From the NCBI RefSeq assembly GCF_947623445.1, contig NC_135245.1, positions 20,095,501-20,159,500 on the forward strand: 64,000 nt of DNA, given 5' to 3'. Positions 1 through 64,000 of the stretch are shown here, one piece after another. Numbering within the stretch: position 1 is the first letter of the stretch; the number at the start of each line of letters is the position of its first letter. The position numbers and the translations under genes were made by a program. The DNA comes from Clavelina lepadiformis (Eukaryota; Chordata; Ascidiacea; Aplousobranchia; Clavelinidae). The notes beneath the pieces were generated by a model. The model saw only the letters and a program-made list of their open reading frames with translations. It did not search any database and was not told the DNA's origin.

Positions 1-384
1 TTTTTGCATTTAAGTTGGGTATATCAGTATCGCAGATATAAAGTATAAACGATAACAGATAAATAATCCTAATTAAAGCAACTTGGCTTGTTTAAAAAAC
101 ATTTTGCATTTCACTTCAGACCTGCGCTAAGTTGCTCTGGCACGACATCCACCGACATGAAGAATTATGCCGAAAACTGATGAAAATTAACATGACTTTA
201 AATCACAACATAGTAGAGTCTCTATTCATCAATACACACAGTAAATAAAGACCATGGTATAAGTATAGTGTTGGTATTCAGCTAGTTCGCGCGAATCATT
301 TACTGACATTAGTGAACCGGTTGCTAAACTTTTGAGAGTGTACAGAACCAATTGTTGCTGAGTTGTTTCAACAAAAAGAATACG

Positions 385-663
385 TATGGTATGATAATGT
401 TTATCCTCGGACTGAGGAAAGTCTTTGCGCGACTTAAAACCGGCGATGAATCATCATCGCTCGAGCCCCAGTTACCGAGCTATCTTTAGTGCAAGTTACG
501 ATTGTCACACATTTTTTTCTTCGTTTTGCATTTTTTTATAAGGTATTGCGCGAATACATAACTGTCTACCAGGTCCACTGAACAGGAGCAAGTGTCGTGT
601 CGAACACAAGCCACATTTGTTGGGATGCCAGCTCTCTAACCACTTGGCAACCGAGCCGACCGA
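385..663 (-). repeat. tRNA-derived SINE, reverse copy
   Basis: Read on the minus strand, this starts with a tRNA-like head: an A-box-like stretch (TTGCCAAGTGGTTAGAGAGC) and a B-box-like TGTTCGACACG. Next comes a body with CTGTTCAGTGGACCTGG, then an A-rich stretch and a tail with GGTAACTGGGGC and CTTTCCTCAGTCCGA. The same order of parts is seen in plus orientation at 4501-4835, so the two define one dispersed family. Both copies have diverged and no clean target duplication was found. Confidence 0.65.
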
Positions 664-672
664 GGTAAATAA

Positions 673-1957
673 AAAGTGCCCGCCAATCAGTTTTTGCACA
701 AAGCTACGGATCGTCAAATCAAACAACTTATACGGATTGACGAGTTTAATTCGTGCAAAGGCTTTGCTCATTCTAAGGATAAAGATTATGTTACTGTAGG
801 CTACTATTTATAAAAATCCACGTTTTATTCTTCTTGCGGAATTTACTCTGTGTGTATCCTGTCTTTAATTTACCCACAATTCCGCAAAGTTTGTTCTCCT
901 TTCTTCTGACCTTAACCACTCAAACCGCGACGTCATCCGGTTATGTGCTTTCCAAATTCCAAAAAGTTGGAATCGGGAGGTCGAACATTTTGAGAGTAGT
1001 ATAATTCGCTTGTATCCAGTCAATGTATTATTTTGAAAATAAATGAATAACCTTTCCTATAGCAGAGAGGATTTTTTGTGCTATAATTCCGCTTATTTCG
1101 TTGTGGTTAGTTTGAAGTTTGTACCTGAAGAAAATACGGTACGATTGCAATGATGCTGTGATGATATTTTAATATACAGATTGTATACAATATAGAATTT
1201 TCGTTTTTAAGCATCGAATTAGCGAAGCATTGCATTGCGTTACGTAATCGATTACTTCCTGCTTATCGTTTTAAGTCATAAATCATAATATAAATACTGT
1301 GGTTGCCTGTTCTACGTGCATTATGAGTTATTCAATCTTGCTGTTACAATCAACGCTGTGACATGGAGGTTTTTATGCTGTTGCTGTGCCAATGTTCTGT
1401 TAAAATGTAATCGTTCAACCCTATCCTAACCAGGCTCGCGACTTTACTATTTTAACTAGGTGTGGCCGACCCCGCACACACATTTTCAATCGTTAATTAC
1501 TAGAAAAGTGAATTTAGTGTAAATTAAGTATTTCTAAAAGTGACACATTTCTAGAAATTTTCTTGTTACGCCGCGCCCCCGTTGTGCGAAAAACCAGCTG
1601 ACCGCGAGAAGAGAACCCAAGAGAATAGTTAGTCGAGTTATTGGTGCGTAAATGAGTAATACGCTTCAATGCGGAGAGAGAGCAAAATTATGAAAATATC
1701 ACAATATCTCAAAAATTACAAAATCCAACTTTATCAAACAAACATGGACAGATAGCTGAACATTTTTTAGGAAAAGTCACCAAATTTCAAGTTTCTACAG
1801 CAAACAATGCAACTGTACGCGACGTTTTGCTATGACTGTGTGCGGGAGAAGCCAAGCCTAGTTAGAATAGGGTCAAAGAAGGTTCAATATAATCAGTATA
1901 TGCAGTTGTCATTTCCAGCTAATTTGCCAGTGCCAGTGCATTGCCAGCTAATTTGCC
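673..1957. other. intergenic, no gene seen
   Basis: AT-rich sequence without a supportable exon. It contains one copy of a dispersed repeat at about 879-945, listed separately. Short open frames here lack splice context or family resemblance. Confidence 0.5.
879..945 (+). repeat. dispersed repeat R1, copy 1
   Basis: The words CCGCAAAGTTTGTTC and GACGTCATCCGGTTAT recur at 4066-4170, and the second half (ACTCAAA..GTGACGTCA) recurs near 21204 and 25652. Some copies end in TTGTATACTAGACCC. It looks like an old non-autonomous mobile element or its terminus. The family is not identified. Confidence 0.5.
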
Positions 1958-2484
1958 AACCGGGGCCGGGTTAAAGTTGAGCGAAGACTGTCCTCAGTCC
2001 GAAGATGTAATCTTACCATACGCATCGGTATTGCAGAAAGGCTAGCTGAGTTTTTATCAAAAGCTTTGATTTGAGCATTCACTGTCTATGAATATCTGGG
2101 AATGTTGCTATTAAGTCTTGACTAGGCTTCCAAAAACTGGTAGGCTACGAAAACACCCTACTAAAAATATCTGCCATGTCAAAGTGTTACTTTTGAGGCT
2201 AAATTATATAGAAAATAGAGCAAAACAGCAATTCTGCCTCAGAAAAGCAGCATACAAAGTTTCCTGTAGGGATGGTACGAATCCACACTACTCGTTTATG
2301 CAATCACACATTTCTGTCGTTTTATCTTTGTTTGGAGTGGTCGAATAATATTAGGCCTTCAAAAAAAAGTGTTATTAAGAATTTTGCGTCAGACTAGATT
2401 TATAGCATAAACACTGTGATATTGGAAGTTTCATTTTTTCAATTCAACTGCAATTAACAACATTATTACAACAACACGTAGACC

Positions 2485-3441
2485 ATGGCAGCGGTTAGTA
2501 TGGTAAGTACCAAGTAGGTTACCACAACAGCATTGGGACACTTTTACGTAATATTATCATATCAGGATGTATAGATGGAAAAACAGTTGGAATTAGCCAG
2601 CTGGGCTGGTGTTTGTTATGGGAAAATATTTATAACTTTCACTTTATCAGAAAACAAATGACATGTGCGATGTTGATCCTGCCGTTGTTGAGAAAATAAA
2701 AAACTAAGATATAGCAAGACGAAAACCTCCGACGCAATTATTAGTGAGTATGATCACAATGCTCATAAATTTTGAAAATCTGTAAGGCTTCATACACGGT
2801 AAGCTTTCTGCTGCTGTTTCATGTAAAATCTTGATGTGTTTTAGTTAAAATTGATGTTCAAGAAAAGAAAATTGTTATCGATGGAGAGTTTGAGAATATT
2901 TCGGTCGAAGAACTGCAAGAACAACTTCCTGAAAGAATCCCAAGATATCCTTGTTTATTTGATTTAAATATGCTAAACATAAATTCGAAAGCTCAGTAGA
3001 CTTTTCCTTGACCTCTTTAAAAAACATATGTGATCTACAGTTACGTGCAGAAATACGATGACGGTAGAGTATCTTATCCCTTCTGCCTTATTTGCTTCTG
3101 TCCTGAAGGCTGCGAATCTGAAGTAGGCATGCTCTATACAGGCTCAAAGATGAACGTTGTTAGCATGACAGGTGCAACTAAGGTACGCCAAATAATTTCA
3201 TCTGCAGGTTAAACTAAGTGGTCAGTAATAACGGTACCTTGTGCAGATCTATTTGCATTATATATTGTCTCAGAAAAAAATGCTAATTATTATAGTGTGA
3301 AAAAATTAATAAGTAAAAATCACGATGGATATAATAAAAACTAACTAATAAAAGTTACATTCTATTAAGGTTTTTTAAATTCGAGAAAAAGAAATGCTGA
3401 CTAAGGACTGGCTGGAAGAACAGGTCAAATCTTCCCGATAA
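2485..3441 (+). pseudogene. Glia maturation factor, decayed copy
   Basis: Five exons line up with the intact copy at 5329-6284: 2485-2502, 2651-2743, 2845-2944, 3026-3182 and 3370-3441. The exon 4 product contains YSYVQKYDDGRVSYP, the typical GMF/ADF-homology core. Two lesions distinguish it from the sister copy. Exon 2 is one base shorter near 2690 (an A-run), shifting the frame into a stop. In the last exon the start of the VFEIRE motif reads GTT TTT TAA, a nonsense change. Splice sites, including the AT-AC intron, are still intact, so decay looks recent. A sequencing slip could explain the A-run change but not the stop. Confidence 0.8.
2945..3025 (+). other. U12-type AT-AC intron in GMF copy A
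   Basis: The intron starts ATATCCTTGT, has the branch-site-like TTCCTTGAC (about 3003-3011) and ends AAAAAC, with the putative branch A 14 bases before the 3' end. These are the hallmark minor-spliceosome signals. Only this AT-AC choice gives the GMF reading P-R-Y-V-I-Y-S-Y across the joint; no GT-AG pair does. Confidence 0.85.
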
Positions 3442-4065
3442 AACCTTCTCTTTAAGTGAAGTGCAATTACTATTACCACTACTCATTTCTATGCTGTTAA
3501 GTTTTTCCAATCAACTGACAATGTTATAATCAGCAATATTCTATTTACTCCAGAGCCATTTCAATCATTACATATATATGAAAATAATCCTAGATTTCAT
3601 GTCGGCGTATTGTATGCAGTGTTTTTTTTTTATTGTAGATCACTATTACATTCACTTTTTAATACGAAAAGAACAACATATAGAGTATAGACCTTGGCTA
3701 GTGTTGCTACAACTCAATGCAATAGCCATGAGCTTTACAACCAACATAAAAATCCAAATGTTTTTCAATTAACTAACACAGGGCTGACTTAATCCAGAAA
3801 TAAAAAATCACAATTCTGCTACAAAACGTGTTTCACTTCCACAATACACTTTTTATGGCTTTTGCAAAATTAAATGTTCCGCACAGGTTTATAAGATTCA
3901 GTTGTTAATAATGCAATACAATTTTGAACAACAGTCAAACAGTAGTTTAGCAGCATTGTTTTGCAAGGAGTTCTTCATATTAAGTTAGCTTTAATATTTG
4001 AAGGTGTAATTAGATTTACTGCATGCATGGTGTACTCTTATTAAATTATGTGTAATTGCTTCATT

Positions 4066-4170
4066 TCAACCCTCAATTCCGCAAAGTTTGTTCACCTTTC
4101 TTCTGCTTACTAGACCTTAACGACTCAAATTGTGACGTCATCCGGTTGTACACTTGTATACTAGACCCGA
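4066..4170 (+). repeat. dispersed repeat R1, copy 2
   Basis: Begins CAATTCCGCAAAGTTTG and ends CTTGTATACTAGACCC, matching the copy at 879-945 over its first two thirds and the copy at 25652-25712 over its last third. It sits at the right edge of GMF duplication unit A. Confidence 0.5.
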
Positions 4171-4500
4171 TATTACTCAATTCATTTTAAGTACGGATAA
4201 AATGCAAAAGAATTAACAACATTGGACGTGTACATATTATGTGTGTGCTAAACATCGGCCTATACAAAAAACATGCAAAAGTACATATTTGCTGCTGCAA
4301 TTTTTCACAGACCGCAGCATATCCATAAAACACGATTAGGTTCTACAAAACTATAGGCCTATGCAGGTTTAAGCTTCCGGCTATAGTGCTAGACTATGTA
4401 TGAAAGAAAGAAACCGCAATCTGCTACCAAATTTCACTCCACAGATAGACTAATAGTTTGGGATAAGCGAAATATTAAGCTTCGCCCACCACTTACCATT

Positions 4501-4835
4501 CAGTCGGCTCGGTAGCCGAGTGATTCGAAAGCTGGCCTCACAATAAACGCCACCCAGATTCTGTGTTCGATACCCAGTTGCTCCATATCGTTGTATTGCC
4601 TTCATATGCCTTTGGGCAAGGCATTAAAGACACTTGCACGTTCACGTCCTGTTCAGTGGACCTGGTTAAATTCGTGCATTACTATATAGAAAATCAAAAA
4701 CAAACAAAATAAAAATGTTGTGGCAGTCGGAACTTGCAGAAAGGTTAGCTAACTCGGTAACCGGGGCCGGGTTATAGTTGAGCGAAAACTTTCCTCAGTG
4801 CGAAGATATTATCTTACTGTACGCATCGGTATTGC
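4501..4835 (+). repeat. tRNA-derived SINE, forward copy
   Basis: tRNA-like head with A-box-like GGTAGCCGAGTGATTCGAAA and B-box-like GTTCGATACCC, then GGGCAAGGCATTAAAGACAC, CTGTTCAGTGGACCTGG, an A-rich stretch, and a tail (GGTAACCGGGGCCGGG...CTTTCCTCAG). The tail overlaps the left edge of GMF duplication unit B. Confidence 0.7.
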
Positions 4836-5328
4836 AGATAGGCTAGCTGAGTTTTTATCAAAAGCTTTGATTTGAGTATTCACTGTCTAACTGTTCTAGC
4901 CGAATGACTTTGCAGTTTCACATTACTGTCTATAAATATCTGGGAATGTTGCTATCAAGTCCTGACTAGGCTTCCACAAACTGGTAGGCTACGGAAACAC
5001 CCTACTAAAAATATCTGCCATGTCAAAGTGTTACTTTCGAGGCTAAATAATATAGAAAATAGAGCAAAACAGCAATTCTTCCTCAGAAAAGCAGCATACA
5101 AAGTTTCCAGTAGGGATGGTACGAATCCACACTACTCGTATATGCAATCACACATTTCTGTCGTTTTATCTTTGTTTGGAGTGGTCAAATAATATTAGGC
5201 CTTCAAAAAAAAGTATTATTAAGCATTTTATGTCAGACTAGATTTATAGCATAAACACTGTGATATTGGAAGTTTCATTTATTCAATTCAACTGCAATTA
5301 ACAACATTATTACAACAGCAAGTAGACC

Positions 5329-6284
5329 ATGGCAGCAGTTAGTATGGTAAGTACCAAGTAGGTTACCACAACAGCATTGGGACACTTTTACGTAATATTA
5401 TCATATCAGGATGTATAGATGGAAAAACAGCTGGAATTAGTCAGCTGGGCTGGTACTTGTTATGGGAATAGATTTATAACTTTCACTTCTTCAGGAAACA
5501 AATAACATGTGTGATGTTGATCCTGCCGTTGCTGAGAAAATGAAGAAACTAAGATTTAGCAAGAAGAAAACCTCTGCCGCAATTATTGGTGACTAGAGTA
5601 TGATCACAATGCTCATAAATTTTGAAAATCTTTAAGGCTTCATACACGGCAAGCTTTTTACTGCTATTTCATGTAAAATCTTGATGTGTTTTAGTTAAAA
5701 TTGATGTTAAAGAAAAGAGAATTGTGATCGACGAAGAATTGGAGGATATTTCAATTGAAGAACTCCAAGAAGAACTTCCTGAAAGAAACCCAAGATATCC
5801 TTGCTTATTTTGACTGAAATATGCTAAACATAAAGAACATTGACCAAACTTTAATCGAAAGTCAGTAGACTTTTCCTTGACCTTTTTAAATTACATATGT
5901 GATGTACAGTTACGAGCAGAAATATGATGATGGCAGAGTAACTTATCCACTTTGCCTTATTTATTTCTGTCCTGAAGGCTGCAAATCTGAAGTAAGCATG
6001 CTCTACGCCGGATCAAAAATGAGCGTTGTTAACATCTCAGGTGCAACTAAGGTACGTCAATTAATCTCATTTGCAGATTAAACTAAGTGGTCACTAATAA
6101 CGATACCTTGTGCAGATCCATTTGCATTGTATCAGGAAACAGAAAATAAAATGTTAATTATTATAGAGTGAAAAACTTACCAAGTAACTAATAAAAGTTT
6201 CACTCCATTAAGGTTTTCGAAATTCGAGAAAAAGAAATGCTGACTGAAGACTGGCTGCAAGAAAAGGTCAAATTTTTCCGATAA
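5329..6284 (+). CDS. GMF: Glia maturation factor (ADF-homology protein)
   Basis: Exons 5329-5346, 5495-5588, 5695-5794, 5895-6051 and 6213-6284 join in frame to a 146-residue protein, close to the roughly 142 residues of vertebrate GMF-beta/gamma. Recognisable blocks are CDVDP near the N-terminus, KLRFSKKKT, IEELQEELPERNPRY, YSYEQKYDDGRVTYPLC, MLYAGSK and a terminal TEDWLQEK. GMF proteins are cytosolic ADF/cofilin-fold proteins that bind Arp2/3 and promote debranching of actin networks; that role is family knowledge. The start is the first ATG, in a six-codon exon with ACC before it. The third intron is AT-AC (U12) type. It is the intact member of a tandem pair; its sister at 2485-3441 is disabled. 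Confidence 0.9.
5795..5894 (+). other. U12-type AT-AC intron in GMF copy B
   Basis: Donor ATATCCTTGC, branch-like TTCCTTGAC at 5873-5881, acceptor TTAC with the putative branch A (5880) 14 bases upstream of the end. Exon joining gives P-R-Y-V-M-Y-S-Y, the expected GMF sequence. It matches the copy A intron in all three signals although the middle has diverged. Confidence 0.88.
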
Positions 6285-6935
6285 ACCCTTTTTAAGTGAA
6301 GTGCAATTACTATTACCGCTACTCATTTCTATGCTTTTAAGTTTTCCCATACAATTGACCATGTGATGATCAGCAATATTCCATTTATTCCAGAGCCATT
6401 TCAATCATTACATATATATGAAAATAATCCTGATGTTCTGAGCAGTTTTTAGATTTCATGTCATCGTATTGTATGCAGTTTTTTTTTTTATTGTAGATCA
6501 CTATTACATTCACTTTTTAATACGAAAAGAACAACATATAGAGTATAGACCTTGGCTAGTGTTGCTACAACTCAATGCAATAGCCATGAGCTTTACAACC
6601 AACATAAAAATCCAAATGTTTTTCAATTAACTAACACAGGGCTGACTTAATCCAGAAATAAAAAATCACAATTCTGCTACAAAACGTGTTTCACTTCCAC
6701 AATACACTTTTTATGGCTTTTGCAAAATTGAATGTTCCGCACAGGTTTATAAGATTCAGTTGTTAATAAATAATAATGCAATACAATTTTAAACAACAGT
6801 CAAACAGTAGTTTAGCAGCATTGTTTTGCAAGGAGTTCTTCAAATTAAGTTAGCTTTAATATTTGAAGGTGTAATTAGATTTACTGCATGCATGGTGTAC
6901 TCTTATTAAATTAGGTGTAATTGCTTCATCTCAAC

Positions 6936-7961
6936 GCTACAAGTCAGTTAAAAATAACATATATTCCAGTTACATTGACCAACACACAAAGCAAACAACA
7001 ACAACACACACAAGTTTTCAATTTACTGCATCTCCATTTACAGATTGCTTCAATGGAAATTTATTGGTAGATTACGAGACGTTGAAGTGATTGAGCCACA
7101 GTGCGTCATCCAGTGGTAGCCTCTTAAGTCACTTCTTAGTAAGTTACCAAGACATAGATCATCCTAAAAATGAACAGTTTAGAACTCATAAGTTGATTTT
7201 GATCAAAGGAAGCCATAACTACATTGCCAGAAAACCACTCAAATGCTTTCCTAATAATTGTGCCCATAACAAGTATATAATGCACACCTCTGAGCAGGAT
7301 TAAGATAGTGGGCAGTCATTTACTTTAATAGCATCTACGATGCATAACTTTCTTCTTTCAGTGTAAAGGAACATTATTGTCCAACTTTGCATGCAATTAG
7401 TCTATGTTTGTTAAATTAAAGCAAGCACAAAATATGTTGACCTAATATATTTAAAAAAACATTCTGTGAGGAATGGACCATCATCATTATCATGACTATC
7501 ATGTATCACCATACATAGCTATCTAAATTCCATATTGGTACAAATCCAGAAAGTCAGAATTATGTTGGTGCATAGCTTTTGCTTAAACAATCCAAATCAG
7601 AACTATAGTTGAATACTGTCTCATCATAATCAAATCTTTGTCTTCAAATTCTAGATATTTGTTTGCATAAACAGTTTGTTATGTCAACCAATCAACTCAC
7701 TCAAACCAATCTACATCGTCTGCATTTTGTTCCGAATTTCATGGCAACTATGGCATTAATACTATTGGGGACCTAACAAATAATGAATAGTTTTTTTTTC
7801 AGTCCAAACGAAATTACCAATTTCCACACAATTCTTTGAAACATAAGCTCAGTATCACCACAACAGAGCCAGATGACATCAACTGGAATCGCAGACAAGC
7901 TAATTTCATCAACCAATGACACCTGGCAACAATTAAAAAATAGACAAAGCGCAGTTTTCAC
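6936..7961. other. intergenic or CNIH 3' region, no exon assigned
   Basis: No convincing exon was found on either strand. The short last exon of the cornichon gene (family ending roughly MIYxLVS) should lie here on the minus strand but could not be recognised. Confidence 0.4.
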
Positions 7962-8774
7962 CTGTACAGGTAGTAGAAGAAGGAGATGAGATAAAAAGCA
8001 AGCTTGAACCATCCTTCTTTCATGCAATAGGAGAGCATATCAGCGTTCATTATTGTGGTCGGGTCGTATAAGCCGGGTCCACTCATGACGGGCCGTTTGC
8101 TGTATCTGCGTGAAATTATTGGCAGGTGCTTGAATGGGGTCAATAATTTTTGTTACCGATAACAGCGACATCACTAAAGTTGAAAATTACAAATTTACTG
8201 TAATGGATGTGGAGTTGAAAATATGTATATCACCTGTAAATATTGTACAAAATCAATGGCAGATTGAGAAAGACAGTTAACCATTCAAATGCAGAAATAA
8301 AAAGCAAGTTGTAAAAAAGATGAATTCCGTATTCAGGCAAAACAAGCTAAAAAAGCACAAAAATGAAACAATAAGTAAAGCTTAGCCTAACTTCAGTTAT
8401 CAGGCTAAACACATAACACCCAATTTACCTTTGTGCAAAACGAATAAATCTAACATTAACAAGCTACAATGTAATCATCGAACATTGTTAGAACTCACAG
8501 GATTCAAACTGTTGCATTGGTCAATTGGATTCTTGTAGTCAGTTTTCAACTCATCAAATGCAATTATCTACAATAAAATACCCAGTAATACCGTAAGCGC
8601 AGTGTCATAGATACCAATAACCATGAAAACAAGCATTTTCATCAAAATATCCAACTGTTATCAACAAACAAGATAAGCTTTTTTCAAACTAACCTGCCAG
8701 ATGGCGAAAAAGATGAGAAATGCCGTGAGCACAAGTGCAACGATGTAGCAAAATGCAGCAAATGTAAAAGCCAT
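7962..8774 (-). CDS. CNIH: Cornichon (CNIH) cargo receptor, incomplete
   Basis: Minus-strand exons 8774-8694 (27 codons, starting [19 protein letters not shown]), 8567-8499 ([19 protein letters not shown]...) and 8105-7962 ([19 protein letters not shown] ... FYYLY) match animal cornichon 1/4 nearly residue for residue. Cornichons are ER-Golgi membrane proteins that act as COPII cargo receptors, for example for TGF-alpha-like ligands. The start is the family's conserved MAFTF. Oddity: the family exon with the middle transmembrane segments (roughly LVLPEY...LLxYHxWR) is absent from the 393-base gap between the last two exons. Direct joining would also break frame, since exon 2 ends in phase 0 and the next exon needs two leading bases. 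The terminal exon is unplaced. The gene is either damaged or an assembly deletion is present. Confidence 0.8.
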
Positions 8775-9564
8775 CTCACGTGGTTAACAAATATCAACAG
8801 TAATATATACAAAAACTATTACAGCTGTCAGACCAAGTTGACTATTCTAAGTGAAAAGCGAACGCACGCACATTAGTACCATAAAGCTAAAATGTCAAAA
8901 CTTTTAAAAGAAAGTCTATGTTTACAGAAAGATTCTCAATGAAAAATTGGGTGTGTCGAGGCAAACATTTTTGGTCTACTTCACTTCTGCACATCAATAT
9001 GAAGATCAGAAAGGGAAGGACTGAATGAGCCATGATGTAACAGTCCCTAAATACTTTACACCAATTTGGACGCATATTCATGAACTATACCCAAAAGTTT
9101 ACGGTGTGTATAGGCCAGACTGCAGAGTATCGCAGTTTTCGCCAAGATTTTGGCGATGCAGAAGCAAAATTCTGGTACACGGGTTTGCACCGAAACTTGT
9201 GGTACGTCGGTCGTTTGTGTTAGGCCAGGAGCAGCCTTTTACAATAGAAAATGGAAAAGAAGTGTTTCATAAAGAGATTGCTCTACTCCAGTTATGCTAA
9301 GTCGTTTGTACAAAACATCTCGGGTGTACTTGCTACATGGTGTGGTAGTAAACTAGGCTAGCTCAATTCACAATTATATATATATGGCTATACGAAATGG
9401 AGAGTCTATTTTTACAACAAGTCTTTGGCAGAAGTGTCTCGAGTCACGTCAAGATTTCTGTCTGTCAAGGTGTGTCATCCATGCCTACCGGTGTGCGATA
9501 TCGTTTCAACCAAAAAGTCTTTGTTGTCTATCTGTCATACTTTGCGGTCTGGAAGCTCATTACC
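8775..9564. other. intergenic, no gene seen
   Basis: Upstream flank of the cornichon gene. A 91-codon plus-strand open frame at 9025-9300 has no recognisable motif and is not called as a gene. Confidence 0.4.
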
Positions 9565-9572
9565 CTCCAGGC

Positions 9573-10077
9573 CAGGGGTGGCCAAACTGCGGCTCTCGAG
9601 CCGCATGCGGCTCTTTGAGCCTTTGATTGCGGCTCTTTAATGAATTAGCATTGTTGAATTAGACATGCATTTTCCCAGTCTAAAAGAGATGTTTGATCAG
9701 ATTATGAAACAATGCGTTCTATCACACGTAGTAACAACGGACTCATTGTTAGTAATAATCAAATTACACTCCAAAAAGTACATTATTGTACAGAAGTGTG
9801 CTAACTTGTACACTGTAGTTAAGTAAAGTGTTAGATTGAAGGTGTACGTCACGGCTGACCTAGTTTTAAGTCTTGGTTACGGTTATACTAATAATTGCAA
9901 AAAGAGTTGGTGAAGCCCAGGTGGAGACTCATAGTATCACCACGCAGCAATAATATTTATCAATAGCTTCGTTGTGAGTGAATAAATTTGTGTTTTTTAT
10001 TGTGTTTGATTGTGGCTCTTTTAAAACTGGAATTTGTTATATGCGGCTCGAGCATGAAGCAGGTCTGGCCACCCCTG
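9573..10077. mobile_element. non-autonomous hAT transposon (505 bp)
   Basis: Ends CAGGGGTGGCCA and TGGCCACCCCTG form an inverted repeat and are flanked on both sides by CTCCAGGC (9565-9572 and 10078-10085), a perfect 8-bp target duplication as made by hAT transposases. GCGGCTC words recur inside both ends. No transposase coding is seen. The perfect duplication suggests a fairly young insertion. Confidence 0.9.
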
Positions 10078-10676
10078 CTCCAGGCCCTTACCAGCCAGTC
10101 TGCAGGGCTGGACAGGGGCACACTCACATGCGGTTTTTATGACATTCAGTAGGGTAGGCCAGTCTAGGGTTACAATACGTCCGGAATTTCGGTGTGGAAA
10201 TCTGTGTCCGGGAATAATTCTAAAAAGTGCTCTAATGTCCGGAATTCTAGCATCTAGTAAGTTGTGTTTACCTTGAAATAATGTTCTCGTGTTGTGAAAA
10301 CGAAAAATTCAACTTTTTATGGACTTCTGGGTTCCTTCCAGGTTCCAGGCCTACCGGCTGAAAGGCCTCGCCCTAGCGCTCGTCTAGCCTAGTCCGCTAG
10401 CCAATATGCAAAAACACCTAGTAAGCGAAATTTTGACAAAAATTGCTAACCAAATTTTTATTTTTGGATATTTTTAAATGAAATTTCGTGTGCAACATTT
10501 GCAACCCTTACTCTGTATACATTTCAAATTTCTACCTACAAAATATCCTTCTTTTTCATTAAGACAAACTTATTGTAGTCGAAAAAAGTTAAGCTAAATT
10601 TCTCGCTGAGGTAAGAAATTGAGAAATTGGTCCCTGCACAAATCTTTTAATTTTTGGCGAATAATAGAAGCTAGAG

Positions 10677-10970
10677 CAGTGATTCCCAAACTGTAAGCCG
10701 CCACAGTTTCTCAGGTGTGCCGCAAATTTTGGAAAAGAACTGTATAAATATTTAAAATAAGGAATCCAGACAAGCATATGCGACTTAAAAGCGCTTTAAC
10801 TGCTTCAATAGCTGATAAATAACCACATGTCCATCCAATAAGCACATCCATCGCATTCACACGCGAAAATAAATTTTTTTAAAGCAACTTTTCTTCTCTT
10901 GTAAGTGTGCCGCAAGCGGTTTTATAATTTTTCTAGTGTGCCACAAGCTGAAAAAGTTTGGGAACCACCG
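10677..10970. mobile_element. non-autonomous hAT-like MITE (294 bp)
   Basis: Begins CAGTGATTCCCAAACTGT and ends AAGTTTGGGAACCACCG, an imperfect terminal inverted repeat of the CAGTGGTTCCCAAAC type, with internal GTGCCGCAA repeats near both ends. The flanks AGCTAGAG and ATCCAGAG match at 6 of 8 positions, compatible with an old 8-bp target duplication. Confidence 0.75.
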
Positions 10971-10978
10971 ATCCAGAG

Positions 10979-13451
10979 AGCTATTTTTTGGCACACTTGC
11001 GCAACAGTTTCTCCTCTAAGTCTCTTTAAACTTACGTGGAGTTCTTTTATCTTTAGGTTTCTTTTTTAATCACTTTTTCTACATCGGTCCAACTTTGGTG
11101 AGGTAGCCAATATGCCAAGATATTTTCACAAGAACATCCTTTGAGTCACACGTTTGTTCTTTTCAGTGAACAGGTGGAGGATATTACATTGCTCGGCAAA
11201 ATTTTTAATAGAAATTTTTCAACAGGCGTTCTTCTAAACTAATTGAAAATTTCCAGACGTTTCTTTGGTATTTGTGAATGATGCCTGGTCACCTTACCAA
11301 AAGAAAAACAAAATATATCAAAGACGATTTTTAGTCGGCTCTCAGATAACATTCTCTAACTTAGTGAAGGTGTAAACGGAAAAGTTGTGTTTAAAGCTGT
11401 AGGCCTATCGCCCTATCTGAAAAATATGATATTCCTATTACCACACTCCATGATCGCATAAGTGGTAACCCAACAACCAACCAACAAAACAGTTTTTTGA
11501 CGCATTGTCCCCACTGAGAAGCAAGTGCTTGGCAAGATTAGAATTGTTGGAGTTAATCTTGACATCCGAAGGAAAAGCATTGTTCAATAATAAATTTGAG
11601 AACAAGATTGAAAGTGAGGTGTAGGCCTACAGCGCATGGCGTACTTTAAAACAAGGGACTGAACACGAGCAAAAAAGAGAAGTAGAACCTGAGTATTTTT
11701 TGCTTAGAACACCAGACATCCAAAGCAGCTAGGCGTCAGCTTTTTCAATTACCCACAATTAATGTGGGAAAGAAAACATAAAACAAAAGAAAAGAAAAGC
11801 AAAGAAAACAAAACCAAATCAAATTTAAAAAATATATATTTATCGTATCAAGTTTGAGCACGCTATAACAAGAATAGCACCTTATTTTCGCTCCCTACAG
11901 TCAATGGCAATAATTAACTATGCGGTTAGAAGGCGCCTTTGCTTAGAATCAACACACAATACTTAATTCAGAATAAAGGTTATGGTTTCTATTCGAGACT
12001 TATTTTAACTTAGTAGGCTCTATACGTATGTTTATTTTCCAAAAATGCCTTGGTTTTTACGGCAAAGTTCGGCAGAGTTTTAAGCTTAATGAATATTTGA
12101 TGTCTATTTAATAAAAACTAACTAATTACAAATCAGTAAAACGAGCTCAAATAAATGTGAAATTCATGTTTTTTGCATTCACACACTGGCTCAAAAACTG
12201 TTGGTAAAACTTCTGCTATCACCTGAAAGATATTGATTAAAAATCTGTGACTTTAAAGTATAATATAAAGAATAAACTTTCGTTTCTAATGATATAAAAA
12301 CCATGGCTGTGTGATCAGTAGAACTTGTTTTATTTACGTTTTACTTTTCGTTAAAGTTTTTAGCAAATTGGTTAACTTACCATATAGCGTGTTTCAGGTG
12401 TATCCGGCGTAGGTATAGACGCACAATTATGAATAAATATGCAATTAGCTGAACTTTTTTGCACCATTCTATGAGTTAATTGTGGACACAAGTTGCCTTA
12501 GCCGGTATAACAAACATAGCACAAAAATAGTGTGTCCAGCATTTCAAAACTTGTCCAAAATACCCAATCAGAAAGTATGGCAGTTTTGAACGAGAAATCG
12601 TGGTGACAAAGATTCAATTGTTGGCGTGAAGGCGTGTAACAACACCTTATATCTTCGTTTATTTATCATAAATCAGTGTGAAAATAAAAAGTTCGACGTG
12701 TAGCCTATGTTCATGAACAACGTGCGTGCAGTTGTTACACTTTCAACTATAGCCAAAGGCTAGTTTGGTAATCGGTGCTGGAGAAATAGTGGAGTTGGCG
12801 AACTTTGTTAACTGAAGATTTAAGCCCATAAACCCCACATGGAGGCAAGCTTAGGTGGGTCTCTGCATATGTATTTTTTAAGAAGATCCCCACCATGGAC
12901 ATCGGTTCCTCTAATAATATCTGCTTGTGCGCTAAGTGATTTGTGTGCATTGCGAGCACGATATGCTTTACGTGCGCCATGTGAGTGTCATAAAACCATA
13001 GATATCTGCATAAAACACGGCCTGCCTGCTTAACTCAAGCTGTTATCAACGATGAACATCAATGTCAGAGTCGCCGTATTGAGCAAGAACTAGGAATGTT
13101 TGTTCGGTTATCGGTTGTCAACAACGCCATAGCTAAGTATCTGTTTGCGCTCTTGTGGGTAAGATGTAGCTTCTTAAATTGTATTCTCGTTTACATCTAA
13201 ACTCATTCTGCAGTATAGCCTATCTTAAGTTCATATTAACATCACACGTTATAAGAACGTTGTTTTAACAAAGTCTTGTGAAGCATTTACAATATTAACA
13301 AATAGTCAAACAAGTTTAGTTTTCAATGAGGAAACGTATGAAATTTTGATTTTTCGCGCGATTTTAACTTGCGCTGGAATAAATGACTTGTGAATAATAT
13401 CTGTATAGAGTACATAGATTTATTTACTGGCCGTTCATGAATCTGTATTTG
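10979..13451. other. gene-poor spacer
   Basis: AT-rich, no exon or repeat that I can support on either strand. Open frames around 12747-13033 overlap on both strands and show no splice structure or family motif. Confidence 0.4.
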
Positions 13452-13459
13452 CTATTTAG

Positions 13460-13870
13460 TAGGGATGTGCCGCGAGGAAGATTCGAACCCGAATATCATG
13501 AAGGTCGACACGAACGAATCCCGAATCTATTCGTATTAGAACTAAACCATAAAATTTCCTCCAAAAGTTGTCAAGTCTTGCTTGTAACATGATGTAATCG
13601 ATAAACAAATCGCTTTCTTTCGAAAAATAGTGTTTAAAAAGCGATCGAAAAAGCAAAATCGTTATGAAAACGACCTTCATTGTAAGTACTGCTGACTCTA
13701 GTTTAGCTTTGTCGGGAAACTAGATCATCATTTTTAACAAAAATCAGTAAATTTATAAGTAATATTGTATTCGAGTTCGCCATTGTTGGTATTCGTGTTC
13801 GCCCGAATCTTCCATAAAAGCGATATTCGGCGAATCTATTCGGGTTTGGGTTCGCATCGGCCCATCCCTA
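13460..13870. mobile_element. non-autonomous hAT-like transposon (411 bp)
   Basis: Left end TAGGGATGTGCCG and right end CGGCCCATCCCTA are inverted repeats, and the flanks are an exact 8-bp duplication, CTATTTAG (13452-13459 and 13871-13878). GAATCTATTCG-like subterminal words occur near both ends. It has no coding capacity. The TAGGG-type end resembles that of the larger hAT at 27556-30333. Confidence 0.88.
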
Positions 13871-13879
13871 CTATTTAGT

Positions 13880-15500
13880 AATTACAAGCATAGACTACAT
13901 AAGTTTTGCTGAGGTCCGGATACACTTTCGAGCCTGGACCCATATTGCGCTCTACACGGTCTTGCGTGAAGTACTTGGTTTTAATTCCAACATTTGGAGC
14001 TTAATCAATTATGTGCAATAACTCACGAACGAGCTGTAACTCGAAAGAAAATTCGTATCTTGGCCTGTTCGTAGTTCAATGACTTATATGGTCAAGATAC
14101 GGCGAGCGTTATGAGCGAAAAAACAATGCTTTATAGGTATTAGCGATATATTTGTTCGTGAGTCGTGGTGTTAGATACACCCTACCTTCAATCGTTATCC
14201 TGCTCAACATATAATTAGTGAAACATCACGTTTCGACCAAGCTTGAAGATTGATATTTCCATAATAGAGCCATTATGACATCATCGAGTGTCACTGGACG
14301 TCTATCATGACAACGTGACACTGGTCATAATATTTTTACTGTTTCTTCGCTGGATCATTTGTGCTTTATCCTTCTAATACTTTTATGCTTTAGTCGGGTG
14401 TGAATTTACCAACGAGCTATTGGTTTACTTTCCAAACATTTCAATTGTTTTGTGACATCATCGATCACTAACCAATCCCTTTATTACGTTTTCTTATAAC
14501 AATAGGTTGACCGAAGAATCGAAACAACTCACCTGGAATTGGTGCCGGATCAATCGAATTTTGACAAAGTTTACATCGGGTTATGCTTACCGCAGCTTAT
14601 TTTATTTTACAAACGATAGAATGTTCAGTTAAAGCCTTTAGAAATGTTTTCAGCTTTACAAAGAATTAACGGGAGATAATACGAAAAGTTTTACTTTTTC
14701 GATGGAAAATCTTTTTAAATTGAATTCCTAATACACCATTTACCGCCGCGTTTCTTCATTTTTTAATTCAATCGAAATATGGAAGAAATATTTTTATAAA
14801 CTTTAGAGCGACAAGAAACAGAAAGAGCATTTATCTTTGAAAACCATGAACAGACTGCAGTGATGACAAGAAGAAGTTGCAAATATTTAATCAATAATCA
14901 ATTTGTTTAACAAGAAAGAAGGATAACTCATTAGACATTCACAAAAGTTGTATTAACTTCATCAAGAAGTTACTACATTCAACAGGACTTGTATAAGAAT
15001 AACCCACAACCAACAGCTGGTAACCTCATCAACGACAGGGGCTGATCGGTCCGACTTAACCAAAGCAATTAAGCCCACGATAAACGCATTAAGAGGTGAT
15101 GGGAAATAATCAAGCAGAGCCCGACAAATCTGAACAAAGGAAAAGGAAAGTTCTTGTTTACATTCTGGGGCGGCGTTGTATTGAGACTCAATTTAATTCT
15201 GTTGATTCAACGAACACAATCGACCTTTAACAAGCAGCGATTTAATTTTAACCGCACCACCAGTCTGTTTAATCTCACGAGGTTTGAGGCAGAAACTCTT
15301 CTCGCTTTTCCGTCAATTGAAATGAAGAGAAAATAAATCAATTAATTTTTATTGTTTTAAAAATATTTTTAGGACGTAAGTGATGACGTAAGCGGTCGCC
15401 CTGGTGACGTGATTGACGAGTGGTTATTCAAAACTTTGACAGGCGGTAATCATCTTCACCATCGACAGGTGCATAAACATAAATAACCTATATGGCTCAG
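13880..15500. other. spacer upstream of the first MARVEL gene
   Basis: No exon supported. The 3' part carries several TGACGTAAGT/GTGACGTGA-like words near 15374-15420, which could be regulatory or just part of the window-wide TGACGT excess. Confidence 0.35.
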
Positions 15501-15509
15501 TATATATAA
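15501..15509 (+). promoter_or_regulatory. possible TATA box of MARVEL gene 1
   Basis: TATATATAA lies 239 bases before the start codon at 15748. The position fits a promoter with a leader of about 200 bases, but no transcript evidence is available. Confidence 0.3.
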
Positions 15510-15747
15510 CCTATAGACTTTGTTATCTTTGAAAAGCATTCCCTGCAGTTACTTGATGAGGCATCGTACAAAGCTACATAACATGAGCAAAATTACAAAA
15601 TTTTATCGTTATTAAGAGAAGTTGAGGAAAGTTTGTCTCCTTAACTACGCAGGAACATTCCTTGAAGTTTATTGTGCATCGACTCTACAACAGCAAGTTT
15701 CAAGTTAAGTTGTGGCGAGGTTGAAGCGTAACTTCACTCAACACGTT

Positions 15748-16439
15748 ATGGGAGACAGCTCAGAAACCGGCTCAGTTGCCACGACAACGACCGCCATCTT
15801 GTTCCGGCCCGGTTACTTCTGCACACTCTCAGGCTTCCTTAAGCTTGAGGAATTGGTCAGCGGAATATTCTGCTGGGTGCTGGTGGCCAGTACGCCAGGG
15901 TTAAGCGGTCCTCTCGTCTACGTCGCGATAATGGGAGTTGTTGTTTGGTTTCTAACCCTGTGAGTAAGATCAAATCTATAAGTAGTTCATGGTTGATTAA
16001 TATTTACGTCAGCAATAGAAAAAAAATCGTTAGTACTTTACCTATTTTGAAACGGTGCCTTAAAACTGTGTTCTTTAGTTGAAATGGTACAACAACAGTT
16101 GGCACCGTGTTTACGCAACCGTGACCGCGTTAAACTTTAAACATGTTTCACTTTTTCAGGTGCTCTGCCCTTTTCTATTTATTCGCCGTTTATGAGACGT
16201 CATGGTCCAAGGCGCCTTGGTTGGCCATAGAAATCTTTTTCAGTATTTTTTTCGCGCTTTCCTACATTTCCATCCTGGTTGTCGAAATTGTGTTCGGGAA
16301 CTTCGCCACTCAACTGCTCACCGCGTCGACGACTTTTGCTTGCGTCACAACCGCGATTTATCTATTTCATATTTTTCATCCGTCGACGCCACGTCATATA
16401 AAAAGTGGGACAAGAGTGGTCAGTTTCAAAACTGGGTAA
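15748..16439 (+). CDS. MARVEL/MAL-like four-TM protein 1
   Basis: Two exons, 15748-15959 and 16160-16439, joined by a GT-AG intron in phase 2, give 163 residues. Exon 1 has a short polar N-terminus (MGDSSETGSV) and two hydrophobic segments with the motif GFLKLEELVSGIFCWVLVAS. Exon 2 has ETSWSKAPWLAIEIFFSIFF and two further hydrophobic stretches ending near IYLFHIF. That is the four-helix MARVEL layout of MAL, plasmolipin and CMTM proteins, which organise membrane lipid domains and vesicle traffic (family knowledge). The exon 1/exon 2 split and phase are shared with the genes at 17053, 18531 and 35124. An upstream in-frame GTG exists but the ATG at 15748 matches the paralogues. AATAAA lies at 16609. 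Confidence 0.82.
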
Positions 16440-16608
16440 CACGTCACAACCAATGAAATTTATGATTGATGTGGAAGCGCTTGATTGATTTATTTCGATG
16501 ACGAACATTCACCAGGGAGGACATTTTTTAAACTTATGCTCCATGTCAAAGCACAGAACATTCAGGGAAACAGGTTTTGTACGCTTAGAGTCATCTGTTG
16601 TTTGTTTG

Positions 16609-16614
16609 AATAAA
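16609..16614 (+). terminator. polyadenylation signal of MARVEL gene 1
   Basis: AATAAA about 170 bases after the stop codon at 16439, directly followed by a second AATAAA-like word. Confidence 0.5.
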
Positions 16615-17052
16615 TAAACTTAACAAGTGATTTTATTTAAATATAATATAAACAAAAACCGGTCAAAAGTAAATTTTAGTCAAATCTAGAAAGTGACTCG
16701 GTGAGACAGCACCAGGCTTGCAAATCAAGAAATATCATTGAATTTTGACCTCAAATTACGTAAATTTCAAATCGGTGATCAAGACATAGCAATTTGCAAT
16801 TCATTAAGACATAGCAATTTCAAATTGTCTGCATCAGTGGCTCGCTTATCACAATAACGCAATAAAGAACAAAAATACTTTCACGGTATTGGTGTTCATC
16901 CAATAGCCCATGATGAGGACAGATTTTGAACAGCAATCATTGTGAGTACATCGTACAGCATTGAAATAATGCTAAGTTACTTTCTGTTAAAAACTCGAAC
17001 ATAAATACGAAAAAAGTTTCCTCATCTCTTAAATACGGCATGGATTACATCA

Positions 17053-17738
17053 TCAAGCGCTGACGTTTGTCTGCGTTCCCGCCTGTTGCCATGGGAACGC
17101 CCCCTTCCATTGCTTGTAGGCGAAGCTTGCGTCCGTGATGTAAAGGTTGGTGGTTAAAAAAGCGAAAACGGTGGCGACGATCAAATGTGGCCTCTGACCT
17201 GAGTATGCGGCCGCCACACAGGACGCCACGAAGTACAAAAGTCCCCAGGATGCGTTGAAGGAGAACTCGATAATACCCCAGGGCGCGGTAGAGAATTTCG
17301 AGTTGTTTAGACCAAGGACCCCGACAATAAAGAGAGCTCTGGAAGAAAAACGAACACCAATTGTTTGACGTAGCCCAGTAAGCGTCTTATATTTGATAAC
17401 TGATGAGGTAAGAAGTTCTTAAAATATTTTAACACAAAACCATTCAAATAAACCTCACGTGGCCGCTCATAGAATTAAGCTTTACGCAAGGCTGGACCCA
17501 AATTAGTCACTCACGTAGTTAAGATCCACGACGTGACTGACACGAAGAGTACGAACTGGTAGGCAGGAGTGTTGATGAACGGGTTCAAATAAACCGCAGC
17601 AACCAGAGCCCAGCAGAGTAGGCCGAAGATAAGTTCACCCAGTTTCATAACCCCGGGTGCAGATAAAAGATAGTCTTTGTTGAAAGAAACTGCCTGACTG
17701 CCGTAAGAAGCGGCCACAGTTGGTGTTTTCTCGTCCAT
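17053..17738 (-). CDS. MARVEL/MAL-like four-TM protein 2
   Basis: Minus-strand exons 17738-17515 and 17338-17053 join in phase 2 to 169 residues. Exon 1 carries YLLSAPGVMKLGELIFGLLC and FVLFVSVTSWILT. Exon 2 (286 bases, the same length as in the paralogues) carries STAPWGIIEFSFNASWGLLY, a hydrophobic pair, and a C-terminal KQWKGAFPWQQ. The membrane topology predicts four helices with both ends cytosolic. It is transcribed toward gene 1 (convergent, about 600 bases between stops). It is assigned to the MARVEL group by layout and paralogy; the exact orthologue is unknown. Confidence 0.82.
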
Positions 17739-18530
17739 GGCAAATCTTAGTGGAAATGTTAGTTGTTTGAAAATTCTGGTTTGCTTTCAGTGATTACAAG
17801 CAGCGACCTTAACCTAAACTTTTAAATGTAAAATTATGTTTACGAGTTTAGCACGTATGACATTCGTTTCAAAACGACTCCGAAATACTTTCTCTGACTT
17901 CTTAAAAACGCAACCGGACTTTGCTGCACATCCTTCATTCCGTCAACTGCATGTGACAGAGTTGATGAATTATCAGGTGTAAGTTGATATGAATGCATCG
18001 ATCAAAGCAATTTCCTTGCCGGAAATTTTATTAACGCAAAAACCGCGCCTGGCACCCGTTGTTTGTCGATTGCCCTACTCTGTTTGACGTAAACAAATAC
18101 CGGTTCACGTGTCAGGCAATCACGCGGATGCGTCACGAGAAGATTACATCATATCAATTAGTCAACAGACAGACACAAGTTGGTAATAGCCAATACATGG
18201 TAGGAGCCATAATGCTCGTGCAGACTTTCACATTTAACGTCATGTTCACTGGACTGCTGCTGTACCACGCACGAAGATATAAAACTGCGTGTCTGGTTTC
18301 TTTTAATTCACGCACTGTAGCTAAAAGAAGATAAAATGCTAGTTCTGGAAGAAGTGAACTCCAACACACAACAAGCGAAAATTTAATAGCATCTGTACAT
18401 TTACTGCCTCATAAAACAATGGAACAAATTGAGCTTCGATTATTATTTGTGAGCAACTTAATGCGAGCGCTTACATAAAAGTTAGGCACAAGATAAACAA
18501 AATTTTCAAGAAATAAAACAATTTCCAAAA

Positions 18531-19263
18531 TCACGTGTTAACAGAAGATCCCGAGCTAGACTGTTGCCATGGAAACCCACCCCTCCACTCTTTGAAGGAG
18601 ATAAAGGTGTGGATGAGGTAGATGGCGGTGACGATGAAGGCGAATACCGCCGAAGCGATGAGTGTGTCGAATCCATCGGCATAAGCTGCGATCACACAAG
18701 CTGCAATGAAATACATCAGCGACCACAGAGCGTTGTGGCCGAAGTCGATGATGGACCAGGGAGCTCCGGAGCAAGCATTTGCGTGAAGTCCGAACAGGTA
18801 GATGACGAACAAAATCCTGGATAGGAGAGATTTAAGTTTATTTTCGAAAATCTAATTTCTAAAACAATTCCTAATTTTTAATAAAACTTAGTTGGGCTGA
18901 AAACGTAATCGCTCATTTTGCATTTTGATAAACACTAAGAACTACTAAGAACACTTTTAAGTGTGTCAACTAATAAATACACATTAACCTTGGTTTATGA
19001 CATAACCATATCAATTAGGTGACATCATCATGGCAATATCCTACTTACAGGGTTAGCAACCACGAGGTAATTGTGACAAAAAGAGCGAACTGGAAGCCAG
19101 CAAAAAAGGTACTGAAAGGAAAGGAAGCCAACAGCGCCCAGCAAATCAATCCAAAAACCAGTTCCAATATGGTCAAAACGCCAGGAATAGATGTGACGTA
19201 ATTCAAATTAAATGACACCGAACTGGTGCGTCCAGTAGTGGCAGCAGGATTGACATCAGCCAT
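18531..19263 (-). CDS. MARVEL/MAL-like four-TM protein 3
   Basis: Minus-strand exons 19263-19049 and 18816-18531 join in phase 2 to 166 residues. Exon 1 reads MADVNPAATTGRTSS then two hydrophobic segments with SIPGVLTILELVFGLICWAL and TSWLLTL. Exon 2 has LHANACSGAPWSIIDFGHNA, two helices, then FKEWRGGFPWQQSSSG. The CSGAPWSII motif and WRGxFPW tail are shared with the genes at 31053 and 35124. Start chosen at MADV because upstream codons belong to a frame open only by chance and the paralogues have similarly short N-termini. It is in tandem with gene 2, about 800 bases apart. Confidence 0.82.
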
Positions 19264-20502
19264 GACGTTTTTTTCTAGTTGCAGTTTGTGTAAAAGTATC
19301 AGCAAGCTTCACTGCAAAGGAAAACAAAGCTAAGGTTTAAAAGGTAACAAAGTGGCTCAAACTTTACTGAAATCTTGCAACAACGCTTCTGTATCAACTC
19401 CTCGCAAGTGACCTAATTTTCTTTGCTTATCAACCGGTCAAACTCTATGTAGGTCTATTGTTCTTGCAATATCTACTGAGAAAGAGCAAATTTCTAAACT
19501 TTTTGAAAGCACCTGGAAGGGGGCTGTGTCAGCTGCCTCGTGTACATCGCGTTTATGTTGACTCGAAGCAAGTTGTATTCATAACGAACTTACAACTTCT
19601 CCAAGAACCGTAGTTGCGTTAGGCCTTAAACAAACACTTTCTGTTTGATGAAGACCTTTCCCATTACGACCTGTGTTTACACAAAACGATTTCAGACACC
19701 GACATTCCTTTTTCTCTTCTATTCTCTTTTTAGCTTTCCCGCTTTCGTAAAAAATTCTTTGTCTCAACCGTTCCACATGACGAAACGTCAGTGTTGCGTT
19801 TACAGGCAAATGTCTCCTGTCATAATCGCATTTATTTGCTTTCCAGTTTGCCAGCAACTAAAACAGCAACCAGAGTCCTTTGCTGCTTCTTTCGAAAATG
19901 TTTCGAAACAAAATGGATTGCCTACGTCATCTAATCTCGTGATGAAATGCGACACCAAAAACTTTTCAAAAAGACAAGCTACGTCACAAAAGAGACTTCA
20001 GAAAACAAGTTGCAAGGACGTTTGAAATTTTGTCGCCAAAACTAACTTCACTCAAAATAATCAAGAAACATAGAAGGGCAACACTGTCCTCAGCAGCATG
20101 TAACTGGCCTGCCGCTGATCTTGGCATCTTGATCTCTAAACTTGCTGCCGCGAAACAAACCTTTATTTCTTGACTTGTTTGCAAAGCTCTCTCGGCCAAT
20201 TATCGTCCACTTGCGCTGTGTCGGTTTCATTCATTACAGTGTTTAAACTTTAAACAGACACCGCGATTCTTAAGCATTACGTCACAATCGGTTAAGTGTT
20301 TTCTAGAAATGTTACACAAACTGCGCTTTCGAATTCATTCAATTCGTATTATTTTTGCTTTCACATTACAACTGATTTTATGCAAAGTTGGTAACTCATC
20401 AGATAATTCTTTATCGTGATAAGTTATAAGTTGTGCCAAAAAATATCATTACCAGCGCTCATTATAAGAAACGTTAAGAAACCTTTGCATCTGCCACCTA
20501 CT
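19264..20502. other. spacer upstream of MARVEL gene 3
   Basis: No supportable gene. A 126-codon plus-strand open frame at 19645-20025 lacks any recognised motif, and its strand has no splice or homology support. Confidence 0.4.
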
Positions 20503-20921
20503 TCACATAATCTATTTTGAAAATTAACACTAACAATGGGCTATTGCCGCTGAATCGAAACCGTTTTCGTCGAAGTGACACCCTTGGGCGCTACTTTGCG
20601 TTTCGCGGTCTCAAAACATTTACATATTAGATCACAAGGTGACGCAAAAGGACTAGAATTTCACCGAACAAATTTGTCAATTGAGAAACCGAATTTATTG
20701 ACTTGAAATTAACATTTTTACGACCTATCCTGTTTACAGGGATGGAAGAAAAGGTCCAGTTCTTCATAAATCTTATAAATTTTACGTCATCTCGCAATAA
20801 ATCTCACATTGAAAGGTTTAAACGTTCGCGTAAGTCTTTCAAAAATATTTAAAATGAGTAATTTAACAGAAAATATTTTGGCGTTTGGGAAAGAGTTCGA
20901 TTTGATCGGAAGTTTTTCAAG
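20503..20921 (+). repeat. 420-bp block shared with 31566-31981
   Basis: Nearly identical to 31566-31981 in the same orientation, starting CTTCACATAATC and ending GATTTGATCGGAAGTTTT. No terminal inverted repeats or target duplications were seen, so it may be a remnant of an older segmental duplication of the MARVEL region or an unrecognised repeat. Confidence 0.75.
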
Positions 20922-21203
20922 TAGTTTGAGACTGTAGACTTTTACAGGCCTTTACAGGCTCAAATGTTGAACTTTGTAAAGTTTTTTTATAATTCCAGTA
21001 TGCTAACAAATTTTCTAGGGCTTGGCTGTATGGGTTAAGCCTACTGAATGTGAACGTAAGGTAGGCTATGTTGTTTTTATTGTCGAGAAAACATTACAAT
21101 ATTTTTTGTTTGTTTACTATAGGGCAGGCCAAAGCTGTTTATAACATCATAAAAAAATTGGAGTCTAGTGTAGAAATGCACACAAACTGGTCTGTTTGTT
21201 TGA

Positions 21204-21245
21204 TAAACCCTAACTACTCAAACTGTGACGTCACCGGCACTCAAT
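21204..21245 (+). repeat. dispersed repeat R1, partial copy
   Basis: Contains CTAACTACTCAAACTGTGAC followed by GTCACCGG, matching the core of the copies at 4066 and 25652. Confidence 0.4.
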
Positions 21246-21789
21246 AGTCGTGTTCGCACGAAGATGGTAGCCTATGTGACCCCAGATCTAGGGAATAACA
21301 ACTAAGCCTATGATACATTGGAAAAACTTTGATATTTTGGATGTATTTGCTTACTTTTTAACTATTATTCCATAAGTTATGGTATGTGTCCATATATCAA
21401 AGCCGACTGCTAATTTTAACCAACTTTTTCAGACATTTGTTTTTATAAAATGAAGTGTACCTTGTTAGTGTGAAAGCTTCTCTTCATTGCTATGAATTGT
21501 GTTGAGAGCCATAATGAGATACCTGACAATTTTATGATATGTTCACACTGTGGTCACGGTGAGTAGCCGACCTTTCAAGTGAGGATATATATATTTTAAT
21601 ATATATAAATATTTTAAGAAAACATTGGCTGTAGACTAAAATGTTTTTTGTTTTTCTTTTCACACAAACAAGAAAATTTTACCTAAATTATCTATATGTC
21701 TGTGTATTATTATTAATAATTAAATAATATTTAATAAAAAATAAATGACACAAAATGCCAAGTCATGTCTCAAAAGTGCAAGTGTCGTT

Positions 21790-22850
21790 TTTATGTTTTG
21801 CAGCTACTACTTTGGATCAAAATCAAATAATATCTGAATATTTCCATTCAGGATATGAGCATAGAGAAATTTTACAATTGCTACACAGTTGTCATAACTA
21901 CACAATCAGTATAAGAACTTTAAAGGGATGATTGCACAAAATTAGACTGCGAATGTGGCTGGAGAAAAACTTCACCGTTTTATTTTAGGCAGAAAAGCGT
22001 ATTGAGGAGTTGTTGGATGGACCCTCTTCTTTTGGTGGATATCCGTCAGTTTGGCACACATTACAAATGGAATGTTTAAGAGTACCACAGTTGTATGTAG
22101 CTGATGTACTACGTAATATTGATTCGAAAGGGTATTACAACCCTGGCCCAAATTATGCATGGCACACAGATGGTTATAACAAGCTCAAACCATTCGGATT
22201 TTCTATACATGGTGCAATTGATGGATTTTGTCGAAAAGTGCTGTGGCTTAATGTTACACAATCAAAAAAATGTCCACTTGTTGTTGCTAGCATGTATATT
22301 AAAGCTGTCACTCCCTTGCAAGGCTGTCCAGTTGAAGCAGAATCAGATTTGGGTACAGAAAATGGATTGTTGGCAGAGGCGAATTGCTTCTTTCGAGATA
22401 ACATTAACTCACATCGTTATGTACCATCACCCTAAAATCAGTGGATAGTAAGCTGGTGATCAATATTCTCCAGGTTTTGTGCCTGTTGGTGGCGCAACTT
22501 TTTCGAGGTATTGTGGATCTCTCCCAAACACTCAGCAAAGAATGCTTGTGGTATTGCTTTTGTAGTTTAATTCAAAATGACTTAGATTTTTCGAGGACCA
22601 TTGGAAAACTCACCGAATAGGAAAATCTCGACACAATGTAATTGCAGGACGGCCAGATTTACTCTATTCCATACCAGAAAGATATGGAGGAATTTCAGAC
22701 TTATTAAAAAAGGTTGCACTACAGAACATTAGTTTGGTATTGGCTGAAATATCACAACCAAATGAAGACTATCAAGAATATTTTGATTATGCTACATCTG
22801 AGCTTGGACAAGGAATGCCATCTTGTTGCACTGATTTCACTTGTTTAATT
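21790..22850 (+). mobile_element. fossil integrase-type (rve) transposase
   Basis: A helix-turn-helix-like stretch near 21830-21930 (containing FHSGYEHREIL) is followed at about 22010-22430 by an integrase-core-like region with the signature GPNYAWHTDGYNKLKPFGF and IHGAIDGFCRKVLWLN, and near 22640-22790 by a GRPDLLYSIPERYGG-type segment. The WHxDGYDKLKPFG...IHGxIDGFSR signature is common in animal integrase-like transposases. Which superfamily it belongs to cannot be decided here. The element looks broken, with several breaks, and its ends were not found. Confidence 0.65.
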
Positions 22851-23088
22851 TTCACAATTAACTGTGCTGAGCCAAAGTTACGATGCTAACTATTACAGTT
22901 ATAGCACAATAAAACCACATGTTCACAAACAATTAACGAGCAAGAAAAAGTGGCAAACCTCGAGGGCTTAAAACATGCAAAGTAGCAATAATAGAATTGT
23001 GCAATAAGGTGGAAGGTTAACAGAGTTCTTCATATTTAGGTCATGTTTTAAAAGTTCAAGTGAAAAACACGAAATTAGGGGTTCTTAA

Positions 23089-24838
23089 CCCTTATTAGCA
23101 CAGGGATTTTAGGTAAATTAATCGGCACACATGTTGACAAATTGTCAACATGGCATTTCCTTGTGTTTTTCGATACAAATGCGCTGGTCTCAAAGTGAAG
23201 TTGTTATTTTAGATGATTTGATGTTAATAAAACTTTAACAAAACAATCATTAATCCTAATTGGGAGGTCTGCTTGCTACCCAGGACATAGTTTTAGCTTA
23301 CTAGTTCTCAGATGAAATGCAAGAAAATCTTAACGAGCGAAGTTTTGCTACATGTTTTTCAAACACAAAAACGAAGAAACGTGGAGCACTACAACAAATT
23401 GTTCAGCATTCCAAGCATTATTTGTTCTTCTGAAGTTTTCTGTGTCGTGGGTAAACCCGTCGGCTATAAGTGACACATGCAGATCGAGTATGCTCTGCAC
23501 ATCTGTAGCATCTTCCCCGTTTGATACCTTGAACTGCGCGATTGAAAGTGCTTGAAGTAGCAGCATCAATGAACCTCAACTTTTCGGCAAGTAGTTTAGT
23601 TTCTCCCGCCAATTTTCTTTGGATGACATATGGTTGAGCAAGCTGAAAGCTAAGTTGTTTGAGAAAATCTGTTTTTTTGTTACTTTTCCAATTGCCTCTT
23701 ATTATGAGAAATGCGTTGTTACTGGCAACATTTATCAAATTGTAATTATTAACCATTGGCCAACGATTTGTTTTCCTCAAGCAATTGAATTCTTCACAGT
23801 TTTCATCAAGAGTATCAACTCCACCTTTATGTTTGTTGTAATCCACTAATCCATGATAACTGCAGGTTTCCTGTGAGTTTCAGTGATGGAAACAGAAGAG
23901 TGTGAAGAAGACATCATGAGGACATTCTTGTTTCGTTTTGGTACATATGACAATAGCAGAATGTTGTTCAAATGGTCATACAACGCTTCAGTACTTTCCA
24001 CCTCTTTTCCCCTCGCAGATTTGAGCTGCGATGGAACTTCACTGCTATTAGCCATTACTGTTCCTACCAATGTAAGCTTTTGAAGCAAGAGACTGCAAAC
24101 AAGACCAAGATATGTAAAATATCTGTCAATGTATATGTCACGACCAGTACCAAAGTAAACAAAACACAGGTTCATCACTATATCTTTTGCAAGATTTCTT
24201 TGAGGAGCCGAGTCGGATTATTTTCCGGAATAAATAATGCCATTTAGAGCAAAACCTGATATGGCTTCACACAGCCAAAAGAACTTTACACCATATTTCC
24301 TTGGTTTCGATGGCATGTATGTTCTTCCAGGAATTTTGCCTCGATATCCGACCAGTTGTTCATCCACAGTCAATGATTCCCTAGGAATGTAGACGTTGCG
24401 CAGAGCTTGTAAGAGCTAGTTAGAGCTAAAGCAAACGTTTCCGACACAACTGCTTAGACAATATTTTTCTTCTGAGTTATATCAACTGGAAATCTAACTC
24501 CTTCTAGTCAGACAGTGATTCTCTAAATACACGTGCAACTCTCCTGTAAGTCCCCGGTTATCACTTTATGATAATAGCTAACTACTATGTAGTGACTTTA
24601 CATTCCAAACTCCTATTGTTTCTGATTGTTGACATTTTGTCAACAGATGTTCCGATTAAGTTAAAATGCAAATAACTCATTGTGGAAACAATTTAACGTT
24701 TTCAAATCGCTACAGCAGTAAGCTATTCAGAAGTTCTCCATCGTCACAGGATGTTGCTGAGCTAGTGCATAAGGTACGAGAGCAATGTCACACAAAAAAT
24801 CAATTTTGACAAAATGTTAACGCATGTGCTGATAAGGG
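23089..24838 (-). mobile_element. piggyBac transposon, internally deleted
   Basis: Flanked by TTAA on both sides (23085-23088 and 24839-24842), with terminal inverted repeats CCCTTATTAGCACA and TGTGCTGATAAGGG. TTAA targets and CCC-starting ends define piggyBac. At about 1.75 kb it is shorter than a typical 2.4-kb autonomous copy. It holds only the C-terminal two thirds of a transposase, on the minus strand. Near both ends a stem-like TTGACAAAxTGTTAAC/GTTGACAAATTGTCAAC word is seen. Confidence 0.9.
23418..24420 (-). pseudogene. piggyBac transposase fragment
   Basis: Reading on the minus strand from 24420: DEQLVGYRGKIPGRTYMPSK, KYGVKFFWLCEA, GFALNGIIYSGK, then GRDIYIDRYFTYLGL, LTLVGTVMANSSEVP, and finally DYNKHKGGVDTLDENCEEFN. 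These are the DDE_Tnp_1_7 blocks around the three catalytic aspartates; the D of DEQL, of IDRYF and of GGVD are all present. At least two breaks are visible: a stop after IYSGK near 24215, and an 8-base direct-repeat insertion with frame loss before DYNKHKGG near 23846. The N-terminal third is missing. The C-terminal CxxC-type RING-like tail has remnants (RGRCYRC). Confidence 0.88.
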
Positions 24839-24842
24839 TTAA

Positions 24843-25215
24843 ACGTTTAGAAACGATGCCAAAAAACTTGTGTCCCTTCCCTTCCAATTGCAAAATAGAA
24901 ACAGAAAAAAATTCATTTGAATATAATTTTCCTGAATGGACTGGGACTGGACTGTTTTGGAAAACAAACCTTTACCGCCTAGACAGCAACTAAGCTTGGT
25001 TGTGAAATAATCAATCCAGTAGTGAAAGCATCCAGTGAAAAAATCCAGTTGTTCTTGAAAGCATCTTTCATCATAACTCAAAAAGAGGTTGTCACTTCTC
25101 GTGCCCCCAGTTTCAGAACCACTGGACTAAATAGTGGACTGGCTATAAAACGCGCAAGTACAATCCTGCTATATAACTAAGTATGGTAGAAAAATGCTTT
25201 TAAAGATATTTACTG
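24843..25215. other. spacer, no gene seen
   Basis: Right flank of the piggyBac insertion. No exon supported. Confidence 0.4.
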
Positions 25216-25412
25216 ACAGGTTTTTTTTTAAGGTTTGGTTTGGGTGACCGCTAAGTAGTTTTAAGAGACCGCAAGCCTTTTATTTAAATACCAAAAAATA
25301 GCTATATTTGCTTAAATTTGCTTAAACCTAAGCATATTTGCTCAAATTTTGGGAAACCGCTGGAGAAATTTGGGGGACCGTTTCGGTCCCCCAAAACACC
25401 TTAAAAAAGACA
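25216..25412. mobile_element. probable MITE with imperfect inverted ends
   Basis: TTTTTTTTTAAGGTTTGG...GGTGACCG on the left mirrors CGGTCCCCCAAAACACCTTA on the right as an imperfect inverted repeat. The interior has TATTTGCTTAAATTTGC direct repeats. The target duplication is not clear and the superfamily is unassigned. Confidence 0.5.
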
Positions 25413-25651
25413 CTGTTTACTGATACCACATTTACAAGAAAATTTAAACAAAACATGTTCACAAAATTGATACAAATAAACAACCATGTCCAAACGTTAT
25501 AAGAAGAAACTGGGAAAAACTTTGAACACACAACTATTCTGGTGAACTGGTGACAGAAATTACACAACTGCACTTAAAAAAGTGACAATCACATATCATG
25601 TGGGTCTAGTCACTCTAGCGTATAAGTGCACAACCACAGGATACCTTTGTA

Positions 25652-25712
25652 AGGTTAACACTAACTACTCAAATTATGTTGTCAACTGGTTGTGCGCTTG
25701 TATACTAGACCC
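25652..25712 (+). repeat. dispersed repeat R1, 3' part
   Basis: CTAACTACTCAAATTATGTT...GTGCGCTTGTATACTAGACCC matches the right half of the copy at 4066-4170. Confidence 0.45.
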
Positions 25713-27024
25713 AAACATTTTGGATACAATATCTTTAACGTTTGGTTGAAACATGGCTAGGTTAAGGCTTTGGTCCTGCTCCAGGCTAACTTTTTATTTT
25801 GTTGTACACAGCTTTGGGATATCTGCCTAATAGTGACCAAGTCAAAAGCCTTCAACGTTTTAAGTGGACCTTGCAGAAATGTTGGGAACCCAAATTGTAA
25901 TTGTTGTGACCCTTGTGGGCTACCGTACGATCGATGATCGAGCAAACAACCTAACGTACCGTCCGTGCTCGCGACTTTGAAAGAAAGAAGTTACGCATCG
26001 TTCTTTGGCAAACAAATTCTTCAACTTTCTAGTAAATTGTTTGAGTCCTTCGTGTGAGGAGACAACTTATTGTAGATTTTTATTAGACTTTGCACCTCAT
26101 TGCCGTGGAAACGGTATACACAAACACACCGGAAAGTACCCATCTATGTTAAACTAGAAGCTGGTTTTCTTTATTCATAACAGTCGAATTTTTCTTTGGT
26201 AGTTACAGAAAAAGAAATAAAATATTTTTTCTTAGTAAAAAACTGATATTTTCATCGCAAAAACTTTTTCAGCTTTACAACAATCGTGTTTATATCATCA
26301 GAATTTATCCTGTTTGACGTAATAATGATTACGGTATTCTTATCCGTTGCTAAAGCTCATGGTGGAAAAATTTGAAAATGTGGGTGGTAGTTTTCTATTT
26401 AATATTCTGGTGACGTTATCACACACATTGCACGAATTTGTGTGAAACTTTACGATTTATCGCGACGCAGATAAACTAAAAATGTCAAACCAACAAAATA
26501 TGATTTCTTCAACCATAAATTTCCACTTAAACAGTGTAGAATGTACAGTGCGTTATTCTCAAACGTATAGTTCATAAGTCAAAGTGAAAGACTTCTTAGG
26601 TTAATTAGGTTAATAATTACACAAATAGCGTCGTAAAATAGAAAAAGCGAAAACCATCCAGATTGGAGAGGCACCAGAGGATATTGACGTAACAATGCAA
26701 ACAGAAGGAAAAGTGACCTGTACACAGTTGTCATGGTTACCTCTCAACATAAATGAAAAGCAAGACGAAGAACGCGATTTAGTTGGTGGGGTTTCGATGC
26801 TTCGTTGCTTGATGTGTCGATCGCACTCAGGAGAGATATTTGTAGTTGGAAATTTAAAACAGATTTTGGATGCAAACTTTTATGTTTTTGGAAGTCTTTT
26901 TGGCATTTTAAGTTGTTTATTTATTTTTTTGAAACCCTTGAACTCTTTTCTTTTTAAGAATTGCACCAAAATATGAAAGGAATTTAGTTTGAATAAAAAT
27001 TAGATTTTCTTGCAAGAAACCGGC

Positions 27025-27521
27025 ATGGACACGCAGTTGGGTGATACAGGAATTACACTTGGCGATGTTTCTGACGCCACAAAGACCGCCGACGATCTCG
27101 CGAACACTGCAAGACAACTTCCGGGAATGACGAGTCCAAATGACCAAGGTAAGTTTTTTCACAGCCTATGACGTAACAAAGGTCCATTTTAAGAAAACAA
27201 TGCTGAAAAATGGCAATTTTTAGGATCAGCCGAACCGGAAATTTGTCCGACCTGTAACCAGAAGATAATAACCAATCAGCCCACAGGAGGTAAGACGGCT
27301 TAGTGACGTCACAATAAGCAGGAGGTTGTTTGTTCTGCTAATTTTGAAATATTTGTTTATATTGGTTAATTATTTACTAAAATTTGCTAGCTGAAGGCGA
27401 CACATTTGACCAAGTTCTAGAAAAGAGCGAAAGCATCTTAGATTGTTGCTCAAAAGCATTTGACTGCTTAAAGAAAGCGACGGATGCCGTCGGCCAAATT
27501 CAAGAACTCACCGGCGAATAA
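27025..27521 (+). CDS. small acidic CCxxxxFxC protein, copy 1 (unknown family)
   Basis: Three exons, 27025-27148, 27224-27289 and 27391-27521, each with clean GT-AG sites and phase 1 joints, give 106 residues. Exon 1 encodes MDTQLGDTGITLGDVSD... and ends with RQLPGMTSPNDQ. Exon 2 carries ICPTCNQKI, a single CPxC knuckle. Exon 3 carries ILDCCSKAFDC and ends GQIQELTGE. The protein is acidic and has no signal peptide or membrane segment. I do not recognise the family and assign no function. The neighbouring CC pair could be lipid-modified or metal-binding; that is speculation. Two paralogues lie at 33450 and 37148. The hAT insertion begins 35 bases after the stop, so its 3' end may be altered. 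Confidence 0.75.
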
Positions 27522-27869
27522 TAACTTGCTACGTATAACATTGGTGTATTATGACTAGGGCCATTTTTATTTTGACCTAAAAAAATTTTTTTTTGACTTT
27601 ATTTTTATCAAATTTTGACTTTATTTTGACCTAACGAAATTGCTTATTTGTAGAGGACACAGTTCTTCCTCCAGTTACCCAAACATAATATTTTGTCGAT
27701 TTCAGACCCAAACGTAATATTTTGTCGAAAAGTCAAGGTGTTTTATGGATTATAAAAAGTGTGTCGTGTTTTTTGGCGATAGATTTAGGTAGCTTGTGTT
27801 ATTTTGTCCTTGTGAAAAGGGCACTGTGCCTCGATTTTCTCCGCATGGTAAATTCTAATAAACAGCAAA

Positions 27870-28079
27870 TTAAACAGGGAATGCTTGTTGTTGCTCCAAT
27901 CCAGCTTGATGGCGTTTACTTTTCCTGTGGCTTTCAACAAAATACTTTTTATCGCACTTCACTATAACCTCGCAAAAATTGCACCTTAAATCACCCCCGG
28001 GAGTTGCATAAAATTCATCAGAAAAATCTCGACAAATCTGTCTAACTTTTGGTGAAGACGATTTAGCTTGCTTAGGCAT
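27870..28079 (-). pseudogene. hAT transposase N-terminal BED zinc finger
   Basis: Starts MPKQAKSSSPKVRQICRDF and contains LRCNFCEVIVKC...HRKSKRHQAG, the C-x2-C...H-x4-H pattern of BED fingers that begin many hAT transposases. Only 69 codons remain, and there is no dimerisation or catalytic region downstream before the element end. Confidence 0.75.
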
Positions 28080-28221
28080 TTTTGTATTACAGAATGTCAG
28101 TAGGATATTCCTAAAATCCAAACTGTTGATCTTCGAAAATACCACGTTTATGAAGAGGAAGTGTTTTATAAGAATTATTTAAATACGTAACAATGAATAA
28201 ACAATGGACGGTTCCAGGTCG

Positions 28222-28685
28222 ATTCAACCCACGGACGATTCAACCCGCGGACGATTCAACCCGCGGACCTTTCAACCCGCGGACGATTCAACCCACGGAC
28301 GATTCAACCCGCGGACGATTTAACCCGCGGACGATTCAACCCGCGGACGATTAAACCCACGGACGATTCAACCCAGGACGATTCAACCCCGGACTATTCA
28401 ACCCGCGGACGATTCAACCCACGGACGATTCAACCCCGGACGATTCAACCCACGGACCTTTCAACCCCGGACGATTCAACCCAGGACGATTCAACCCACG
28501 GACCTTTCAACCCACGGACGATTCAACAAACGGACGATTCAACCCAGGACGATTCAACCCGCGGACGATTCAACCCGCGGACGATTCAACCCAGGACGAT
28601 TCAACCCACGGACGATTTAACCCGTGGACGATTCAACCCGCGGACGATTCAACCCACGGACGATTCAACCCACGGACCTTTCACG
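28222..28685 (+). repeat. FB1 left arm: tandem ATTCAACCCGCGGACG
   Basis: About 29 copies of a 15-16 bp unit, ATTCAACCCGCGGACG, with variants CCACGG, CCCGG, CCAGG, and CTTTCAACC replacing ATTCAACC. Variants are intermixed, as expected from repeated slippage or unequal exchange. Confidence 0.9.
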
Positions 28686-29679
28686 TACTATTGGCTTAGG
28701 TTATCACCAAGTTACTTTGTAGCCAATATTATGTAAGCTAAATAAAGCTAATATATAGGCCTAAGCTAATATAAAGCTTTTTGTGTTGCCTTTTTTTTCT
28801 TTTACCACTTCTTGTTAGCATTGGTTGTACATCAAAACTTTCAAAACAACTTACCAGTAAAACCTTGAATATTGTTATTTTGCCCTATACAGTACTTTGC
28901 GTACATTTCTGTCTACGCCTGCTACAGATTATTTTTTGTATTGACCATTGTAGATCGGTTATTATATAAAATGTTCTCCTTTTAGCATTAAGTTAACATT
29001 TTTGAAGTTTTTGAAAAGACAAAATGCATGATTTAGTTAGCTTTCGACTCACGTACGTAAATGTGTGTAAGTTATTTATTTTTTTGCATGTACACAAATT
29101 ACAGATATTTTTATAGATACCTGTTTATACATCGATTAATTAGAAAGAAAGTTGTTTTATTTACAGGCAAGCTTAAGAACATGAACCTGAACACAAACAC
29201 AGCACGTATAAAGAGCTAGGCCTTCCCTCTCTTGGTGGCTTTGGTTCTAAGTAGGCCTCTAATTTGGGGCACTGGAATTGTTTGCGGTACAAGAAAAGAG
29301 AAAAACGGAAGAATAATATTACAAAATTACAAGTTTAATAGATTTTGACCTAAAAGAAACAATTGACTTTATATTGGCCTAATAACTTCTGTACTACACG
29401 TCGCACAAGACTGAAATTTGTTTTGTGATAGCATTCTGAGCAGGTTAAAAAAAATTGACCATATAGACTTTTTTTGCGTGCAATCTTCATTCCAATCAAC
29501 AAACAGTTGTTTCTAAGGTTTGACTTTTAATCGACGTGTAGGCTTTTCGCTAAGCAGGCCTACTAGTTACAACACGGTACATAAACTTGTTTTTATTTCA
29601 ACACAAGATGTGTATTGGTATAGTGGTAAAAGCGGCATCCGTGCCTGATAACGAACTGCGTAGACGTTTTTATAAACGG

Positions 29680-29996
29680 GTTGAATCGTCCGTGGGTTGA
29701 ATCGTCCGGGGTTGAATGGTCCGTGGGTTGAATAGTCCGTGGGTTGAATCGTCCGCGGGTTGAATCGTCCGTGGGTTGAATCGTCCGGGGTTGAATCGTC
29801 CTGGGTTGAATCGTCCGTTTGTTGAATCGTCCGTAGGTTGAAAGGTCCGCGGGTTGAATCGTCCGTGGGTTGAATCGTCCGCGGGTTGAATGGTCCGCGG
29901 GTTGAATCGTCCGCGGGTTGATTCGTCCGTGGGTTGAATCGTCCGGGGTTGAATTGTCCGGGGTTGAATCGTCCGTGGGTTGAATCGTCCGACCAC
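29680..29996 (-). repeat. FB1 right arm: inverted tandem units
   Basis: About 20 copies of GGTTGAATCGTCCGCG, the reverse complement of the left-arm unit with the same variant types. The two arms could pair into a long hairpin. Confidence 0.9.
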
Positions 29997-30649
29997 CACA
30001 ATGGACAATTTGCGATAAAAGTTACTGGTGATCCAAGTGGGCATTGTGACTTATTTCCTGCTTTTATGGATTAATATGGTTTAATTGTGTCGCAGTTCCG
30101 GATTTACAATGCTTCCACGAGGATTTTTACAAGAATTACTCTCAAGAAACACAAAAACTTTGTAAAAAGCCATATTTTGAGAAATTTTGACTTTATTGTA
30201 AATTTTGACTTTATTTTGACCTATAAACTTCTTAGAAACAATCCCCTAGGTGCTGAAAACAACTTTATTCTTTGATTCGTGGTCAGACGAGGTCCTTAAA
30301 AAATTTTGACTTTATTGACTTTTGCGGGCCCTAATTATGACGTTTTTGTATATATTTTATCAAGTATTAAACCCCGCCGTCCATCTTATGTTATGACGTC
30401 AATTCGTAGCTCGACTCACTGTATGTGCATTTTATCAACGCCAGTCTGTGTAAGAATTTTTGTAATTTATTTGAATACATATATTTTTCTAAATTTGTTT
30501 TTTTCGTTTCTAACAATTTCACTCTAATGTGAGAAAACAGCGCCAAGTAGCGCTTAAACGAATGGGTAGATATTAACACAAGGATGCGTTACAACTACCT
30601 CTATCAAATTGAAGACTTCTATTATCCGGTTTAAACTATTGTAAATTTT

Positions 30650-31052
30650 TATATACATGATCACAAACACCTTGATATAAAAAAAACTTACGGTATTATA
30701 ATAATAATACGTTTAATACTTAAAATTTGGTTAAATGAGTTGTTTATGGTCAACAACATAATATGAACAGGTTTATTAACGTCATAATGGCTGTGAAAGT
30801 CAATTTCAGCAATACACATAGATATCTTGTAATAATTAATCGACAGAGAACAGTAGTGTAATTTGAAAGATGATGATAACGTTGCAAGATCATGCAGAAA
30901 GGAGCTTATGGGATCACAGAGCTGAATCCTCTGTTGAAAAGACCAAATTTTTCTCCAGCAATTATTTTAATGAAAAAACCAACATCAATAACAATAATTA
31001 AAATATCTGGCTGCTTCTACTTCAACGACATTTTGATGTCACTGCAGCGTCA
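30650..31052. other. 3' flank of truncated MARVEL copy, no gene
   Basis: Nearly identical to 34715-35123. Open frames here are not supported as coding; the similarity comes from the segmental duplication. Confidence 0.5.
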
Positions 31053-31338
31053 TCACGAGCTCACTGTAACCTCACGCGAAACTCTTATCCACGGAAAAAC
31101 GCCACGCCATATTTTGTACGACCAAATGGCATGTATGACGTAAGCAATGCTGGTAAAAAAGGCGAAGGCGGTGGCGGCGGCAAGGTTGGGGACTGATCCC
31201 GTAAAGGCGGCACTCACGCATGACGCGATGACGTAGAAGAAGGCCCAAAAAGCGTTGAAGGTAAATTCGATGATAGACCAAGGAGCGCCTGAACACGTGT
31301 GGACGTGGCAAGCCGACAAATATATCACGAGAGTGATC
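31053..31338 (-). pseudogene. MARVEL/MAL-like exon 2 only (gene truncated by duplication)
   Basis: The 286-base exon is intact, with an AG acceptor at its upstream side, and encodes VIYLSACHVHTCSGAPWSII ... WRGVFPWIRVSREVTVSS. It is almost identical to exon 2 of the gene at 35124-36657. No first exon exists upstream: similarity to the complete gene stops at 31560 in the intron and is followed by a block matching 20503-20921. The exon can only be expressed if spliced to an unrelated upstream exon. The open frame has no disabling change, consistent with a recent duplication. Confidence 0.8.
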
Positions 31339-31565
31339 CTGGAATTGAAATATTGGTGTCATCACTATGTCATAATCGATAGTAATTATTACGTCACTAG
31401 AGGTATTACTAAGGGCACTAATATTCATTTCATGAAAGGATTCAGATGAACAAGGGAAAGGATTGTTAACATGCAAGGATTTGTTGCTTTCATGGAATTC
31501 ATAAAGACGTCTGTTTAATACCTGTTGTGACGTAATACTTAAGAGTAAATCGTCCATTTATTATT

Positions 31566-31981
31566 CTTCACATAATCTATTTTGAAAATTAACACTAACA
31601 ATGGGCTATTGCCGCTGAATCGAAACCGTTTTCGTCGAAGTGACACCCTTGGGCGCTACTTTGCGTTTCGCGGTCTCAAAACATTTACATTTTAGGCCAC
31701 AAGGTGACGCAAAAGGACTAGAATTTCATCGAACAAACTAGTCAACTGAGAAACAGAATTTGTTGACTTGAAATTAACATTTTTACGACCTATCCTGTTT
31801 ACAGGGATGGAAGAAAAGGTTCAGTTCTTCATAAATCTTATACATTTTACGTCATCTCGCAATAAATCTCACATTGAAAGGTTTAAACGTTCGCGGAAGT
31901 CTTCCAACAATAATTAAAATGAGTAATTTAATGGAAAATATTTTGGCGTTTGAGAAAGAATTCGATTTGATCGGAAGTTTT
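31566..31981 (+). repeat. 420-bp block shared with 20503-20921
   Basis: Second copy of the block described at 20503-20921, placed exactly at the point where MARVEL unit A loses similarity to unit B. Confidence 0.75.
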
Positions 31982-33449
31982 CGGCGAATTGTTGCCAGTT
32001 TATCGAAATAATTTACAAGCAATGTTCACTGCCACAAATCTAATAACCAGGTTCATTTCTTAAAACGTGATAAAGTTGGTTTTACTCAAACACGAAGTTA
32101 TGCCTTTCACGCGCAAGTAATTATTTGTTCAAGTTGTTCAGATGAAAACAAGCCCGGGAGACGCTTTTCGTCGATTGGAATTCAAGCAGATATCTTCAAA
32201 CCGCGAATAAAAGAAACATAATAATTCTTCAAGCTATAGCGCAACGGTTGTTAGAACAAATAATTGTAGAATTGGAATCGCGTTAGCTGATCGAGCAAAC
32301 AACCTAAAGTACCGTCCGTGCTTGCGACTTTTATAGGAAGAATTTCCGCATCGTTGTTTGGCAAACAATTCGGCAAACAAATTCTTCAACTTTCTAATAA
32401 GTTGTTTGACTCTTTCGTGTGAGCGGACAACTTATTGTAGATTTTTATTAGACTTTCTACCTCATTGCCATGGACACGTCATACACAAACACACCGGAAG
32501 GTAACCATCTATGTTAAACTAGAAGCTGGTGTTGTTTATTCATGTCATGCGAATTTTTCTTTGGTAGTTGCAGAAAAAGAAATAAAACAATATTCTCTTA
32601 GTAAAAAACTGATATTTTCATCGCAAAAACTTTTTCAGCTTTACAACAATCGTGTTTATATCATCAGAATTTATCCTGTTTGACGTAATAATGATTACGG
32701 TATTCTTATCGGTTGCTAAAGCTCATGGTGGAAAAATTTGAAAATGTGGGTGGTAGTTTTCTATTTAATATTCTGGTGACGTTATCACACACATTGCACG
32801 AATTTGTGTGAAACTCTACGATTTATCGCGACGCAGGTAAACTAAAAGTGTCAAACCAACAACATATGATTTCTTCAACCATAAATTTCCACTTAAAACA
32901 GTGTAAAATGTACAGTGCGTTATCCTCAAACGTACAGTTCGTAAGTCAAAGTTAAAGCCTACTATAAATTAGGTTAATAATTACACAAATAGCGTCGTAA
33001 AACAGAAAAAGCGAAAACCATCCAGATTGGGGAAGGGGGGGGGGAGGTTATTAAATTTCGCGACGACTATAACTGAAATATTCACGACGCGCTTTCTTCA
33101 AAGCAGAGGATATTGACGTAACAAAGCAAACAGAAGAAAAAAATCACCTGTACGCAGTTGTCATGGTTACCTCTCAACATAAATGAAAAGCGAGACGAAA
33201 AACGCGATTTAGTTGGTGGGGTTTCGATGCTTCGTTGCTTGATGTGTCAATCGCACCCAGTAGAGATCTTTGTAGTTGGAAATTTGAAACAGATTTTGGA
33301 TGTAAATTTTTATGTTTTGCAAAGTCTTTTTTCCATTTTAAGTTGTTTATTTATTTTTTTCTAACTCTTGATATTTTTAAGAATCGCACCAAAATATCAA
33401 AGGAGAATTTAATTTGAATAGAAACTAGATTTTCTTGCAAGAAATCAGC

Positions 33450-33949
33450 ATGGACACGCAGTTGGGTGATACAGGAATTACACTTGACGATGTTTCTGAC
33501 ACCACAAAGACCGCCGGCGATCTCGTGAACACTGCAAGACAACTTCCGGGAATGACAAGTCCAAATGACCAAGGTAAGTTTTTTCACAGCTTATGACGTA
33601 ACAAAGGTCCATTTTAAGAAGACAATGCTAAAAACTGGCAATTTTTAGGATCAGCCGAACCGGAAATTTGTCCGACCTGTAACCAGAAGATAATAACCAA
33701 TCAGCCCACAGGAGGTAAGGCGGCTTAGTGACGTCATAATACGGAGGAGGTTGTTTGATCTGCTAATTTTGAGATACTTGTTAATATTGGTTAATTATTT
33801 ACCAAACTTTGCTAGCTGAAGGCGACAAAGTGGACCAAGTTCTAGAAAAGAGCGAAAGCATCTTAGATTGTTGCTCAAAAGCATTTGACTGCTTCGGGAA
33901 AGCGACGGACGCCGTCGGCAAAGTTCAAGAACTCACCGGCGAAGAATAA
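33450..33949 (+). CDS. small acidic CCxxxxFxC protein, copy 2 (unknown family)
   Basis: Exons 33450-33573, 33649-33714 and 33816-33949 give 107 residues, collinear with copy 1. Differences are scattered substitutions (for example DDVSDTTKTAGDLVNTARQL in exon 1 and CCSKAFDCFGKATDAVGKV in exon 3) plus one extra C-terminal Glu. Exon 2 is unchanged at the protein level. Frame, splice sites and the Cys pattern are all kept, suggesting both copies are under constraint or the duplication is recent. The downstream neighbour on the opposite strand is the MARVEL gene at 35124-36657. Confidence 0.75.
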
Positions 33950-35123
33950 CTTGCTACGTATAACATTGGTGTATTATGACGTTTTTGTATATATTTTATC
34001 AGGTATTAAATCCCGCCGTCAATTTTATGTTATGACGTCAATTTGTAGCTCGACTCACTGTATGTGCATTTTATGAGCGCCAGTCTGTGTGAGAACTTTT
34101 GTAATTTATTTCAAAACAAATATTTTCCTAAATTTGATTTTTACGTTTCTAAGAACTTCATTGTAAATTTCCCGCACCCACTGTGACGTAAAAGCGGGTA
34201 TGTGACGTGATAATACGAATAAATAAACACTGAATTTGCTCTACAACTTGCGTTCATAGAACATCACTTAATCTAGTTTGAAGTTTAATAGGCAAGTTTT
34301 ATTATAAAATTCATTGTGAGATAATATTTGACTTTGTGACGCAACACAAAAGTCCATCTTGTACTGCAATGTTAAACAAAGACATTACTTGCAGCGAACT
34401 TATCCAGAAAACGATTATACCAAAGTACCCCGCTTAATAATGCAAATCTTTGCGCTGAAACAAAAACTGGGATTTCAACTAAAATTTGGTTGGTTTATAA
34501 GTCACTATCAAACTACTTTGACTGCTGGTGCAAAATTTATTAGTTTTAAGGACGCGCTTTTGTGAGGTGTTGCACGTCACAATTAAAAGTCGGCGACATG
34601 TGAGAAAACAGCGCTAAGTAGCGCTTAAACGAATGGGTAGTGTTCTACACAAGGATGCGCTACAACTACCTCTATCAAATTGAAGACTTCTATTATCCGG
34701 TTTAAACTATTGTAAATTTTTATATACATGATCACAAACACCTTGATATAAAAAAAACTTACGGTATTATAATAATAATACGTTTAATACTTAAAACTTG
34801 GTTAAATGAGTTGTTTATGGTCAACAACATAATATGAACAGGTTTATTAACGTCATAATGGCTGTGAAAGTCAATTTCAGCAATACACATAGATATCTTG
34901 TAATAATTAATCGACAGAGAACAGTAGTGTAATTTGAAAGATGATGATAACGTTGCAAGATCATGCAGAAAGGAGCTTATGGGATCACAGAGCTGAATCC
35001 TCTGTTGAAAAGACCAAATTTTTCTCCAGCAAATATTTTAATGAAAAAACCAACATCAATAACAATAATTAAAATATCTGGCTGCTTCTACTTCAACAAC
35101 ATTATGATGTCACTGCAGCGTCA

Positions 35124-36657
35124 TCACGAGCTCACTGTAACGTCACGGGAAACTCTTATCCATGGCAAAACGCCACGCCATATTTTGTACGACCAAATGG
35201 CATGTATGACGTAAGCAATGCTGGTAAAAAAGGCGAAGGCGGTGGCGGCGGCAAGGTTGGGGACTGATCCCGTAAAGGCGGCACTCACGCATGACGCGAT
35301 GACGTAGAAGAAGGCCCAAAAAGCGTTGAAGGTAAATTCGATGATAGACCAAGGAGCGCCTGAACACGTGTGGACGTGGCAAGCCGACAAATATATCACG
35401 AGAGTGATCCTGGAATTGAAATATTGGTGTCATCACTATGTCATAATCGATAGTAATTATTACGTCACTAGAGGTATTACTAAGGGCACTAATATTCATT
35501 TCATGAAAGGATTGAGATATAATTCAGGGTTCCACGACATATGACCGCGGGAAAATGACCGCGAACAAACTCACCGGGGACAACTGAACGTGACGTAAAT
35601 TGACCGCGAACAAACTGACTGTGATGTAAATTGACCGCGAACAAACTAACCGGGAACAGACTTACCGGAATGAAAATTGACCGGGAGGTAAATTGACCGT
35701 GCAAGTGCTGAATTATTGTGTTTAAGTTGATGGTAGTATATGATATGTAATGATACGTATGATACGTACAGCTTCAATCTGACAATTTACTTAACTAAAG
35801 TGTCCATTGTTATTGCAATGAGTCCATTGTTACAACATGAGATAGGTTACAACGCATTGTTTCATAATCTCATCAAACAACTCGTCTAGACCGGGAAAAT
35901 GCATGTAACAATAGGAAATCTATGAATAAAGGTGAAAAACCCGGAGGGTCACCCTACACCCTACAAGGGGCCAAAAAACTCTACGAGTGGCAACCTTGAC
36001 TGCAATACACATACTAAATTGGATAGTGACTAGATAGCGACTAGATAGTGAATTAGAATTTTGACCTTTTGACGGCCAATTTGTCGCCGGTTAATTTGAT
36101 CGCCGGCCAATTTATCGACGGTTAATTTCATCGCCGGCCAATTTACGTCACGGTTAATTTGATCGCCGGCCAATTTGTTGCCGGTCAGTTGTCCACTACC
36201 AGTTGTCGCCGATGAGTTTGTTCACGGTCACTTCTCGTGATCCCATAATTCAGATGAACACGGGAAAGGATTGCTAACATGCAAGGATTTGTTGCTTTCA
36301 TGGAATTCATAAAGACGTCTGTTTAATACCTGTTGTGACGTAATACTTAAGAGTGAATCGTCAATTTAGAATATATTCCTGTCACGATATAACTTTATTT
36401 TAAAATTCGTCGACGTCATTATGAAATGATACTAACAGCGTCAAAATCCATGACGTCACAGCCACAAACATGACAAATTGGTGGGGGCGACTGAAAGCGG
36501 TCCCACCGACTGAAGCGATCAGGGCCCAGCACAGAAGACCCAGGATTACTTCCGCGATTTTTAGAATGCCTGGAACCGATAACAAATAACTGGTATTACA
36601 CGTGATCACCGTGGTTGATGACGTCACAGTAGTGGTGGTCGTCGTGGTTTCTTCCAT
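35124..36657 (-). CDS. MARVEL/MAL-like four-TM protein 4
   Basis: Minus-strand exons 36657-36437 and 35409-35124 join in phase 2 to 168 residues. Exon 1 begins MEETTTTTTTVTSSTTVIT, a Thr-rich N-terminus, followed by SYLLSVPGILKIAEVILGLL and FVAVTSWILTL. Exon 2 has the shared CSGAPWSIIEF motif, a helix pair, and YKIWRGVLPW. The start is the ATG at 36657; an upstream in-frame TTG is ignored. The intron, about 1 kb, holds the 717-bp fold-back element. It is divergent from small gene copy 3 (about 490 bases between starts) and convergent with copy 2. Confidence 0.82.
35528..36244. mobile_element. fold-back element with tandem-repeat ends (FB2, 717 bp)
   Basis: Flanked by a 9-bp duplication ATAATTCAG (35519-35527 and 36245-36253). 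The left end is GGTTCCACGACATATGACCG; the right end, reversed, is GGGATCACGAGAAGTGACCG, and both continue into GTGAACAAACTCA-like sequence. Arms of about 170 bp hold short repeats: GACCGCGAACAAACT and TAAATTGACC on the left, GCCGGCCAATTT and GCCGGTTAATTTGATC on the right. No coding. It resembles FB1 in the GGTTCCA start, the 9-bp duplication and the repeat-built arms. It lies in the intron of the MARVEL gene and is absent from unit A. Confidence 0.85.
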
Positions 36658-37147
36658 ATTCAATGTTGCTGACGTCAGCTTGAGAAATTACTAAAATGTC
36701 TAGAAAAATGAGTAAAATTATTTCTCGATAATATTCATTGCGACAAAGCAACTTCTATTTATTCAAAACTTTGACCAGGGAAACAGCCGCGAAATTACTA
36801 CGTTAAATGAGATCGGATTGTACAAAGCGGGGTATAACTACGGTCAGCTCGCGGCGTCTCTTTTGTCAAATACCAACAATTCCGTAGCTATTTCCATTAA
36901 ATCGCGCGCGTTCTACCAAGATCAGGTTACACAATTGTAGCAATAGCAACCGAATAGTGAAAAGTTGATTAACGGAAATTGGATCAATCGTGACGACATA
37001 ATAGCGTGAAGTCAAACTACAGAAAGCAGCGTTCTAGAAAGTGGCGAGAAGGAAGCTTAAAGCAAAATATTTGGTTGATAGACACAATTAATTTTTAGAG
37101 AAAGGTAGTAGCCTAATTTTCCCGGCATTTTCACGTAAACAAGAGTC

Positions 37148-37663
37148 ATGAATGTAAGTTTGGAAAACTCTGCTCTTGGCGAAGTTAGCGAAACAGCTCA
37201 AACTGCGAGCGACATACAAGGCCAAGTCAGCAACCTGCCGGGAATGACGAAAGAAACAAACGAAACAACCACAACAGGTGAAAATCCTTTGATTCATGAC
37301 GTAAAAGATAGAATGACTGCTGCATGAATTTCTTAATCGACTGGCAATGAACTTACTTTAATTTTTAGAGCAAAGCGAAGACAAACCTCAAACCAGCGCT
37401 GTACAAGGGGAGCCATCAATCGCAGTGACTGGGCAGCCTAAAGCTACAGGTGAACGATTGTCCGATATTCTCCACCAAGTAGATACTTTATACAATTCAG
37501 TGCAACCTTTAAACTTTTCTCGATCTCAGGAGGAGGAATATCCTTGGACAAAACTGTCGAACAGACCGAGAAAACGGCCAACTGCTGCTCCAGCATCTTT
37601 GGTTGCGCGGGAGAAGCCACCGAGGTTGCTGGAAACATCCAGGAACTTGCCGAGAAAGAATAA
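37148..37663 (+). CDS. small CCxxxxFxC protein, copy 3 (diverged, unknown family)
   Basis: Exons 37148-37277, 37369-37449 and 37530-37663, all joined in phase 1, give 114 residues. Exon 1 reads MNVSLENSALGEVSETAQTA and ends with NLPGMTKETNETTTT, aligning with the LPGMT end of the other copies. The middle exon has lost the CPxC knuckle and is Gln/Ser/Thr-rich. Exon 3 retains NCCSSIFGC and ends GNIQELAEKE, matching CCSKAFDC...GQIQELTGE. The identical exon number, phase and terminal motifs show common descent despite strong divergence, which argues that the protein is real. The start lies 490 bases from that of MARVEL gene 4 on the other strand. AATAAA follows at 37813. Confidence 0.75.
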
Positions 37664-37812
37664 ACAAGGGTCTATTACGAAACAATGACACATTGTGGAT
37701 GTCTTTTAACCTCAAGTCACATTATGACGTGATAAAGACGTACTGCATAATCACTCTCTTTGCTGCATGTATTTTATGTCGATGTATTTTCACTTGCTAT
37801 TACAGTATGATA

Positions 37813-37818
37813 AATAAA
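37813..37818 (+). terminator. polyadenylation signal of small gene copy 3
   Basis: AATAAA 150 bases after the stop codon at 37663, followed by an AT-rich stretch. Confidence 0.45.
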
Positions 37819-37819
37819 T

Positions 37820-40414
37820 AATTTATTATGTTTTATTGTGACGTATGCAATCCTTTGTTTCGTCACACTGAGTGACCCATCGACCTGGCATAACCCAAGT
37901 TAATAATTACAAGTGGTCACTATGGTATTTGTCTTCAAATCGCAACAAATGACAACGGCCAAAGGCTACGCTACAACAACCACATGACGTCATAATTGGG
38001 GCATTATAACAAATCTTAACATGAAAGCAGATCACCTCCTAAGCGAGAAGACCTGACCTCAACCGCGCAAAAAACTCGGGCATTTAACTTTTATAACCAT
38101 ACCCGGCCTGAATTTATGTGAACACATGCTAAGCATTATACTGGGCACTAGCCAGCCACGATTACTCACACGCGCAGTAATAGGCCAGGCCGCTAACTAC
38201 AAGTAGCAGCTAACAAGTCTCTGTTTATGCAAGTACACAAATCTGTCAGTCTATTATTTTCAAAACTTTTTCGGTGGTTATTCCTTACTGTCTTCATACA
38301 TTTGATAATTTGAGTATATTAGATTAAGCACACATCATGACATAACTCGAGCCTCAAAACTGCAGACTGTTAAGCATAGCCTTGCTTTTATCTCCAGATC
38401 TCAGTTGCTTATAAAACAAAACATGTCGGTCTCCTCGCACGGGCGGAAAACAAGCAAACGCTCCACAATCCACAAAGCTGCTTTCGTAAATAAAACCAAC
38501 GACCATTGACAGTATACACAAAGCTTTTTATTAAAAAAGGACTTTTGTTACAAAAGACGCTTCCTGTAGCGGCCTGCACAACACTTCCGTTCTAAAGTTG
38601 CTGACAAAGACAAAAGAATCGCTTCCGGAATCTAATCAGGAAATATGACGTTGCCCTTAAGGCTTATACAATGCCCAAGAGCCATGAAGTCAAAAACTGT
38701 CTCCTAAGTGCCATGCCATGCTATTTTATACGTACCGTGTTCAAAGAGAACACGGCAATGAATGAATTGTGCTGACAACAACTAAGAAAACTTGGCCGCG
38801 ATATTATTTAGTTTCTTTGATTTTTGGAAAGATATCTCTAAACTTACAATTTCTTGCACAAAACTAACCTAACCAAGGCATTAGAACTAGTACGTTGCTA
38901 GAATAAATCCAAATCGACGCCTATTTGACTCAACTGTCAGTGGATTTGGTTTTGCCTTCGTAAACGGTGAACTTCGTAAAAGAATTCAATTTTTCAGTGT
39001 TTGACTCTTGAAATAAACTCGATTGCTTAACCTTATTAGTAATTTAATAACCACGGTTTGCTACGTTTAATTTCCCACTAACAGAGCACGACGTTGAAAG
39101 GTTTATTCTTCTCAACCTTTCTATTCTTGAGATAAACCGCTCAAGCGATTTGAAGAATAATTAAGCCGCCATTCAACCTTTTTTAAGAAGCTTACGCGAG
39201 ACTGACCAACCAGCGATATGCTGAGGCACCACAAAAACAACTGAATTAACGCTTCAACAACAACTTTAATCATGCTGTAACTGGTGTAGAAGGCTGCATC
39301 CAACGTATAAAAAAACGCGGCTGTTACTTTTGGATATAACTGAGTAACTATGTTACGACTATCGCACTTTTTTACTACATGCAACAGCTTCCTCTAAAGG
39401 AAGATTACGTCATCATAATTGCTGTGAGCAATTTTGGAAGGCAACCAAAATCACTGAAGCGTTATAGACAGTCTCATTTAATACCATTAGTCTGATTGAA
39501 ACAGCGATACCGGCAAGTTACGACACGACTATTTATAAAATTATTATTGTATTCAACTTTTCTCTTTAAGTCGAGCGCCCATAATTTTACTGCACTTTAT
39601 AAATCGTAGCTCATGCGCGCCGCGTTAGGTGAAAACAACATGGCTTAGCTGCCAGTCCAAGTTTACTGGAAAAGCTGAATATGTAGAGTTTTGTAGACCT
39701 CGAAGGTGCAGTGTCTTTTAACGTGCTAGACTTCACCTCACCGCTCAATACCACATCACATTGTTTGTTTGTCTGTCTGTCAATTCCTGTCGCCCATTCT
39801 TGAAGCCCATAGTTCTTCTGAAACGAATTTACCCTCTTTTTTACCATCAAGGCTTGTTACACATAGGAATTCAATTCCTATTGTATTCATTTTACTCTGG
39901 TGAGGGTCTGAAGTTAGGTCGAAATATGTTACACAGTTTATTATAAAGATGTCTATTGCTACACTTTGATATCGCAAAATAATATCATCTCTGCCGAAAC
40001 TAACCCATTTTCATGAAAAGAAAATGCTTTAAAATCACGCGATCTAATTGGCGTGACGTGGGGGGGCGTGGACGTGTGCGTTGAAAGGTTTGGAGCTAAA
40101 CCCCACATTTCGTCAGCGTACACTCTAACAGTAAAAATATGGTAATTACCGTTAAATATATTAATTAATTATCTGACCTCGCAAAACCCTTTGCAGTTGA
40201 CTGATCGAGATTGCTTGAAAGCGGTCGGTTGCAAAGAAAAAACAAATCAGTTGATATTTAGTCTTTATTACGTATTATATTTTTTAAGCCGGCATCCTAC
40301 ATAGACATCTACGTCTGTCAGAACAAAACTACACGCTTGCGGTCAAAGTGGAGTCCCATTTACAACAATCAGCCCAGAAACAGAAGCGTCCAATCACATT
40401 TGATTACATCATCT
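37820..40414. other. spacer, no gene seen
   Basis: No exon supported on either strand. Two overlapping opposite-strand frames near 39611-39977 have no recognisable motif. Confidence 0.4.
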
Positions 40415-42414
40415 TCACTTTTCCTTCTTCTCTTCACTTTTCCATGAGATCACATCCTTGCAGGCTTGTAGGAGCTCGGGGTCGGACTGCATGTAAATGT
40501 ACGGATTGATGGCTGAGAGAAGCTTGGGTAGAAGCTGAAATAACCGAGAAGATAATTAAAACACGTTTTTGATCAAGTTCTTGGATGGTGACTTGGAATT
40601 TTCAACTGATCAAATGATCCATATTGACTATTGAGTTGCTACGTAACGATGACGTAGTTATGATGTGACTCACGTGAACAGCAACTGAAATCCAGACGGG
40701 AACGGAGCCAAGACCGATGGTGACTTGAAGCGCAGCGAACAGAGCGTAGGGGGTGTAGCAGAGAAGAAAGATGGCCGGCACTAGCCTGGCTATCTGCGGC
40801 GTAATAAAAGTTTGTTAGAAGCAAAAGACAAAGGTTTTCATGCAAAAACAATTATCAGGGTTAAATGAGTGCAGTAGCCTAGTACTAAGCTCTGATTAGC
40901 CTAGTTTACGGTGTATCACTTGGTGTAAATATTTCAATTTTGACGAAAGGGCTGCAATTAACGTTGCTCAGATCAGCTACAACAAGCCGACTGAAGGAAA
41001 ACGAAAACAAGATTAGCATTTATCTGACAGGTATCAATTATATTATGAGGCTTTGCTTGCAACTTAAACAACTCGTCATTGTGAGGTCATAATTAAAACT
41101 TACCAAATGCGGGCTTTTTGATTCCTGGGCGAGTTTGTGATAATACAAAAACATTTTCACCACGGGGTACACAAACCATATAAGGGCAACCGTCATGACG
41201 TAGCCGCGGTTTCTGGAGGTCAAGAAAACAAAATAGTTTTATCGTCAATAAATGACTCAAGCAATTATGACATAATTAAAGCTGTAACACGAAAAGTGTT
41301 GTAATAATTGATCCAGCAGGTACATGTTTTTAGCCACACTGGAGAACTTGCAATGACAGTTGACAACTTTTGCGCGTACACAACACTTAACTGTGACTTG
41401 CAACCTCACCTCTGTACGTGACTAGGCTGACTCAACTTAATTGTTTTTATCCAGACAGGCTAAAGGGCAGATACAATAATTACAACTTACGCTTTGCCGT
41501 CATCTAGGTCCAGAAGACAAACCACAGTATCTTTGCTGGCATGTTCGTAAGATCCAAAACCAAACGCCGGTAACGCCGCAGCGAGAAGGCTGAGGGACCA
41601 AACGCAACCCAGAAAGAAACCGTAATTCACGCCAACTAAGTAAATGAATGTTGTTGTGCTTTAACTCAACTTTTTGCTCATTTCATTATGGGCACAATTT
41701 GTGGAGCAAAAAATTTCTCATAATTTTGTAACTTTTCGACAAGGTTTAACTTTCCAAAAGAGACCGCCACTGTTTTTCATAGAAATTTGATGCAATCAGC
41801 AGCTGGCTGATGACGTCATGTCCGCGATATAAGTAACTTACATTTCTCTGGCTTGCACGCTTGGTAGTAGCGGTCGATGGCGATCCACGTGATGCTGGCG
41901 ATGGCAACGAACCCACCGGCCAAGCTAATTAGAGCAGAGACCTGCAACATTGAAATGTGATTTATGATTTGCAAGTGGCAGGCGCCAAGTGCCACATACC
42001 TGGCATTCAAAGTTTCCGAAAGGCCACGTCGACCTTAGAGACGCCACCGCCACGACTATGAACTGAAAAGTCATGAGAATGTCAGCCATGGCTAGCGACG
42101 TCACCCAAATTGTTTTCTGCTGCAACTTTTTGCGATTCCAGATTGCTAGACCGTAGATCGCGTATCCCGCCATTGACGTCGCGGCTACCAACAAAACATG
42201 ATACCATATGACCCTATTGTTACGAAATCATAGATTAAAACATTTTTTCACCACAAACTCCGATTTTATATCGTATTATGTCATATTATATTCATCTTAG
42301 CATTTATTTTTGTGGTCATTAGCGATAGTTATGAAACAATGGCCATTGTTACGTACCAATCAAAAACATTAAAGCTCCAAATATGGTTCGAATCGTGGAG
42401 TCATGAAGTTCCAT
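40415..42414 (-). CDS. RGR/peropsin-group opsin
   Basis: Seven minus-strand exons (42414-42357, 42184-42000, 41941-41842, 41635-41491, 41212-41104, 40793-40674, 40534-40415) join in frame to 278 residues, near the 291 of human RGR. Seven hydrophobic segments are visible. Opsin landmarks: Cys in FECQVSAL at the top of TM3, a D-R-Y (AIDRYYQA) at its base, Cys in ECL2 (TVVCLLDL), CYTPYALFAAL in TM6, and LLPKLLSAINPYIY in TM7. In the last, the Lys is six residues before the Asn of NPxxY, the retinal-binding position. The residue at the usual counterion site (113) appears to be Ser. TM6-TM7 resembles RGR most; RGR binds all-trans-retinal and acts as an intracellular photoisomerase (family knowledge). 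The C-terminus is short and ends KSEEKKEK. The start is the only ATG that opens the short first exon. Confidence 0.87.
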
Positions 42415-44985
42415 GATGATCAAACAAAATCAATATTATTGTATCACAAATTAATCTGCAAATATTTCGAAAAAGACAGAAATAATTTTCGTGATCAAAC
42501 TGCGGCATCATCATCATCAAACACCAGGACTAATATAGGACTCAATCATTTGAAACAAAACTTGAATGAACTAAAACGTAATCACTATTTCTGCATTGCC
42601 ACGTCTTAATTCTACTTCAACTCTGTATCTTTCCTGGCTTTCAGGATGACGTCCGTTTCAAAACTTCCAAAAAGTTCTATCAAACGCGCAAAAGTCAGTC
42701 AGTCCGCTCGCTTAAGTCTTCTAAACTTGAATTGAATGCGATGGTAGAGTCATATCAGTCTTACATTGGGTCGAACATGAGAGTTACATTTCCTACATAA
42801 CTTGAACTAATCCTTTTCGTCACAACCTTGAAACACGCCTGATTGCTACTTCACAAACGTTAAAATAACTCAAGTGTTTTTCAAACTCGCGCTTTCTGTG
42901 TCTTTAGCGCGTTCAAAACGTTTTTAAGGACTTTTCGCCAGAAGCAGAAACGAGGAAGTTTTACTGCTACGTCATTAATCTTATTTTCTTGCCAAATATG
43001 GCAAAAAAACTTGCTTGCTGTATAATTACGTCATAATCAGTCATGTGATGGAATTTGTGCAGCAAAGACAAATTTTAAATCGAAGTGAAAAAATACTCAC
43101 ACTGTATTGAAGAAATATTTAACAGAGACTCATTTTCCTAACAACGAAAGAATTTAGTTGACAAAATTGTTCTACTCAATTATAAAGTTACACATACAGC
43201 ATCTTGTCTTATGTAAAGAATATTCGAACAAGATACAATAATTAATTCAGGCGATAGTTTAGAGATTTATTCAAGTTGGCATGCTAGAAGTTTTACGATA
43301 GTTGAACATTTCGGCAAAGGTCTAAAGCAGAGTTTTCCAGAGTGGTCTTTATATGAAACACTTTTCTTGTGGTCCGGAAAATTTTAAAACATTTATTAGA
43401 GTTTAAATTTCACTTTTATGCGTATCTATAATTTACGAAGTGACGAGCACACTATTTTGTTTATACGTCATTTTCTTCTGTTATATTGACAGCAAGTTTT
43501 TCAATGTAATCTAACTTTGAATCAGCAACAAATTATTTAAATGAAAATAGTAAGATGTATCAGGATAGAAGCCAACTCTGTTGCTTCAACTTTGTCTCAC
43601 GTGTTACATCTGACATCACTCGCCATTACGTTCTACCTTCACTGACGTCATGAGCTATTAGAATGTCGGACGACAAACTTACTCTTCCGCAGTTATCATT
43701 TCGCCGCACTCGGGCGAAACTCATACCGGGGAAAAGCCTCAACCTAGCACTGATGCACCTTTGCGCTTCACAGCATCGTTGTGTTGTCTCTTTCTCAGGC
43801 CTGCAGTCTATGTCTGTTGCAGGCTTGCAGCAGTTCATTATCGGCCTATTTATAGGTCCAGCGATAAACAAAGTCGACTATAATTGCAACTCGCACACAT
43901 CAGGACGATGATGTCAGATGAATAAGTCGAATAGAACCAATCTGCATGCGACATTTCCCGCAGTTTTCAATTCGTCAACATCTCACAGCCCCATAAATGG
44001 ACCGACAGCAGAATGCGAACCAACGATCATGATAATCAATAAGATCTGGGTCATCGGCACAATGAACAATCTGCTGGTCTTGCACTTAATACCAATATGT
44101 AGGTCAACATGAACAGTGGTAAGTAATGCGCATAAAACTATCTAGGCCATGTGGACATAACAACAACGAGCACGTGTCGTCGCCATTTGCGCAATGAAAA
44201 TGGTTCGTCACAATAGGAACATGTGCTATGGTCAACGTGTTCCAACATTCAATTCATTTAAAAGAAACATGTAAAGAAGGTGCAAAAACTCACACATACA
44301 TACCTTTGTTCTAAAAATTTACTGAGTTAGACTCGACAAAACAATTTCCCATCACTTCCGGTATCAAGCGGTTCATCGCTTTTACGCCTGTAATTAGCGC
44401 GCACCTCAAATCCGACTTTGCTGCAGACTCATTGTTGTCATCATTGCGTTAACTTTACCCCTCCCCCCCCCCCCTTGCTGTTAATCCGCGATATTTATTT
44501 ATTTCTTATTCCCCTGTAACTATATCAAGTATAATTAATCGAGTATATTTGAATGAATCTGTCAGTTGTTTCGATTCTTTCTGGTTTTGAGAAAGAACAA
44601 ACGTTGTTTGGAATATATCAGCTTTTGTTTGATAAAATGCTTTTATCAGATTTTAGGGCGCTTAATGCAACCGCTCGGTTCGCATACGAACCCTACCACA
44701 GTTACATATTGCAGTGATTCGGAAAGACAGACAGACAGACAGACAGAAAGGAAAAACACAAACTTCTTAACGGAAGTAAAACGCAGTAAGCTCTTCCCTG
44801 AACGTGATAACTTGACCCAACATATTTCGAATTACGCTCTGGCTATGGCCGATGACCGACGTAAACACGCGATATTTGCCAGTCAAGTAAACGCCGTCTA
44901 ATTTATTTCCAAAGGTTAGATAAAGTGCGCTTGTCGTTTTTGATAAAAACGATTAAAAATATTTTCTTTTATTGCGCAACAATGT
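42415..44985. other. spacer between opsin and FAM69/DIPK-like gene
   Basis: No exon supported. It contains a C-run at about 44461-44474 and a short (AGAC)n microsatellite at about 44725-44745. The opsin promoter should lie in the first few hundred bases, but no motif was singled out. Confidence 0.4.
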
Positions 44986-46735
44986 TCAGTCTCCCCACGA
45001 GTCGATGGCCTTATAAAGCATATCGTCGGTTTTATGCAATAAATCACTCCAACTGCACCGGTACTGGGGAATCCCCTGTTGTGAGCAAATGAGCATCTTG
45101 TTTAGATCCATGGCGTGAGGCCAGGCAAGTGGCACCACATGTGTGAGGTGGGCGAAAAGCCATTTCGAGAAAGCGCACATGTAAATAGTAGAATCCATGC
45201 CCCAGCATCTGCATTGTGACGTAACGACGTGGTAATTTTTACTTGTTTGTGACGCAGAATTTGTAATAACTAGCATTTATAGTGACCTCTTATCGTCGCC
45301 GCAGTGACCCCTGACCTCCTTACACGATTGTCCGAGTTTGAAGAGCATTTGCTGATGTTCCCAGCCTGGTGTCGGACAGTCCGACCAAAACTTGCACATG
45401 ACGTCAGATAGGATTCTGTGACGTAACAAAGGAGATTACAAGCAAACAATGTGCAAGCAACAAGTAGCCGGGCAATAAAACCTTTTGTAAGTTCCGGGGT
45501 TTTCTTTGTTCTCTTCCAAGGGAATAAAGATGTCGACCGAAGTCAGGATCACTCTGTAGTCTCTTGTGATCACCCAGTCTCTGGGAGTGAAGTTGTACGG
45601 AAAGAATCTGAGAGGAGGAAATATATTCATGTATTTGACGAGATGGAATATTGCCGCCGCACGATGGCGCTCACCCGTTTAGGAAGAAATTTTCGAAAAC
45701 TTCTATGAAGTTTCTCATGATCTTTAGCGCCACTACCGGCGGATTTGATTGCGATTTCACAAATCTTCTCAATCCACTCAGCTGCGCGCATTCTTCGGTT
45801 ATGACGTCATGATCGCACAGATGAAACGCGTCATCAAATCTTTCCATTATATATCTGAAACGGATGAAAGATCGTTGTTGTCATACACAAACAAAAATCA
45901 CTTCCAAGCGTTTTTGATTGTTACAAACTGATTACGTCATCACGACCACATAACCTACCGTATGGAATGGACTTCTTGCCCAGAATATTGTGGCGTCATT
46001 ACGTCGGTTTCGTTTTTTGTACTAACGCAAATGGCGTATATGCGGGGAATCCCCGGCCACATACGCATCTGAAGCAGTTTATAGAGATTGCCTATGGCAA
46101 CGTTAAGCCAACCAGCGGAACTTTTCGGCGCGAATTTGGACGGATTTTTTCCCGCGAATTTCAACGCATTCAGTAAATCCACCGCTTCTGCGTGATCTAC
46201 GTCGTCAATATCTGACGTCATGTCGTCTATGGCTTGATCGCTGGAGAATGACTTTATCACAAAGTTAATTGTCTCCCCATTATGAAGGAATAGCTCTCCC
46301 ATTTGAGTGGAAGCCTCTTTCGAGCCATACACAAGCTTGGGGTTACGCTTCCGTCTTTCCATGTACTTCATCTCGTCACAGTTTAGTATTTTATCGTCAT
46401 AGAAGGCGTTTGTGATGTCATCAACCGCTCTGTCTTTTACCAACGGGCTGTAATCCTTGGACAGAAGGTCAATGAGGCTTTCAATTTTAATATATTCATC
46501 CACGACGGGTAAAGTAATATTCCGCCAAGGGTAAGTAGCTTCCTCTCCATTGTTCGAGGAAGACTTTGATTCTAGAACCGGGATCACATCGGCTAGGACG
46601 CGAAGTTCTCCCTTCCAATCGAATTCTGCAACACAAAGGTTTGTTAGAGACGGTGACGGTGCTTTACTAGATCAAAGACCTCACCTTCATCGCCGTTCAA
46701 GAAGTTGAGTTGAGAAAGTTTTTGAAATCTCGTTT
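44986..46735 (-). CDS. FAM69/DIPK-like secretory-pathway kinase-like protein A (5' end unresolved)
   Basis: Minus-strand exons 46735-46685 (tentative), 46625-45959, 45854-45675, 45607-45482, 45415-45287 and 45208-44986 keep frame throughout. Key blocks: TINFVIKSF (possible beta-3 Lys), WPGIPRIYAICV, YIMERFDDAF (hinge-like), WVITRDYRVILTSVDIF (DFG-region-like), then a Cys-rich tail with CKFWSDC, SCKEVRGHC, CWGMDSTIYMC and YRCSW. The later four exons correspond one to one with those of the plus-strand gene at 49426-51460. FAM69/DIPK proteins are ER/Golgi membrane-anchored, Cys-rich kinase-like proteins; this assignment rests on overall pattern and is moderate. The N-terminal anchor exon was not found upstream. 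Confidence 0.6.
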
Positions 46736-46745
46736 CTTGGCAAGT

Positions 46746-49425
46746 CTCTACACAAGCAAATTTTTGTTGAAACTCTCTCAAAATTCAATAAAGAACCACT
46801 GACATTTTGCCAACTTATAAAGTTTTCTTTAAAGTTGTCAAAAAGTAGATCTTGGAATTTCCTTCTCAAGGCAATATGGCCACGTTATGACCCTATCACA
46901 GTATATCGCTGGCAAGTGTTTTCAATTAGATTAGCAGAAGAAAAATGGATTTTCGTTACGACCAATGCACATCAGATAAAATTTACTTTTGCATCGAAAA
47001 AATTTATTCGTACAAAAACGACTCACTTTTGGAAAAATAAGAATCAAAAACGAGGTAAATAATTCCATTGAGAAGTATCAGACCAAGGATTGTGATGTAA
47101 AATCGGCGTGAAGCGGAATGACACCTAAAAATCCACCTAAACGTCATAATAACATCCTCTCTATGTTAAATGTCATCACATCATCTATGTAAAAGATCAC
47201 TCTAACTACCAGAAAGGCAACTTATGCTGAAACAAAAATACGTTAAAATTCAAACATTTAAATGTTTTAAAAAGTTTTAAACAAGCAAACACTGCACCTG
47301 TTCAATATAACACCACATGCCTGACCACAAACCAGCTACATGCAAGACGTTGCAACAACGAACTAACTGACAAAATATGATATTCTTTGCCAGCTTAGGC
47401 ATCCACGTTTTGCTCTACTTGCTTCGATAATGAAGCGATACATTGCCTCGAGCGTACAACAAATTAAACGAAATTGAATGATAATGTACCAACCTGGTCA
47501 CACAATGCATCCGTTTCATTGATGGGGATTCACCTATTATGGAACTGATTAGTTTATTTTTGACTGTCGCCATTCCACCGATTAAAAATCGTACGTTAGA
47601 AAACGTTTTTCACAGTTTATTGTTAACTTAAGTTGAACGCTATAGCAGAGTTATTTGAATATAACCCAAATCAACATTGTTATTTAAGTCTTACTTCAAT
47701 AAAACCATAAATAAATAAAATCAAATTTTTGCATATAGGCCTACCCATTTTCCTAACCTAACTGACTGTTTCTGACAACGAGCTGTGTGACCTTGTTACA
47801 TTGAAATATTCGCTTCTTATACTTTCAGACTTGCGTCATATTTGCATTTTAATTGTATTGGGTTGAGAAGAATTTTCCTTCAAATTACTGAAATAGTTTT
47901 TAAATTAAACAAACAATATTTGCGTTTAAAACTGAGAATGTATAGCGCCATATACTAACATTGGAAGTCCTTTGTCGATTCGAAAGTAATTAGTGTGTAA
48001 GGTTTAATGCACAAAACACATTTCATGCAAATATTATAATTTGCAAATAAATGTCGTTATTTGTATTTTGCCAAATCGTTAGCTGCAACACTTTGAAATA
48101 TTGCTGTTGTGCCAAATACTTCTCATTTGTGAGAAAACTAACAAAGTTAACATTTTAAAAATAATATTTTATAGCAACTTGAAACGAAAAATAGTTTTTC
48201 TGTCAAAATCTTTTCATAAACCAAATGTTGTTGCATATCCTCATCAGGGTTGATTCACGTGCAGGCTGCCATCAACATCAAATTAACATTTATATATTAA
48301 TGTATAAATTACAATGTTTCTTGTGTCTTGTTTAATCTTCCCACGAACCTAACCCCGGGTTAGTGTTCTAAGACTATCATTAATGATAATGACTCGTCAC
48401 ATCATTGCATATCATTATGTATATAAACTATCGCATTAAACAGAACTTCTGCCGGCGATAGAGTTTCTTTTAACGTGGTTTTTCTTTTCCCATCCACTGA
48501 TGCACATGCAGCATTGAAGCAATTTTCATTCATCTTTTGCTCAAGCACATCACCTGCTCGTCCGCTTGAGTTAACGTTGTTATTAATATCAATATTTTGA
48601 TTGTTTTTTTTTTTCTATTTCTGTTTTTGGCGACCGTGTATTCTTTCAGCACCTTATTACCATCAGTATTTCCTCCCACCTTTGAACGTTTTAGGCTTAG
48701 TCATTTTGTCCGTGAACTAGCACATGCTATTAACAACTGATATGTAGCACTGATTTTTGGTTCCTGCAGCGCTACCAAAAATGAAAATGATTGTTGATTG
48801 GTTCACCAAGGCAGTGTAATGGCGCCTGGCGTAATGCTGCAGGAAAATTGTTAATTAATTGGTAGTTTATTCTCGATTGTAACATCTTAATTTACGCTGC
48901 GATAAACAGAGACCACGAACACAATCATTTCGAAATGGTTGTAGTTTATGTCAATTGAAAGGTGCAAAGGTTAAACACAAAGCTTCTTATTAAACTATTG
49001 GTCGTGCCACAGCTTCCTAGACACGTAGACGAACGTTCAAGGCGTGGTGAGAAAGCGTTTTTAATTTCGATGAATGAGAAATGTTTGTCTAAGTATTGTG
49101 GGAAAAACGTCCAAGTATACTTCTTGAAAACTCAACTTTGCCGCAGGGGAATGAACGAGCTTTAGATACTTCGCCTAATTAATTGCTCGAAGCAAATTTC
49201 CACTGATTTTAAGGTTTTAGTCTGAGCCTACCAGGCGCTTTATTAGGAATAGGTTTCAAGTTTATCGTCCACGTTAGTTCAGATTTATCACCACACAGCC
49301 GTGAAAAAGTGAATGAAATTCTGCAAAAGCAGCGCAATGGAAAACGAGAGAACAGCAGTTTAATAACTGAGCCTTCAGTTCACTTTTCAGGAAGGACGTT
49401 GCATTGACTGTTAGTGACGACATAG
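46746..49425. other. divergent intergenic region of the FAM69/DIPK-like pair
   Basis: About 2.7 kb between the 5' ends of the two paralogues. It should hold both promoters and the missing first exon of the minus-strand gene. No exon or repeat can be supported by eye. One T-run lies at about 48605. Confidence 0.4.
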
Positions 49426-51460
49426 ATGTCATGGTACATCCATCAAAGCATGATGGCTCTATATTTAATGTCTTCTAAGCTGCTCCTGCATCACCCAGTT
49501 CCCATCATGGCTCTTCTCTTCACCGCCTTCCTCGTCTTCAACTGCATCCTACTTACAAATATCGAGAGATCTAAGCAAAGTAAACTTTTAATTTGCTACC
49601 TGGTTTGTTTTGTTGTAATATCAAGTTTAAAGAAACAACTTTTTGAAGCTTCTTTTGATCCAGTGACTACAACGCCACTTCGACCAATGGAAGTCCGTTA
49701 CGTCATGAAGTCTTTAACATTACATCGTTCTTTTCAAAATCAGGTATGTTAAAAGATTAGTTTGCAATATTTCACCAATTCTATTTCCCAGACGGTCGTT
49801 TCCTCGAATTTGTAACATACGCGAATTATGACAGCATAATTGCTTCTTGTCACTTTTCCGTTCTTGAAACGAATATTTTCTAAAGTTAATAAATTTTATT
49901 GCTTTCAATTCTCAGAGTGGATTGCGTTTAAAGTATTTCAACAAAGATGGCGGACCTCACTTCAATGAGGGAATTATTCTTGAAGCAAACTCAAGTTCAG
50001 AAAGGTTAAGGAGAAAGGAATCAAATGACATCGCGGGCATATTTCAACCAATTACGTCACAATCCACCATCAATCGAATACGAAACATACTGCAAAACTT
50101 ACGTCATAACAGAGGTTTACAAAGAATTGCTAAGATTTGGAACTGTACAATGATGCAAAGTATTCGTACACGTGACAATCGTCCTATTATGACAACACAA
50201 TCTCTCAACTTAGAAAACGAACAATTGGACCTTGTCCTACCAGATGAGAAAATTGTCAGAGTTATTTTGAAGACATTTCGTGTCTTTACACAAACCAAAG
50301 CCACTGTGTCGTCACAAACATCTTTCGACCCGCTTTCGGACGTAAATGACCCCACTGATGACGCAACGGAAAGAGAAGCAGAAAACTTGCTAAAAATTTT
50401 AAAATTGCAGGGTGTTCCGGGAATTCCCCGAGTGTTTGGTGTTTGTGTTGTCAACGAAGACATGACGTCATTGGGCGATCAACCACAACATTCGCTGAGG
50501 TAACGTTTTTACGGAATTGGTTTGATACTTTAGAACCTTTTCATCTTCTGTATTTTTGCCATAGCTACGTCATGGAAAGATATGATGACGTCATGCCATT
50601 GTTTTTGTCACAATCGCCATTGAAGCGTTTCATAAAATATCACCCGTCCCCTGGACCGACCGTGGCCAAAATAATTCGAAATGTCGCTAAACTTTTCGAA
50701 ACTCTGTTTTTAAACGGGTGAGTGTTACGTCATAATCGCACGTTATTGCCACATCCCTGCTCTCTTGCAGCATCTAGCGGAAAATTATTTAGTAAGAAAG
50801 GTTTGCTTCTAGAATTTTTCCTGCCAAATTATCAGCTGATGAGATCGTAGTTACAAGAAGTTATGACGTCAAGGTTACATCAACGGAATATTTTGTTTCG
50901 CTCACAAGTTCAAGCACGACAAACTTTAAGAGGTGATTCCGACTAACCTTTAACTTGTCTATGGTGAACTTACCGGATAACTATCCAACCTATTGCTTGG
51001 CAATTACAACAGAGCTCTCTCCGACCTGTCCTGTCGCTCATGGGACGAGTGTGCGGCCTTAGAATGGAACGATCACGATAGGGGAATTCCCGGCGCCCAC
51101 AAATGCCAAGACTTTCGAGGTCACTGTTCTACTCACAACAGGTGTGACGTCATGAAACACGTAACGCTACGTCATGCACACGACTACGTTCGTATAATCA
51201 AGCGTTGTATTGAGGACGTTATCATTTGAGGAAGTTGATTTCCAGAAATTTTTGACAGGTGCTGGGGTTACGATGCTAGCGTGCATCTGTGCGTTTACTC
51301 GCGTTGGATTTTTAAGGAGCTTATTGACGTCATTCCGTCGTCATGGAAAGGGAAAAGATTAATTACGTCATTGCTGACATGCACGGGGCAACCCGACCCG
51401 GAATACCGATGCGACTGGACTTACCTCCATGAATCAGTCAGCAAAATTATCAGCGATTGA
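49426..51460 (+). CDS. FAM69/DIPK-like secretory-pathway kinase-like protein B
   Basis: Seven exons (49426-49579, 49664-49743, 49916-50499, 50565-50717, 50813-50932, 51013-51141, 51259-51460) join in frame to about 473 residues. The N-terminus has one hydrophobic anchor (VPIMALLFTAFLVFNCILL), typical of a type II Golgi/ER protein. Later blocks are VRVILKTFRVF, VPGIPRVFGVCV, YVMERYDDVM, VVTRSYDVKVTSTEYF, and a Cys-rich tail (SCRSWDEC, KCQDFRGHC, RCWGYDASVHLC, YRCDW). Members of the FAM69/DIPK group run about 430 residues with a similar anchor and Cys pattern. Classical HRD/DFG motifs are not evident, so activity is uncertain. The start could instead be the ATG at 49468. AATAAA lies at 51688. 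Confidence 0.68.
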
Positions 51461-51687
51461 AGCACAAGATGAAAAATTGCTGAACTCAGCACAAATGGAG
51501 AGCGGTAAACTGTGAGTGGTGTGAGTGGTGGCGCTGATAAGCTAACTACAGACCATGTTATATCCGGCTGCTCAACCTATCATGCGCCCCACAGAACGGA
51601 TGAGCGGCGAATTTTGAATGAGTGCACGATTCAGCGGCACCTCAACATCTAATCTGGGTGGTTGGATAGTTACATCTGCTTCACAAA

Positions 51688-51693
51688 AATAAA
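51688..51693 (+). terminator. polyadenylation signal of FAM69/DIPK-like gene B
   Basis: AATAAA 228 bases after the stop codon at 51460. Confidence 0.4.
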
Positions 51694-52149
51694 AGCCTAG
51701 ACATCGAGTCTGTACCGTTGACTTTATGTTTATACCTTCCTACCTCGCACTGAAGTTATTCTATCTATGTATTACGCCATTAAAAATTTCTAAAGGGTTG
51801 ATTGAAAAACAGCTTAGTGTACGAGATTCACGCAAAGCCGGTCATAGTTGCAGAAATAAATTTATTGCAAAAAAAAAACACTTTCACTTTGTTGCAAACT
51901 TCTGCCTCAAACAGTTTTTGTGCGCTGTGATGGGTAACCGGAACACTGGAACACTATTTTTATCTTCGCCATACAAATGTGGAAAACACTATTGTGACGA
52001 AACAAAACATCGATTAGAAAGTCGACATCATTCGATAAAAAGATCAGAATAGAAATCCAGAAAATCAAATATAATATATAATATAATAAATCAAAATAGA
52101 TCGGAGGAAATGCTGCAAAAAATACAAACCATTTGACATTCAACGAAAC

Positions 52150-55100
52150 TCACGAATTTCGACGATAATTTTTAGAGGCTCGTGTGTGTCGCTGCTTGCC
52201 CAATTCCTCCCTGGCAAGGTTCCACAGAGTGTGGAACGACTGGTGCTGTTTGGAAAAATGTTCAACAAGGACGATCTCACATTTCCTCACCCCCTGAGAC
52301 AAATTTTCCTGAAACAGAGGAGCAAGTTGCAATAGGGGTGGCATAACCTCACATAGTTCGTGTTTAAACCAGGATGAGAAGCCACACTCGATCATATCGG
52401 TAAAAGGTCATTGTGTCGTGAATAATTTGCAACACCAAGAGTTTCTGAAGATACATTTAGTGACTCAGCATTATACGTCATAACAATGACATCATCTGCA
52501 GATATACCAGGAATCTTTTTATGGTAGCTGATTTTCGATCATCTTCGTCTTTGTCTTCTCCTTCCATCAAATCCTCCGGATCCAATTTGCACGCATCCCT
52601 TCAAGAATTACGTCACAAATGCGTTAATATTACGACATAATTGTAGGAACAAATGCTATTCTGTATGGCATACCTGTCTAGGCAGGACAAGGTAATATAA
52701 TCTGACATGATGGACCCAACCCAAAAAGTAGAAAACACAACTCCCGCTTTTATGCATAAAATACCCACCAACTTCCCGCATAAAGTACGTGGCGTTACGT
52801 CGCCATATCTGCGAGCGTAAACAAAAAGCTTCAAATCGGACGCTGAGGAAGTGTTTCTCAAAACTACGGGTTTTGTCGTTATGTTTATCACTACCCGCCG
52901 TACCCGACCGTGGTGATGGTGATGATGGTCCACCAAAATGAATGAGGAATGCTGGGGAATGAAGCTCCGTTGGTTTCATGCTCGGCGACAAAGACGAAGG
53001 TCGAGAAAAGTACGACAAGCACCATCTTAATAAGAAACAAAACATGTTTGTGAAGAAAAATTTAACGATCTCTTTGACAACTTTGGTAACCATCAACGAT
53101 TTAAAAATTATTCGTCACTAGATCCGACCTACCAGTATACTAAGCAAGTAGAACAAGAGTATGGCAGCGCGTCTCACGACAACGAAACTTGCAAGGCGAA
53201 GTTCTCTTGAGTATTGTGACAGTTTCAAAATTCTCAGCGATCGAACCACACCAATAAATCTGTTCAACAAGCCAATGATTTTGTGGCAATGACGACTTTA
53301 AAACTGAGACATAGCGTTTAATTTGGGGCTTAATATTGTTTGCTTCATTGGGGATGAATTGTGTTAACTCGATCAGCAAATAAAAAAAAAAAGAAGGATA
53401 TTTAACAGCTCTATATATAATAGAGAATAACTTCCCTTCTTAATTTGAAATATTTGGGTACCTGCTTAGGTTGATGATGTATCGCGGTCGGCGCTTTCCA
53501 AGGTACAAGATGTTGAGAGAAAGATCGATAAAGTAGGCGACGACCGCAACAATGTCGTTAAGATTCAAGGGATTCTAAACAAATAATCCTTTTAAAACAT
53601 AGTTCACAAATTGTTATTTCATTATTGAATTCTGTTGTAATGTTTCAGTCATGTACTGACAATTTTAAGTTACCGGAGATACTGACCTTCAAAAATTTGA
53701 TCTTGCCAGGGCAAGAGATGAACCTGAGAATCAGTTGGAGGAGAAACCAAACGATGCAGCACATTTCGATGAGGAATAGGATCGCGGCAGGGCTACCCAT
53801 GTACGCCTCCAGGACGAACCATCGGTTGGGAGATGTGCACGGTTGCTTCTCCATCTCGGCACAAACTGTGTACAACGTAATAAAAACGTTATCACGTGTG
53901 CATGTGCCATGAAGATAAACAGACTTGGTAGTCTTTTCTTGACGTAATTTGCGCGTTTGATGCGTCACAGCGGACGCTTGTTGCGATTGCTGCTGCAAAG
54001 AGGATGGAATCACAAATTTACTGTAGAAATCATGGAGTAGCTTTTTGTGACAAGAGAACTCGATCTGGCATCGCGCCAAGGCGTATCTGAGCTTGAGATT
54101 CAAGCTAGAATTAAAGCTGCATTCGTTTAGGATGGCCTTGCTTTCCTGTACGACAATGTCTTGGGAATACAAGGTTAACAACGGTACACCAGTCGTTGAG
54201 ACAAAATCGCGGTCTCTCGACGAAACATCCGTGCTATGATTGTTCAAGAAGCTTTCACAAGCGTTTAAAGCAGGGATGAAGCTTTTGTTTAGGTCATGAT
54301 GTAATGGTTTAAAACCTGTCAGTGTTTCCAAGCAAAAAACGACAACCGACACGATGATGACGAGAACCGATATGCAGATGATGATGTGAGACAGCAATGA
54401 GCCTTCATAGTTTTCGAGAAGTTTCCAGAGGAACTTTCTTACTCTTCCATCAGGTACCGGTTTTTCCTTGGAACAGCGAAGTATTCCCTCTTCGAGTAGA
54501 AACTGCTTAAGCGTGTCACGTCCAAAGGAATAAAACTTAATGTCTTTTATGAAGATGTCGATGGAAATGTTATCCGGCCGCCGGAGGACGTCCCCTTTCA
54601 CATAGAAATCTAAAATGGCCTCAAACATGTCTTGGTTTCGATCAAAAAAGTATTCGTCCCGTTTTCTATCGAAATACTGCCTTTTTTTCTCCGAGTTGCC
54701 TAGCAACGATTCCGGATGACGATCGAGGATTCTGGAGTCAACTTCAAATATCTTTCCGGAAACGTTAAATCGTTGTTTATAATTTTCCGGGATGTAGTCG
54801 CGGAAGCGAATACATTGCCAGTTATGATCACCATCTACGGCCGTGGGTAACAGTATTATGACGTTAGCACGGCGACTGCGCAAGATATCGGAACTGCTTC
54901 TGAAAAACGGAAAATGACAAAAAGCGACGAACGGATGAAATGACCTACTTAGTTGCCGTTTTGAGCCTCAAGGTTATCTCCAATTACAAACTTGGCACTT
55001 TCTGTTTCTTCATTCCCTGAACTTTTAATCAATGACGTAGACGTAGACCTAGCTGGATAAGGTGACGTCATACACTCTCGCTCAGTATCCGACAGCCACT

Positions 55101-55427
55101 TGGTGCTTTGCCTCTGTGAATCGAAGAAGAATGGTCAAGTTTAAGTTTAAAATTCACTTTAAATTCAAGTTCAATGACCTTTCGGTGACGAAGATGGCTT
55201 GGCTCGGCGTCTGACAACAAAAGATCCGTCGACAGGCCGTTGTCGTGTGACAACGTCATCCGGTTATCGCTTGGAATACTCGATGACGTAATACGTTTGT
55301 GGTTGTTTTTGGATGTGATGTCATACTTATCCATGTGAGAGTTAAAAGTTACACTTGTGAGTTGTGACGTCACGAAGTATTTTCGACGTTTCAGTTTTAA
55401 TGAATGACGTAATTCAGAACCTGTCAT
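52150..55427 (-). CDS. Shaker-like voltage-gated K+ channel, divergent
   Basis: Minus-strand exons: 54899-53687 (T1, S1, S2), 53574-53462 (S3), 53259-53133 (S4), 53025-52904 (S5 and pore), 52808-52674 (filter end and S6), 52598-52508, and a probable last exon from about 52384 to 52150. The T1 domain is clear (FNVSGKIFEVDSRILDRHPE, DEYFFDRNQDMFEAILDFY). S4 reads RFIGVVRSLRILKLSQYS, with one arginine step replaced by Gly. The pore is FWWTIITITTVG, joined by splicing to YGDVTPRTLCGKLVG, so the TVGYGD filter is split by an intron. Oddities: the S1-S2 loop is about 175 residues (far longer than in Kv1), and S6 reads FSTFWVGSIMSDY where Kv1-4 have the PVP hinge. A 5' coding exon (55427 to about 55085) is likely, but its donor phase could not be fixed. 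It could be a modifier subunit, not an independent pore. Confidence 0.78.
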
Positions 55428-55429
55428 TC

Positions 55430-57260
55430 AAATGCAATATCATAGATGGCTAGTTGTAATGAAGTGAATTCCAGGTCAAGGTCACCACATCGCGAAGGAA
55501 TTAAAATGTATTGGATAAACTAATCGACATCTGCTATCGAGAACTAAGACTGTCAACTTTTATAGAAACAATATTTGCGAAAGGTATCAAGCCAGATAAT
55601 TTGAGATTAACACTTGCAGGCTAAAACAATTATTTTCTAGGTTCAACTGATCCTCTTCTTTAAATGCAATTAAGAGGTGCAAAATTTCTTTTCCGACTTG
55701 TAAGATCAATGAGGAATTTTTTTCAAGAACAAATAAATCTATATACAACCCAACTTTCTTAGCCGCTGTTCGGCTCTTCCTTACAAATGGAATCACGTTG
55801 ATTAAATTACTTGGGTGCACCGTACACTCAGCTATATGGTCAAGCTCTTTTCTACCACTCAATTGTTACAATTGACATAAATTGACAAAGCTAAGACTCT
55901 TTGTCTGACAAAGATTGTCTTTAATCTTTTTTAGTTTCTGGTACTGACGTTGAAACTCTTTCATTTGAATAGAATCGCGCCATTATTCTGCTCAGTGCTT
56001 TTAAAACAATTTCATGCCGATTCTCATCAATGACGACTACTTAGTGTCTTTGAACACATTTGTTTGACCAGCGCCTTAGTGCCTTATGTGCAGCAGTTAA
56101 TGTCCTTCTAATCCTGTTGATCACCGGTGATTAAGGTAAGTTAGGCTCCTTCGAGTATCTTTTGTTAATAAGACAACGCTGCTATAGTTCCAAGTCGAGC
56201 ACTGCGAGTGTTTAAGCGAGTGTTTTACGTTAATAATTTGATAGAGTGGGCATGCGCATTCCTAACACTGATCTGCAATCAATTCCACGGCTTCAGTTTG
56301 ACATTCCCGCCTAAAGAAGAGTCGCTTGAGGTAGTATAGTCATAGGTGTGTGCGAAATACGTGGCATGCTTCTAGTAAATGGTCACCTTAAGCATTAGTA
56401 GGTGCGCTTTCTACGGTAATCAAGCCTCAAGACCACATTTTAATCAAATAAATATCGTGATAAAAATTTCAAATTCCAAAGCTGTAGCTACCCTGAGATT
56501 ACTTGTGCTAAACTACATTCAATAACTTAACTGGGAACGTGTAATACTCGACATATTTGCCTTTGTAAATTTTCACTGCATATGACTCCAGGTTGGTGTT
56601 TTAGAATGCGTTAGTAAATTTACTGTATAATAAAACAAACAAAGATTTGATGGCATTTTTTGGTGTTTGACGCCACCTGAAATGGCTTTGATCGTTTCTT
56701 AACACTTAGGCTTCATGCCAGTTTAATTTTTAACTTTGATAAATACAATGTTGAATTTATTCAAGCCAGGGCTTCTTTTTCAGCAAAAATTTCAGAACTA
56801 ATTTGAAAAACATCGGCAAAAGTTGATATGAAACCTGAAAGGTATTAAGCACGGCTTATTACGGATCTATGAATTCGCGCGTACCTTTTATTTATTGTGC
56901 CAATTAATAAACAAATTTGTTGATGTCACTTAATTTAATGAGTATTTGTTGGCAAATCAAATCTTCATGCAGTACTCTTGTAACCCAACTTTTTCCCTAC
57001 CAGGAACCTTCCCGCTTCACAGCTAGTCACTTAGCTCTTTTTGTCTCATTCACTTTTAATCGCATATCTTAGGTAAAAACAGCCATCTTTTCACTACAAA
57101 GTTAAAACGTAGACTGCACCAACTATTCGTCACCAAACTATCGTACCACTCACCATCATCAGTCAACGAGGAAAAAGGATTCGCGGGTATCGTGGCATGC
57201 TCCGGAGAAGAACTGCAGGGAACAAGAAAAACGTGCGCGTGTATATAGAACTACAATTCC
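55430..57260. other. spacer, no gene seen
   Basis: Contains a 91-codon minus-strand frame at 55587-55862 without recognised motif. Otherwise AT-rich with no supported exon. Confidence 0.4.
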
Positions 57261-59159
57261 CTAAAAACGATAACGGTCACAAGTGCCACAACGGTAAAAT
57301 ATTACTACACAACTACAAACTACAACCCAAACTAGTGCCTTAACAATTGGATCATATAACATTAAAGTGTAGTGCTCCTTAAAAAAAGTGCGTAAAGATA
57401 TTCTCATGGCACTGGTGACACATTCTTTTTTATTATTATACAAAAAATTGGTCACTGACTGATAAGATTTAAACGACCGGTTCGAAAGCATCATTTTGCA
57501 AAGACGCCTCGGAAAAATCAGATCGTAAGTTTGTGCAAGTTCCAAAGTCTTCTCATCTGGGTATTCAACCCATTCAAAATACTCCCTGTATGCTGTGTCG
57601 TTCGAGTCCAGGTAGAGCAGATACTTTGCAAGATCTGCTGGACTCTTGAAGTCGTCGGTGTGTATGAAGGAACCGGTAGGAGCAAGTCTTTCGACATCCT
57701 CCTTTGATGGTCCCCACACCACTGGAACTCTTCCAGAAGCAATGGAATTGTGCCAAAATTTTTCGGTCATGTAATCCTTGCAGTATTGGGCGTTTTCGAA
57801 CGACAGATAGAATTTATAGGTATCCAGTTCATCAGCGGATAGTTTGTTGTATACGTTCTTGTTGTTGAAGCACCTTCCATAACGACCCACTGGCAATCCA
57901 GCTTCCACCAACGCGTCAGAATAATCCTTTCGCATTTTTGCACCATGCGTGCCTTCGCAGTTATACTGACGACCCACAGCTACAAGAATATATTTATAGG
58001 CTACAAATATGTTAATAAATTACAACAAAAAATTACCAACCCCTCCCGGACAGCTTAGGCAATTGACTGTTGTTTGATGCAAAATATCAGGTATATAAAC
58101 AAAATTGTTTCAAAATCTTCTCGAGCAGAGTTCTAATTAATTACCGCGACTCTCTTTTTCTTTGCCAAATGTTCATTCGCCCATTTCTTTCCCTGTTGAA
58201 TAATTTTGCTGACGCATATTGACTGCTCGTATGGCGCAAAAACGTCCGCGTCACTTCGATGTGTCATTGTCCAGTTGATAAAGTGATTGCCAAACTGCCT
58301 CATATCACTTCTCCCTTCCATTTCTATTAGGATAGATGGAGCTTCGTGCGACCAAAAGACAAAGACTTGTTCGGGATCTCTGACAATAACAATTTTTTGC
58401 TATTTAAGTGTTTTAAGGTTTAAATAATATGCAATTCAGGTATAAATGCTGTCTATGTGAGAACTCAAACATTTCCAATCTTTATGGTAAAGTGTAGGCC
58501 TAAGTCAATGCACCAGAATTACAAGTGGCTTTAATTTGCTTTTATTATAAACAAATGTTTTTTTATCATTCAAAGGGTTTCTCTACACACCTGTAATGTT
58601 TCCAAGGCATAGTTTCTTTGTCCAGGTTTGAGTAGTGGAATACAACAGCGCCAGCTTCAGGAAGCTTACTGCGGTCGTAAGACGCTGTGCAACCACCCAT
58701 GTCAAAACCTTCTGGGAATCCTTCATTTTTTGCACTCCATGGATGGTCCCAGAACAATATGTAAGTACGATTGCGGACTGATCTGATTGTGTTACTTTCT
58801 TGCCAAGCCCGAATATTTGAAGAATTGTTGTACAGTTGGATATTCTTTGAAAGCCTGCAGCAGAAATGGGTTTATTTGGAAAAGGAAAGTTTTGAAATCG
58901 AGGAATCTTGAAAGATGTGACGCTTTTAACGTTTGTTAGTAACTGCACCACTGGCCGCAGCCGCAATGTTTTTTTTGATTAGTTTATTTGCAGTTTAAAA
59001 GCTCTCGACCGCTCATGCTTTCGGCTAAAGTGTTAGACAACACGTTGATTGAAAACGTTTTAAATCTTACCTAAGTTTGAATAAAAGCCACACGAGATAA
59101 TAGATAGCAACGAAGAAATGTAGGCACACCACTGCTAATATGAGCTTCTTAACAGACAT
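57261..59159 (-). CDS. Alpha-1,3-fucosyltransferase (GT10)
   Basis: Minus-strand exons 59159-59071, 58854-58591, 58379-58145 and 57965-57261 join in frame to about 430 residues. Exon 1 encodes a short cytosolic tail and signal anchor (MSVKKLILAVVCLHFFVAIY), giving type II Golgi topology. Exon 2 has TYILFWDHPW and PEAGAVVFHYSNLD. Exon 3 has EQVFVFWSHEAP and NWTMTHRSDADVFAPY. Exon 4 has YKFYLSFENAQYCKDYMTEK, the GDP-fucose-binding motif of GT10, then NSIASGRVPVVWG and DYITEK-type context. The enzyme transfers fucose from GDP-fucose to GlcNAc of glycan chains (family knowledge). Oddity: after the catalytic domain a second hydrophobic segment, VKALVWVVVCSCVVIFY, nearly ends the protein. The exon 4 acceptor was chosen at 57965 to keep frame. 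Confidence 0.88.
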
Positions 59160-59389
59160 TTTCTAAACTCATGTGATCTTACTTTTACCGCTTATACAAG
59201 TTCCTGTTTAACTGCTTTCTGTATTTACAACGGTTGCAGAATAACCTCTGCAGCTGCAACTTATAAAATAAAATTGACTATACAAGTAAAATCGATATGA
59301 TATGCAGATGACCTATGTTATATACAGGTCATAGGCCTATACCTTAGTAGCTTAGTGTACTGAGCAGTGCTAAAACCAAATCATTTTTT
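59160..59389. other. 5' flank of the fucosyltransferase gene
   Basis: No exon. Probable promoter side of the minus-strand gene; no motif singled out. Confidence 0.35.
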
Positions 59390-59630
59390 AAAGATTCGAG
59401 TCAAGTCATTTGGGAAATTGAATTAAGTCAAGTCGAGTCAAACTACTAATTGGATCAAGTCAAGTTAAAGTATAATGCAAGTCAAATCAAGTCATGCCAT
59501 TGGCTGTACGTTAACCGATCGTTCGCATCGAAATCAAATGTCTGTCAATCAGTTGGTCAATAAATTAACAACTAAGATTTAATGACTTGCGTCAAGTTAC
59601 TTTCCGAGACTCAAGTCGACTAACCACAAC
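59390..59630. repeat. degenerate AAGTC/GAGTC repeat block
   Basis: Many copies of TCAAGTCAAGTC-like words with variants (GAGTCAAGTC, CAAATCAAGTC) run across the block, ending GAGACTCAAGTCGACTAACC. It may be a decayed satellite or the repeat-rich body of a MITE. Ends and target duplications were not found. Confidence 0.5.
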
Positions 59631-59639
59631 ATTGGTATT

Positions 59640-60710
59640 GAGTGTACATTGCCTATAGCCTAAAATTTATCTTACTATTATACTTATTATACTTACTATC
59701 TTATTAGCAAACATTTAACCTATTTCTTTCCTTGTATAAACTTTTACAACTTCCCACTTCACCTAAAATAGCGATAGTAACCTAGAGATTCCTATATATA
59801 TATACATATATAACTTATATATGTAGGCTACCTATAGCCAGTGAACAGTTGAGCCAGTTGAACAGAAGATCACCAGACGTCGCTCACAACGTATACTATT
59901 TGTGACGCATGAACTTCAAAACACGTCAAAACGTTAGCATCATCATTTCAATCTTTCATTTCTTATTATAGGCCTAAGTATCAAAGCTAAACACTGAAAA
60001 AGAAGCACAGTTTAGGTTTAAACGCTAAAGCTGCCAAACATTTCCCAAGCCTATTTTAAGATAACGGGTTAGTATTGTATGTCTACTCGTTTCTATTGTG
60101 AAACAAGCTCCTACCATTTTGTCGAGGTGAAACTTTATCTGGCTTTTTGTGCCAAACAAAGAGGATGTAGTTATCAAAAACCAAACAAAGCATTCTAAAC
60201 TGTGAACAAATTCTACTGTCTTAATAAAACTTTCATTAGTAACGTGTCTTTCTCGCATAAATAAATATATTTTACCAGTTACGTATTTTTGTGACAATTG
60301 TTATCCGTATTTATGGTAGGTATTTTACAGTGAATTGCTTTAATCAAGCACAATTGTATTATTTAAGGTGTTTATGCATAAAACTTTGTTCTTTTCAAGC
60401 GGGAAAATAGGCGGTGATTCCCCTATTTTTCACTTTTTCAGGTCAGGCGATAAGTTTGACAACAAAAAACTGTAGGTTGGGTTCTTCACTCCTTGGTGAT
60501 GATCCGGAACTAAGATGAGGATGCGCTTCTAGGCGTAGTTGTTTCATGAAAAATAACGATCTGCATTTGATCTTCCGTAAAAAATGAAGAGGAAATTTAA
60601 GGTTGGTGTTTAATGTACCGTTGCTAGGCCTATGTGTTGTGCTTGCTTCTGCTTGATTTTGCTACAGTAGGCTTAGCATCGTATGTTTCATTCAATTCAA
60701 GTGTTTTGCG
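59640..60710. other. spacer, no gene seen
   Basis: AT-rich, with a TATATA run at about 59795-59822. No supported exon. The first exon of the ZGRF1-like gene may lie near its right end. Confidence 0.35.
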
Positions 60711-63700
60711 ATGATTTTCTTAGTTTTGTTAGATTCATGTTTACATTTTATTTTCTGCAAACTCAAGGTGCTTTATACGCATCAAAAATTAAAGAAGCGG
60801 AAAACCTGGCAGGATGGTCTTCTGACACTGAGGGAGGATCAAAGACGAGGCTTTCTGGGTGATGACGCCAACAAACAACTTGCAACTGTTTTCTTAAATA
60901 AAAAGAAGGTTTGGAGTTGAAAAGTATTTTTAACTGGATGCACTTCAGTTTATTTAACAGATACTTTACTGTCATATGTTATATACTAAATACAGTACCT
61001 CACGACTGAGAACGGTCATTGATAAGCTAAATTTATTTTTTAGGTTGCCAATGGAGATGAGTTGGAATGCGATAAATATTTAATACAAGTTGAAGAGGAA
61101 GTCCTGAATGAAAATGAGCAAAATGATGAATGTGAAAAAGACGAGCTTGTGGTATGTCGTTGTGTATTTGAAACACAGTAGTGATGCAACTTGTATTACT
61201 TTTTCAAAGGTAGCCCATTTTCAAATTAGCTAACACTGGGTAATTGGCCTAAAATCTGAGCTACATTACCACTTACAGCTAAGTTCACCGGCTTGTGTGC
61301 GAGTGCAAGATCCCAGTACTGTTGGGCAGGTTAGACGTAAATTCACGGTCCCTCGTCAGAAAGAAGTTGTTTGTGTAGCTCCCGTCGAACAAAGACAACC
61401 CCATGAGGTGATTGCATTTTGGTGTGTCTTAGCATTGCTTTGCTTCCACATGCGCAGCTAAACTACACTCAACTAAACAATCTTTTTTGACTAACTTAAC
61501 TGCATTATCCTATGCATGAATATTTTTACACAGCGCCTGTATATCAATGTGATATGTCAATATCATATAATAGCTCGATTAAATCAATAATGCTGCTTCA
61601 CTCTTGTTAGTTCAAACTCCATCAATGTGGCAATCAGGAGAATATGGTATATGAAATTATTATTGTTTTTCATGCACAATTAAACGTTTTGTTATGACGT
61701 ACTTGTTTCAGAAAGAGATTATGACCTCACCAAGTATCTGGTCAAGCGTAGACGATGGAATTGGTGAAGGAATTAGGACCATACAGTTAAGTGTCCAATA
61801 AAGCTTATCATTGTACCACTATTATTTATGGCTGTATTTAAAATCTTGCCGTCTTACAAAAACTTGTTCAAACCAGATCAGCAGAGAAGACTTCCTCAGA
61901 TTGTTCTCGCTCATCGACTGTTCGTGGCACCGGCGATCTTCTTAAGCTTTTAAGTGGAAAAGTAGCCAACCCTGTGATAAATAAGGTAATATAGACAACT
62001 TATAAACAAATGTCAAGAAATTACAGAAAATATTTTGACAATGCGTTGGAAGCCAAATTGAGTTTTATGCATTTCTACTGCTCCTGGTTTCCTCCGTCTC
62101 CGTCTCTTTGGTTTTGGTTTTTGTTTTCCAACTTGAGTTTTGGACTCAGTTCCATAATTGTTAGATTACGGCCGGAGCAATTGGCGTCAATGTGGAAATA
62201 TTGAGACTTACTTTTATTCTATAGATCTAGCTTGTTGTATATTGGAATTTCTAGTTAATTTACACCTTAAAATGTCTAGAAATTACATGTTGACAGTTAA
62301 TCAGAAAATGCATGGTATAATAGTGGTTGCCAGCACTTAATTTACATAGTTTTACAACCAGCTTCAGGGGAAAGTATTTGTTGCGACGTGTTAATAAGTA
62401 ACATGGTTGGTCTCATTTTTCACCTAAGAAACTGCATCGTTGCTAATGATTTTGCATCCTCAACATGATTTTACATTGATTTAAGGAAAGTGAAAATGTG
62501 AGTGATCTCTCGTCCAATGAGGTTTTCCCTTCAGAAGATCACGGAATGTTTTCCACTGCCAAGAATTTAGTGGAGTTCAAAAACAACCAAGAGACCAGGT
62601 AAAGTTATCACATTACTGTAGTTTTAGACTTTTTTATGTCAAGAAATCTGTTGTTGATCTCTGTAAACCCTTGTTTACTTGGCGGGAACATTTTCATAAA
62701 CACCAAATGTTGTTAAGTTAATCCTCACAATTGTCGTTAAGCAGATTTACATGGTGGAAAACAAGCCAAGGTAATGCCAGATCACGTGACACTTGTTGTT
62801 CTCCATTCTGTAGATCTGCCAGTGACAATTATGAGAAAGCACAAGTGTCTGAGACGAATGTGAGCGAATGGAATGAGAGGTGTCATGTTAGAAGAGGCAG
62901 GTGTGAGAAAAGCATTGAGTCTGGATCTACCTGTGATAGTCCGGTGATTAGATCAGAGTCTCATTGTGCCATGACGTCAAACATGAATAAATGCGTCAAT
63001 GACCTTGTTGTAAGGGAATGTCTGAAATACTTGCTGGACAAGGTGGAAGAAGCAGAAATGAACCGAGAAACAGACGTTGATCTGATTGGTGAAGAAGATA
63101 AGCCTGGTTTCATCGCCACTGCGTGTGATGTTGGCGTAAATGTTGAACATGACTCTCAAAGTTCCACACATGACAGCAATTGCAAAATATCTTCTGATGA
63201 AAACGTCACCACTCAGTGGGATAGATATATCTGCGACAATGTCCCTGTCGCATGTGTTGGCACAACTCAGATTGAAGCTTCCTGCTCCAGTATGGATGAT
63301 GAGGATGTCTTCACACCTGGACCTAATGGCTCCACTGATGCCTCATTCGGTTCAAAGTTTCTCAATTTCGAGGAAGATCTTGAGTTTGAAATCACAAATC
63401 AAATTGACAATTTAAACAGACTCGATGATGATGACAAATCAGCAGCCGCAGTATCTCACTCTGGAAGCAGCCAAGATGAAACGACCAAATCTTACCTTGG
63501 CACTCAGCACTTCACTGAGTCACAGGGAAGTTTTTCGCCAGACGAGAAAGTCGATTTTGTTCCTCCAAATTTTGACATCGGCGCAAGTCAGTTTGTAGGA
63601 AGCCCCGAGCTAAGTTTGGACGACAACGAGCTGAGATCATCAAACCAAGAGGAGGAGGAGAGCAAGAATGCTGATCCTTATGAATGCCATCATGTTCCCG

Positions 63701-64000
63701 CTGATACACTTTACGATATTCCATTTCCACAAAGTGAAAAAAAAGCATCTATCGTCTGTGGTTTTGATCAAAGCGAAGCTCATCTCAAAGGCGCTGGAGA
63801 TATTGATTCCAACTTACATGTTATGATGAGAGAATCTTTCTCATCCCAACACCTCTCCACAGATTGTTGCCAGCCAGCTGCAATGGTGTCTGATACTTTG
63901 AACGAAAGCATCACTTTTTCACCACTGAGAAGTTCTCAGTGCTCTTGCGATGATTTGAGCTTATCTGGCTTCTTGCAGGATCATCCCACTCCTCAACATC
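60711..64000 (+). CDS. ZGRF1-like protein, N-terminal part (gene continues beyond window)
   Basis: Exons: from before about 60767 to 60908, then 61044-61151, 61279-61407, 61611-61646, 61712-61790, 61882-61985, 62486-62598, and 62814 to the window edge, all in frame. The first two give VLYTHQKLKKRKTWQDGLL and NGDELECDKYLIQVEEE, the DUF2439 domain that opens ZGRF1, a helicase-family genome-maintenance protein. Exon 3 has RRKFTVPRQKE, exon 6 GDLLKLLSGK. The long last exon is acidic, Ser-rich and probably disordered (DDEDVFTPGP, SQDETT, EEEESKN), as in the central part of ZGRF1. The GRF zinc finger and helicase domains would lie to the right of the window. The in-frame ATG at 60711 gives a hydrophobic leader unlike the family, so the true start is probably in an upstream exon. 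Confidence 0.78.

Follow-up and report, generated by a model that had tools for sequence, protein, structure and literature searches.

Results

Gene structure and organization of the locus

Within the 64-kb stretch of Clavelina lepadiformis DNA analyzed here (the window; C6:20095501-20159500), three genes, termed A, B, and C, each comprise three coding exons separated by GT-AG introns, all of phase 1 (Table 1). This agrees with the first-pass annotation, which had described three small acidic three-exon genes with identical intron phases. The products are 106, 107, and 114 residues long. Frames and splice sites are intact in every copy, the sole change in a motif residue being I100V in the IQEL sequence. 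The cysteine motif, initially read as CC(x4)FxC, has in fact the spacing CC-x3-F-x-C in the three proteins and is followed by [IV]QEL. All three are strongly acidic, with 18–20 acidic against 7–8 basic residues (6 basic in C), and a CPTC sequence in exon 2 of A and B is absent from C. By hydropathy, no signal-peptide-like or hydrophobic N terminus is found in A, B, or C, and none of them contains a transmembrane-like stretch, the most hydrophobic 19-residue window scoring 0.44–0.78.

Table 1. Positions of the genes, exons, and duplicated segments within the window
Feature	Position	Strand	Description
Gene A	27025-27521	+	106-aa acidic product
Gene A, exon 1	27025..27148	+	Residues 1-41 and first base of codon 42; predicted amphipathic helix, then LPGMT
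Gene A, exon 2	27224..27289	+	Short linker with CPTC; 66 bases, identical to B; unalignable to C
Gene A, exon 3	27391..27521	+	Stop included; predicted heptad helix with CCSKAFDC and IQEL
Gene A, pre-start stretch	27009..27024	+	Acceptor-like AG; candidate 5' splice or spliced-leader acceptor
Gene B	33450-33949	+	107-aa acidic product
Gene B, exon 1	33450..33573	+	
Gene B, exon 2	33649..33714	+	
Gene B, exon 3	33816..33949	+	Stop included; CCSKAFDC and VQEL
Gene C	37148-37663	+	114-aa acidic product
Gene C, exon 1	37148..37277	+	Diverged paralog; LPGMT retained
Gene C, exon 2	37369..37449	+	Cysteine-free linker
Gene C, exon 3	37530..37663	+	Stop included; CCSSIFGC and IQEL retained
First duplication copy	25928..31560	.	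Gene A and partial MARVEL gene; 2.8-kb insertion inside
Second duplication copy	32281..36368	.	Gene B and 3' part of MARVEL gene; insertion at ~35519-36247

An acceptor-like AG precedes the ATG by 8 bases in A and B and by 4 bases in C. Spliced-leader trans-splicing is used by tunicates, and in Ciona 11,797 of the 12,615 transcripts with 5' ends defined by full-length ESTs were trans-spliced (PMC2760879). Together, these observations make the start codons assigned to the three genes plausible. An upstream coding exon was also considered: MDTSYTNTPE, found near 32470 in copy B and sharing its frame with the acceptor that precedes the ATG. It was rejected, the corresponding start in copy A being GTG and 5 of 31 aligned bases differing in a comparison by eye; the same site could possibly hold a 5' untranslated exon.

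Judged from their repeat structure, A and B are the products of a recent tandem duplication. The repeated unit contains the A/B gene together with ~1.1 kb of its upstream sequence, as well as the final exon of a gene on the minus strand encoding a MARVEL-domain protein. In gene A, the 2.8-kb insertion lies 35 bases beyond the stop codon. In the MARVEL gene located between B and C on the minus strand, the first exon falls within 36400–36657 and matches PF01284 at 34.8 bits (cut-off, 32.8), the last-exon fragment from 35408 downward scoring 27.6 bits, which is by itself below the cut-off. The A-side copy has the last exon (27.6 bits), and no first-exon block belonging to it is present among the repeats found; an apparently complete MARVEL gene is present only between B and C. 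PF01284 matches only this minus-strand neighbor, and no MARVEL domain is found in A, B, or C. The minus-strand open reading frames listed at 31072–31557 and 35143–35499 were also tried as MARVEL sequences and discarded, being in the wrong frame and giving no significant match; MARVEL is encoded in a different frame. The start codons of C and the MARVEL gene (37148 and 36657) lie 490 bases apart in head-to-head orientation, which would make a shared promoter possible.

Paralogy and selection

The similarity of C to A and B, exon by exon, is beyond chance, and the intron phases are the same. For example, 30 of the 81 residues of exons 1 and 3 are identical between A and C, whereas 5000 codon re-pairings gave a mean of 5.5 identities and a maximum of 14. 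For these exons, pS is 0.756 (saturated), pN 0.395, and dN 0.56 between A and C, with closely similar values between B and C (pS 0.75, dN 0.54). Since synonymous sites are saturated, the identities cannot be residual similarity, and their persistence shows that the frames have long been translated and constrained. C is a true paralog of A and B, and exons 1 and 3, the two that bear the motifs, were under long-term purifying selection; the earlier proposal of a paralogous family with selection on its motifs is upheld by the dN of 0.54–0.56 against C at saturated synonymous sites. The conservation between A and C is restricted to exons 1 and 3, exon 2 having no alignable counterpart in C, so that two conserved, predicted helical exons would flank a free middle exon.

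A comparison of A with B gives a different picture. There are 11.5 nonsynonymous changes in 248 sites and 2.5 synonymous changes in 70 (dN 0.048, dS 0.037), and the resulting dN/dS of ~1.3 is indistinguishable from neutral (Fisher p = 0.74). Therefore, of the dN/dS signature expected between the copies, purifying selection is found with respect to C, but the usual purifying signal is missing between A and B. The coding divergence of this pair (14/318) is slightly lower than that of noncoding positions in the same duplication (96/1257, 7.6%; p = 0.048), although nonsynonymous sites taken by themselves are not significantly lower (p = 0.14), and exon 2 contains no difference in 66 bases (p = 0.012). 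Of the 10 amino acid differences between A and B, four (positions 13, 18, 91, and 100, counted by eye) fall where C matches one of the two, hence changes have not been excluded from conserved sites. Relaxed selection since the duplication, or gene conversion, may account for this.

Predicted helices and cysteine geometry

The segments examined for helicity were chosen within the conserved regions of the alignment and cover 34 residues in exon 3 and 21 in exon 1. The helical moments of both aligned segments peak at 105°, and none of 5000 shuffles reaches either value. When the proteins are considered singly, the moment is reached by 0, 0, and 2 of 5000 shuffles for exon 3 of A, B, and C and by 1, 1, and 75 for exon 1. 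The peak of the hydrophobic periodicity lies at 104–105.5° in exon 3 and at 106.5–108° in exon 1, a heptad (~7/2) periodicity. With 18-residue windows and the angle fixed at 100°, the test for exons 3 and 1 is significant in A (14 and 3 of 2000 shuffles) and B (18 and 38) but not in C (202 and 176 of 2000). A heptad register was used in place of a 100° helical wheel, since the periodicity peaks at 104–105.5°. Exons 1 and 3 are each predicted to encode a heptad-patterned amphipathic helix. The first-pass annotation had suggested a helix pair around the CC motif; instead, the motif would lie inside a single continuous helix of exon 3, and the second helix, indicated by periodicity, would be that of exon 1. 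An internal repeat relating the two exons was also considered, but in nine comparisons its score was reached by 22 to 934 of 2000 shuffles. This signal is too weak, and the resemblance could be accounted for by the heptads common to both exons.

At the heptad angle, the registers of A, B, and C concur. In all three, the middle cysteine (C83 in A) is 8–17° from the hydrophobic direction, whereas the outer cysteines (C82 and C89 in A), one heptad apart, lie 86–95° off it, at the edge of the face. The motif phenylalanine is found 60–68° from the hydrophobic direction on the side opposite the outer cysteines. On the back of the helix, all five heptads are acidic in A and B, against three of the five in C. 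With a peak above 100°, a left-handed coiled coil or bundle would be a better fit than a helix resting flat against a membrane, within the limited resolution that 34 residues offer.

Search for relatives

The C. lepadiformis genome (209,060,895 bases, 95 contigs) was searched with the proteins, and only A, B, and C appear among the 1 to 5 candidates scored per query. The exon-1 query from C recovered itself alone, missing A and B, a distance that exon-3 queries bridged; exon 1 can therefore miss relatives as diverged as C, and the family count is a lower bound. Profile scans for a fourth copy across the window and 10 kb on either side gave only A, B, and C as significant. A minus-strand frame at 49474–49277 contains LLNCCSLVFHC, an exact CC-x3-F-x-C (E 0.0019), and was rejected, having neither IQEL nor an exon-1 profile match beside it; its 15.1-bit domain score is equalled or beaten in 1 of 40 shuffled windows, and it is probably a chance match.

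That no known family fits, as initially proposed, agrees with the wider searches. No match above curated cut-offs was obtained in Pfam with whole proteins or single exons, the weak matches being Herpes_UL25 (E 0.046, C) and zinc-finger fragments (E 0.042–0.18, A exon 2). The best matches in NCBIfam (NF009143, E 0.022) and PHROGs (phrog_22295, E 0.018, in two of the three members) are not significant either, and those weak best matches that have curated cut-offs fall far below them. Nothing significant was found among PDB sequences, and none of the 135 stretches of prokaryote contigs or 176 of viral contigs that fit the seed pattern encodes a relative at E ≤ 1e-3. No tRNA is present in the 64-kb window, and no Rfam match in 25000–39000. 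Among the papers listed in literature searches, which were not made by motif, none names such a family in its title or the opening of its abstract, a statement that does not extend to absence from print or from genome annotations. The best PDB profile match, the bacterial RicA/YmcA, shares an all-helical segment of similar length, but at chance level (E = 0.33 and 0.41) and with the cysteines of A, B, and C not aligned to cysteines.

Discussion

The most likely explanation of these data is that A, B, and C are real genes kept by selection and forming a local orphan family of putative function. As a more specific proposal, held tentatively although preferred over the others, they would be genuine, lineage-restricted protein-coding genes whose products form a cytosolic, self-associating two-helix bundle with a cysteine edge acting as a docking or switch site. 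Each of these small, acidic proteins would be non-secreted, the poorly conserved linker of exon 2 connecting the heptad helices of exons 1 and 3, with LPGMT and [IV]QEL as their caps. A bundle or coiled coil would be formed by the helices, probably through self-association, with the middle cysteine (C83 in A) placed within the hydrophobic face and the outer pair (C82 and C89), one heptad apart on the edge, serving as the putative docking or switch site. In the reducing cytosol, these edge cysteines would act most likely by S-acylation, which is suggested by the presence of the cysteines. Of this mechanism, the data show the periodicity and the selection; oligomerization and acylation are inferred, as is any link with the MARVEL neighbor.

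The same helix could instead lie flat on the cytosolic face of a membrane as a peripheral anchor, with the CC/C triad S-acylated and self-association secondary, an alternative that we consider unlikely, although it comes closest to the preferred bundle. A broad hydrophobic face with one cysteine inside and two at its edge would suit such an anchor, and the intact MARVEL gene between B and C, which encodes a membrane protein, is a mere hint in the same direction. However, the exon-3 peak at 104–105.5° departs from the 98–100° of straight or 11/3 membrane helices, and the strong acidic net charge disfavors binding to anionic membranes. In RPE65 (residues 107–125, palmitoyl-C112) and other S-acylated proteins with an amphipathic helix, a cysteine is likewise placed in a helical amphipathic stretch; the present proteins differ in having three heptad-patterned cysteines in a small acidic protein, with acylation being putative, and the likeness implies no relation in sequence. 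The middle cysteine at the core and the outer ones at flanking heptad positions in A, B, and C would also permit inter-chain disulfides across a coiled coil, giving a redox-locked oligomer at an oxidizing site such as a vesicle or the tunic, or upon oxidation. We regard this as rather improbable, given that cysteines normally stay reduced in a cytosolic protein and that the N termini do not resemble signal peptides by hydropathy.

Slightly less probable again is that the family was once functional and is now decaying or not expressed, with the A/B pair drifting neutrally. The dN/dS of ~1.3 with its 10 amino acid changes and the insertion 35 bases beyond the stop codon of A would fit that case; against it, frames, splice sites, and motif residues (bar I100V) are intact in every copy, and coding positions are slightly less diverged than noncoding ones of the same duplication. 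The identity of exon 2 between A and B points the same way, although gene conversion could account for it. The least probable alternative, to which we give little weight, is a highly diverged member of a known animal family missed by profile searches, for instance one with half a LITAF-type domain. CPTCNQKI in A and B appears to resemble the first knuckle of LITAF-like domains, and the LITAF/CDIP1-type domain shares with A and B one CPxC and a CC...F.C cluster. Nonetheless, the second CxxC and the hydrophobic membrane insert are missing from all three proteins, CPxC is missing in C, exon 2 is not conserved, and Pfam gives no match above its cut-offs. A bolder version of the preferred reading, in which a family confined to tunicates and made up of tiny, cytosolic heptad-helix proteins with an invariant three-cysteine switch on one face would have expanded in tandem beside a MARVEL gene and act with the MARVEL protein at membranes, appears improbable, about as much so as the disulfide-linked oligomer.

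Local tandem copies, short exons, and the lack of a database match are common to taxonomically restricted (orphan) small-protein families, from which A, B, and C are distinguished by nothing but the heptad and cysteine pattern. They would rank as an unexceptional orphan family that has a single neat feature open to testing, assigned to no known family in the libraries searched, and the trio by itself would leave the wider picture unchanged. If expressed, it would nonetheless add to the proteins of a colonial chordate an undescribed small-protein family whose plan, a pair of heptad helices with an invariant cysteine edge, is simple and testable, and would illustrate that selection in orphan genes may keep two helical exons and their caps but not the exon between them.

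Insertions and neighboring genes

Just downstream of gene A, a repeat-bearing insertion is flanked on both sides by the 8-base direct repeat ATTATGAC and has the termini TAGGGCC and GGGCCCTA. Comparison of the two copies of the tandem duplication shows an empty site for it in the second copy, which carries gene B. Inside the insertion, a repeat of about 16 bases occurs in inverted arrays. In its termini and the length of its target repeat, the insertion is reminiscent of hAT-type elements, a candidate likeness. The insertion in the MARVEL gene intron is likewise made of short repeats, with opposite orientation at its two ends, and is absent from the first duplication copy.

This MARVEL gene, whose first exon matches the domain profile (E 2.1e-8), is arranged head to head with gene C. 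For its duplicate beside gene A, no first exon was found among the repeats detected, and this is probably a truncated copy.

Features in the window
Feature	Position	Strand	Details
Insertion	27556-30333		2,778 bases; starts 35 bases past gene A stop codon
Duplicated MARVEL gene, last exon	31056-31337	minus	
MARVEL-domain gene	35127-36657	minus	PF01284; between genes B and C
Insertion	35519-36247		MARVEL gene intron, second duplication copy
Frame with LLNCCSLVFHC	49277-49474	minus	family profile E 0.0019
ORF with BTB_2 domain	53645-54883	minus	E 1.1e-20
ORF with fucosyltransferase domain (glycosyltransferase family 10)	57261-57977	minus	E 1.4e-46

The score of the minus-strand frame against the profile of genes A, B, and C was equalled or exceeded by one of 40 shuffled windows, and IQEL is absent from this frame. 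Its CC-x3-F-x-C spacing is identical to that of the family motif. The BTB_2 ORF also gives a weak Ion_trans match and would probably be part of a voltage-gated potassium channel.
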